A stretch of 64,000 nucleotides of DNA. It comes from Lunularia cruciata. Taxonomy: Eukaryota; Streptophyta; Marchantiopsida; Lunulariales; Lunulariaceae. Where the stretch lies: contig OX419756.1 in the NCBI GenBank assembly GCA_948567375.1, positions 74,042,333-74,106,332 on the forward strand. Direction: 5' to 3'. Made by a program: the position numbers and the translations under genes. Below, piece after piece: positions 1 through 64,000 of the stretch (its first letter is position 1; every line of letters begins with the position of its first letter). The notes below the pieces were generated by a model, which was not told the DNA's origin, made no database searches, and saw nothing but the letters and a program-made list of their open reading frames with translations.

Positions 1-84
1 CATGCATACATGTGCCATAAAGTTCCTGGATGTTCGAATTTATTATTATCTGCAGCTGTACTGATTGAGAACTTCTGTTTCCAG

Positions 85-3000
85 AATGGCGACTTCTTAG
101 ACTCTTGCATTTCTCTTGGAAGCAACAGCAGCTACACTGTCTCTGAAGACGATGGCGTATTTTTAGAAGGTCAGCCAGAAAGACCTACGGACGCCAGTTC
201 ACAGAAGGAGTTTACAGCAGGCGCTCAGGATGAGCATCCCCCAAACGATCAATCTCATGAGAAGCCAGTTGTTGAGATAATTTTCAATCTACAGGCGAGT
301 GAAATATAAAAGCTGTCTTGTTTGCTGTCTGGATCTTCGCAACTATACCTGGGTAGGTGCATAATGCTTGCATTATTGCATCGATGGTCTAGTAAAGTCT
401 AATCCCGTAAAGTCTAATCCGATCTTATAAGTCTTGTTTAATATATTGTGATGAGAACCTTTGTTTCTGTTCTTTAGAGTAGATGGTCTATTCTTAGGCA
501 TTCTGATTTCTGATATATTAGACATCGTAACACTCAGCTTCCCTAGTCTCACCAGAGCTGACACTCTTAATTGCACACAGAAAGACTCAACTCTCTCCTA
601 GCCTTCAAAGACATTCAAAGACAGTACAGCCAGTTCACTCACGCAGCACAAATAGCCTCCAATACTGAGATACAGAACTCCAATACAGAACACTCTTGAG
701 GCAGCTCAGGACTTCATGAGATGCAGAGGGGAAGTGCTAGAATTCAACTCCAGTAAAAGAAACTCCTGACTAGGATTATATAGATAGATGAGTGTACTGA
801 AAGGTGTGCTGAATGGTGTGCTACCATAGTGCTCATGTAACACATGCAGCTCATGGAAAGCACATGAACAGTGGATATGAACAGTGTTCGCCCATGAACA
901 ATATTTATTTTGTCTGATTCTAACAAAAAGTCCCTAAACTAGAGATTACCTAATTTAACACTCCCACTAGATGATAGTTTAGGACTATTCCCATTTCTAC
1001 TACACATTTCATGTGTTTATCTTTAGGTAGTGCTTTTGTAAACACATCTGCTGTCATCTCCTGTGTAGGACAGTAAACTAACTTCACAACATTCTCCTTT
1101 TCTTTCTCCTCTACAAATCTTCTTCTAATCTCAATGTGCTTAGTCCTTGGGTGATGTACAGGATTTCTGCTGAGTGCTATACTTCCTGTATTGTCACAGT
1201 ACAATGTAGTAGGACTTTCCTGCTCAAAACCCAGCTCCTTAAGAAGTCACCTGTTCCAGATGACTTCTTGAGTAGCATTTGAAGCAGCCATAAATTCTGC
1301 CTCAGTAATAGACAGAGCAACAGATGTTTGCTGTTTACTACGCCAACTGATTGCTCCACCACTAAGCATAACTACATATCCACTAGTTGATCTGTTGTTA
1401 TCTGTGTCATCTCCCCAACTAGCATCTATATTTGCTTCAAGAGTAGGAGCAAGTATGTTCCCTTGCTTTCTGTACTCCAAGAATGCATCTGGAGTACCCT
1501 TTAAGTACCTGAATACTCTCTTTATACCTTTCCAATGTGCTTGTGCAGGGTTGCTATTATATCTAGCTAGTGCTCCCACTGCATAGCATATATCTGGTCT
1601 TGTACAGACCATGATAAACATTAGAAAACCAGGAGCACTCTGATACAATACTTTGTCACATAGGTTCATCTCCCCATCTATGATTCTGCTGTGCTTCCAC
1701 CCCAGATCAAGAGGTGTAGAGACAGGATTCGCGCCTGTCATCTGATACTTAGCTAGTATGGATCTCACATACTGTGGTTGACTGATTTGGATCCATCCTG
1801 CTTCTCTGTCTCTGCTCACTTTGATTCCCAAAACGAGTTTTACAGGACCAAGGATAGTCATCTCAAAAACAGAGCACAAGAAATCTATCACTCCTTTGAT
1901 AGATTCACTGTTCCCCAACAGTAATAGATCATCTACATATACAGCTATGTATACATCATCTCTAGTATACACACTCATGTCAGAATCTGCTTGTTTGAAA
2001 TCCTGCTCTCTCAAGTATGAGTCTAGTTTCTCATACCAGGCTCTAGGAGCTTGCTTAAGACCATATAAAGCTTTCTTAAGCAAGCATATGTTTCCTTTGC
2101 CTTCAGTATATCCATCTGGAACATCCATGTAGATAGTCTCTCTCAAATCTCCATTCAGAAAGGCTGTTTTCACATCCAACTGCTCCACTTCCCAATCTCT
2201 CTCTGCTGGAAGAGCTAGAAGCATGCGAATAGATCCATACCTGGCAACTGGTGCAAAAGTTTCTGAATAATCTATTGATGCTTCCTGATTGAAGCCCTTT
2301 GCAACAAGTCTTGCCTTGTACTTCAGGATCTCATTCTCAGCTCCACGTTTGACCCTGAAAACCCATTTGCAGCCAATTGCTTTCCTACCTGGTGGTAAAT
2401 CAGCTAGTACCCATGTACCATTAGTCTGAAGAGACTTCTTCTCTTCTGCCAGAGCCAACTCCCACTGACTCGAATCTGGTCTGAACATAGCTTGCTGTAA
2501 AGTGTCTGGATCACAATCTTCATGACAGATGTAAGATTCATCTAACATCTCTTCTGATAGAAAACCAAGTCTATCAATAGGTTTTCTATCTCTCTGTGAT
2601 CTTCTTGGCTCTGTGCCCAGAAGATTCATGCTGTCTCTTGACATCTCTGGAGTCTCACTCAGAGATTCTGCATCTGCAGTATGCTTCTGGGGGTCATCTT
2701 CTGTAGTATCAGAATCAGAAGCCACTGTCTGTTTAGGCCTTCTTTTGTACACCTTCAGACTCTCCTTTGGTGAACCATCAGCTTCAGGTAGAGATTGCTC
2801 TTCTGATGATTGATCTGAAAAACTGACTCTGCATCTTGGGAAGATAGATTGATCAGGCTGATCAAACTGATCAGCTTTCTTCTGCAACTCATCACTGTTC
2901 TCACTCCAAGTCCTCAATTCATCAAAGAGTACATCTCTACTTCTGATGATCTGTCAGACTTAGGATTGTACAGAAGATATCCTTTCAGTCCCTCTTCATA

Positions 3001-6000
3001 TCCTACAAAAAGCATCCTCTCAGCCTTCTTTGTAAACTTCCTCCTCTGCTCCTTGGGGATATGAACATAGGCAGGACATCCAAAAACTTTCAAAGCTGAA
3101 AGATTAGGTGTCTTACCACTCCAGCATTCTTCAGGAGTTCTTCCTTGCAATGCTGTGGTACCACTGATATTTCTAAGAAAATTTGCAGTGCTAATTGCAG
3201 CACCCCAAAACTTTCTCTCCAGCTTGGCATGTTGGAGCATTGCCAATGCTTTGTCCACCAGTGTCCTATTCAACCTTTCTGCAACTCCATTCTGTGCAGG
3301 ACTGTCTCTGGCAGTACAGTCAAGGAGGATTCTTTTTTTCTGACAGAAAAGAGAGGAATTCCTCATTCCTGTACTCTCTGCCTCCATCTGTTCTCAATCG
3401 CTTGACTTTCCTCCCAGTCTGCAACTCAGCCATGGCTACAAACTTCTGGAATTTTCGCAGCATTTCATCCTTGCTTTTCATGAGATAGATAAAGCTCTTT
3501 CTACTGTAATCATCCACAAAGGAAATGTAGTAGGCTGCTCCACTCAATGACTTCTCAGTCATGTATCCCCATACATCAGAATGTATGACATCTAGAAGAC
3601 CAGAAGCTCTAGATGAAGATTTCTTGGGGATAGGAGCTTTGTGTGCCTTACCTTCTGCACACCCAATGCAGAATTCGAGTTTTCCTTTGGGATCTAGTTT
3701 CAACCCCTCCACTACCTTCTCTAGAACAAATAAGTTTTGCTCTGACAGGTGCCCTAACCTCAAATGCCAGAGATGGATATCATTTCTGTTTTCTGCTACC
3801 AACGCGGGATCAAAACAATCAGCTTCCATTAACTTGAACAGTTTCCCTTTGGCAGTACCATACCCAAGGACCAACTCTCCTTTCTTCAAAGTACATTGAT
3901 TTCTGTTGCTTTCAAACAGAACATCCACTCCATACTCCATGAGGCTATGTACTGATATCAAGTTCTTGGTGTAATCTGGAACATACAGTACATTTTCCAA
4001 ATAGCCTTTTCCAGAACATCCCATGAAGGCAATAGGAACTTTGCCAATTCCTACCACTGGATTCAGAATCCCAGGTCCACAACGGACACTCTTGGGAGTC
4101 TTTAGAGGTTGAAGAGTTGAGAACAGCTCCTTCTGATAACAGATATGAGAGGTGGCTCCTGAGTCCAAGAACCATCCAGAACCGTTTGAGGACAACTGTG
4201 ATTCTGCCAACATTCCACAATCCGGCTCTTCTGCTGAGTACCCCTCCTCATCGCTGACTATTTCATGGCACTCCTCTGAGTTATAAGCTGAACTCCCAGA
4301 TGTTCGACCTTTTGCTGGTTGAGGTCTCTTGCCTACCTTCTTCAGCTCTCGTTCTCTCCTTTCTCCTCTCTTGGGACATAAAGGTGCAATATGACCTTTC
4401 TCATGACAGAAATAACAAATCCTGTCATCAACACTACTAACTCCTTTACCAGATTTACTCACTTTGGCTTGCTCTGGTTTGCTCACATTTCCATCTGGCA
4501 CTCTTCTTTAACAAGAAGAAGCACTGAACAGAGTAGCATCTCCCTGCTCATTTAACTTCAGCCCTTTGTCCTCTTTGTGTCTGCTAAACACCAGCAATTT
4601 GCGTATCACATAATCCCATGTGGCAGTTTCAACTGGTAAAACTTGCAGAGCTACTAGGACAGAGTCATAGCTTGAAGGAAGACTATCTAAGAGATGATTG
4701 ATCTCGTACTTCTCTGTAAGTACAACCCCATCCTCCTTGATACTCTTGAAGAGTTTCTGCAGTTTTGACAGATAACAGGTGAAATCTTCACCATCCTGCA
4801 ATCTCAAGTTCTTTACTGCAGACCAGACTCGATAGGAGCTCTCCAGCTTCTCAACAGTGTAATAACTCTTGATTTTGTCCCAAATCTCCCAACTCCAAGC
4901 ATAAGTATCTACTAGGTCTCTAGCTGGCTCTTCCATAGCCCTTAGCAGAAACCTCCTAGTAGTAGCATGCTTGACTCTCTCCTCCTTGTTGGTCTCTAGT
5001 TCATCTATATCATGAGCTTCTAATGCAGTCATAACTGTCTAAGATAGACTTCACATCCAAAGCCCAAGCTTTGTAGTTAGTCTTTCCCAATTTCTCTATA
5101 TCTCTGAGTTCTCCTATCAATCCCGGTGGTGATTGGGGGCCCATAACCTGATGAGAACCTTTGTTCCTGTTCTTTGAAGTAGATGGTCTATTCTCAGGCA
5201 TTCTGACTTCTGATGTATTAGACATCATAACACTCAGTTTCCCTAGTCTCACCAGAGCAGACACTCCTAATTGCACACAGAAAGATTCAATTCTCTCCTA
5301 GCCTTCAAAGACAGTACAGTCAGTTCACTCACGCAGCACAAATAGCCTCCAATACTGAGATACAGAACTCCAATACAGAACACTCCTGAGGCAGCTCAGG
5401 ATTTCACGAGATGCAGAGGGGAAGTGCTAGAATTCAACTCCAGTAGAAGAAACTCCTGACTGGGATTATATAGATAGAAGAGTGTACTGAAAGGTGTGCT
5501 AAAGGGTGTGCTGAATGGTGTGCTACCATAGTGTTCATGTCACACATGCAGCTCATGGAAAGCATGTGAACAGTGGACATGAACAGTGTTCACCCACGAA
5601 CAGTATCTATTTTGTCTGATTCTAACAAAAAGTCCCTAAACTAGAGATTACCTTTTTTAACAGGTTGTCACGTAACTCTAAGGTGTATCTTCAAACATTT
5701 TTCAGTGTAATTTAATGCATGTCGCAAGATTTTCGTATTCTTGAGCTACCACATTATTTTCTAGTAGTTATGAATGCTGCCTGGAAGCTTCTTATACTCA
5801 TATTGGTATTAAAGTATGGTATGCCTTCTGAATCTGTACCGAACCATGAGTTACAGTGATCTTCCCTTGTGTAAAGTACTGCATATTGCTTTTTCCTTGT
5901 TGTGTCTATCCTCTTCACGTTAGAGAAGAGTTAACGTCCTTTCAGACATCGCTGTACATCAATACTTACTTGCTGAAGTGATTCTGATATTTAAGATCCG

Positions 6001-9000
6001 TATCATGCACTGAAGAGAACATAATTCAGAAATGGAATGGCTGAAGACCGACCGTTGACGTTATCATAGTTTAGGCGTAGTTGTGCAAACTTCTACTTGA
6101 GTACGAGAAGGTAAAGACCACTGTCTGCGTCCCCACTTTGACATGTGTAGAGAAGTAAGAATTGCTGACGGTTCATTAACTTGACATGGACATTCTGCCA
6201 GGCTATTGCTCCGGAGCTTACCTTCTATGACAGTATGAAAAAGCCAGCTGCCAGTGTTCTTGTTCCTGAGAGGCTCCTTCGTGCAAGAATGAACGTCTTT
6301 TCAAGGTATTTATATACACGTATCAAGTACAGGATGCAGAGGAGGGGGAGGTTTAGCAGATTTTGAACTTGCATGTAGTCGGCTCATGTCATTTACGATC
6401 ATCTCAATTGGAGATGTAGACGTGCAAAATGGCTAGAGTTGCCCATGTGCGTGGTAGTGAACATCGTCAATTGGATCTTGGATTGATGACTCTTTATGTG
6501 AGAAAACGAGTTGTAGAATGAATCAATTAACCTTGAAAGAACCCCTGATTGGGATTATATAGATACTGAGACTAGAATCAAGTGAACTGAAGGGTGTGCT
6601 AACATACTGTTCATGTAACTCGTGTAGCTTATGGAATTCATGTGAACAGTAGTTTACATGAACAGTAACTCGTGTGAACAGTAGCAGCATGAACAAGTAA
6701 GAAAACGTTTCATTATATTTCTAACATCCCCTCTTAATGGACGTTTTGTAATTGTCTATTGTCCATAATTCCTAGTGCAGGACAAAATTTTGTATGCAGT
6801 TCTCTAGTCAATCCCTTAGTAAAAATGTCTGCAGTATTATCTCTGGTGTCCACACATGAAATAGAAATCTCCTTGTCTTCCACCTTTTCTCTGACAAAGT
6901 GGAATCTGATGTCTATGTGCTTTGTTCTCTCATGCTGCTTTGTTGGAGTAACAAGATCAATTCCGTTGTTACTGTCACAGTACAACTTCATTGTTTCTCC
7001 AGGAAAACCCAGGTCACTTAACAAGCGCTTAAGCCATACTGCTTCAGTCGCTGCCTTTGACAAGGTCATGTATTCCAGATTCAGTGTTGGATAAAGAACA
7101 GAAGCTTGCCTTTTGCTTGACCAACAGACAGCTGCATTACAGAAGATAAAACAGTATCCTCCTGTAGATCGTCTTGTGTCTTGATCTCCTCCCCAATCTA
7201 AGTTGGAGTACCCATGAATGGGAGGACTAGATGCACTGTAAGTTATGCCCTGTGACAATGTGCCTTGAATGTAATGGAAAATCTGTTTGACAGCCTTCCA
7301 ATGGTTCAGGCCAGGATTTGCAATATACTTGGCAACTGAACTGACGTCCTAAGCCAGATCAGGCCTGGTGCTGACCATAGCCCACATCAAACTCCCCACT
7401 GCAGATTGGTAAGGTAATGTTTTCATATACTTTCTCTCTTGATCAGTTTTTGGACAATCTTGAAGACTTAATCTCACTCCTGATTCTACAGGATTGTAAA
7501 CAGGTTTACAGTCTTGCATGTGAAACGAGTAAGAATCTCTCTTAAATATCTCTCTTGAGATAGACTGATCTTTCTTTGTTTTCTGTTCTCTTGTGACTTG
7601 CAACTGAAGACAATGACTAATCTCTCCCATATCAGCCATCTCAAAACCCTGTTTAAGAGACTTTTTGACAGAGAGAAGAAGAGAAAGATTATTGCTGGCA
7701 AGGATGCAATCATTTACATAAAGAGGTAAGATGACAAAATGAGAACCAGAATGGAAGATATAGAGATTAGAATCAGCTCCAGAGCGCTCAAATCCCAAAC
7801 CTAGTAAACACTGATCAAACTTGTGGTACCACTGTCTGGTGGACTGTTTGAGACCATACAAAGCCTTTAGAGTTGTAAAACCAGTGGCCCATGTTTAGTG
7901 GCTTGTTGCTGCGTGTGCTGGTCAGGAGTCAGCAAGCCAGGAGGAATGTGCATGTAGATTTTCTCAGTCAATGTGCCATTGAGAAAAGCTGTTTTGACAT
8001 CAAGAGCATGCACTTCCAAATCGTCCTGAGCTGAGTAAGCAAGCAGCACGCGAATTGTTGTCAATTTGACAACATGAGAGTAGGTCTCAGTGTAGTCAAT
8101 ACCTGGAACTTGAGAGAAACCACGAGCAACAAGTCCAGCCTTGTACCTTTGGATCAAGCCTTGTGCATTGAATTTCTTCTTAAATCCACTTACAGGTGAC
8201 TGCCTTGCGACCTGCTGGTAACTCAGTGATGACCCATGTGTGATTGTTCTCCATGGACTGAAGCTCATCTTGAATAGCCTCAAACCATTTACTGGAATCA
8301 GGTCCAGCGTTAGCAGCTTCATAAGTGTCAGGATCAGGGTCAGATGCAGAATAATGCACACTTAGTGCATTAGCAGACTCCAACAGTGCATCATATTTTC
8401 GAACTGGAGTGCGAACACAGGTGCCTTGACGCACAGAAGGTGCTTGGCCAGCATCTGGAGAAGGTAGAGGTTTTGGCCTCCTAGTGTAAACAATTGTAGA
8501 GAATCCTGAGGACCTGTGGGGAGTGCCAGAACTAGAAGGTAAGGATTGTAGTGAAGAAGGTAATGCAGGAGGAATTGTTGGAGCTGTAAGATTGTGGAGA
8601 GGAGGTGACTGAGTAGGAGTTGGTGGGGATGGACTGTGGGTAGACTGAGAACTAGAAGCAGGAGAGGGAATGAAAATTGTCGGATCACATATGAAATCCA
8701 GTTGAACATCCTGAGTGTCAGAACATTGTTTATGTTCATGAGCATAGGTATGTTGCTGAAACTGAACATCTCTTGACAGAAGAATGGAGTTATCAGATAT
8801 TTTCTGTAGTCTATAAGCTTTACTATCCTGATCATAACCAAGAAAGATACACTTGGAAGAATTAGAATTGAGTTTAGATCTGGGAGAAGATGGAACATGT
8901 GCATAAGCATTGCACCCAAAAATGCGAAGTAGGATAGATTAGGTTTATAACCAAACCAGAGTTGGAAGGGTGTGACTTCGGAGGAGATGGCTCTGGTAGG

Positions 9001-12000
9001 ACTTTGATTTTGCAGAAAGTTGGCAGTGTATAGTGCCTCTCTCCAGTAAGGCTTGCGGAGTCCAGACTCAAATAACATAGCGCGGACTGCTTCCACCAAT
9101 GTTCTGTTCTTTCTCTCAGCAACACCATTTTGCTGAGGAGTATGTGGAGTGCTGAACTGGCGCATGATACCTTTGCCTTTGCAGACAAGATGAAAATCTG
9201 CATAGTTGTATTCACCACCATTGTCTGAGCGCAGCACCCGAACCTTCTGATTGAGTTGAGTCTCTGCATAGGTCATGTATTCTTGAAAACAAGTAAAAAT
9301 TTCATGTTTGAACTTGAATAGATACAAGAATGTGTACCTTGTGTAATCATCAATGAAGGTCACAAAGTATCTGTGACCAGTGTAAGTAGCAGAAGAGATG
9401 GGACCACAAACATCAGAATGGACAGAGCGCCAATGGAACAGTGGCCTAGTAGCTCCTTCCTGAGGTAAGGGACTTCGAGTATGCTTGCCATGAAGACAAG
9501 GTCAGCAAACAGGAAACAAATTAGGATGGATCCGATCCATCCCAGCAACCAGATCTTTGTCTTGTAGAAGTTGAAGTCTATTCTTGCTGATGTGCCCAAG
9601 TAGTTGATGTAATAGGGAAGTAATAGCGGAAGATGTATCTTTGGTTGGAATAGAGATTGCAGCTGCTTGAGATGGTTGAAACTGAGTTGATGTAGAGACT
9701 GCAGCATCTTGAGGTTGCTCAATGGACTCTCCCAGAAGCCAAAAGTTGTCCAATCTAGGACAGGATGCAATCAGATTCTGCAGATCATCATAAAGGAAAA
9801 TGCTGGTTTCCTTTAATTGAAATGATCCATGTGACTTGCTCAATTGAAGTGCCGAATAGAGATTCTTGTTCAGCAAAGGAACATGTAGAACATCTTCTAG
9901 CATGTAAGACTTCCTGAACAAGCTAGCTTAACAGAAACTGTCCCATGGCCTAGAATAACAATGTTGGAACCATCAGCCAAGTAAACTTGTATAGGTGGTG
10001 AATATGTTTCATAGACAAGGAAACAGGTTCGTTGGTAGGTCATGTGCTGAGAAGCAGCAGTGTCGATGTACCATCTCTTGTCCTGAGTGACGAAAGGAAC
10101 AACATCAACATTGTACCAAGAGAGATGAGTTGTAGAAGCATTGGACTGATGGTGTTCCTTGCCTCCTTTCTCCCTTGCATCAGCAATGTGCTTGCGAGAA
10201 TCTTTGATGTGATGTCCCTTCTTTGAGCAGTACTGACATATGATAGAAGGTCTGAAGGAATTTCCTCCAGAAGATGGAGAGAAAGAACTCTGATCCTGAC
10301 TGGAAGGTCTGCGGAAAGATTTCTGACTAGAAAGACCATGAGATTCATTCTTCCAGCTCCCCTTGCCTTTACCTTTGTTTTTGTAAGAAGATGTAGAGTC
10401 TTGTGTGATTGCTAGAGCAGTTTTTGCACTACAAGACCTTCATACTTCATACTGATCTCTTTTTGAAGAAGAGGGGCAATGACATCAGAGAGATGTAGTG
10501 CCTTATGTGTTCGCAATGATTGCAGAAAATAATTGAAACTAGAAGGCATAGATCTCATCAAATGAAACTTAGTCTGCTGGTCATCTATTGGGTTGTTCAC
10601 TGCAGCTAATTGGGTGAAGACTCCTCGAAAATTGGTAATCTGCTTTGTTACACTGGTGCTTTCATGCATCTTCAAATTCATCAAAGTGTCCAGAAGGTAC
10701 ATGATTGTGACATCATAAGTAACTTCGTACATGGTCGATCCATCCATCCATGCTTCGCTGGCCAACATGTGCATGCTGATGGTAGGAACAAATTCAGGAG
10801 CTAATCTTGAATTTATTACTTCAAGAGCAAAGAAGATTCTTATGCTCCCAATCAAGTAGAGTAGCAGCTGAAGTGGGTTTGATTTCAGTTCCATCAACAA
10901 TTGTAAAAATTGAAACCATCTTCAGTTTGAGTGCAAGACAATATTTCCAAGATTGGAAATAATTATCATTGAATTTGATAAAAATAGTGTCAAATCATAT
11001 AGTTGGAATAGCAAATATAGCACCAGTAGGAGCACCAACACCAGCAACAGGACCAACCGGGGCAGGAGCACCAACACCAGCACCAGTAAGAGTAGAAGCA
11101 CCAGCCGCAACAGACATAATGATTTGATTCACAGAGGATAGTGGAGAATTTTTCTCCCAAAATCCAAACTACCAGAGGATATAAGAGAAAATTCTCTCCT
11201 AATACCCATAGAACGAGACATTCTTTAGAGGAGGAAACTCTCCCCATACACTAGTGTGTAAGAAAAATGTATCTAGTGTGTAAGAAAATTAGAACTCTCC
11301 GAATTTCGAAACTGTGTGCTAAGGCGTCCCCTAGTAGCAAAAGAAAAAATTCTATGACTTTTAGCTCTGATACCATGTGAAAAAACGAATTGTAGAATGA
11401 ATCAATAACCTTGAAAGGACTCCTGACTGGGATTATATAGATATTGATATTAGAATGAAGTGAATTGAAGGGTGTGCTAACATACTGTACATGTAACTCG
11501 TGTAGCTCATGTAACTCATGTGAATAGTAGTTTGTATGAACAATAACTCGTGTGAACAGGAGCAACATGAACAGTAACAAAATGCCTCATTATAGTTCTA
11601 ACACTTTATGGGTAGCACCAAGATTTCCGTGCAGATAATCGGGCTTATTCCTGAACGTGTTACAATATCTCTGGAGTACCAAGTATCGTATCAAACTTCT
11701 ATTTAGTACATAGGACGTATGAACTACATTATAACGGTACAAAAAACCATACCGTGTTTTGGTACTGTGTCTTAGCCAAGCGGCTCGTCTCTTCTCTGAC
11801 TCTGTTTTACAGACTCGTCCTCAAAGGAGAAGACATGGAGCTTAATGCACAAGTAAATGCTTTGACAATTGAAGCAAGCAGTGGTATACATGTGTTGGAG
11901 CCAGTAGACATGGCTGTCAAATACAGTAAAGTCTCTGGAAAGCAACATATCCATGTTGCCTTGACCGAAGTTGCCACAAACTTTTCGTTCAGTATTCTGC

Positions 12001-15000
12001 ATCTGATACTGCGGCTTCAAACAGATGTGATGTCATTCCTTCGGATTACCTCAGAACAAACAACAGTTCAATGCTCAGAATTCGACAAAATTTGGGCAGA
12101 TGAAGGTGAGCAATTAGTCTTCACTTTCGATCTCTCTAAATGTGCAAGCAGTGTTGCTTATGGTTGACGTGTTAATGAATCAATTCCTCCGAGGCACTGA
12201 TCGAGCAGTCCATGTAGGCAGAAAAGGGCTAGCTTGTCAAAGACTCTTTGCTGAAGTGAGCTGTCTACACAGATGAGAAATCCGGAGCAAATTGCATCAC
12301 TTTCTGGCGACCTAGAGCACCCCCAGGGTTTGCAGTACTTGGAGACTGTTTGACTCCTCGGTAAGTACTGTCTTTTTTGTTGCACAGTTGGTTGAATTCC
12401 GCCATTCACACCTAGCATGAGGTGATGGGTCATCTGTGATGATGTTTACATCTGAATTTCTCGGCATTGCGTGTACCCAGAATGAAGTATGACTATTGCT
12501 TATGGTGTGACAGTGGAAATTTCGGAGTTCTTTCAGGGGCTTGACTTTCTGAACTTCTGTGTATTGATCTGACAGAGATGAATCTCCATCGAAAGGAGTA
12601 ATTGCAATAAACATGAGTCTGGCTCGTGTCAAGAGACCAGTGAAATTTGATCTTGTTTGGTCGTCTTATGAGTCTCAACGGCCAGAAAATATGCACAGGG
12701 TCGTTGATTCAGACGATGATGACATACCTCAGCATTGTTCTGTATGGCTTCCAGTGGCCCCAAGAGGATACGTTGCTTTGGGTTGTGTTACAAGTTCTGG
12801 AAGAGCGCCTCCGCCACTAAATACATGCTTCTGCGTTTTGGCTCCTCTAGTTACTCCTTGCCAGATGAAGGATTGCATTATAATCTCTGGAGAGAGGTGA
12901 GTGACATAGCCTTTAAGATATCGTTTTGGAAGTCGAGAGTTCCTTGTTTTGGTCACTGAACCAGACAATTTTGTTTGAGTCAGCGGCGAGCTGCACTAGT
13001 GTGCGTACTGGTCGTGTATCTCATTCGGATTCACGCTGTAATGACAGGGCAGGAGCATCTGATGAAAAGGACACTGCATTTTGGAGAGTAGACAATTCAA
13101 CTGGCTCTTTCTTCATACACGGACATCGCGAGCAATCAATATCCTTTAAGCCCCATGAGCTTCGACAGATCATTTCCAGTTACGAGTCTTTCCCAGTGCA
13201 GGAGACAAAGCCATCTATATCAAGAGAGCCTTCTTCAGATCAGCAGAGTCCTCCCCATCGATTGGCAGCAGAAGGAAGCATTACGCAGAATTTGCCATCT
13301 GGGCGCATGTATGAGAATATCGCGCGATTTAAGCTGGTTTGGTGGGATAGGGGAAGTGGCTCCAGGAAAGGCATCTCTATATGGCGACCCGTTATTCCGG
13401 CCGGTTGTGCCATACTGGGTGATATTGCTGTGGAAGGGTGAGTTATAAAAGTATATGCCTTTTAAGGCCTTGATCCAAAGCAAACAGATTTTGCCTGCCA
13501 CTACCTCCGGTGTACTGCAGTCATAGATAAATCATCCCTTCTATATTTATCGCCGTTTCTTGTTTGAATTGTGTTCATGTTATCCAGCTGTTTGAGTTTA
13601 GTCTAAAGTAAATATTTGTTATGTCTCGCAGATATGAACCACCAAATGTCGGCTTGGTTTTACGTGATCAGGAGGAGAGTGGGCAATTGTGCAAACCTCA
13701 GCGTTTTATCTCTAGAGGAAAGCTATCACGGAAGAGGAGTATGGACAGCGTTTCGTTTTGGTTTCCAGTTGCTCCCCCTAACTACGTTGCGATGGGATGC
13801 ATTGCAAGCACCACAAATCCGCAAGAAGCATATAGTCTAGTCAGATGTGTCAGGAGTGATCTGGTGATTGGCTCAAATTTTAGCTCAAATTCTAGCCTGT
13901 GGAATACATCGTTTATGAGAAGCAGTAATGAGGAGCTGAGCATATGGCCCGTGGACAATGAGGTAATGTTCTAACTCTTTTTGATATTGCAGTGATTGGA
14001 ACACCCAACGACTGCTCTTCGAAAGTGCTATGACCAGTTGTGAAAGCCACCATGTTTCAGCTAGTATAAAGTAAGTTTACTGTTAAAGAGTTGTCAGTAT
14101 TTACTTATCATGTCAGTTAAGCGTCCTATTGTGCAAAAACGTGCAGGCATTTTCATTTTTTGTCAGTCGCACTATGAAACCACCACCGAAGCGACTTGCT
14201 CTCAGGCTTGCCGATTTCCGAGGATCAAGTGCTCCGGATAATCTTATCAGCGATATTGAGGTGAAGCGAGTTTCATCAACTTTTTTTGATGATTACGGCG
14301 GTCTGGTAAGTACATCAAAATTCTATCCCAGATTTTGTGGAATCTGAATCAGCAAATGCTCCTGCAAAGATGAATTTTTTTGTTGTCTTACACTATAAAT
14401 ATCTGGCAGATGGCACCACTAGTGGACATCTCCTTGAATGGCATAAGGGGTAGTCTGCACGGGAGGATGGAGGATTTGAGTTGTACTTTGAACTTTAGCT
14501 TGACCGCAACAAGCTTCAACGGGAAATACAATGCGTGGGAACCACTTGTGGAACCTTGTGATGGACGAGTTAGGTGTGTGTCTCTCAGCTGCCACCTACA
14601 TGTGAAGTCTTCGTCGAGTTGAGATTAGCTACTTGACTATCAGTCCTACTTTAAAGAGCAAATTTTGATATTTGTGGAACTCACATTGAAGTAAAACAGC
14701 TGCACAGGCTTTATTTGCTTGAATACGATGATGGCGTATTCAGAGTTTGATAATTTATCGGTGGCTTTTCTGCAGGTATTCATATAGCAGTGATCCTGAG
14801 AACAACGCCCGGCCGACAGAGACAAGGATCCGCTTGACAGCTTCCAGTAATTTGAATGTCAATCTTTCAACAGCAAATGTGAATATGATGCTGGAGGCAT
14901 ACGCCAGCTGGAACAGAATGAACCAGTTGGAAGAGAAGTCAAAGAAGCAGTTCACAGTGGTTGGTCCTCTAGCTTCCCCCAGTTAACTCAAAGTTACTCT

Positions 15001-18000
15001 CATTCTGCGTAGCATAATATGTTTCCCTCGGTGTTGGAAATGTCTGTGGTTGCTCATTCTGTGGGCGTCTTGGTTTTGTAGCAGGATTCAAGGGGCCGAT
15101 GGAGCAGCAAACCTGCTCTTGACGTGAAAAATCAGGAGAACTCTTGTTGTGTTATTCACAACGAGCTAGGAGAGGAACTCTTTCTACGTGTAGTAGAGCA
15201 CAAGCGATCGAAGGTTTTGCCGCTTCCATCAGGAGGTAGTGTGTCAGTGAGACTACCCACTTCACACAGGATTGAAGAACCAGGTAGCAAGGGTACATCA
15301 AGGAAAAGTTCCAACAAGTTTGTTGCTCTGAAAATTGGAGATGCCCAGGTTTGTTTATTAGTCCTCCGTGGATCTTTTATACATTTTCGCACTTTGTCTT
15401 CCCCATGCACTCAAATCAGCATTCGCTAGAATAACTAGTAAAACTTCTCGGCGGACGATCCTGCTTTACTGCGTACTTAGTGCATCCGGTGTCTCTTTCA
15501 CATGGCCTTCTAGTGAGATTTGACAGATCTTGACATGCTACCAAGATAAGAACTTCACCAGATTTCTTGATACCAAAAGTCATTGTTTTGTAGATTATGC
15601 ATATGTGAGTGAGGTACAATCGATGTGAGGGTTGATCCATTCAAGCGTAGTGCTTTTAAACTTCATAATTAAACTTTAGGGTTTCTGGTCTATATACAGC
15701 AACTCTAATTGGTTGTAGTAATTATCTTCATATGTATCGTATGCTGGGTTACCATCATATGTCAGAGTTAGAGTCAGTCCTGTCAGACGTGGAGGTGGAA
15801 CCGGTTGTTTACAACGGGTTCTGTATCCCGTTACAGAAATATATACCATATGCTGTTTGAGTTTCACGTAAATGTGAGTCTCTGCACATCCTGGTCTAAC
15901 TACAAGAAGGTTAATGTGTTCCATAGCTTCCCAGAAACGAAGGCATAGGGGGCCGGGATTACATGGTGGCCATGCGTGTGGTTCCTCGTACACAGTCTTC
16001 TGATCAGCGGCAGCTTCAGTATCAAAGTGCCCGAACACGTTGTGTCCCTCCAGAAGAGGGTGCATTTTCAGAGAACATCACTGTTCACTGGGATGAGACG
16101 TTTATCTTCGAGATTGATTCAGAGGTGAGATGTTTGGCAAATGTTTTGGCATATTCTGTTTAAGTAGTCATTAAACGTCGAGAGTACGAACGTCCAGATT
16201 TGCCAAACTAATAAGTGTATTTGTCCCAATATTCGAGAATTTGTTGAATTTTATCTGCCAGAAACGTTATGCATGTGTAAATGTTAGGGTGGTCTAATAT
16301 ACAACTTAATGAGAAGGGCAGTGAGGTCTATCAAATGAGGTAGAATTGCCATTATCTTAGTATCAGGCGGTTACAGCTGCCCATTTTTTGACGACACCGA
16401 TCCAGCGAATACAGTGGCAGATACCCATTGAACCAGGCTAAGTTTCAAAGTTAAGCTCTCTAGCGTGCAGAACGTAATTTTGCACATTTTCTGTCATTGT
16501 TTACGTCAATGCACGTGGAGGTCTTCAATCTGCCTTCACAGATCTGGAAGATTGGTGCTACCTTGTCTTTTAGTGAAATCACCTCTCAAAGTACCTGGAT
16601 GAGACTTCTGACGCACAAAATGTGCCTTCTTTTTGGGCAATAGGAAGGGAATACAGCAGAGATGGTCATCACTGATTTGAGTAAAGGTAATTATTGTAAT
16701 GAAATTGAGGTTTCGACCTTTTCAATTGATTTTCTCTGTGTCCTTCCCCAAGTACTTCATTAGATAGATAGTAATCATCAGCTTTCCGCAAAGTTCTGGA
16801 GAAATCTTACGTCGTCTCCTCCTTTCAGGTACTCCGATTGGGTTCTGCTCATCTCAGCTGTCACATGGAACACCACATCGGACAAAGTCTGGCCCTGACA
16901 GTCAGAAACCGTGGTCAGAGCTGGAGTTGGAATGGGAGTCTGTTTATCCTATGCAAAGCTCTGAGGTTAGTTTCCAAAATTTCAAGCAGATGTTTCTTGT
17001 TCTGCATTGCAGCTGCGTGTTAGTGCATGGAATTCATGTATCGTATGCCTCAATTAGCTTATCAACATTACACTTGCGATGATGATAAGCTACTTGCACT
17101 TTGCTGCGCCATCACACTGCGCCTCCGATGTCACTAGAACATGAGTCATAAATACAGAAAATAATTGTTGTCCTGCTGAGTAATGAGCTAAAGCTCGCAA
17201 ATTGTTCTGTCTCCGAAAAGCAGCCTTGAGATGATCATTCTAATAGCAATTGATTGCGGACAGATAGATAGAGAACTAAGTTGACCTCTCAGTTAGTATT
17301 TAAGGTTGCAACTAAATCGTTATCTTCCTTCTGATGTTATAGATCCACTTCTAATCTTGTCTATGATCTACTATTGAAGGATTAATGGGAAGACATTTAT
17401 ATTGCATGCTACTTTTCTGCTGCAGCTCAAAGACGACGGGTTTCGAGAACCATGCGGTAGAATAAGCCTGGCGAAGCATTTCTTCAGTTTTGGTGGAGAG
17501 CCTACAAAAGATGTTGACGGCAAAAGTCGTGAGGCAGGAACTTTCCAATTTAGCCCATCACCGGAAGGACCCTGGAGTCAAATTGGTTTGAATTACGCTT
17601 TGGGTGCGGCACCTTGGATGGCGCACAAGGATGTAATGGCCAGTGAGTTCTATGTAGAAGGGGGAGTCAAGCACCTGATCATTCGCTCGCTCGTCGTCGT
17701 CCAAAATGGCACGGACTTCGACTTAGAAGTTAGTTTATGTATGCTGTCTGCCCTTGGGACGAAAACAGCGGCAGTAGAGAGCGAAGCTGGAGAAATCGTG
17801 GACGAAGAAATATTTGAGAATGAGCGATACCAACCTTTGGTTGGCTGGGGAAGCAAATGGCCCGGTCACCTCTTACCCTCAGACCCTGGACGATACAGTG
17901 GAAAAGACTCAAAAGTATCAACAGAGGTAAGGTTTCATAGGAGTTATGTTCTAATTGTCTGGTTATGGTAGTGTCGTACGGTTGTTCCATGCTGTCCAAA

Positions 18001-21000
18001 GCTCAAAGTTCGCATGTTTTGTGAGATAATATGGCTATCTACAATTTCAATGAAGCAATTAACGTTTCGAATTGTATCAACACAGGAGTTTCCTGTCGTG
18101 AAGCTGCCACCAGGCTGGACGTGGACAAATGACTGGCATATTGATCGGGAGGACCCTGGGGTAGATGAAGGTGGTTGGGGTTATGGTTTTGATTTTCGCA
18201 ACATGACGTGGCCTCCTACTGATGGTTCTGGAAAGATGCTTAGATTCGTAAGGCGCAGGAGATGGGTCCGATCCAGGCAATCTGTGACTGGTGGAAGTAC
18301 TAGAGTACTAGTTGGGACTTTACAACCCGGTGGTAAGATCCCGCTACCAATAGCATGTCTACGTGCCACGAGTCCCGACTATTGCCTCCAGATTAGACCA
18401 CGCTGTGAGGGATATAACTCTGGGTCTTATCGATGGAGCCAGGTAATTCCTCATAAAGGGTTTCCTGAACATAGAACTAAACAGGAAACACAGAGCGAAA
18501 TAAGAATACAATCGCTTATTGAGACGGAAGAGCTGTTAACCTGTTGCACTGAAGCGTCCAGTAGCTCCTCAGGAGAAAAAGACATGTGGTTCTGTCTGGA
18601 AACAACGGGCACAATTATCGGAAAAGATGCACGGGTGAATCCAATCAAAGACTGGAAACTGGTCGTCACAGCCCCGATGATGATTCTAAACTATCTTCCA
18701 GTCCCATCTGAGTACACTGTATACGAGAAACGAACTACCAAGGGTCTAACAAAACGAGAGAGAGGAGTCATCAAACCTGGGGAAGCTGCAGGACTTTTCC
18801 ATGTAGACCTCAGGAAACCGTTGCATCTAACTTGGCATCCTCAAGGTGGTTGGCACCCCAAGAAGGTATCCTTCATACCTGCTTTCCTCCTTAATTTCAT
18901 CTGCACTCGGTTTGTCTTACCACCTAACAATTTTTACGTTTTCCTTGTAGGAAACTGTCGTCATTTCCCATTCATACAGAGACGCTGCCAATCACATTTC
19001 CTACACCAATCCCAAAACTTCAAGGTATGAAGATTCTGCCTTGTATATTATCGTTGCCGCATAGCTCTTTAGTTGTTTGGGTCAACTGGAGGTAATAGCG
19101 TTCATGTTTAATGTAAAATCCAGGGGAAGTTCCTGAAGAATGTGTCTTTTATGGTAAGAGATGAACTTATGTCAACAGTAAAAATTGGCAACTGATGTTG
19201 AACAACGGCACTGCTGCATGTCTTATCAGCTTATGCCTGTTTTGATCTTCCCGGTCACACTTGACCAAACTTATGCATCGGGCTACAACATGCCCATTTA
19301 TGCTCACGTTGACTTGTATGTAGGTCAATGGAAGTTATGATAGAATACGATCAGGATGTAAAGGGTGTTGCAGCAAAAGTTCTACGAATCTATGTACCTT
19401 GTTGGCTGGATAGTGCCAAGTGCCCAGCTCTCCAATTCAGATTTATGGACATCATACAATGTGGGGATTCTAAGGCTGTGAGCGGAAACGCGACAAATCA
19501 TGATGGGATAACATTGGGCAAAGTCAAGGAACAGATAAATCAGGATGAGATGGAAAACTGCCAGACAATGCTTTCGGATATAGATCTGGATACTATGGGG
19601 CTGGCAGTTGCTGTGACCAGCAGCAATCCCAACGAGTTTGGGCCCGTTTCAGCTCTCAGTTCTCTCACGAACCCGGTACGTTGATCCATATTTTGTTCTT
19701 CCAAGTTCCATATCAAGTTAAATAAGAAGACGAGTCAACTAACTTCTCTTTTCAAGATTTGTGTTCTTTCGATTGCAAAAGGTGCGTAAGGTGAATAGAA
19801 GGGTAATTTGTATCCAGTGCTTAATCCGAGTAGAAGGTCCAACCTTGATCTGATAAATCGGAAAAACTCAAATCTGTTTGGAAGTAGTAAACTCCAGTAA
19901 CAGCTACGCTGATCCGGAAATAACACATATGGAGTATACATGCTAACCTTAGATCAACTCGAGTTCTCAAGGTCCCCGTCGTGGACTGCTGTTACTGGAA
20001 GCAAACAAAAGCTAATTATTCTTCTGCCTTTTGTCATCCAGGATGGAACCGTCGAACTAAGAGGGTTAGCTGAGAACGGTTCATTCTACCGCTTTCTTGT
20101 AACGACAGCTTCCTGCCCGTTGCACTTCGTCAAAACAAAGGTAAAGGGAATAGTTTCCCCCTTCATTAGTGAGAAATACCTGTATGAGCTAGAAAAAGTC
20201 GATATATCGAGTTGTTTGATAGCTTTATCTTTATCCTTGCTGCTTTCATATTTCGTTACTGAACTAGGATAGTGGATCTCAAATCTGATTTTGATCCTTG
20301 TTACTTCACAGGTTGTTCGCATCCGGCCTTACATTTTATTCACCAATCGGCTTGGAGAGACTCTTCACCTCAAACAGAAGCAAGCTGATGATGCTAATAC
20401 CTTGAAATCTTCTGATTGGAGAGTGTCGTTTCCATTTCCCGAAACTGAGGAATCTGAGCTATTGCAGGTCCTTTTCCGATTCTTATCCTCTAAAATCCAG
20501 TGCTGCTTGCAGTCAAAAGTGTATTCAGAATTATACCTACGTCTATATTTGCATAGTTCCAAAAACATCATGCCGAATGGAAAATAGTTAGTTAGTTTAC
20601 AGCTCAGTAATCAATAGCCTTCGTTCAGCAACGGTTTGTCCGGGGCATTATTATTGGCGAAAAGCAAAACTTCTCCACGTTTTAGTGTTTAGAGATAGTA
20701 ATTAGATTGAATAAACTTCGATGAATGTTATGCTGTGAATCATGAAAATTATGGAATGGGAACGTATTGGCGTAATCTTTAGTGTGGAATTTTATTTCTT
20801 CTTAAAGTCAGAGAGGATTCTCATTCTGTTTTAGGTCTGAAACAAGTGCGAAACCAGTCATTGTCAGACTTGGTCGGCAGATTATTGAAATGGAGAGAAG
20901 TGACTTTTTCCCTTGCAGATTAAGGTAGACGGATGCCACTGGTCACACCCTTTCGCCATTGACAAAGAAACAACCATGCACATTGCATTGCGCAAAGAGG

Positions 21001-22607
21001 GAGGAGGAAGACGAAGTGTTCGAGTTGAAATTCGGGGATATGAAGAAGGATCTCGCTTTCTAGTCATGTTCAGATTAGGATCTGTTCGAGGTCCTTACAG
21101 GTACGGCATATACATATAGCTGATTCACCAGCAGATTTCCTTCGGTGATGCCCCGGGGTATATGCATCCAGTTGACCCCTATTTAAATCAGATATGTTGA
21201 CTTTGACTCTTATGTGTTGTGCTTTTCATTAAAGACAGATAGCCTGCACGTCGCTAATTAGCTCATTGCTTTGCACAGGCTGGACAACCGCTGCAGTAAG
21301 AGTCCCCTCAAGATTCGCCAGAGTGGCCTTGATGATGATGCCTGGCAGGATCTGCTTCCACACTCAACTAAGACATTTGCTTGGGAGGACCATTGTCATG
21401 ATCAACTTTTGGAAGTGGTAGCGGCTGGCAGCAACGTGACCATCGATGCCAACAAACTCGGTGACCACCCTCCCATTATTTCAGGCTATGACTCTACCAC
21501 GATTTGCGTCCGTGTATTGGAATTGATGGACGTCAAGACCGTGAGATTCTATGAAGAAATTGAAGCGCAGGATACACCGGAGGAAGTTGAAGAGATATCA
21601 CAGAGTCAACGAGATTTGGATCCAGTGAAGGAGGAAGAGCAAGCAGTGTCATCTCGGACAGAGGTCGTGGTAGACATTCCCAAGTTGGGGCTATCAATGA
21701 CTGATCAAAAGCCACAGGAAATCTTGTACTTGTGTTTGGGTGGTGTCATGGTCACGTACCAAATGGGATTTGGTGAGAGAACTAGCAGGTAAGAACACTT
21801 TTTTGTGGCTGCATTTTAGTAGGCAAGACACTATGGTCCCTTCAAGATAATCCATCTTAGTTTAGACAGTTGATTGAGACGTAGGGAATATTGATCAAGC
21901 AACAATTGTATGAGTTACACATAGATAAACCTTGAGAAAAGGGTCGTTGAGGTGAGAAAGCTTTTTATACCCGACGTAATTGGGAACTCAGAGAATATCG
22001 AGGTAAAAGTAAAGTTTGCCCTCCATTTTGTATATCTTTTGTGCACAACGATATCCTTGCTAAAAGCATAATCGTCAATCTGCCATGTTTGGGGTCCTGA
22101 GCAGATTCAAATTGCGAGTTGGCGAACTGCAACTGGACAATCAACTTCCTCTTGCATGGATGCCCGTGCTTCTTGCTCCAGAAAGGAGAAACGAAGAGAA
22201 AGATTTCTTGTTGAAGGCCACGGTCATAATGTTTGACGACCATGTTGAAACGACGACTGTTTTCCCCTATGTCGGTGTTGAAGTAAGTACTTTGTTCAGA
22301 TTGAAGTAGCGGAAACTTTGTTTTGTCGGATGTTTTGGAGTTCTCTATTATCCCCAGATACTCGGTCCATATCTCCATCAATTTGGTCAAGCAAAACAAA
22401 GAGCTCATCTTCGCTCAGTAGCATCTATAGTACCCTGCAATAGGTGAAGCTGCATTCCATTACATTGTGATAAGAATTGTTGTTTCCTCTGAATGAAGTT
22501 GAAGGTCTATCCTCAGTCATTCTGACTTCTGATATATCAGACATCCTAGCACTCAGTTTTCCCAGTCTCACCAGAGTAAACATTCCTGATTTCTCACAGC
22601 AATACTC

Positions 22608-22670
<63 letters not shown>

Positions 22671-25600
22671 TTCAGAGATAATACACAACAGTTCACTCAC
22701 ATAGCATGATAGACACCCCAAGATAAGCAGCACAGAAAACACCTGAAACCATGGACAAAGTGCTAGGAATGACCCTTGCAGGAGAACTGACTATTCCAAG
22801 CTCAGAAACACAGTTATATACACAGAAGCAAAAGCTAGGAGGCTGCTTTGTATAACCCTAGAGTGGCTGCGCCTCATTTTACCCTAATGAGATAGCTGAA
22901 CCCTAGAGGTGCCTAAACTAGAACCACAAAAACTAGAGAATGCACTAAACTAGAGATTAACTAAATCTAACACATCGTGTATTCCAGTACTCAACATATG
23001 TGGTGAACGATTGTGATTTATGACGATTCATGACTTGCTTTGCATATATTCATTGTTAGTTCGCCGAAACTATATTGCAAGTTACAAAGTAGAGTCTTGT
23101 CTGTCAGCCCTTTCATCTAGCGGCCACCTCATACTGTTACTCAATATATTTCGGTGGGACATTTGCCTAGGTGAGTGACTCCATGTAGAAAGTAGAAATT
23201 GCGTTTATTCTAACATATTGCTTATCATGTGTAGTGCGCATGCGGATGGCGGATCAACGTCCATGAGCCAATTATATGGGCTATAGTTGAGATGTACAAC
23301 AACCTCCACTTGGATCGTCTGTCTGATGGTTCCGATGTTGTCCAGGTCGATCCAGAGTATAAAATTGAGTAAGTACATTATATCTAGAACCCTTTCAGTC
23401 AATCAAATTATAAGGGAATATAATTCAGTGCTTTTATTTTCTCGTAGACTTTAAGGGCAATTCACGGTTTAGGGTCTTCAGCACGAATCACTGTACTCAG
23501 CTCCACACATGCGAGCGACCGTCCCAGATGTTTCCAAGGAAATTTATTCTGCCAGATATGCACGTTTCTGGTTCGCATATAGTCATTATTCATTTTGATT
23601 CGTATGTTCTGCATAATGTGGAATTGTAAATGGCATTACACACGAGGTCAACGTGGTAAAATCTTCAACTATGTCAGCGGAAGTTTCTCGACAATGGCGC
23701 CCTTACGGATTACGCTGTCATAAATTCGATAAACGCTTCCGCATTTTCTCTCTAGTATTACCTCAGCTTGCAAACTAGGGACAATTAAGTCAGAATCTGA
23801 GAGGTATAAAGGGATTTGTATGTCTCATAAATCTTACCTTCGAGCGCCCCGGAGAGCTCCGGAGACCGGTGGTAAAGTATAGACGTAAGGATTACCGAAT
23901 GCTGTGCGTTGGACATTCAGGAGAGTCATTTAGAGGGATTATTTCTTCCTTGGCTCTCCTTTGAAAGGTATCTGGAGAGAACTTCCGTTTTATTCTTTCC
24001 CGAAAAGGCGGGACGCTTCTAGTCAAGCTCGTCTATAGGACTTGAGGCAGGAGTAGAATTTTATCATGTTTCACATATTTCACCCTGTACTGCCGACCCA
24101 CGTTCTATGTACGGTTTCACGTTTTTGACATTCTCCGCACCCGACCACTAACAGTCATTGAGCCTGTTTGTTTGTTGCCATACAAGGCATGGCTCTCGCC
24201 CTTTTACTAAACACTATTCGACTAAAGTGACTCCTGGGCTACCTGCATAACCACTCTCTACTTCATTATATTTATCGCATATGCTTGGCGTGCTAGCTGC
24301 GGTTCTCTCTCTTTTTCTGCTTTCAAGTATATTCTTCACCCTACTGATATATATATGTCAGAACCTGGTATATGTCCTCCACTTCTGAACCTGCATATGA
24401 TATACAGGTCAGTTACTCACTCACACCTTTCCACCTTGCCATCTGACTGCTGGTTTTTCCTCTGCTGCCGTCCTGGTCTACTATACTAGATGATCAATGC
24501 TTTTTATTCTCTTGTGAAGGGGAGGCTAAAAGCTGATGCTGGCCTCCCTATTCCGTTCATCTTTGCGTCTGCATTTTTTGGGTACCACTTTCAGAAAGAA
24601 CCAAGTTTGCCTTTGGCACTCATGAACAAAGGAACAGAAACTCGGAACGGGAGATACTGGCATTGCATCCAGCTATCTTGGCACCCCGCAAAGCACTGAC
24701 AAGATCGTGGGTGTTATCTTGCAGACTTACTATGAGAAGATTGCCCTTTCCTTACTGTGTTTTGTAGTGTTGACGTACTCATGCTGACCTAGAGCATGCA
24801 GGGGTTAATGCAGCCCTCATACACTCACCCCCGGGAGCATCTCATAATTTGTTAGACTTAGGGAGTTACATGTGCTATGCACTGAGAGCTTCATACTGTC
24901 AACACGTCATGCTTCTCTTTCAAGGTTACACTTGCTCGCACTCATTATGTACTGCAGGTACCTATGCATCAAGAACATCATACCGATCGCTGTATGCAGA
25001 TTTAAGCATGCATACCGCACTATGTAACTGATGGTTATGACGATCTTGATTAGGTCACCATCATATATAGGAGTCATAGTCACTCCATGTTAGACGTGGA
25101 ACCGGGTTGTTTACAACGGGTTCTGTATTTCATTGCGTAATTTGTCATCTTAATGTCTAAGACAAAAATTTTGTGTGATGGCAGATTGATCGATGTGTCT
25201 GAAATACGTTTGAAGTTAACTTTAGAGACCGCTCCAGCCGCACGTCCTCGTGGTATGCTTGGTTATTGGAGTCCATTCGTCACGGGTCTTGGAAATACCA
25301 ACAAAATGCCGGTAAGCTTTTCATTGAGTACTGAACAGCTTAAGTTGCTCTAAACCACCTTCAGTGACGAAGGAGCAACAAGAAATAACGATTTATTTGC
25401 TGTTCTTACAGATCCACTTGAGCAACGTTTTCCATGAACAGCGATACATGAGGAAAAGTCAGATTGGTCCTGCGGTCTCAAACAGAATACGAAGAGATTT
25501 GATCCACCAACCTCTTCTTCTTTTGAGTGGAGTAGATTTTCTAGGAAATGCAAGCTCCACGATAGGAACGTTGAGCAAAGGCGCAGCCCAGTTGTCAAGT

Positions 25601-28405
25601 GATGGGAAATATCTACGACTTCGATCAAAGAAGGTCCGTTTTGCACCCTCTGCGCAATATTACAGACGACCATGTTCAGAACATTGAGATTCTAGTCTTT
25701 ACCAATGAATCATTAAATCACAACGAACTTTAGACTTTGTTATTTGGGGTTTGTTTGACACTGACAAAGAATTTGTGCCCAAACTTTTCAGGATAAAGCC
25801 AGAAATCTATCTGGTGTGGGTGATGGACTTTTGCAAGGGACAGAAGCATTGGCACGAGGGTTTGCATATGGTTTTAGTGGCGTTATAACCAAACCCATTA
25901 CAAATGCAAGGCAGGAAGGCTTGGTTGGATTTTTCCATGGCGTGGGTAAAGCTGCGATAGGGGTTGTAGTGCTCCCTGTTAGTGGAATACTTGAATTTGT
26001 TTCTTTGACTGTGAATGGTGTTAGCGTGAGTTGCACTAACTGCTTCGAGGTATTTGACCGGGAGGGTCATGTCCGAAGAGTAAGGATCCCGAGGGCTATA
26101 CGGGGAGATGGCATATTGCAAACCTATGACGAGCACGCTGCGCTTGGACAGGTACGTCAATAGGGAGACACTACGAACTCCAACTGGGAGACCGATCTAA
26201 GTGAGTTTGGAACCTAATCTTGAAATTAAAGAGGCGAGCTTGGCCTTTACTCCCTTGTGAGAGAGGGGAATGCACCGAGTACTCAAGCATTTAGGAATTT
26301 TATTTAGTCAATTTTTATGCGTGATATGCCGACCATAAAATGATGCCATTTTACTATTCTGAATCAATTTTGGGACTTGTTGGGACCAGCCATGACTAAC
26401 AGGTTGCACTGATTCTTGTGACTGATAGGCACTTCTCCATCTTGCTCAATCTGGAGCTCTCTTTGGCCTGAGGGATGTGTTCAGCGAACCTGCCAAATAT
26501 GCGGAATCAGATTTCTACGAGAAACATTTCGAGTTGCCCAAAAACAGGGTTCTTATGCTGACCAATCGTCGAGCAATGATGCTTCTAGTAAGTAGTCACT
26601 CAGGAAGCACGGATATAGGTTATCCTATTAGACCATTTTTTGGCTTTATCTGGTATTTAAAGATATGCTAGAAATTGCACGTTTCTGATATTCTTACCTG
26701 TCCTAGTGTTGATTCTAACGGAGCCTTTTGCACTTGTACAGCGGCCTAAATCGCACTTCCAGAAGTCAGAGAAATTATTCACAGATCCTAGCAAAATACT
26801 CTGGGAAGTAATTTGGCAAGATGTGTTGGCCGTTGAAATAGCTGCCCAGATCCCATCAATTGTGATTCTCCATCTACGGTGGAGTGCAAAAAGCTTCGCA
26901 CAAGTTATAAAATGTTTCCAAGGAGAGCTGGACGCAAGGATTACTCATGCAAAGCAAATATCCAAAACTATACGCGATGTGTGGAGGAAATATGGACCTG
27001 AGCGGAGGGTCCTTGAGTCCGAGGTGGGGCCTGGCTTTATGATGTGACTTACGAATGATACTGGAGCACATCTAGACTAACATTTAAGCAGGTCATGTTG
27101 TATCGAGTCAGGTCTTGCTAAATTGCCGTGACGATGTTGATGGAGTTTACGAAAATAACATATGCCTCCAATGTGCAGGAAAAGAGACGTTCTCATCACC
27201 GGACTTTACCCACACTAAGGTCGAAACGATCGATGCACCTGGGAAGTGGTAGAGAGGATGAGTTGGTGGAATCATCCTTTGGAACTGACGGCAGAAGTCT
27301 TTCACTCGAGCAGCCTTGGAGCGAGACTTGCGAGGTGGTGCTTTTCAAAAAGATATGGAGTAGTGAACAAGAACCGGGCATTTCAAGCTCCCTCTGCTCT
27401 CTGGTATAACCTTCACCTTCACACTTGAGTAGCCTTGTATTTCCAGTTCATAGCTGCTCCTGATATTTAGCATAATATGCGTGTCTTCTATTTTTTTGTT
27501 AGTGCCTTATGCTCCTAATATAGAAGCGATGTATCCCCATTTTAAGAATTGAGTAACTCCATAGTGGGTCCTTTACCTTAAGATATTTTGCCTCTTGTTG
27601 TACAGAGCTCTTCTACCGGAGATATTTGCACAATATGGCGACCGAAGGCACCAGACGGGTAAGGAGCTCAGACTTTCGGATTGGTTTCGTACTTTCTTCT
27701 AGTTAAGAATCAGATCTATAACTGCGCTAGTATGTGACGGTTATCTATTTGTAACTCACAATTTCCACCTGTGACACTGGCAGCTACGTTTCCACTGGAG
27801 ATGTTGCCCACCAGGGTTCTGAGCCACCAGCTATGGCTGTCACTTACAAAAATGAGAAGGGCTCGTTTGCAAAACCTACCGGTTACGAGTTGGTACGTTT
27901 TCTACCTCCAGTCTGTCGTCATGGCTTATGAAAGGCTATATCCTTCATTCTAGACTGAAGTACAGCAATTTCCGCTTGCACGCGTCTATATCAATTGTCG
28001 AGTGTGTTCAGGCCAATTCCTTGAGGTCCTGGACTGAAATATATGTGTTTGTATATTTGACTGTAGGTTTGGAGAAATTGGAAAGACGGGTTCTCTTCGA
28101 ATGTGTCCATATGGATGCCAAGGGCTCCCGAGGGCTATGTTGCAGCAGGCTGTGTAGCAGTAGCTGGTTACCTTGAACCACAGCCTGGTGCATGTTGGTG
28201 CGTCAAAGAGGAATTAACAGAACTTACCGAATTCGAGGACATACCAATTTGGCAAGCACCTACCACTTGTCCTTGGAACTGTTATATATATCCCATCACT
28301 TGTGAGGCTCTTACGTTTTTAGCCTTGCGTGAGCAAGCCGAAGATATAGGAATAAGACCTAGAAAGGTTAGGTTGCTCAATAGCACTAGTGTACATCAAA
28401 ATTAG
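85..28405 (+). CDS. VPS13: VPS13-type bulk lipid-transfer protein, C-terminal ~2,537 codons (5' part outside window)
   Basis: Plant VPS13 proteins are very large rod-shaped lipid-transfer proteins at membrane contact sites. The exon translations match the plant VPS13M type as I remember it (Arabidopsis At4g17140/At1g48090). Exons by splice signal and phase: 85-298, 11827-12105, 12273-12360, 12576-12896, 13048-13437, 13632-13962, 14147-14305, 14410-14573, 14776-14959, 15085-15348, 15927-16124, 16644-16686, 16829-16965, 17426-17926, 18086-18865, 18951-19024, 19324-19675, 20042-20140, 20312-20467, 20919-21100, 21279-21788, 22105-22282, 23235-23368, 25185-25311, 25412-25633, 25792-26151, 26429-26587, 26742-27023, 27179-27403, 27606-27658, 27784-27892, 28067-28405. 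All joins keep frame and contain no stop. Uncertain points: the acceptor at 11827 (11833 also fits), the weak donor after 14959, and the last codons, where I read through 28390 to the TAG at 28403 although a further small exon is possible. Confidence 0.88.
299..448. other. Start of the 11.5-kb VPS13 intron
   Basis: Intron sequence between exon 1 and the first Copia insertion. The donor is inferred at GCGA|GTGAAA (298/299), the only nearby GT whose phase joins exon 2. A GC-type donor (CAG|GCGAGT) is also visible at 294/295, but its phase does not fit the next exon. Confidence 0.5.
449..960 (-). repeat. Copia-1 3' LTR
   Basis: This 512-bp copy aligns with 5149-5662 along its whole length. It carries an extra CATTCAAAGA near 610 and lacks one AAAGGGTGTGCTG-type repeat present in the other copy near 5490. 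A TATATAA-type TATA box on the minus strand sits around 774-784. Confidence 0.9.
950..4507 (-). pseudogene. Copia-1 pol: CCHC, protease, integrase, reverse transcriptase, RNase H
   Basis: Read from 4507 downward. The nucleic-acid knuckle CYFCHEKGHIAPLC is at about 4410. The protease core WFLDSGATSH is at about 4160, and the integrase zinc motif is HLWHLRLGHLSEQN. The catalytic core contains SFVDDYSRK, RTDGGREY and AQNGVAERLNRT. Reverse transcriptase has CKWVFRVKRG, QLDVKTAFLNGDL, LYGLKQAPRAWY and the catalytic YVDDLLLLG. RNase H has the final RTKHIEIR block. Lesions seen: an A-run frameshift near 3332 between integrase halves, a one-base shift near 2950 after the integrase, and an in-frame TGA at 1247-1249. 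All catalytic motifs read intact, so degradation looks recent. Confidence 0.9.
4508..5144 (-). pseudogene. Copia-1 gag
   Basis: The first ATG (minus strand, 5144-5142) lies inside the primer-binding site and opens a frame reading MGPQSPPGLIGELRDIEKLG. That frame continues into a Copia gag with NYKAWALDVKS and later WDKIKSYY, YRVWSAVKNLRLQDGEDF and HLLDSLPSSYDS. A one-base frameshift near 5020 separates the two parts. The gag frame ends at a single TAA (4508-4510) that is in frame with the following CCHC/protease frame. Copia elements usually make one polyprotein, so this is either a mutation or a read-through point. Confidence 0.8.
5132..5148 (-). other. Copia-1 primer-binding site matching the initiator tRNA-Met anticodon arm
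   Basis: Immediately inside the 5' LTR the minus strand reads GGTTATGGGCCC. This is complementary to GGGCCCAUAACC of plant initiator tRNA-Met, the anticodon stem-loop containing anticodon CAU. It is not the usual tRNA 3' end. Drosophila copia is the known precedent for priming by an internal half of initiator tRNA-Met. The other two Copia elements here use the ordinary 3'-end type site. Confidence 0.75.
5149..5662 (-). repeat. Copia-1 5' LTR
   Basis: This is the promoter-bearing LTR in element orientation. U3 contains three TGAACAGT-like motifs in tandem at 5576-5615 (plus strand), and a TATATAA-type TATA box lies on the minus strand near 5464-5473. The element thus has a potential promoter directed against VPS13 transcription. 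Confidence 0.85.
5663..6496. other. VPS13 intron remnant between two Copia elements
   Basis: About 830 bp with no recognisable gene or repeat. Short open frames such as 6181-6366 show no family resemblance. It is most simply original intron sequence left between the two insertions. Confidence 0.6.
6497..6726 (-). repeat. Copia-2 3' LTR
   Basis: This 230-bp LTR is similar throughout to 11376-11603. It holds four TGAACA-type motifs near 6640-6700 and the GATTATATAG promoter core near 6552-6561. Confidence 0.92.
6734..10400 (-). pseudogene. Copia-2 pol remnants
   Basis: Domains in order from 10400 down: an incomplete CCHC-like knuckle (CQYCSKKGHHIKDS, last Cys replaced by Ser), protease (YIDTAASQHMT), integrase (TFIDDYTRYTFLY, RSDNGGEYNYADF, QQNGVAERKNRT), then reverse transcriptase (ALDVKTAFLNGTL). 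The catalytic YVDD has become YVNDCI near 7690. RNase H (STGGYCFIFCNAAVCWSSKRQ and ERTKHIDIRFHFVREK) ends at 6734. Frames shift near 9360, 8360, 7865 and 7260. The Asp-to-Asn change in the reverse transcriptase box would by itself abolish polymerase activity. Confidence 0.88.
10402..11117 (-). pseudogene. Copia-2 gag with Ala/Gly/Val-rich leader
   Basis: From the ATG at 11117 the frame begins MSVAAGASTLTGAGVGAPAP, a low-complexity Ala-Gly-Val-Pro leader of about 40 residues, and stops in frame. A following frame contains KFNDNYFQSWKYCLALK and IFTIVDGTEIKP, then the UBN2-like body TKQITNFRGVFTQLAA and PSSFNYFLQSLR. This matches the gag of common plant Copia lineages apart from the leader. Confidence 0.75.
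11376..11603 (-). repeat. Copia-2 5' LTR
   Basis: The TATA core TATATAATC is on the minus strand at about 11431-11440. Four TGAAYA-type motifs lie at 11520-11577, upstream of the TATA box in element orientation, where U3 enhancers are expected. Confidence 0.85.
12273..14959 (+). other. VPS13 segment: first Vps62/DUF946-like block
   Basis: Exons 3-9 encode the tryptophan-rich repeats found in the middle of plant VPS13M proteins. They show the pattern FWRPRAPPGFAVLGD, then VWLPVAPRGYVALGC, then SIWRPVIPAGCAILGDIAVEG, then SFWFPVAPPNYVAMGC. The recurring W-x-P-x-x-P-x-G-[FYC]-[AV]-x-x-G signature is that of the Vps62/DUF946 family. It is followed by the conserved stretches FDDYGGL and WEPLVEPCDGR. 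This unit is typical of the plant M-type proteins and absent from the short plant VPS13. Its molecular role is not established. Confidence 0.8.
15751..15840. repeat. Dispersed palindromic repeat, copy 1 (VPS13 intron 10)
   Basis: This ~90-bp stretch recurs at 25057-25143. Its core, 15798-15821, is a near-perfect 24-nt palindrome (GAACCGGTTGT/ACAACGGGTTC arms around a short TTT centre). It lies about 90 bp before exon 11. It could be the remnant of a small inverted-repeat transposon or a structured RNA element. Confidence 0.6.
15927..16965 (+). other. VPS13 segment: C2-like domain
   Basis: Exons 11-13 read LPRNEGIGGRDYMVAMRVVP, then VHWDETFIFEID, then EMVITDLSKGTPIGFCSSQL. This is the layout of a C2 beta-sandwich: an acidic or variable loop, the W-[ND]-E-x-F-x-F strand, then [VI]-x-D-x-x-K-G-x-x-[VI]-G. 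The exon start at 15927, after a CCATAG acceptor, is the only one nearby that keeps the phase-0 join to exon 10 (ending GDAQ) and avoids the in-frame TAG just upstream. C2 domains bind phospholipids. The canonical calcium-binding aspartates are not clearly complete, so calcium dependence is uncertain. Confidence 0.65.
18086..21788 (+). other. VPS13 segment: DysF-like motif and VPS13 adaptor-binding (VAB/SHR-BD) region
   Basis: Exon 15 opens with WTWTNDWHIDRE, then EGGWGYGFDF and MTWPP. This spacing of tryptophans and acidic residues resembles a dysferlin/peroxin (DysF) motif, known within plant VPS13M proteins. Exons 15-21 then carry repeats typical of the VPS13 adaptor-binding region: NYLPVPSEYTVYE, KPLHLTWHPQGGWHPKK, IRPYILFTNRLGETLHLKQ and the basic RRSVRVEIRGYEEGSRF. 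In yeast the VAB domain docks Pro-x-Pro adaptors that choose the membrane contact site. No adaptor is encoded in this window. An acidic, Glu/Gln-rich linker sits near 21,560-21,650 within exon 21. Confidence 0.7.
22468..22972 (-). mobile_element. Solo LTR related to Copia-1
   Basis: About 505 bp bounded by TGATAAG... and ...TCTAACA on the plus strand. It matches the Copia-1 LTR at both ends (ATTCTGACTTCTGATATATC, CACTCAGTTTTCCCAGTCTC, AACTAGAGATTAACTAAATC). Flanks CATTG (22463-22467) and CATCG (22973-22977) are a 4-of-5 target duplication. No internal element sequence is present, so the element was probably lost by LTR-LTR recombination. It sits in the VPS13 intron between exons 22 and 23. 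Confidence 0.85.
22611..22664. repeat. (TC)27 microsatellite inside the solo LTR
   Basis: Twenty-seven uninterrupted TC units. The equivalent place in the Copia-1 LTR has only CTCTCTCC, so the tract appears to have expanded from that seed after insertion. Confidence 0.9.
23369..25184. other. Long VPS13 intron 23 with repeat fragments
   Basis: A 1.8-kb intron. It includes the palindromic repeat copy at its 3' end and, at about 24240-24770, a fragment of the dispersed family also found at 28.8-29.3 kb and 56-58.2 kb (shared phrase: AAGTTTGCCTTTGGCACTCATGA type). A GC-rich block at 23842-23874 contains the near-palindrome CCGGAGAGCTCCGG. No coding frame is convincing. Confidence 0.6.
25057..25143. 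repeat. Dispersed palindromic repeat, copy 2 (VPS13 intron 23)
   Basis: Same orientation and layout as 15751-15840, starting ACCATCATAT. The 25-nt palindrome is at 25099-25123 and lies about 60 bp before the exon 24 acceptor. The two copies are diverged but retain the palindrome. Confidence 0.6.
27606..28405 (+). other. VPS13 segment: C-terminal second Vps62/DUF946-like block
   Basis: Exons 30-32 encode TIWRPKAPDGYVSTGDVAHQG and SIWMPRAPEGYVAAGCVAVAG, the same W-x-P-x-A-P-x-G-Y-V signature as the internal block. They are followed by EDIPIWQAPTTCPWNCYIY and LTFLALREQ, as at the extreme C-terminus of plant VPS13M proteins. The open frame ends 16 codons after a possible donor (AAG|GTTAGG at 28390). 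Family proteins end soon after this point, so read-through to the TAG at 28403 is the simplest ending. Confidence 0.75.
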
Positions 28406-30597
28406 CTTGTTAGCTGCTACTTGTACTTTATATTGCCGTACGTCATGATATGAAAGAAGACAGCACTACGATGTATCATTTTTTCACACGTTATACAGCC
28501 TACGATGCCATTCGATCCTGACATAGTACTTTGTACATCTTTCTACTTTTCTAACCAGATTCTTTATTTTTTTTGCATGATTTTACTGACCTGCACTCTC
28601 AGCTCTTCTGTATTGGCTTTCCTACAAGGATCAATATATTCCGCGTGCTCCACTAACCTTGAGAATGAAGTTTCCATTCGTCTTAGGATTACGAAGACAA
28701 ATAGTGAAGACCCTACATGTGGCTTAAGTTGTGAGGCCATTTGCCTAGTTGCCCAGTGACAACTTTTCAGTTGAATGGTCTTCTTAGATGGGGCATTCTG
28801 CTCGCTCTCGCTTTCGCTTACATCATTCGCTTACAATACTTCTTATGCCTTCTGAATCGCTACCTGCAGAGTCGGTGCTTCGAAGTTTTTCTATTTGTCG
28901 CTTATACGTAGCATGCTAGCTGATGTTCTTTTCTACTTGTCAGTTATCCTCTTCACCCAAGTATATATATGTCTACAACTATATACCTATTTCTCGCTGT
29001 TGTTTACTAGAGTTCTCGATTTCACGGTTGTTTACTAGTCTGTTAGCCATATGTTATTCTCAATTTTTATTAATTATACCATTGCTTCAAGTTACATTCG
29101 ATGCATTCTACCTTATAAATTTCTCACTATTCTAGCATTGTGAATCATGTACATCTTGCTTACAGATCATTTGCGATACTGAATCATGTACGTCTCGCTT
29201 ATCGATCATTTGTGATTCATGAGTTTTGGATCATTGCGATTCATGAGTTCTGGATAACCCGTGCCCAGAACGGCTTCTGTTCTCATATACTTATATCTCT
29301 ACAACTGGTTCTGCGTCCCCTTACATAGTATGCCATGATAGTATTGTTGAACCTGCTCAGACAGCTTGCAACTTCGAAGTAAATGCGAAAGTGTTCTGCC
29401 TTCTTCTCATCATCTTACGTAGATATTTTCGTATGAAAGTCATGTCTCCATGAACAAGAGATATTTCCACTGGCTAACTGTAGGGAGAAGTTCCACTGGC
29501 CAACTGTAGGAAAACTCTACGTATTTATTCGCAAGTGCAAATTATCTCGGTGACTGCTCGCCCTTACGATAAAGGATCAATTCCGGGCAATTGATTATGT
29601 TTCTGTAGGAGTCTGTGCTTCACGACAACGTAAGCTACCAACGACCACCACGTAATTCAGAGCACCGAGTATAACATTTAAATCAATACGCGCATAAATC
29701 AATGCCTTTGCTCATCCCAGCTACCTTCTTGAAGTGCAATCTATCCAAACCGATCCAAACCACTCAGGAAAGAAAATAATAGCGCAGTTGCTTTCTCTCA
29801 GCAAGAGCGCAGTTGTAAGGAATTTATGGTTTTCTCAAGATTCATTTTGCTCAGAAAGGGGAGGCATTTCAACAGTGGGGCCGCTGCAGACCGTGAATAG
29901 CCGAGTACGTCACTGGAACCGTCACGAAGTTTTACCAGAGATCCACAATTTCCAGACGCGTTGATTGTGTTCGCACTGCTCCACTAGTCCAGATAGACTC
30001 TCCTTTTTCACTCGTGAACGGGTGAACATCGCTCGTAGCTCATTCTAGGGGATATTTCAGCTCAATCCCATAAAACATTGCGTCAATCAAAATACATGGC
30101 TAGTCCACGTTTCCCCTGCTTCCACACACGTAATTTATCAGAACTTTGTGTTCACTCTCAAATCTGCGAGCAGTTTTGGCCGCACTGGTTGTGGTTGCAC
30201 TTTTACGCTAGCCCAGGTGGACTATTCTTCTTCACTAAGAGTCGAAATACAGTTCATCGCTCGGAGCTCAATTCTACGGGATAGTTCAGCTCAATCTCCA
30301 AACATTGGTAGTCCACGTTTCCCCTTCTTTCACATGCGGATTTCATCAGGACGTTGTGCTTCACTCACAAGTCTACGAGCAGTTTTAGCTTTAAAATCTG
30401 AAAAGCGATCGGAAGTCCCTTCGCAAGAATTTCTGAGTAAGGTCATGAACCTACAGTTTTTAAAAGCTGACAATAATCCACGTTACTACTAACTGGGCTT
30501 TGAAATTGGCAGCACTGTGCCCGCGTGGACAATCTTTCTACCTCTTACTCTAAATGCCTTGTACTTATATCTCTATGGTACGTGATTCCCTACATGA
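28406..30597. other. VPS13-NusB intergenic region, repeat-rich
   Basis: This carries the end of VPS13 and a dispersed-repeat copy (about 28790-29310) ending in GAGTTCTGGATAACCCGTGC and GAACGGCTTCTGTTCTCATA. It also has short direct repeats at 29145-29260 (TGAATCATGTAC units) and a tandem duplication (30023-30177 and 30252-30387). No gene is recognised. The 28,505-28,759 reading frame is not conserved-looking, although it could hide a last VPS13 exon. Confidence 0.55.
30023..30387. repeat. Imperfect tandem duplication downstream of NusB
   Basis: Unit 1 (30023-30177) and unit 2 (30252-30387) share CATCGCTCG, GCTCAAT, TAGTCCACGTTTCCCC, TTCACTC and the ending CGAGCAGTTTT. A spacer of about 75 bp separates the matched parts. 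Confidence 0.6.
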
Positions 30598-31512
30598 CTA
30601 CTCCAAGCCTTCCTCAGTGGACGATGAGGCTGCACTTTGCGCACTCTGCCGATTTTCCATATACTTGGCGAGAATCCCATGAACAATCCTGGATGCAGCT
30701 CCATCACAAAATCGTCGAGTCAAGTCAATGGCTTCATTGATTACAACTTTTGGCGGAGTGGTCGTGGTCTCTATTTCAGTGATTGCTATTTGCATAATGC
30801 AGAGAGGAATCCATGCAATTTCTGGTTCATTTCTCCATTTCCTAGGGAATAACGCCTTGATAGTTTTTTGTTGAGGAATCCATCTCTCTGAAGTGGACTT
30901 TAGTATCTTTCTACCCAGAGTCAAAACAAATCTACTGTACACAAGCGGAAGAGGAGCCAATAAAGTAGTCCCTTCCATATCAGCTTCCTCTTCCTGTTGT
31001 TGAATAAGCGCCATAGCCTTATCTTCATCCTGTTCGGTCTCATTCAATCCCACATCTGCTGGATTGTGTTCATACGACTCGAGAATTCCCCTGTCAAAAT
31101 CTCGTCCAACCCTCTGGTTCAGCCGTTCCTCATAAACCTTCAACGGGTCTACGTCTCTAACCATAGCGGCATACAATATACACAACGCCATCTCCCGAGC
31201 TGCCCTCGGAGTCCTCAACCGACCGAAAGTGTCCAACTTCTCGCTCTTAGTCATTTCCCTCGGTTTCCTGGGCAATTGAGCAGGCCGCCCCTTCTCACTA
31301 TCGAATGCGGTACTTTTCCCACCTCTCGTCCTTCTTTCGGCGCCTGCAACATCCGCAGAACATCTTACCCCACAACCACCTCCAATTCGCAAATTCCTCC
31401 ATTCTACCCTCACCACTCTGTCTGCCCTGCGAAGTCCACCCTGCAATCCCTGCGTTGCAAACCTCGTTCGTTGCAGCAAGCAGCTTCCATCCCAAGCAAC
31501 AATCGATGCCAT
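30598..31512 (-). CDS. NusB-domain protein, probably plastid-targeted
   Basis: NusB is a small RNA-binding antitermination and rRNA-maturation factor; plant homologues are usually organelle-targeted. The 304-residue intronless frame from the ATG at 31512 (MASIVAWDGSC) starts with about 80 Arg/Ser/Gly-rich residues suited to a transit peptide. NusB signatures follow: RTPRAAREMALCILYAAMV near residue 100, PLCIMQIAITEIE, and PPKVVINEAIDLTRRFCDG near residue 265. An acidic Gln/Glu insert lies between the two halves. An in-frame upstream ATG at 31617 would add 35 residues; I prefer 31512 because its N-terminus looks like a transit peptide. It is head to head with Whirly. Confidence 0.85.
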   Translation of the reverse strand: MASIVAWDGSCLLQRTRFATQGLQGGLRRADRVVRVEWRNLRIGGGCGVRCSADVAGAERRTRGGKSTAFDSEKGRPAQLPRKPREMTKSEKLDTFGRLRTPRAAREMALCILYAAMVRDVDPLKVYEERLNQRVGRDFDRGILESYEHNPADVGLNETEQDEDKAMALIQQQEEEADMEGTTLLAPLPLVYSRFVLTLGRKILKSTSERWIPQQKTIKALFPRKWRNEPEIAWIPLCIMQIAITEIETTTTPPKVVINEAIDLTRRFCDGAASRIVHGILAKYMENRQSAQSAASSSTEEGLE

Positions 31513-32604
31513 TGCTTGTAATTCAATCACGCCTCCAAAATCATCTGTTCCCTCACAAAATCCAACTCCAAAATTCAGGGAACCCACCCTGCTGGATTCA
31601 AAACAATGAGAAAGCAACTTTCCGTGACAGTTTACAACTTATAAACCCTAAACCTTATCTCCTATTGAACCCACAAAGTGTAGACTAGGTACTATCCCTC
31701 GAAGAGCGGAATCGACTGTCAGCCCATGAGTGGTGGATTCCGGCACATAAAAACTTCACTTTTCATGAAGTGCTGAGGCCACCGAGTCTCCACACACGGT
31801 CCCAGAGGTTGAGGTCCAGTTCCAGGGTTTTCATTAGTTAACAATATTCTGTTATTTCCACCGTGAAGGTTTAGTATTTACATGGGTACAAAGGCGTAAT
31901 TAATAGTAGAAGACGATCAGACTTTCAGGAACAACCATAGATTCATTCCTGATGGAGATTGTTCCTTTGTAGTGAACAAGGGGGTTTATAGTATAAACTT
32001 GTCTCCAAGAGTGGATAACGGGTTCTTATGTGACTGAAGAAGCGATATTATACCGAAGGAGTATATATATTGCTGACCATCAAATTCAAGATTCAATCTG
32101 AAGTTAAAAGAGAAGACACTCTGATTTGAGGTATTGATGGTGATAAGGAGTTGTCAAAATACCGTGATGCAACTCCAAGACTACAACTGAAATCAGCACT
32201 GATTTTATCAGTCTAAATTAGAAGACGACTCGTTTAAACTCCAATTAGTGTAGGTTCTTAAAGAAACATCAATACGGCCAAGCGCACACGCAGGTTGGTC
32301 CTACTGCAGTACCCCGAGAGTAGACGAAATCAAACCTTATATTGGACTGTGGTTGCAGCTCTGGTCGCGTGCTGCAGTAACGGAGGTAACCATGGTAGCC
32401 ACCAACTTGGTGAGCAAGCAACCGCAAATGGGGTTCATGGATTTTTCGAGTCAGAGAGGGAAATTTTTGGTGCTGCAGACTTAGAATAGAATTAGGCGTT
32501 CGATTTGAGAAGTGAAAAGCTACCGTGTGGAACTGTCAGCAATCCATTGAAGCAGTGAAGGATCCACCCAATTTTCTGAGGCAGGGAAGCGCTCGAGAAG
32601 AATA
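31513..32604. promoter_or_regulatory. Divergent intergenic region between NusB and Whirly
   Basis: About 1.1 kb between two start codons pointing away from each other, so it must hold both promoters and both 5' leaders. A small hairpin-forming sequence (ACTTCACTTTTCATGAAGT) lies near 31751-31769. A short plus-strand frame at 32295-32489 has no recognisable family and is probably leader sequence. No clear TATA element was assigned. Confidence 0.5.
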
Positions 32605-35565
32605 ATGGCTTCGTATTCAGCTCGAGCTACCCTGTCGCTCGGCATTTCTTCCTCTACACGGTATGGACCATTCTTTCTGCTCTCTCTGTAACGCCTGGAG
32701 CTCCCAATTGTGTCCGGAAGTTGGTGCGCAACTTAATTTTTTCTCCTGATCAACTATACTTATTTTTCTTGGTTGTATCTAACTTGCTGCATTGTGGACG
32801 GAACAAAGTCTGGCATTTGAATTGGCTTGATTATTTTAGGTGCTTGGTCCCAGAAATTTCCATTATTTGAGCTTTGGTTCTAAAAAGAGGTGGTGTACAT
32901 ATCATAGTAACTAATATTTTCCCTGAGTGTGTGTCTCGAGTTTGCACCTCGTTATAATCACCTTGATTCGATCCTCATCAGGCAATGGATGGGGGATGTG
33001 AGATCATTGATTAAGTTCGCCCGTAGGATCACTGTTAGCTCATCGCGGCATGTAACAACAGCTGACTATTCAGGCTATTCGACTTCTCTCAGTCCGACCA
33101 CGCCCCGTACCAATGGTAAGCCTACTTTTGTTAGTACCTCTGTTCTTGGCATGCTGTCACTGATTAATCTCTTGAATCCTACTACTGATAACGTCTATCT
33201 GGAGTCATGTGTGTCACACTTGACATTTCATCTTTTGCACTTAATACATAAGAACATTGAGCAAAGGCTCTTGTGATTACTTTATCTGTGGTTCTTCGAC
33301 GGTGGAGTTGACTCTGCAGTGGATTTTAGTAAGTTTGTAGGAGCTATGGACTGCAAAACTCGCACGATCGTTCATGCTTTCTTGTTTTCATCCTGATCCA
33401 GTCCATTGCAGGTTAGGCCGGCCCGCTAAAACAATTAGCTGGTTGTACAGACAAGAAACAAAGTTCTCATCGGACGTGTATGATGGCCATAACTGACACT
33501 TACGAACGAACCTGGCCCATATGATGGTATACGAGTTGAAATCTTGTGTAAAACATGAGATTTGTAAAGAAATACGAACCATCACATAATCTGATGTTGC
33601 AAATACCCTTCAACCCTAGGTAGTCAAGGTGGTCGTAGAGTGTTCGTGGACTACAAATTTTACAAGACTAGAGGGGCAATGAGCATGAAACCGATCAAAC
33701 CTGTATTCAAGCTTCTCGATGTAAGTTATCCTTCTTGCATAGTAGACCTTTAACTTCTGGCTTATCATCTTGCGCCTCCTTTCTCACTTTGTCTAGTCCA
33801 GCCAACTGTTTTGGTGTTGCAGACGTATTGCTGTTTCTCTCTTTTACTTGAAACCACATCAACATTATCATCTTCTTGAGTTGGGAAGCCCACATCCGTA
33901 TGCTAATTAAAGGCGTAGTGCTTCTTTTGTGGCATCTTCTTACTGAATAAAGGTCGATCATGGATCAATCGGAAAGTTTAACTTCTCTGTTGTTCCTTCG
34001 CACTTCTTCTATTTGTGTCTGCAGACAGGAAACGCTGTTCTGGAAAGAGAGGGAAGTCTATTTTTGGAATTCGCCCCACCTATCGCCCAACGTCAGTACG
34101 ACTGGAATCGCAAGCAGGTGCGAAATTTCATGCACGTTCTCAGAAGCTTCTCCGCTTACTTCTAGGATATTGGTGAAGAAAAAATCACCATTTGGATAAC
34201 AATTTGCAAAAGGTGCTGGAACTTGACTTGGTATTTCTCCAGAAGGCATTCTTGTCAGAAATGGGAAAACATAGAAGTTCATGCAGGATTCAGTACACGC
34301 GTGAATCTGATACGTCAATACGCATTCATTCAACCTCAACTCGTGCTAATTGGTCCATTCACGAGCACTTCAAGTTAGAATGGTACTACTGCAAGCTGAT
34401 TGCGTCCGTTGCTTTGAGTAAATCGCTGCTTTGGTTTTCCGTACTTGAACTAAGTCGGCTGTCTTGTGCAGATTTTTTCTTTATCAGTGATGGAGCTGGG
34501 AAACCTCGTTGGTTTGCCTCAGGGTGAAAGTTGTGAGTTTTATCATGATCCAAATATGGGCAAGAGGTACGTTTGCGTCACTGCTCAATACAATATGCAA
34601 CTTTGATGAGGGCGTTTCCCTAATCATAAGCGAATGAACGGTTTGTTGCTTTTATGTTTGACCTACAAAGATCATTTTATTGTTCGTTCACTCAGCATAG
34701 CTGCTAATCTTGTGGACTTCATTGCTTTTACATGAAATCGTAGAGTAAACTTCAATGATGTGATACAGTGATGCTGGGAAGATAAGGAAGACGCTGAAAG
34801 TTGAACCTATGAAAGATCAAGCTGGATTTTTTTTCAACTTGAGTAAGCTAATCATTGCTGTTAACAAAGTGATTATTTCAAGCTGTATGACCTGGCAGCA
34901 TCCAGTCTTTTACTTTCTTACCCATGTGCTGCTAACTTACTCAATATGCCGCCATTTGCTAGAAAGTTATTCCTTCTTCGTCTACTTAAACTTTTGGCCA
35001 TTATGGAAAGAAGTGATTATGCTGTTTCCCTTGCAACAAGTCCTGAAGTTCATGACTGTCGAAACTAGCTCTCTCTAGCTAGTCCAATTTGACCATGTTT
35101 GGAGCTCTTTTATTTCTACATACATTTCATTTTGCTAGGTTTCAAGGGACGTTCAGCTTATTTCAGAGCACCCTCTGCAGTTTCAGAACACGCTTCTCGA
35201 TTGTGTTGTCATATATGTCCTTTCGGTTGTTTCTCTGCAGGTGTTGTGAACAAGCAAGAAAATGTAGACGAACGAGTTAATATAGCCCTTACCAGAGCTG
35301 AGTTTTCCGTCATGCGGTCTTCAATCAATGTAAGTGTTTCATTTGTTTTCTTCTGGGTTCTTGCGTTCCGCGCTTGTCACAGTGCAATAATCCTCTTCCT
35401 TTGCATGTAACAACACTGTATGTGGGATATTTGCAGTACATTATTCCGTATTTGATGGGCTGGCACATGTTCGTGGACCCCTCCAAGCTCGACGAGTTTC
35501 TTGCAGATGATGAGCCCATAGGTATGATGGCGTCGCCCATGGTCAACACGGAGTGGGAAAAGTAG
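32605..35565 (+). CDS. WHY: Whirly single-stranded DNA-binding protein
   Basis: Whirly proteins are plant-specific tetramers that bind single-stranded DNA in plastid and mitochondrial nucleoids and also act in the nucleus. Exons: 32605-32660, 32982-33115, 33620-33720, 34025-34117, 34472-34566, 34769-34842, 35241-35329, 35437-35565. They total 771 nt (256 residues) with consistent phases. Residues 1-65 are Ser/Arg/Ala-rich, as in a transit peptide. The fold follows: RRVFVDYKFYKTRGAMSMKP, GSLFLEFAPPIAQRQYDWNR, IFSLSVMELGNLV, SCEFYHDPNMGKSDAGK, and NIALTRAEFSVMRSSINYI near the end. The usual KGKAALS-type DNA-contact motif reads KTRGAMS here. The C-terminus is acidic. Confidence 0.9.
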
Positions 35566-35621
35566 TAGCAGCTGAAGGAAGTTCCTGGATGGCGAAACCA
35601 GTGCTCACCTGTTTCTTTGTC

Positions 35622-35862
35622 AGCAAAGATCTTGTCATGGATGGATGCCTTGTGGTTAGTAGAGCGAGATTTACGTCAGTGTTCACCTGTCAACTTCCAC
35701 AGTTGAGAAAATGATCTTCTCATCCCTGATGGAGGCCTTGGGGTTAGTAAAGCCGGAGTTACATCCAGTCTTCACCTTGAACCTCCACATGCTGAGCAAA
35801 AGATTTTGCCATCCATTGATGGATTCCCTGTGGCTAGTAAAGCTAGAGTTACATCTATCAGT
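35622..35862. repeat. Three imperfect ~85-bp tandem units just after Whirly
   Basis: Units begin near 35622, 35705 and 35795. Each has AGCAAAGATCTTGTC-like, GATGGATGCCTTGTGG-like, TTAGTAAAGC-like and GTTACATC-like phrases, and the first two end in TTCACCT. They lie within about 60-300 bp of the stop codon, so they are probably in the 3' UTR. Confidence 0.75.
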
Positions 35863-38484
35863 GATATCTTCGGAATGTAAATTTTGATGAGAGGAAGGAG
35901 GTTGTTTATAGTTAAGTCAGATATCTGCTTTTCAGCTGTCTTTTCCTTTTCAGAGAGTGGAGACAGGTTGTTAAATTTTGATCTTAAAAAATCATTCGGT
36001 TCTTTAATTTTCTGCACAAAAGGTTGGGGTTGGATTGCCCCCTTTTTCATCTCTTTGATACCTTGACTGAGTTGATCTCCATTCGGAAATGGGGTTGATT
36101 GAGCCAGAATCCATTGTATTCACTTCGGTTTTATCTATTGCACTCTATAATCACGTAGCATGATATATAACATTGCCCAAAGGAATATAAGAATGTGATA
36201 TAGCTAAAAGGAAGACCACATGATCCTTCACTTAGACAAATAAATATGGAAAAGGCTATCTCAAATAGAAGATTGAAGGAACATCTAAAAACTTAATTCA
36301 AACAAGGTACCTCCTTAGACCACATTGAATTGTTATAACTGAGTTCATTCAAACTCCATTGGTCTGCTTCAATATGAAGTAATTTTTGGCTTTTGGGTTT
36401 TGATTGATCATCTAGGTTGGGTTTTGAGAGCAAAGAGCAACACTAGTTTCTACAATTATGAGTTGGTGTGAGAAACAAAGGTAGGAATTAAGAAACAAAT
36501 AGTGCGCATACGGAATTCACTCACACTCACTATAATATCGTAAGAGCTCAGCATAAAGCAAAAGTTGATTTGTAATAGACTACAACCCCATATTACTCTA
36601 GACCTTTTCATTTTCAAATCCTAATTTTGAGAATTGAATAGTCTTTAAAGTTAAGAATTTTCAACTCCCAGTCAATATATTAATATAAGGAAAGCAAGAC
36701 TTAATACAAAAAATCAAATAAAATGGATAACATTGGATGGAATTCTTCATGGTTGCTCTATCTATACTCATGCAGATTGCATAATCAAAACATTTGATGG
36801 AGTTTTTAATGGTTGTTCTCCTCCACACATAGAAAATTTATCTGAACTCTGTGGCTAGATGGTGCTTAGCTCCTTCAAATTGTGCATAAATTTTGATTGG
36901 TTCTCTCTACCAAGCAATTCAATATTAGTATGTAATCACTCTAATGTATTATGGAAAAATATTATAGTATTGCTTTTATGGTCTTCCAAATAAACTCTAC
37001 TCAATCATCAAAATCTCTTTGAGGCAACCAAATCTAATGATAATGCTCTTATAAGAGATATTACAACTTCATCTTCATTTTTATCTTTCAATATTTTATA
37101 GCCTCTACCTACTCGGTGAAAAAATCAATAGCTATTATAATATTTCAATTGTACCATAGGGCATTATTGAGAGAGTCTGTAAATTTATTTCCCTACTTCA
37201 TATTAATAGAATAAATCTAAGTAGAGAGGTAATGTTAACTTCTTGATAAACATTTTAACTTTTCTAACAATAAAGATAACACTTGAATATTCTCTAAGGG
37301 TATACTATATCCAAAATCTTGGAAGTTGAAATTTCTTGCAAAACGCTTCCACATATCAAGCAATCACAAAACTCCTTGGAATTTACTCATTGTTCTTTGA
37401 AGGAGACATTCAATCCTGGTGAAAGGTAATACGTCCTACTATGTGAATTTTGGATCTTGTTACGAGGGATCTTCCTATCCCTAGTATGCATCTTGTCTAG
37501 ATATATTAAGTAACATATCCTTGTATGAACTTCAATAGAGTGACAAAACCATAAGCTCCTCATCTAAGAAAGAGCTTATTCATTGGCTCAACTCCGACAA
37601 TGATTATCGACGTTGGATAACAATTCAAAGTTTTAGGTTTATTCTCTAGCCTGTTCCCAAGGTGTAATCACAAATTGTACAATAAAATTCAAATAATTAT
37701 GGACTATCTGACTAATTCTAGATTTGTTTAGACAGGTTAAAGAGCATTGCATCAATGATAGTAACAAGAAATTCATGATGTTCATTTCATACCAATTAAT
37801 CATACATGATCTATTGGATATATATAATATTATAGCTTGTATGCAAAGAAACCAGATATAGACTCAGCATCAAATTATTTGACAAGCATATGTTTATGAG
37901 ACATAAGCATAAGCTCATGTTCTGCTACCTAAACTAGTCCTGATATGGCTTGACCTTTTAAAACATGTACAGATGTTTTGAGTTTAAACATATAATATCG
38001 CCCAAGAACAAAAAAAAATTCTCCAAATGTCATTTTCTACATTATACTTTTGATATGGTCCAACATCCACACAAAATAAAAAATAAACCTGCCTAATGTG
38101 ATAACTTTCAAGATTGCCTTGCTTCAAATGTTATACTCATTAGTGCATGTATGTTGTATCCGAGTATCTAGTTTGGTATCTTGAGTTGTTGAAACATATT
38201 ATTCTTATGGGATTTAACCAAGAAGGTCATCTGAAGCGTTTTGTTTTCAATGTAACACATTTAAAGTACACTCTTTATAGGTGCAATGCTTCCATTCCGG
38301 CCTAGAAATTCCTTTTACACAGATTTTTTGATTACCCTGATGCTTTAGAAGTGTCACTTTCATTTACCCAAAGTTAGGGTTTGGAAAAATACAATCCATA
38401 GTTAAAAATTGCAGCTATCAAGTAGGGGTATTCTAAATATGAAGTTTACATATAAAATATTATATAACTAATCGCATTTATAAT
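35863..38484. other. AT-rich region with degenerate retroelement sequence
   Basis: From about 35.9 kb the composition becomes clearly AT-rich and no host coding frame is visible. The only recognisable part is the integrase relic listed separately at 36870-37160. The remainder resembles decayed retroelement or intergenic DNA. Confidence 0.5.
36870..37160 (-). pseudogene. Ty3/gypsy integrase relic A
   Basis: On the minus strand the phrase NCLVERTNQ (around 36895-36925) matches the NG-[LQ]-VER-x-N signature at the end of gypsy integrase cores. The surrounding sequence aligns with the relic at 45.73-46.0 kb in the same order (TTGGTTCTCTCTACCAA shared). Many stops are present. Confidence 0.45.
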
Positions 38485-38766
38485 GTGACCGAAATGTCCT
38501 CGGGGTTCACTGTACATAATAAAGATTGCAATTTACCGAATTTTCTAATTTTTTTAATTACAGCCATGCTCATTGCACTTATCGGGAAGTGCACTTGCTC
38601 AAACTTGCAGATTTCTAAAGCGCACTCTGCCTTTGATACCTATCCAGCATGTAAGACGGGAAAGGAAAGAATCCAGTTTGCCGAGAGAAAGCTGACAAAG
38701 TACAACTCGAGACCCAGAAAAGCTGAGCAGACAGAGAACCTTAGGGACGAACTGAACGTGAGATGA
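38485..38766 (+). CDS. Small open frame with a hydrophobic N-terminal segment, function unknown
   Basis: A 93-codon frame in an otherwise AT-rich stretch. Residues about 19-36 (NFLIFLITAMLIALIGKC) form a signal-peptide-like or membrane segment, followed by a basic, Lys/Arg/Glu-rich tail. Its base composition is more balanced than its surroundings after about 38570. No family is recognised, and the frame may be chance or one exon of a split gene. Confidence 0.25.
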   Translation: MTEMSSGFTVHNKDCNLPNFLIFLITAMLIALIGKCTCSNLQISKAHSAFDTYPACKTGKERIQFAERKLTKYNSRPRKAEQTENLRDELNVR

Positions 38767-39490
38767 GTATATGTTATTGAAAGGAACGCGAACAGACATA
38801 GGAGCCCTATGTCTGGTCGAGCTAAAATGCCAGAGCCTTATCTTCTGAGCGTGAAGATCCTTAGGCTTCCTCCTTTACAGTGGCTCTGCGGAGTGATAGT
38901 CGGTGGATTCCAGTGGTGTATAGTTGATTATTACTAATGGTGTATGGTGCTATGAAAAGAGTTCGTTAATCCTGATAAAGGCAAGTCCATGGGATTGTCT
39001 CGAAGTTCAAACCTGCGGTGATGTGCCCTGGGGTCAATATGGGTGACAGAGGTTAGGAAATACTCTGGACGTGAAAACTATAGAACTTTCTGTATGTCAT
39101 CTCTCTTGTATACGGCAGTAGAAATATCTGCGATCAGTGTCGGCTGGGATGTTGGTTGAGGAATCTTTGTTTTCTCCGTAATTGAGCATTACCTGAAGAC
39201 TCGAGTGAAGGTAAACTTCGCCCAATTTGACAGTCGATTTTGAGAAGTTGGTGGAAGTGAGATGTCAAAAGAAGGTGAACACGAGTAGTTGTTATAAATG
39301 ATAATCGCGATGATTACTTTTCTGATTCAGTATGATGAGACATTAAACTGTTGCCAAGGACGTAGCATTCAAAGTGTACCAACTGCCCAATCGATTTGGA
39401 AGATCTACAGTACAGTAGAGAACTCCTTTCTCAGGGTTCTTCCGGATGCTTCTTTTCAGCTTTCATTATGATTGCTCTATTTTACTATTT

Positions 39491-39572
39491 GGGGCTTAGC
39501 CCTATTTTGTCTCACCCTTGTACCTTGATGGGGTCTTCCCCTCCTTCATGTTTTTCACGCGGTCGCCCTTGC
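39491..39572 (+). repeat. Isolated 3' tail of the non-LTR element
   Basis: GGGGCTTAGCCC, TTGTAC, GATGGGGTCTTCCC and TCCTTCAT match the 3' tail at 43360-43450 in order and spacing. No reverse transcriptase C-terminal coding sequence remains directly upstream in recognisable form. Confidence 0.65.
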
Positions 39573-40080
39573 TTCTCTATTTACTATTCCTGGACTTTGA
39601 ACTGACATAGAACAGTGCATCTTGTAATGTGAACAAGCATATTCATGTGCATGCTTTACCCACTAAGAAAGACGTAACAGTGCGTGTCTTCAACGATCGT
39701 ATCGTGCATCATCCACTCTCTCTCAAGGAACAGAACGCGATAGGAGACCTATGCGTGTGGTTTGGCGGACAAGAGATCGAGATGTACGGAAATAACTCAT
39801 GCATATTTATCATCCGAAGAGAGATCGCAAGGGGGACCGCCTAAAACCGAAGGACGGGCAGAGACGAAAAAGGTAAAATGGGGCTAATCTCCAAAAGAGT
39901 CTATATGAGAAGACTGCCACATTGCACCGGAAATATCTGAGCTATGCAAATCTATGCAAATCGTACAATCTACAAACAACAGGAGTATTTTAGGAGACAT
40001 CCCCTATTATGATTGTTCTCCTGTGGATTGCACCTACCACTGTCCTCGGTAGAGGAATGGACACACATGGTCTAAAATAT

Positions 40081-40225
40081 ATTACAAAGTATGAGAATGA
40101 GAGTGGTACCCCTGTCGCTTAACATGATAAGCTCTCAGGTACTCTGTGACAAATGCATCGAATGCAATGTCCATCGCTCCATATAACTCCAAGACTAGAG
40201 GGCAAAATAGAGAATAGAGATAGGC
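40081..40225 (-). pseudogene. Fragment of the same non-LTR retroelement C-terminus
   Basis: Minus-strand frame with LELYGAMDIAFDAFV, then LRAYHVKRQG, matching LELYGAMDTAFDTFV and RAYHVRRQG of the insertion at 42.6-43.45 kb. Only about 45 codons are preserved. It is a diverged partial copy in inverse orientation. Confidence 0.7.
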
Positions 40226-40299
40226 AGAATACATGAAATCTCCTAGTGTCTTCATTTTGCACAGTTGGTACACTATAAACTGCCCAAGTTGCAAATCAG

Positions 40300-41300
40300 T
40301 TACAAAATTTCAAAATCTAATTCATGAATGCTAATATTGTAATCCAAAAGGATAAAAGCTAGTGCATGCACACTTTTGTAATGATTCTCTCATTTTGATA
40401 TTGAAAATGATGTTCCAATTTTTCCCATTTAATTCCCCATGAAGTGTAGCATATAACAATCATTGGTCTATCCCAAGTTATAAGTTATAGACACAATATT
40501 GAAGATTTGAAAATTATTTCCTTTGGATTGGATTTTTTTCTTGTATAGATATTATAGATAGCTAAATTTGATTGAACTACAAGAGTCTTAAAATACAATC
40601 TTATTTTGGTTAACAAAATTTACAATAAAATATGAGTCCTTTTCTAAGGTTCATGTCCTTGCAATATTAAATAATCCAAAAAAATGTTATTTAAAAGCAT
40701 ATAATCCAAGCGCCATTTATTATTCCCATATTACTAAAGATCCAATGATTCATTGTGTGCGAAATATCTTTTGGAAGTTTCTTACAATGAATGTTATACC
40801 AAATTTCTCATCAACCAACAAAAACAAGGTTTAGTGTTTATCTCGATCATGATTGAATTGACCTTTATACATATTGATATATATCATGTGTCGTGATAAT
40901 GAGTCCCCTCAGATTAATTCTATACTTGTAGCAACACCTGGAAATGAAAAGAAACACTTATGTTTTGATTCACTTGAACACTTTCAACAAATTCCCCTCG
41001 GAGTTTATTAGCATAGATATAGAATTAGAGGATGTAGATAAAGGTTCATTGCTATTGACTTCACTACCTCCTCTCTTTTTAGCATCTGGTCATTACTCTT
41101 TGAGTTAACAACATTGAGTTAAAAGAAGTCATTATAGTTCTCTTATCAAATGAGAAGAGAAAGTAACTCAATAGCATTATAATGCTTAGAAGAGGAAATA
41201 TTATGCAGAGAGGATAAAGTATAAGTAAAACTACATAAGAATCTAGATCTATATTTAACAAATCAAAGGTTATGTGTTTTGGATGCATGAAGTTAAGATA
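40300..41300. other. AT-rich sequence, nothing assigned
   Basis: About 1 kb of AT-rich DNA with no coding frame, RNA gene or clear repeat. It may be the decayed flank of the Copia relic that follows. Confidence 0.4.
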
Positions 41301-41674
41301 TTATGAAAGAGATTGTAACGAAATGAAGAAGGTATGAATAGAGAAAGAGGTCAATCTTTCAGACAAGCATTTGTTGATTTTGATGGAGGACTTAATAACA
41401 CCCTTATTTATAACTACTAGGAAGGATAGATTTTAAGATGACTAGATCCTTGACTTGGACTATACATACTACATGTTCCCTCATAAGCACTAGTTCCACA
41501 CCTATAGTCCATACAAGGATTAAATTGTAGTTGCATGAAATTACATGCTATATAATGTTAAAGGAATTAGCATGGTGTGCATTAAGATATTAGAAGAAAC
41601 CACACAACATTTTTATGTCAAACATGCTCTTAAAGTGATGAAGAACTTGAGCTCTCTAGGAGCAATAGCTTTGA

Positions 41675-41841
41675 TTGAGCAGTTGTTGTGTATTCTTAAG
41701 AAGGCAACACTCCACTGATTAGTATGCTATTTGGGTGACATAAATAGAAGAGGACTCTTGAGCAGTTGTTGTGTATTCTCAAGAAGGCAACACCTCCACT
41801 TATTGGCATGCTATTTGGGCGGCATAAATGGAAGAGGAATC
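41675..41841. repeat. Two-copy 83-bp tandem duplication
   Basis: Units 41675-41757 and 41758-41841 both start TTGAGCAGTTGTTGTGTATT and continue AAGAAGGCAACAC, ATGCTATTTGGG and CATAAAT.GAAGAGGA. Few mismatches separate them. The unit lies within the Copia relic. Confidence 0.85.
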
Positions 41842-42593
41842 TTGGAATTACAAGAGTTCTAACTCTTGAAAAATATGAAATCTTGAGATTTTGCAAGTAT
41901 TTTGTGTTTGGAAACCATCATAAAGTGTGCTTCAACATTATGATTCATTAGATTGGAGTAAACTGATTATTAAAATTAGACATATGTGGAGCTACATTGG
42001 TGGCTTCTTCCTATTATTCCATAGTTGGAGTATTTTATTTATCGATGATTACTTCATAAAGATGTGGGTATACATGATGAAGTCTAATTAATCTCTTCAA
42101 ACATTGGAAATTATGATGGAGAAGCAATCTAGTTAAAATATCTTAGATTTGATAAAGGAGGAGAATATAAGTCAGAAGAGTTTGATACCTTTTATATGCC
42201 TAAGAATAGGTTATTGCTTCACTAATCTTAGTACTCTTAAGCAAAATGGAATAGTAGAGTAGACTAATAGAACCCTACTATAGAAAACTTGAAGTATGTT
42301 GAGTAATATATATTAAAGAACATTTTAAATAAAATTTTAAATATAGAAAATATGATGGTAAACTGCTTTCTACCCATAGTATTGATTATAGACATTTGAA
42401 GAAGATTTGAAAGGTGGTTTTGCAGATTACTCAATACTTAGAAGTTTTAGAAGTTTTAAATGTACAGCACATGTCCATGTGCAACTAGAGAGAAGATCTA
42501 AGTTGGATTCTAAGGCTAGGAAATGCATTCTTCTAGGCTACTAGAAATCTATGAGAGGATATAAGATGTGATCACTTAATAAAAGACCAAATT

Positions 42594-43452
42594 AGGGCTT
42601 GACCATGCATTAGGGCTTTCCGACTCGCACCGGCTACTTTCTCTACAGCGATGAGGTTTTGCCTAGGTTTGGTCCACCCATCTGCATCTTCACTACTCAC
42701 TTGTGAGTGTGGTTCTACACTAGATGCAGCGGCGGTCCACATGACACTGTGTCCTTTTGGAGGACAGAGGATAGCTACCCATGATGCCATTAGAGACATA
42801 GTGTTTGCTATGGCACGAGAGAGTGGATACTTGGCTTGGAGAGAGCGTTCGTATGCGTTGCAGACAACACGTGTCAGGGCAGACTTATACTTGGTCCGAG
42901 ATGATCAGGTTACAATAGCGGATGTCATGGTCACGGACCCTATGCGGGATACAGTTTTGGAGGGAGTGATTACCCATCCCCCTAGATGGGCGGCGAGTGC
43001 AGCAGCAGGTCGCAAGGTCTCCAAGTATAGGAGCATGCAGCAAGGTCACCTCTTTGTTCCTCTATCCTTGGAGTTATATGGAGCAATGGACACGGCATTT
43101 GACACATTTGTCAGGGAGTGCGCGAGAGCTTATCATGTTAGGCGTCAGGGGGTACCACTCTCACTCTCATACTTTATAGCTTACTTTAGACAGCCTGTGT
43201 CCATTGCTCTACAGAGAGCAGTGGCTGGTGCAATCCATAGGAGAGCAATCACATTAAGTGATGTTTCTTCGGGTGCTCCAGTTGTGTGTAGACCGTACGA
43301 CTTGCATAGCTCAGATATCTTAGGTGCGGTAGGGCAGATTTCTCATACAGACTCTATTGGGGCTTAGCCCATGTTACCTTTTTTGTCTCCCCCTTGTACA
43401 GCGTGATGGGGTCTTCCCATCCTTCATTTTTCCTACACGGTCTCCTCTTTCC
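42594..43452 (+). mobile_element. 5'-truncated non-LTR retrotransposon insertion with 15-bp target duplication
   Basis: The 15-mer ATAAAAGACCAAATT occurs at 42579-42593 and again at 43453-43467, exactly bounding an 859-bp insert within the decayed Copia sequence. The insert is more GC-rich than its surroundings and contains only the 3' end of a retroelement. It has no poly(A) or simple-repeat tail; it ends in a defined unique tail also present at 39491-39572. The clean duplication and long open frame show that it is far younger than its Copia host. Confidence 0.88.
42652..43367 (+). CDS. C-terminal part of a non-LTR reverse transcriptase protein (Cys-His knuckle, nuclease-like tail)
   Basis: An open frame of about 238 residues. 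CECGSTLDAAAVHMTLCPFG is a C-x-C-x9-H-x4-C knuckle, followed by HDAIRD. This is the arrangement known after the reverse transcriptase of several non-LTR elements. Next, VRADLYLVRDDQVTIADVMV and a later GRKVSKYR could be the D-(x)n-D-x-x-x...K pattern of a restriction-like endonuclease. No reverse transcriptase core is present, consistent with 5' truncation. It is a fragment, not a working gene. Confidence 0.65.
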
Positions 43453-45250
43453 ATAAAAGACCAAATTGAGGTAAGTTGATATGTAAGGTTTTATGAGGTT
43501 CTTACATCAATAGACATGTACCACTAAAAGGAAGATAGCTTGGTTATACTTGATTTAGCTAGAGGTGGAGGTTGATATTCTGAACCTTTGAGGGAGAATG
43601 TCTCAAGATGCTTTTATATTTGAGATAATTGAGGACAAGGACTCACCACAAAGAAAACATAAAGCAATTTAGAGATCTTGCTACTTGAACATTATTGCTT
43701 TTGCATTGATCACAAAATTTAGTGAGCCATATACATTTCAAGAAGCTATGGATGAAATTTTCATAAAAGATAGGGAATTGTAATGGAGGAAGAGATAAAG
43801 TCCTTTCATAAGAACCCAACATGGAATCTGGTAAAATGCCTAAAATAAGTGGCAATTGGTCAAAATGGTATAAGGATGAAGGACATATATTCTTAAGTTG
43901 GTGAAGCTAGATCTAAGGTCACACTTGTAGCAAAAAATTAGGCAGAATAGATTTCAAGGAAATCTTTCTCTTGTAGTGAATATCACTTCTATTTGAGTTC
44001 TACTAGCTATTGTTACTCAGTATGACTTGGCATTTGAGCAGCTAGATTTGACCACTTCTCTATATGGAAATTATGAAGAGGAGATCTACATATGTCAAGT
44101 AAAAGGTTTTCAGGTCAATGGGAAGGAGAATTGAGTGTGCAAATTGAATAAATTGTGATATGTAATGACATAAAGTCTTAGATAATGGTAAAAGCAATTT
44201 GATGCTTTTATGATCCATGAATGGTATCCCAAGAGTGAGTTTGATTTTTATATGTAATTCATAAACATTGAGCACTCTCTAAAGTTATATCATCTTGTTG
44301 CTTTTGATTAATGATATGCGCTTTGCTACTCAAAGGAGATATGATATCAATAGGCAACATGGTCAATTGAGTAGAGAGTTTAATATAAAGGATATGTGAC
44401 CTAAAAAAACTAATTTGGGTATAGATATCTAGTATCAAGAAGATATCAAAAAATAAATTGAAAAGGTATTGAAGCATTTGGGGATTGACAATGCAAAGAT
44501 GTTCTCAATGCCCAAACTTCTTTAGCTTCCCGTTTAAGATTATCTTTAAGACAATATCCTAGGACTTAGTAAGAAGGAAGTCTTTGTCTAAGATTCCATA
44601 TATAACAATTGTAGGTTGTGCAAATGTATTGGTTTGCACTAGACCAAATAACTTGTTTGGATTTATTTTGGTGAGTAGGTAGGTATATATAAAATCCAAG
44701 AAAGTAACATAAAGAAGCTTTATATGAATCCTCTAAATACTTAAAGGGTGTTTTAAATATCAGTATTTTATTATATCCAAAGCATGAGAGGGGAGAAGAG
44801 ATCATAGGCTTTGTTGATGTTGACTCTACCATAGACTTCAACAAGAGAAAATATTCTACAAGGTATGTGTTCATGTTGGTAGGTAAACCTATAAGTTAGA
44901 AGTTAAATTTATAGTCAACCAAATGATGTCCAACCACTAAGGCTAAGTACATATGTGTAGCAAAACCAACTAAGAAAGCTATTTTAGCTAAAGAGTTATA
45001 TGAGCAAGATTGGTCTGTTACAAGATCAGATTTTGTTACATTGTGATTGTAAAAATGCAATACATTAATTAGGAATCAAGTAATTTACTCTGAAAGAATA
45101 GACAAATTTTAGATATCACTACATTAAAGATTTCATTAATAGTGGAGATTTGTATCTAAAAAAGATAGATAGATAAGAGTATGTTGCATATATATCTAGA
45201 AGATGATACTTGATGAAAAGTTCAAGTTCTACTTAGACTTGCTTAGTATT

Positions 45251-46060
45251 AGAAGTATATGATGTACGTAAATTTAAAAGATATAGAAAGAACACACATA
45301 AATGATGTTTCACATGAATGGATAATTTAAGATAGGGTTGTGTTTCTCTTTTGTATAAGTGTTTTAGGTGTAGATTAGTATTTTTGAGGTGTGTTATCTC
45401 TACTCAAAGTTGAACGTTTGATATTTATCAAGGTAATGCATCTCATGGTCCAAGAAAGTGAGGAACCAAAATCAATCATACTCATTAAGGCTCAAATTCT
45501 AAAGCATCACCTCCTTGACATTCTTCAATTTCCCATAAATGCCTTAGTAGCTAGGAATATCAAAGCAATAAGGTAAACAAGACTCATTTCCATATATCAA
45601 ATAGAATATCCAATAGATCCCATCATGATTATCATGTACTCCCATAGAAGAGCATGAAGTCTCTTGTCTTGAGATGTTTAGCACTCTCAATTTTTTATTC
45701 TTTGACTAACATCATACACAAGGGTTGGTTGGTTCTCTCTACCAAACCATTGGAGTTTGGCTTATAGGATGTAGTAACTTTATGTGTGATGGAGAAATAT
45801 TGTAGCATAATTGTAGTGGTGCTCCTTGAAAACTCTCCTTCTCAATTGAAAACTAAATCCTAAGGGTAACCATATCAACTCATGAAGCATTCATAATCAG
45901 TTCTACCAACTCTATCTTCATTCTTCTATCTCAATAGTCTAGCTTCAAACCCACTTGGTAAGGTAGTTAGTAATGACTTCAATATACCAATTATTCCTTT
46001 AGGTTCTATTTAGAATATCCATGTAGTGGATTCTACACTTCTCAAATGGTATCACAAATG
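45251..46060 (-). pseudogene. Ty3/gypsy integrase relic B
   Basis: The minus strand around 45960-45990 reads EVITNYLTKWV, close to the gypsy integrase VITDYFTKWVEA. Further on, near 45730-45760, LQWFGRENQP matches NG-x-VER-x-NQ. The stretch aligns with relic A. Stops and frame breaks are frequent. Confidence 0.5.
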
Positions 46061-49000
46061 TGACATGGACCCATCAATATATATGATCCTACCAACCCTA
46101 GCCTATTGTCAAAGGGATTGGCATTAGGCTTTAGTTGTTGCTTATGCCACCCAAAAATTATACTAATTATGATAGTTAAGTAGTATTAGCCCCATGCATG
46201 ATACACATGGCAAAAAAGGACTCTCTTAAGTATATATTGTCCCTCTCTTTACCCTTTGTAAGTAAGATACATACGACCTTATCTTTACTTGTTAAAATAA
46301 TATCAATTCAGTAGAAGGTAAGCATTGCTAAACAAAGTTAGAACTAGCATATTTCTAGAAATAATAAGAATATTCTAGTAGCATTTAAGAAGCTTCTTGG
46401 AGAGAAGCTCCTAGAAACTTCCAAATGATTAAGTAACTTGTACATCAAGTAAATTGCTAGCTTAACTTGTACTTCAAGAAAAAAGACTTCTGAATGTAGA
46501 ATTCTTTGGAAGCTTCTTCTCTAGTCTTGTACTTAGCTTACCAAAGCCTGAATTCAGCTCAAGAATTTGGATTTTCCTTCAATTGAGAGTTTCAATTGGA
46601 GCTTTCATTCTACTATTTCTCTTGATGGTTTGTTACACTTGTCCTTTGTATCAACTTAGCATATCCACAATCTAGTTCAATTCCCAATGATATTAATCCA
46701 CAAAGTTACATGGTCTATGAAGTTAATATGTTTTGCTATGTGTTTCTATAATTGACATGAATCCATGATTTATATTAAGGTCCATTTTATAAGTTTTTTT
46801 ATGCCATATACTATTGCTTGCATGTTTCCTTACTCTACAACCTTAAGTGCTCTATTAAGGATTCCATATCTATTTTGACTCCTACAACTATAATCAAATC
46901 ACTTTTAGAATATTTACAGAAATTCCATAGCAATAACATGCTCAAACACAAAAACCATAACCTAATAAACAACATTTCTACAATCTAAATGATAACCTCA
47001 ATAGCAAGACAATACTTGGTAGTGCTACTAAAGGACCTCTAACTATGACAACTATATTAGAGGAAAGGCAAAATTTATAACCTACCATTATAACAAACAT
47101 ATATATAGTTTGCAAATCATCACTTTTTGCCTTATTGGAGAGGCACATAGGTAGTTTGATTGGTGATTATTCCAACTTGATTATTGGTAGCGCAATGGAA
47201 TGCTAATAATCTAAATATCAAAGGATTAATATAAGAAAACATAACATATAAGAAGGAAATCTAGAATGGAGTAGGTTCAATCATAATAGAAAAAATTACC
47301 CTCCAACTCATAAATATCCAACAAGATTGAGTATCATATTTTATCACTTGATGTAAGTGATGTATGTAAACTATACACTATTACAATATAAACAAAATGT
47401 CATTTTTAGCTAAGGCTATATCTATATAATATGGGTGCCACTTGGTTTAGGATAAAAATTAAGATGAGAAAAATTAGCTAAGGGGTTTATTTAGGAACCA
47501 AAGGTCTAGTGTTAAACCCAAATATTCTGAAATAGCAAGTATTCTTAAAGGTGACCAAATTTTGATAACCTAATATAAATGTTTGCTTAAATTGCATATT
47601 TCATGGCAAGTCTTATGCAAACTAAACATTTTGAAATAAGCTACTCCAAGGAAATGGCCAAAATAGAAGTCTCAAGCCAACAAGTTAGCTTATTGGCCTT
47701 ATAGGCCTCCTTATCCTATCTAGGCCATAGTCATTATGATTGAAAATGAAAAATGGAGCCAAATGAAGCTCACTTTGTTTCCATCCTAAGGTCATCACCA
47801 ATATATAATATCTTGTCAAATTGTCTTCAAACTCTTTGCTTTGCAAACTCAATGAAACTTCATAAGATCTTTTGCAAAATAAAAACCTTAATAGGGTAAA
47901 TTTGACCCGATTTAAAACCATATACTTGTTTTAATTGAATATTGGTCTTCTTTTACAAATATGCTTGTAATTCTAGAAATTCTGCATCTTTAATTTCAAT
48001 ACTCTCTTTATTCTTCAATTTTGTACCTTACATACTATTTTTGGGAAAATATGCAATATTTCTTCACTATTTACACCACCAATACATCTATCATATAAAA
48101 TATGGCAAAATTTTCAACCAACAAAAATTTTCAGAAGAAATCCAACTAAAACTTCAACAATTCTACCCTCTGCAATCAAACCATCCTTTAATTCCCAAAA
48201 TTTTAACATCACCTTCATCGATTATCTTCAAAATATTTGACAATATTACCTTTGCACATAGTTTCAAATATTGACTATATATTTTAGCATCAATTACATC
48301 CATTGTCTTCAATTATCTGCAAATAATAACTACTCAACAAAGATAAATACCCTAGGTTGGAAATACCACCAACACCCACTTTCAAGAAACAAAATTTTCC
48401 ACTCAAATTTTTACAGTTGTTTCTTCTTCTAATCACAACAAGAATCACATGCATCCTCATTAAATACGTAACAACAAGTACACTCAATCAAGCCAAACCC
48501 ATTCTAGCACTAAGGAATCCAAGTTAAGTTGCTCCACTCTCTCCACCATAGCTAAGAACTCAAGAGGCTCTCTAAAGTTCCAACTCAATATATACTCCTT
48601 CTTACAAAGACCAAGAAGGTTGACCCTTAGAGCATATGAAACTATCCTAGTGGTGTAAATAGTTGGTCTAATGGTACCCAAGGAAACCTAGATAGTGTAG
48701 ATGGTACAATTGAGTAGCCTACTAGTGGCTACAAATATAATTATAGTTGTCAAGATAATAACCCAAGTGCAACCTAGCAAACTAGGTAGAGCACTATAGC
48801 CAAGGTGATATATATCCACTCATTTATCTTAAGATACAAAGAGAATATACTACTCATGAAGATTTCTTATAAATAAAAAAAACATATATTATATTTCCCA
48901 TAGAACTTTTGTGTATCATAAGGCATTCATATATCTTTACTCTTTGAGCTTTTCATAACTCTCTCTCTCTACTACTTCTTTGAACAAGTTGCTATATTCC

Positions 49001-50140
49001 ATCTAGCAATAACCATAAATCATCACAAGAACTACTTACTCCAAACTAATATTTTTTAATCTTTCATTTGGAATCTTAAAGTCAGGTTATACATAAGATA
49101 ATAGATTTTTTAAACTAATAGTGATATGTAGTATGACAAATAGTCCACTTATTTATTTAATCCAATTCACCACTTTTTGGTTTTGAGTCATATGATCCCT
49201 CTAAAGAAGTATCAAAGGAGGTAAGTTCAAATATTCTCTAGTTAAAACTACTTGAATCATATATTTGAACATTTAATCAACTTGATCATAGAAATCCCCA
49301 ATTTAATGTAATCTAACTTTGAATTTATTGAAAAGTAGCATTTTTTTAGAGTAAAGGTTCAACAAGTGGAAGAAAAGTCAGATCAAGGTCCCAAAAACCA
49401 AGGAAGCAAGAGGACTTGGATTGGTCATATGGTACATATTTTACATATGGTGCTTTGAAGGAAGTACTCCCTTTCATCCTCATATGTGTAGTTATTAAGG
49501 ATTTGACCATAGAAAAGATGTGCAAGGAATGTTAGAGATAACAAGTCCTAACAAAATGACATGATAAGATGCATATGCAAGTTTCTAATTATGAATGATT
49601 GATGAGAGATAATGATGATGTAACTTCTATAGTCATGGAAAAAAATTCCCTAAGAACTACATGGTAGATTCCACTTATCATTACATTCTTTTTTTATTGA
49701 CTAACTTTGCATGGATCACAATAGAGTATAGCTTGTCAAAAAATTTCACTTCTCGATATATCAAAGATATCAAAAAGAAGTTTTTGGGTGCAAAGCCTTG
49801 TGCATGAGAGAAGTAATTCATTGGGAAGAGGTTTAATCAAAGAAGTAAAAGAACCTAAGAAAAGCTAGATTTTGCAAGTTTGTCATTCCTTCTTCCCTTG
49901 TCTTGTTCTCTTGGTATGAAAAGATAAAAGTTGTAATTAAAGATTAAGAACAACCAACTACAACTCAGGTCTTGCAAGTGTGTCATCCTTCTCATTTTCA
50001 TTCTTTTGTATAGAATGTGCCAAAGCTTAGAAGAAAACTAATCTAGACATTTTCTTCAAAGATATCTTCAAAAATAAGATTCATCTATTTAGAGCTAGGA
50101 TTTGTCATCAAGTTAGTCTCATCCCATAGTTGGGAATATG
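46061..50140. other. AT-rich, no recognised gene
   Basis: About 4 kb of AT-rich DNA. A block at 46380-46510 has repeated AGAAGCTTCTT-type inverted phrases, possibly LTR sequence. Short frames at 47685-47921, 47942-48274 and 48484-48681 show no family features and sit in low-complexity AT-rich DNA. I see no splice-linked coding exons. Confidence 0.45.
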
Positions 50141-51075
50141 GGATGCTACGGGAAAAAAGAAGTGATGGTACAATCCTTTCATGGCTAGTTATTCACTTGG
50201 CTTGGGGAGGAAATTTTCAACATTCCCATAGTTGGTCATAAATTTACTAAGGTATGGGAATCTCCCATATACACTTACCCTTGGAGATGACTCTTAAGTT
50301 TATCACCTCCTAGAGCCCTTTGGCCTCCTTGGTATATTCTTTTGTAAAGTTGTGACAAATTCCTATGTGCAGGTCTATTATACAACCTACCACTTGAATA
50401 ATCATTGCTATGAGTACTCAAGGAGCACTACATAACATACATAATTTAGCCAAAAATGCACTTACATATTTGTACAACACATAAAATTAGGGTAGAATAG
50501 TGTTGTCTTTACTAAGCCTGATTGCTTTGACCCTTAGTCCTAGATCAGTAATACACCTTTTGAAGGAAAATTGACCAATTCGACTAGGCTTGCCTTAGCT
50601 TGTAGGAAAAAAAAGCTATATCAAGATGGCTTAATCAGCCTTTAGAAGAATCCTCTATTGCCATGGATTCTAATCAAAAGATCTCCTACCAAGGGAGGAA
50701 TCTGCTCAAATAGCTGCTCTAACCCTAAAAACTACCCTTATTTACCCTTGTCACTTTTCTTGTTGTGGCCGCTACCTCCTCTTTGTGCTCGCACCATAAA
50801 TACCAATAAGCTCTCCTTCCTTAGATGCTCCTACTCTAGATGTACATAATTTCACATTGTTAGAACATCATTGGAGGGTTAATTACTACCTATCTTTGAA
50901 TAATGTACATTTTTACAACCAAAACCCCCGCACCAATGTTATAGAAGTTAGCCATTACTTTGTTCTATTTACATAGCATGTAGTTGATTCTTCACACACA
51001 TTCATTCCATAGTTTCTTCTATAACTTCTCATAGAGGGTTCATCCTATGCCTCTTGTTTCCTACTTAAGGCTTTT
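50141..51075. repeat. Diverged ~930-bp repeat, copy 1
   Basis: Co-linear with 54232-55155. Shared phrases in order: GAAGTGATGGTACAATCCTT, CCTTTGGCCTCCTTGGTAT, TACTAAGCCTGATTGCTT, TCTAGATGTACATA and TTCATCCCATAG-like. Probably part of a retroelement; which part is not recognised. Confidence 0.8.
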
Positions 51076-52570
51076 TTTCCCATGACATAGCACTCTCCTA
51101 AGTCTGTGCACTCTGGGAAAGCCTCATTTGTACTATCTCCTCTTCTTGCACTTATCATTTGACTAAGGGAAGAATTGGGCCCTCATTTATAGTTGGTTCC
51201 CGTCTGGTCTTTCTCTTGGTAATCCTTGATGATTGTGACTTACACATCAATGAACCCATCCAAGTATACCAACCCCAAGTTCCTTCCCAAAAACAACAAC
51301 TCCACATGCTAGCCTACTACATAAGGTACATGAAAGTTGTATTTTTTTTATCTCCAGTCAAAAAGGGTTAAACATACTTTCTTCTTTGATTTTTTTGGCC
51401 CCAATCAATTGTGCACCTAGGCTAAAGCCTTGCAATGTACCACTGCTTGGAACACTACTAGATCCTATGTAGTATACCACATATGCCAGCAGCTCTCCAC
51501 ATGTCCATGGTCTCTTGTACTCCCATATGGCAGAGTTGTACCTCAGATCAATAATGTGGCTTCTTCTTGTAGGAGAAATGGCGGATTCTACCTAAGTAGA
51601 GCACCTTTGAGTCCCATCTATCCTTAAGTCTTTCTTTTAAACCCTTGAGAAGGGAGTCCAAGGATGCATGAAGCCTTGTTGACTCCATATCAACATGCGT
51701 AATGATTGGTGGTGCAAGACCTTGGAAATTACTGGACAACCAACATAGTGGAGTGTCGGTTGGCACCATCAATCTTGCATGATTCTAGGATCAATAGATA
51801 CACAAAGGATTTTTTTCATGCTTAAGTACATAATGGAATTTCTCATATACTACTATGGATTATATGGGACTTCTTACCCAAAATTTTTAGTCCAAGTGGT
51901 AAGATATGGGAAGTCCTTTTACTACGGGTTTGCTTGACTTGGGCATATACAAGATAACCATCAAATTGTGCTTGTCCTTTGAATTTTCATCCTCCTTGCT
52001 GGCATCCAAGTCATGCCCCTTATCATGGCACTTGGTCATGTAGGAGCTTAGTGCATCGTATGTTAGAGAATACTTGAAGGTATGGCTCTTGCATTTTTGT
52101 ACCCATTTCTCCAAAATTGCTAAGGATACATCCATTGAAGGAGCAAAATTACTCCAAGCCCTCTCTCCCAATTGCTCAAGCACAATCTTAAGTTCCTATA
52201 TCATTGTGCTAATTTTCACCTTCTATGCTTTGAGATCAGTGTTGATGGTGGCATTATGGATGCTTTGTAATCTAACATCTTGATGTATTCTTGCGGTCTC
52301 CTTGTTGGACACCAATAGTACCTTGATGTATACTCGTCTAGGATATAACTTTTAGGATAAAAAAATACTTTTTTTTGCAGAAGAGGTCTTTGTAGTCTTT
52401 TAGGAGAATTAGTTTACTTAGCAAATCGTTAAGATTGTAGCATCGTTGAACTTGCTTGATGAATAAGCACCTCGGGGAGGAGAGTGGAGAAGATTATACT
52501 TGTATAGAGAAGGATTTCCCACTTAGATGCTTTCAGCAGTTCTTCCATACCAACTTGCTCTCCCAAATAA
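51076..52570. other. AT-rich sequence between repeat copy 1 and the mitochondrial insert
   Basis: No gene is recognised. The minus-strand frame 51887-52183 (98 codons, Lys/Ser-rich) has no family motif and is likely retroelement debris. Confidence 0.4.
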
Positions 52571-52660
52571 TATTATATTAATGCTTAGGATTTGATTGAT
52601 CAACTGTTCAAGCCGTATTCCGCCTACGACGCCCTGTTTGATAAAATACGCATAAAAGTT

Positions 52661-52922
52661 ATGAGTAATGGAGTTCGTCATTTATTGTGGGATTTGGGGT
52701 TTTTTCTAGAATTATCTAAAGTGTATACTTCCGGAATTATTATGTTATTCTGTGCAGCTTTTTTAGCTTTATTGAATGGTATTATTGAAAGATGGGGTTC
52801 CAAAATGAACAATTTTGCACAAAGATGGCTGTTTTCCACAAACCAAGCTTAGCTAACGCAATACCTGTCGTAGGAGACACTATAGTAACTTGGCTTTGGG
52901 GTGGCTAGACAATGCAACCTTA
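52661..52922 (+). pseudogene. Nuclear mosaic of mitochondrial sdh3, cox1 and cob fragments
   Basis: 52661-52777 encodes MSNGVRHLLWDLGFFLELSK and VYTSGIIMLFCAAFLALLN, the C-terminal part of bryophyte-type mitochondrial Sdh3. 52805-52843 encodes MNNFAQRWLFSTN, the start of Cox1, in frame with it. About 52850-52922 encodes NAIPVVGDTIVTWLWGG, then DNATL, an internal piece of cytochrome b lacking the two residues between these blocks through a microdeletion. All are on the same strand within 262 bp. Fragments of three genes so joined cannot be functional. They are either a copy of an already recombined mitochondrial region or pieces joined during nuclear capture. Confidence 0.85.
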
Positions 52923-53170
52923 CTCGCCAGAAAACGTCAAAAAGTGACACCCGTCCGCTACGCGTGGACGCAAGATGTAATAAAACGGGGGTGTTACACG
53001 GTGGGGGGTTATGTGGACTTCTACATATGTCCCGGGAATGTAGTTCTTCTTCTACCCACATGGATAGAGGGATTCACCCCGCCTGTGCCGGAAATGGCTT
53101 GACGATTTCTGCACACTCCTTAACGAAAGGAGGCACGTAGTGCAAAGACCTGAGGGAGAGGTGCGTAGCA
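52923..53170. other. GC-rich continuation of the mitochondrial insert, origin unassigned
   Basis: This stretch is distinctly more GC-rich than the AT-rich flanks (for example CACCCGTCCGCTACGCGTGG near 52949). Open frames cross it in two phases. It is probably more organelle-derived DNA, but I cannot name the source. The change back to AT-rich sequence at about 53170 is the likely right edge. Confidence 0.45.
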
Positions 53171-53650
53171 ATAAATGTGGTTTCAATGTCAGCCCTTGAT
53201 TCATTTTTCAATCCACTAAATACCTCAAGGTGAATAGGAAGTATATCATAGGAGACATAGGTTAATCCATGGGAATTCTATAGTTGGATATCTCCCAACA
53301 ATATCACTTTTTCTAGTACACATTTGGTCCTCCAAACTTCCAAAGTTAGCTCCAACAACATCATGGAGAACTACTCCATACCAATTTTCACATGTAGAAA
53401 TACATGGCAGTGTATTGCTTCTCCTGTAATAAGGGCAAGGTAGATTTGATCCACCAAGATGAAGACCATCATTTCTTGCTATAGCCAAGTGAAGATGATA
53501 AATACCTCACTTTGCATATCTTATGTTAGGTTAGTTGGGGGAGGAAAGAATATCAAGCCAAGCATTCTTTATCTATTGGACATAATGCTTTAGATGCCTC
53601 CTTGAATTGATTGACATTGATGATTCCTGGTGGCCAGAATATCATAAACA
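53171..53650. other. AT-rich sequence, nothing assigned
   Basis: No gene, RNA or repeat recognised. A short minus-strand frame at 53246-53488 has no family features. Confidence 0.4.
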
Positions 53651-54052
53651 ACAAAAGGTGGTAACAGTGACTACATGAATCATAGGAGCTAAAACAGGTG
53701 TTTTGACCACAAGAAAGGCTTGTGTAGAAGCCAGTTGTGGTACTAGTGCAGATGGGTTTTCTTGGGCAGACTTGCTTGCCATTAAAGATTCTTCTTATGA
53801 TTTAACAAGAGTACTAGGCTTTCCCTTGGGTTTAAAACAACACAACTTGTGACAAAAGGTGGTAACAGTGACTACATAAATCATAGGAGCTAAAACAGGT
53901 GTTTTGACCACAAGAAAGGCTTGTGTAGAAGCCATTTGTGCTACTAGTGCAGATGGGTTTTCTTGGGCAGACTTGCTTGCCATTAAAGATTCTTCTTATG
54001 ATTTAACAAGAGTACTAGTACTTTCCCTTGGGTTTAAAACAACACAACTTGT
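53651..54052. repeat. Two-copy 201-bp tandem duplication
   Basis: Both units start ACAAAAGGTGGTAACAGTGA (53651 and 53852) and run nearly identically through AGCTAAAACAGGTGTTTTGA and GGGTTTTCTTGGGCAGACTT. Only a few substitutions and a 3-bp difference separate them, so the duplication is recent compared with the surrounding repeats. Confidence 0.92.
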
Positions 54053-54231
54053 AGAAATGGGAGGTAATGCTTCCCCTTGGCTTAAAACAATAGTATTCTT
54101 GTGGCCTAGAGGAGAATAAACATGTCTTGAGCAAGTTGTAGAGATTAGTGGAGAGGACATACCAGTCAGCCGGTAGTGGCACCAAAAATATCGGTGGATT
54201 AGTCCAATCCTATAGTGAGGAATACATGATG

Positions 54232-55155
54232 CTAAAAAAAGGAAGTGATGGTACAATCCTTGTGCTGTTGGCCATTCACTTGGCTCCAAGAGGAAATGTT
54301 GTCAAGATTCCCATAATGGTCATAAATCCACCAAGGTATTGGAATTTCCCACAGACACTCACCTTTGGAGGTGGCTCTCAAGTTTTTCACCCCCATGAGC
54401 CCTTTGGCCTCCTTGGTATGTTCCTTCTTGAAATTGCAATAGATTCTTATAGGTAGGTCTATAAAACACCTAATTCTTAAGGAATTAATGCAAAGAGTAC
54501 CTAAGGAGCACTGATTCATAACTTAGCAAAAAATGCACTTGACCATTTGTACTACATACTAAATTAAGGTAGAATAATGTTTTCTTTACTAAGCCTGATT
54601 GCTTCAACCCTTAGGCTTGGATCAATAGTACAACTTTTAAAGGAAGACCAACCAATTCCCATAGTTATGGCTAGGCCTACCTTAGCCCATAAGCAAAAAA
54701 AGATATATCAAGATGGTTGAATCTGCCTTTAGAAGAGTCCTCTACTGCAATGGATTTTAATCAAAGATCCCTTACAAAGGGAGGAAAGACCCACTTAAAT
54801 AGTTGCTCTAACCCTAAAAATAATTTTCTATCTACTTCTTCTTGCAGCCACCATCTCCTCTATGTGCTTGCACCATAAATGCAAGTTGGCCCTCCTCTCT
54901 CAAATGCTCATACTCTAGATGTACATAGTCTAAAATTGTTAGAGCATTTCTGAAATCTTAATTTCTACATATCTCCAAAGAATGTACATCCATATAGCCT
55001 AAATTCCCACATTTTCATTAGGTGAAGCTGGCCTGTAAGTTCTATTTACATAGCCCATAGATGATTCTTCTTGCACATTCATCCCATAGTTTCCTTTGTA
55101 ACTTCTTGTAGAGTGTACCATTTTGTACCTCTTGTTTCATGCTTAATGCTTTTTC
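54232..55155. repeat. Diverged ~930-bp repeat, copy 2
   Basis: Same strand and order as 50141-51075, about 4.1 kb away. The mitochondrial insert and the 201-bp tandem duplication lie between the copies, which could be LTRs or a duplicated block. Confidence 0.8.
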
Positions 55156-55975
55156 ACCACGACAAGATTGAGAAAATTGACTTCTTATTTGCTTATACAA
55201 AGTGCTTTATGAGTCAAAGGACTTTCATGACACCATCAAAGTACACCTAGGTATTTCTGGATATCCATATGAAAAAGAAGAAATGCAAGCACAATGATAA
55301 CCATGCTCTTCTTTTTAGAATGGCTACCATTGCTATTTTTAGGATATTTTTGAGATGGTATTGAGTTTCCAGTATGGTGATTATGGTTTCAAGCAATTTA
55401 ATATTTCAAATATAAGGTGGTCTAAGAAATGTGTATCAGCTTTTATTACATCATTTAGTAAGTATATCTATGCATTTCACATCAAATATCATGTATATCC
55501 TTTTTCTTATCTTTATACACTAACTTAATGTTTGTGCAAAGGGTAAAACCTATTTTTAGGCACTTAGGAGGATCAAGGATAAACCAATAAAAAGATTAAT
55601 CTTTGACTAAGTATTGGTCAAAGGAAGGATCAAGTCTATGAGCAATTTCACCCTAATATATGATATGAATAATATAACATATGTTCTAGTCAAGTGTAGG
55701 CTTCTCTATTGATGTACCAAATCTAAAGCCTTGGTGACGAATTTTCTTGAATCTCCATTAATCACCTAACACTATAATGGATTATTTGATCACTATGCTT
55801 TCTAGATCCAAGGACTAGGTATGAGATCTTTAATTATTTGTAGTGAGATATTGATATTTAGGACCTTCTTTTTATTAGTCCAACTTTTTTAATTCTCAAT
55901 TAAATGAGAAGTATAATATATATTCAATTATATCTTTTGACCTCCTTAATCTAAAAAATAATGGCCATGGATGTT
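55156..55975. other. AT-rich sequence, nothing assigned
   Basis: About 0.8 kb of AT-rich DNA before a microsatellite. No coding or repeat feature is supported. Confidence 0.4.
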
Positions 55976-55992
55976 AAGAGAGAGAGAGAGAG

Positions 55993-56063
<71 letters not shown>
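55976..56063. repeat. Compound (AG)n(AT)n microsatellite
   Basis: About ten AG units followed by about 33 AT units without interruption, at the left edge of the dispersed repeat that follows. Confidence 0.92.
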
Positions 56064-56065
<2 letters not shown>

Positions 56066-58165
56066 CTTGTTTACCATTTACCATACCGGTGATCAGGACT
56101 TATTCTTGACTGTTTATTTAGGCACTGGTCAGAACAGTTTCTGTTCTCATATACATATATACATGTCTCATGTTTGATGCATCGCTCATTCTCAGCTCTG
56201 TGACTATCCACTTTCTTCCCTTTTGCCCCAACTCACATCTGTTGTTTTACTTCATGGTTCCCTTGTATGTGTTCTAAACAGTCTGTCATTTTCAATTTCC
56301 CCCAAACGGAATGGTGTATTTTTGAGTTGTAGGTCTTCAATTACAGCTTGTTACTTACACTCCTTACATGACTTGGTGTTTCAGTATATCTGTTCTCTCT
56401 CGTTGATAAGGATACATCAGGATACATTGATATTACAAGCAGAGTGATAAGTAGCATAGCTACTATGATATGTAGCGGTATACTCTATCCAGCCTATTGG
56501 GTTATAGTGCATCCCTCCCTCCTGGAGTTAGTCTTGTTATACTTTATCCTATCTAGTGAGTTATAGTGCATTCCTCCTGGAGCTAGTCTCCACAATATCT
56601 CTGTTTTGAGCCTTTCAATTGCTCACACGAACTGAATACCTCTATTGTTGTTTGGCTGACACGTGGCATCATCTCACATGTGTGACCATCTTGCCTGGTG
56701 GCTCTCCCTTCCTTCACAGTTCCCAAGGCCTCTCTCAGCACCCAAGGCCATCCTTCCCTTGGAAACCCTCTCCTTCTCCTTTGCTTTCTACTCATTTGGA
56801 TTACAGTTCTTGCTTAGCTCATAGTGCGTTCCCTTTTTAGTTCCACCTTTTCATGCTTGTCCGTCCGGCCTTATTCTCTACTCTCTACCTTATTCTCTGC
56901 TCTCTAGCTCTAAGCTTTGCACTCTTCTAACTGGCTCATTCCTTCATTTTCTTACTAACTCCTCCTTGTTTCTTTGTGCTTTGCTCCCTTTTACTGCTCA
57001 CCCTGATAGACTTTGTCCTTGTAGACATTTTCTAGGGATGTCTCACATCACTCACATTCTCTTGCTTTTGATCTTATTTTCTTCTTTCCCTTGTTCATAA
57101 TCTTGTTCATGCCTAAATTATGCATTTGTACAATTTCTGCTCTTTTAGGACTTTAAGCTCCACTTGTTCATTTCTGTAACCTTCTATTTCTGTAACCTTC
57201 CCCGGCGGTTCATTATTTCATGTAGTACTGCTTAAAGATGGTTGTTTATTACTTCAAGCGATGTTGTTGGAAGCAACCGAGTTTGCCTTGGCACTCATGA
57301 GTTTTTGAGCAGAAACTGGGGATGAGGACAATTGTTTAGCTACTTTGGCACTGATGAAGTCGTTGGTGTTATCGTGGAGATTAACTATGGCCGCCTTTTG
57401 CTTCCTTCAGTTGTTTAGCGTATCCAGACTCCAATGTCCATAGCGCTGGGAGTGATATACTTTATCCTGTCCTCTTACGCTTTGCTCTAGTTACACTCTT
57501 ACATTTCTACCCATTTCTGCAGCCATATCCTTCATGAAATGCCTGCCACATCCACACATTCTTGTACTATTTCACTCCCTAGTCTTTTCCCTTCCCTCTC
57601 TGACTGCTTCCTGCCTTGCCCTCTACTGTTTCTTGTGTTCCTCCCCCACTCCATCCCACAATCTTCATCTTCATCTATGCATTGTATCCTGGTGGGCTCT
57701 TACAGCAAGTTTCCTATTCCTCTTGCTTCATCAACGCACTGCATCATGGCGGGCTCTTACAGCACATAGCATGTTTCCTATGCCTCTCGCTTTTGGTTGC
57801 ATTGCTGCTCTCAACTTCATTATTTTTTACTGGTGAACTCTTACATCAAGCTTTCTAACCCACGCTCATGTTGGCCTTGTTGCTCTCGCTTTCAAGTTCA
57901 TTATTGGTCATTGGCAGTATTCTCAATTTCTTGCACTTATGCCTTTGCTGCAGGTTACTTTTATGCACTTATGCTTTTGCTGCAGGTTATTTTTGATGCA
58001 TTTTACATTAAAGCTTTCATACTACACTAGCACTGTAATTCAAGTACATGTTGCGTAATTCAAGTACATGTTGTTTATTGAATATGTGCACTTATGCACT
58101 TCATGAGTTCTGGATAACCCGTTCCCTGAACGGCTCTGCTCTCATTTACCAATATATATATAAGA
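56064..58165. repeat. Long copy of a dispersed repeat family
   Basis: This ~2.1-kb C/T-rich unit is more GC-balanced than its flanks. Its ends share GAACAGTTTCTGTTCTCATA (near 56133) and GAACGGCTCTGCTCTCAT (near 58128), so they may be terminal repeats. Internal parts match 24.59-24.77 kb (near 57267-57400) and 29.05-29.30 kb (near 57920-58150). Inside are direct repeats: three GGGCTCTTACAGCA-like units at 57688-57860 and two GCACTTATGC.TTTGCTGCAG units near 57935-57990. No protein coding is recognised, suggesting a non-autonomous element. Confidence 0.6.
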
Positions 58166-58821
58166 TGATATGCATGTTATTAATTCATTGCATATAAAAC
58201 AATATACCTTCCATAGTTTTTATGCAAATTTACCCAATATTAATATAAAGGTAGTATATTAGGACATGAGACCAAAAAATGTTCAAAGAATGGATGATCA
58301 AAAATGCATTATGTTCATGTGGAGTGCAAATGAAATGTAAACATGATATATGCAAAACAAGATGAGTAATGGATCCCTAAAGGAGGTAAAGAATCTAACA
58401 AATTAAATGTAAGATTAAGCACAACAAAACATATAAATATTTTATGATCAATAGTAGTAGAGAACTAATATACAACAAGTAATTGATCAAGAGCTAAGCA
58501 AAGCATGTAGCAAAATAGAGGGGTCAACCTGTAACTGAAGACTAACAAGCCAAACTTATAAAAATAAGAGAACAAAAATTGACATATTTGGTAGAAATCA
58601 TGTATAGTAACCATGAAATAGATCAACAAATGTGAGTTGGAGCAAAGTAGGAAGAGAAGAGATGGTCTCTCACTGAGAAGGAGCAAAGCATCCAAGTATA
58701 GAGTATATCACAACAAGCGCCATGGATATTTGAGTCTCGAGACACCAAACAAATGAAGGAAGTAGAAGGCGGCTATTTTACATGGCCATGAAAGCATATA
58801 TGATTTCATTAGTGCCTCATG
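58166..58821. other. AT-rich flank, nothing assigned
   Basis: Between the dispersed repeat and the third Copia element. No gene seen. Confidence 0.4.
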
Positions 58822-58906
58822 TGTTGGGAGAAATTGCACTTGGATTGGATTTGAGCAAACAATGGGGAAACAAATATGGCTATCATATGGAGCAAAATGA
58901 GATACA
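58822..58906 (-). repeat. Extra tandem copy of the Copia-3 LTR end
   Basis: Begins TGTTGGGAGAAATTGCACTT and matches the first ~85 bp of the adjoining LTR (58907 on). The outer LTR end has therefore been duplicated in tandem, or the true boundary lies here. Confidence 0.7.
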
Positions 58907-59698
58907 TGTTGGGAGAAAATTGAACTTGGATTGGATTTGAGAGAAAAACAAGAAAAAAAAGTTTGGCTATTTTGTGGAGTAAAATTCATTTATCAATCTG
59001 CTCAAGAAAAGTATGGATAGAAATTACACCAAATTTCATATGGTTTGGCCAACATCTACCTTTGTCCGTAGTTGAATAGGATTTTATTTACTCTTGAACT
59101 ATCAAAGTCACTATTGAGCATCAACACTACAAAAAAAATACACACTTGTACACTTGTAAAAAAATACACACTATCTAGTTCTAGAATATGTAGTGCCAAT
59201 TGATCCTCTATGTAACTCTAGATTTTATGGTACTAATTGATGTACATCATCTCACAAAGTTCCACAAGTAGGATCCATTCCCGTAGCTACCTATTGGGTA
59301 CATTCCCGCAATCCCATAGCCTTCCCACCAAAACCATCCCTGAATCCCACAATCCTTCCAACAAGAGCAATTCCCATAGTCCCTCAATCTTCCCGCAAGC
59401 TACATAGCATAATCTTGCAACTCTTGTAAGACACATTTGTCTTGAATCTCAAATGGACATAACTTGTTTTCTAGAGCTCCATTTACCATGATCTTTGTGT
59501 TTATAGAAATCCATCAAGAAGACACTTCCAACAAGATAAGGCACACTTCATTTGCATATGTATTCACAAAGAAAATTAGTCCCAATGTGACCTACCTTTC
59601 TATGCACTTCCATAAAAGGAATCCCATAGTTGAAGATCTATCTCGTATTGACTCTTCAACATTCATATAAAGAATTCTTGTAATTAATATACTCCACA
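58907..59698 (-). repeat. Copia-3 3' LTR
   Basis: About 792 bp, TGTTGG...CCACA on the plus strand, ending next to the polypurine tract complement. Matched by 63671-64000 as far as the window extends. Confidence 0.8.
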
Positions 59699-59719
59699 CT
59701 TAACAATCTCTCACTTGGA

Positions 59720-62154
59720 GTATGATATTGCTTATTACTCTAATCAATTAACTTTGAAGTCCAATTGCAACTATGCATTGCTTGAGCTTCTTAATGGTAA
59801 CTACCTCGGTTAACATATCTTTTGGATTGTTGATTCCAAAAATCTTTACCAAACTCAACACTCAACTATCTATAAGTTCAAAAGTGAAATGATACCTTGA
59901 TTGAATATACTTTGTCCTAGCATGAAACATAGGATTCTTTGCAAGATTGATATCACTTTGGCTATCACTATAGAGAATATTGTCTTTTTATTTCTTGCCT
60001 AGTTCTAGCGTAAAAGTTTCAACCAGATCATCTCCTTGCTAGCCTCTAAGATGGCTATGTACTTAGCTTTTGTGGTAGAAAGAGCAAAACTCTTCTACAA
60101 TTGGGACATCCAACTAATGGTCGTGCCACCCAAGGTAAACACATACCCTATAATGCTCTTTTTGTTATGCAATTTGCTTCTTAAATCTACATCAATGAAG
60201 CCCGCTAAAATAGTATATGTTTGCTTGAAGCAAAGTGCTTTATCAAAGGTACCTTTCAAGTTGCATAATAGCCATTTTACCACTTCTCAATGCTCTCTTC
60301 TTGGGTTTGACAAGAATCTACTTACAACTCCCACTACATGAGCAATGTTTGGCCTAGTGCATACCATTACATACATCAAATTGCCAACTACAAATGCATA
60401 AGGTACATTTCTCATGTACTCTCTATCACCATCAATTCTTGGTAATTGCTCTTTGGGGAGTTTGAAGTGACTTCCCAAGGGAATGGTTCAAATTGTAGCA
60501 TTTTGTAGACCAAATTTTTCCATCAACTTCTTGATGTACTCCTCTCGGGACAACTTCAAAGTACTTTCAGATCTATCTTGGGTAATCCTTATTCCAAGTA
60601 TCTACTATGACAAAGCTATGTCTTTCATTTCAATACATCAAATAATTAGCACTTTAGCTTGTTGATTTCTCTCATGTTGGATCCAACCACCAAAATATCA
60701 TCATTAAGCAACAAGATCATATATGAATCAACAAATGACTTAATGTAACATTGATCGATTTTGCAACTATTGTAACCATTGTTGGCTATAAAGCTAACAA
60801 ATTTCAAGTACCACTATCAAGGAGCATCTTTCAAACCATAGAGGCTCTTCTTCAACTTGCAGACTATGCACTCCTTGTTAGTGATTTGAAACTCCTTTGG
60901 ATATGCCACATAGACATCCTCATCAAGGTTTCCATGTAGAAATGTTATTTTACATCTAGTTGCTTTGGATGCAAATCCCTTATAGTCACAAGACCCAAGA
61001 CTATTCTGGTGGTAGTCATCTTAACTATGGGAGAGAAAATCTCAGTTTAGTCTATACCTTTGGTTTTTTGAAAACCTTTTGCCACAAGTCTGGCCTTGTA
61101 CCACTTGCTTCCATCATGTTCTTCCTTGATTTTGTACACTCATTTGTTCTACAATGCCTTCTTTCCCTTTGGCAGCTTTTCAATAACCAAGTCTCATTCT
61201 TCTCTAAAGATTACATCTCTTCCTTGATTGCAAGCTCCCATTGCAATGAGTCATCCTTTTGCATTGCCTTTGAGTAGCACTCAAGCACTCAAGAGTAATT
61301 AATACATGGATGGGGAATACCTCTCTATTAGTTCCACAATCTAGGATCTTCTCAAATCAATTGTAGGAGTGATTGGATTTGGTATGAACTCTCTAGTTTA
61401 TACCAAACTCCTATTCCCTACAACATCATTCTTTGAAATATCTTCCAACACTACTTCTTCTTGATGATTTTTTTCTTCTTTTATAGCCTCAAAACTTGAT
61501 CCAAGCTTATCTTTGTACACAACATTCTCATGGAAAATGACATTTCTACTTTTGAGCAATTTTTTATCATCTTCATCCCAAAGACAATAACCCATATCCA
61601 ATGAAGAAATACTTTCTTGATTTTGAATCAAGCTTGTCCCTATCACTATCTTGAAACCTTGCATATGATATAGAACCAAAGGTTCAAAAGTGCAAGAGAT
61701 TCACCTTCTTTCTTGACCATTCCTCCTCAGGGATCTTGAATCCCAAAAGGATGGAGGTTTCTTGATTTACAAGGTATGTAGTTATATCGACTGCATTTGA
61801 CTATAAAAAAATTGGAAACCCTACTTGTAGTCTCATGCATCTAGCTCTCTCATTGAGAGTTCTATTCAAGCATTAGCCACACCATTTGTTGTGGGTCAAG
61901 GATAGTTTTGATCATTTGATCATATTCTCTACACAATACACTTTGACCTCATTGCTACTATACTCTCTACCACTATCAAACTTCAAGTACTTGATATTCA
62001 AACCTGATTGGTTTCAACCTCATATTTCCATCACTAGAAAACCCTGAACATGTATGATTTCTTTTTCATAAAATAAACCCATACCTTGATGGTAGCGTCA
62101 TATATGAAGGTGACATAATAGTGAGATAGTCCAAGAGACTCAACTGAAGTCGGG

Positions 62155-62248
<94 letters not shown>

Positions 62249-62900
62249 TTAATTTTTTCTATTTTCAACTCTAGCTTTCTTGTTCGTGGTGCTCTTGTAG
62301 TCTTAGTGAAGGTAACTTGCTTTGCTTTCCTAAGATACAAGGTTCACAAAGCCAAGTTGAATAGCCTTCAACTTTGGGATCTTACCATTGGCAACTAATG
62401 CTTCATACTCTTCTCACTCATGTGACCAAGTCTTTGGTGCTATACAAGTCTTTGGTGCTATAAGATTAAAGGGCAGATTGCATCTATGACTGTCATCAGA
62501 TGGTCTGATTTTCTATAACATACAAGGTTCCAACCTTTTTTCCTCAAGTCAAAATCAAGCTTCCTAAGTAACGTTCCATTGCACACCTTCAAAGGATGTC
62601 TGATATCCTTCCTCATCCAATTGATGTATAAAAATCAAATTCCTCTTCAATCCAATGACATATTTGACATCTGACAATGTCCATACTGACCCTTGAGAGA
62701 TCTTTAGATTCACATTTCCTCTCCTTAGATAAATAATGGTTTATTATCAGTGAGGTGAACCTTTCCAAGGTTTCCTACAACAAGTTGTGCATCAATTCTT
62801 TACATGGCATAGAGTGAAATGATGCACCAAAATCTATAACCCAAGATTCTATGGGACACACAACATAATAAGCAAGTGCATCATGTTATTTTATTGCTAT
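59720..62900 (-). pseudogene. Copia-3 pol remnants
   Basis: From high to low coordinates on the minus strand. A protease-like WVIDFGASFHS (near 62840; the usual Asp-Ser-Gly has become Asp-Phe-Gly) comes first. Decayed integrase follows, with a CA microsatellite inserted at 62158. Reverse transcriptase pieces lie near 60840-61130 (KKSLYGLKD and others) and 60287-60478 (YMRNVPYAFVVGNLMYVMVC, TRPNIAHVVG). RNase H is at 60095-60283 (KKSIIGYVFTLGGTTISW). Multiple frameshifts and stops are present. Confidence 0.8.
62158..62248. repeat. (CA)n(TA)n microsatellite within Copia-3
   Basis: About 41 uninterrupted CA units, then a few TA units. It lies inside the decayed integrase region of Copia-3, so it arose after insertion. 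Confidence 0.92.
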
Positions 62901-63655
62901 ATTCATAGAGTTCTCCTCCTTCTTTGGACTTTTACACTGATTCTTGAAGTGACCAGGCTTATTGCAATTCCAACACATAATTTCCTTACGTACTTCCTTG
63001 AGGCATGTTGACTCACTTGTCTTCCTTGACTTTGATCTACCATTTCTCTAACTCTGACCTCACTGAGGTCTTTTGCCTCTACTCTCAACAAACAACACTG
63101 CACTTGACAATTCTGAAGAATCTCAAACTTAAGATCACTTGATCCTAAGGAGCTACTCATTGTTGTGACTATTTCTACCCAATTATCAAGTTATGATGAT
63201 AATAGCAACAATGGTTGAACTTCATCATCAAAGTTGATCTTCATAGATTTTAGTCTTGACATGATTGAATTGATTTCATTCACGTGTTCTTGAGTTGATG
63301 TACTTTCTTTCATCATTGCATTGACTAAATGGCAAATCAAGAGTGCCTTGTTCAAGGCTAAAGGTTTCCAATCAATATTTGATAACGCCTTAATCAACAC
63401 TTGAGTGGTCTTCTCATGGACAATGTTGTATGCAACGTTTCTTGCCAACATCAATCTGACCACACTCAAGGCTTGTCAATCTAGAAGCTACCATTTAGCT
63501 TTTTCCATCTTTTTTGGCTTTTCTACCTCAAGAGGTTTGTGCAACTTCTTCTAATATGAATAATCCTCAATTTTCATCTTCCAAATCCTTGTCATTGAAC
63601 TTATCAATTTTGATTTTCCCATCTTCTGCAATTGTTTTGCTCTCTCTAAAACCAA
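62901..63655 (-). pseudogene. Copia-3 gag with intact zinc knuckle
   Basis: A UBN2-type gag: KALSNIDWKPLALNKALLIC, TSTQEHVNEINSIMSRLKSM and INFDDEVQPLLLLSS (63191-63469). The complete knuckle CWNCNKPGHFKNQC lies at about 62930-62975. The N-terminal part up to the primer-binding site is broken by frameshifts. Confidence 0.8.
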
Positions 63656-63670
63656 TGCTCTGATACCACT

Positions 63671-64000
63671 TGTTGGGAGAAAATCACAGATTGGATTGGA
63701 GCAATAGGAATACAAGGTTGGCTATTTTGTGGAATAAAATTCATTCATCAAATGGTCAAGAAAAGTATGCATAGAAATTACACCAAATTTTATGTGTTCA
63801 GCCAACGTCTACCTTCATCCATAATTGCACAAGACTTTTATTCACTCTTGCAATGTTAATCAAGAATTATCTAAATCATTATTGACCACCAATGCTTTTA
63901 TATATATATATTACACTTGCACTTTATCTAGTTTTGGAATATGTGGTGCAAATTGATCCCCTATCTAACCATCTAACCCTAGATTGTTTGGTACTAATTG
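63671..64000 (-). repeat. Copia-3 5' LTR, partial
   Basis: The first ~330 bp, seen from the inner end, aligned with 58907-59240. The outer end and target duplication lie beyond the window. Confidence 0.85.

Follow-up and report, generated by a model that had tools for sequence, protein, structure and literature searches.

How did parts of three mitochondrial respiratory genes come to lie side by side on a liverwort chromosome? In the 64,000-nt stretch of the Lunularia cruciata genome analysed here (the window), the original prediction recognised fragments of sdh3, cox1 and cob as mitochondrial DNA captured in the nucleus, and it offered two origins for them, a recombined form of the mitochondrial genome or the joining of several fragments end to end. 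The window corresponds to C2:74042333-74106332 in an assembly of 565.8 Mb in 74 contigs. Since it occupies 74.04-74.11 Mb of the 76.57-Mb contig C2, the place of the insert is chromosomal, and VPS13-like and copia-type coding stretches share the window with it. The VPS13-like stretches belong to an apparent nuclear gene at 11000-27000 (VPS13_VAB at 17972-19027 and a weak VPS13_C at 25765-26160), while the copia-type stretches lie at 1-11 kb; an Rfam search and a tRNA scan of the window returned nothing useful.

We take the contig C73 (191,351 bp) to be the mitochondrial genome of Lunularia cruciata, as it contains sequence matching cob, cox1, nad3, nad5, nad6, atp9 and rps2, together with an sdh3 frame, the SSU rRNA, many tRNAs and group II introns. 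One 5-kb stretch of C73 was masked, and comparisons with it cover the readable 186,351 of its 191,351 bases. BLAST against C73 resolves window positions 52557-53170 (614 nt) into a gapless tiling of eight mitochondrial pieces, which are abutted on the left by a piece resembling LSU rRNA:

52499..52556, - strand: LSU rRNA-like piece abutting the mosaic, recognised by similarity to Azospirillum DNA and by Rfam
52557..52604, + strand: piece 1, 48 nt, from C73:71056-71103 (+), adjoining trnP (C73 70982-71055); 97.9% identity
52605..52661, + strand: piece 2, 57 nt, from C73:108417-108473 (+), overlapping a nad2-like frame in antisense orientation; 100% identity
52660..52777, + strand: piece 3, 118 nt, 3' part of sdh3, from C73:70702-70585 (-); 100% identity; Pfam PF01127
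52776..52845, + strand: piece 4, 70 nt, cox1 upstream sequence and the start of exon 1, from C73:150881-150950 (+); 97.1% identity, two G>A
52844..52922, + strand: piece 5, 79 nt, part of a cob pseudogene, including a 7-nt deletion, from C73:81949-81871 (-); 100% identity to the pseudogene
52922..53002, + strand: piece 6, 81 nt, from C73:171216-171296 (+); 98.8% identity
53002..53086, + strand: piece 7, 85 nt, from C73:121622-121706 (+), which lies some 0.5 kb away from a match to rps2; 100% identity
53087..53170, + strand: piece 8, 84 nt, from C73:128567-128650 (+), which follows a match to atp9 by some 0.4 kb on its downstream side; 96.4% identity, three C>T/G>A

A mosaic is thus present where one had been proposed (52661-53170, with three fragments), but it is longer and holds eight mitochondrial pieces with a mean length of 77 nt. 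The adjoining DNA of about 250 bp, previously described only as GC-rich, is in fact made up of pieces 6 to 8; a cob intron starting at site 537, considered as an identity for this part, is ruled out, as its three pieces come from three distant places of C73. The sources of all eight pieces are scattered over C73 on both strands, and those of neighbouring pieces lie 6.9-89 kb apart on the C73 circle. Because the best C73 match of each piece has an E-value between 2e-15 and 4e-55, chance similarity is excluded. Neighbouring pieces overlap by 0, 2, 2, 2, 1, 1 and 0 nt in order along the window; by default, BLAST extends piece 7 into piece 8 by six bases, at the cost of two mismatches. Against the plant's mitochondrial contig, the insert gave separate matches (seven in a genome search and eight by BLAST) and not one continuous match, in favour of the joining of several fragments.

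All three of the named respiratory gene fragments were found, and all three are on the + strand. The C-terminal part of Sdh3 is recognised by Pfam PF01127 (Sdh_cyt, E 1.8e-6), an intact sdh3 frame lies within C73 70546-71076 (-), and this Sdh3 resembles that of Marchantia, in line, like the size of C73, with a liverwort. The residues of the Cox1 start, MNNFAQRWLFSTN, also open a frame in C73 upstream of its cox1 exons; phmmer of this 23-residue start against the PDB gave nothing, and a search of bacterial genomes with a pattern for the cox1 start gave nothing useful. For the cytochrome b piece, SLANAIPVVGDTIVTWLWGG, the best PDB matches are the Cob chains of the plant entries 8zno, 8bel, 7jrg and 8e73 (E about 5e-7).

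The Sdh3 and Cox1 parts do share a single frame, as was claimed, but the open frame covers 52589-52852 and has 87 codons, not 86 codons from 52592. The residues GIIERWGSK, which lie between Sdh3 and the cox1 ATG, are cox1 upstream sequence, the last of them altered by G>A. Because the codons just before the cox1 ATG have this origin, we read the shared frame as a coincidence, and two joined pieces are expected to fall in a common frame by chance in one case out of three. The same reading, coincidence, is the best one for the short sdh3-cox1 frame that begins with the ATG at 52661. Judging by the sequence, nothing that we observed in this frame would point to a gene, and the mosaic as a whole is likely to be without function. 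A literature search for "sdh3-cox1" found no report.

The cob piece carries a small internal deletion, as predicted, but the deletion is older than the insert. In addition to an intact-looking cob with introns, C73 encodes a cob pseudogene without the first intron; piece 5 is 100% identical to this pseudogene and matches the intact-looking cob, which is without the deletion, at only 89.5% and with a gap. Since the pseudogene carries the same 7-nt deletion, this deletion was made in the mitochondrion and not in the nucleus. In the pseudogene (C73:80964-82589), the first cob intron is missing but sequence resembling the next intron region is retained; this suggests a retrocopy, partly spliced, that arose within the mitochondrion. 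The pseudogene is also one of six runs of at least three abutting internal repeats in C73. For liverworts, then, it goes too far to regard gene-fragment chimeras as alien to bryophyte mitochondria; in the comparison given in PMC3325193, the mitochondrial spacers of three liverworts contain a few dozen pseudogene pieces while those of two mosses contain none.

Could the mosaic then have arisen in mitochondria, as a rare recombined molecule that was copied whole to the nucleus? The shuffling within C73, seen in the cob pseudogene and the six repeat runs, lends some weight to this idea, as does the description of moss RECA1 and RECG as suppressors of recombination between short dispersed repeats (PMC4358946). 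However, the 186,351 readable bases of C73 (of 191,351 in all) contain none of the seven 24-nt strings that span the junctions, and neighbouring sources share 0-2 nt, not repeats. We consider a mitochondrial origin of the mosaic improbable. Nor does the insert resemble a mitochondrial chimeric open reading frame of the CMS type, in which the chimera resides in the mitochondrial genome, as the readable part of C73 contains none of its junctions. We therefore return to the joining of separate fragments on the way to the nucleus.

The changes that the insert has accumulated also support its nuclear location. Compared with C73, it differs at seven sites in 622 aligned nt; all seven are C>T or G>A and six are in CpG (p 1.2e-6 under equal rates). 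Over 20 loci, comprising the window and 19 other nuclear loci, C>T/G>A changes account for 254 of 472 substitutions, 145 of these 254 being in CpG, while T>C/A>G changes number 56. This bias is as expected from nuclear cytosine methylation and unlike an assembly artefact. Indeed, seven differences of the C>T/G>A type only, six of them in CpG, are not what one would expect if misassembled or chimeric mitochondrial reads had produced the mosaic, and multi-piece loci of the same kind are spread over eight large contigs (C1, C2, C6, C7, C8, C10, C11 and C12). We regard an artefact as extremely unlikely.

To the left of piece 1, positions 52499-52541 (43 nt) match Azospirillum DNA at 83.7%, at a place that lies inside LSU_rRNA_bacteria (Rfam), and the LSU rRNA-like alignment extends to about 52559. 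BLAST of 52499-52556 against the readable part of C73 gave no match, and Rfam found no LSU gene there. This stretch is a probable ninth organellar piece, whose source may be the masked 5-kb stretch of C73, the plastid or elsewhere; a plastid source would make the insert a numin, in which plastid and mitochondrial DNA are mixed. Searches of plasmid and phage DNA, beyond this rRNA match, and of IMG/VR gave nothing useful. As a separate observation, a contig filed under the Legionellales MAG UBA10507 (L003) looks mitochondrial, from a green alga or a comparable organism, with a row of frames like cob, nad3, atp9, rps2, nad6 and nad5.

The surroundings of the insert are transposon-like. Two direct repeats of about 0.96 kb (50113-51076 and 54199-55154, 74.5% identical) bracket it and may be an old LTR pair; a 200-nt unit in two tandem copies (53651-53850 and 53852-54052, 97.5% identical) lies beside it. 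An Athila-type primer site was tried as a mark of an LTR element, and its best match (11 of 18, - strand) gives such an element no support because two other sites in the same stretch match equally well. The bracketing repeats, together with the sense orientation of the sdh3, cox1 and cob pieces, would suit a chimera made by a reverse transcriptase that switched templates among mitochondrial RNAs, perhaps within the surrounding retroelement. Against this, piece 2 is antisense to the nad2-like frame, no protein domain besides the Sdh3 piece was detected between the repeats in five of the six frames, and the element looks older than the insert, as its repeats are 74.5% identical while the insert retains about 99% identity to its source. 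Template switching is, in our judgement, exceedingly improbable.

The window mosaic is not alone in the genome. A genome search scored 40 of 63 candidate matches, namely the window itself, eight in C73 and 31 in other contigs, and 28 of these 31 nuclear matches were examined (20 with long and eight with short flanks), three places on C7 being left out. As the loci were chosen by similarity to pieces of the window insert, they do not represent numts at random. Pieces below 55 bits were left out of the junction, divergence and piece-count analyses. Among the 29 loci, window included, 19 hold at least two abutting pieces, 12 hold at least three and 10 hold no abutting pieces; the window, with eight, holds the most. 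When the near-duplicates L039, L044 and L050 are removed, the corresponding counts are 18 and 11 of 26 loci, again with the window. Inner pieces have a median length of 104 nt (n=32, range 31-372, near-duplicates included). The locus pairs L048/L050, L044/L060 and L015/L039 hold the same mitochondrial pieces, so that some insertions were apparently copied once they were in the nucleus. Modules with fixed ends that recur across the nucleus were also considered and are ruled out, as the matches continue past those ends, most of which only mark where one piece of the query meets the next. If mosaics were copies of rare recombined molecules, a separate rare form of the mitochondrial genome would be required for every one of the 18 multi-piece loci.

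The 26 loci provide 50 junctions, none of which (0/50) is collinear within 300 nt in C73. Joins between pieces of the same strand make up 20 of the 50, no departure from one half (p 0.20), which also speaks against template switching among RNAs. Seven junctions are blunt, 32 overlap by 1-7 nt, two overlap by more, and nine have a gap of 1-11 nt. An overlap of at least 1 nt is found at 68% of the 50 junctions, compared with 50% in a control set of 491 random joins (Fisher p 0.018). A rank test on the whole overlap distribution gives p 0.083, and an earlier microhomology test, on 45 junctions and 359 controls, showed no excess (p 0.22). The overlaps fit end joining with at most slight microhomology.

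Did the pieces arrive together? Within the window mosaic, equal divergence of the pieces is not rejected (p 0.34), in a test whose power is low with short pieces. The test was extended to the window and 19 other nuclear loci, L050 being left out. Among the nine loci with at least three pieces, seven, including the window, are compatible with equal divergence, again with low power, while L049 and L051 are heterogeneous (p 0.001 and 0.002). Divergence differs between loci (p 5e-19). Since most loci show no departure from equal divergence within themselves, at low power, while divergence varies between loci, it is probable that the majority of mosaics arrived in one piece. The alternative would be separate numts that entered a fragile site in succession, and nuclear hotspots are indeed one cause proposed for clusters of organelle DNA (PMC7037861). 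However, the pieces in the window abut without intervening nuclear DNA, and their divergence gives no sign of differing ages at the power just stated. Successive landing is thus very unlikely.

We are confident that the insert is a complex numt, in which small fragments of mitochondrial DNA were end-joined and probably closed a break in a transposon-like stretch. Pieces with separate origins in the mitochondrial genome lie adjacent to each other at a nuclear location, and their junctions are blunt or have 1-7 bp of microhomology, as in complex numts. In our model, breakage of mitochondrial DNA would first yield fragments some 50-120 nt long. Eight or more of these, drawn from across the genome and in either orientation, would then be joined end to end by end joining with little or no homology. 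Finally, the joined product would seal a break in the transposon-like chromosome stretch. The joining most likely took place before or during a single insertion; its pathway would be non-homologous end joining (NHEJ) or alternative end joining, and the target a double-strand break.

Similar structures are known from flowering plants, where the joins of complex numts and numins are described as blunt or with microhomology and are thought to have formed before or during capture (PMC6215612, PMC7037861). Like the numts and numins of Portugez, Martin and Hazkani-Covo 2018 (PMC6215612), the window mosaic unites at one locus fragments from different places and in different orientations, with blunt or microhomology junctions. 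In contrast, its fragments average 77 nt, whereas the two examples from that work with which we compared it are kilobase-sized and consist of two to four pieces, and its host, unlike theirs, is not a flowering plant. The mosaic therefore belongs to the known complex numts, and the fineness of its pieces and its non-flowering host look unusual. Among the titles listed in a literature search, none concerns liverwort numts. The nucleus of Toxoplasma also holds many very short organelle fragments and is in this respect alike; unlike the Toxoplasma mitochondrial genome, which is itself fragmented, the one here is a single 191-kb contig with an intact sdh3 frame. A role for NHEJ has been implicated in the Toxoplasma nuclear fragments (PMC12181080). 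Closer to the host, the pseudogenes in liverwort and Huperzia mitochondrial spacers are likewise mitochondrial gene fragments out of place, the cob pseudogene of C73 being such a case; they lie inside the mitochondrial genome, as described in PMC3325193, whereas the mosaic is chromosomal.

It is possible, though we would not yet call it probable, that in this plant fine mosaics of mitochondrial DNA scraps are a standing product of organelle-to-nucleus transfer. Mitochondrial DNA would then be shattered into scraps near 100 nt in length, which would be ligated to concatemers ahead of their capture. If this is true, the nuclear genome keeps a record of the shattering of mitochondrial DNA. The sdh3-cox1-cob chimera itself was most likely made by end joining en route to the nucleus, and it cautions that respiratory genes found fused in frame in plant DNA may represent neither a mitochondrial recombinant nor a gene. 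Furthermore, fine mosaics in a non-flowering plant offer many junctions of differing age for studying how organelle DNA is broken and rejoined.
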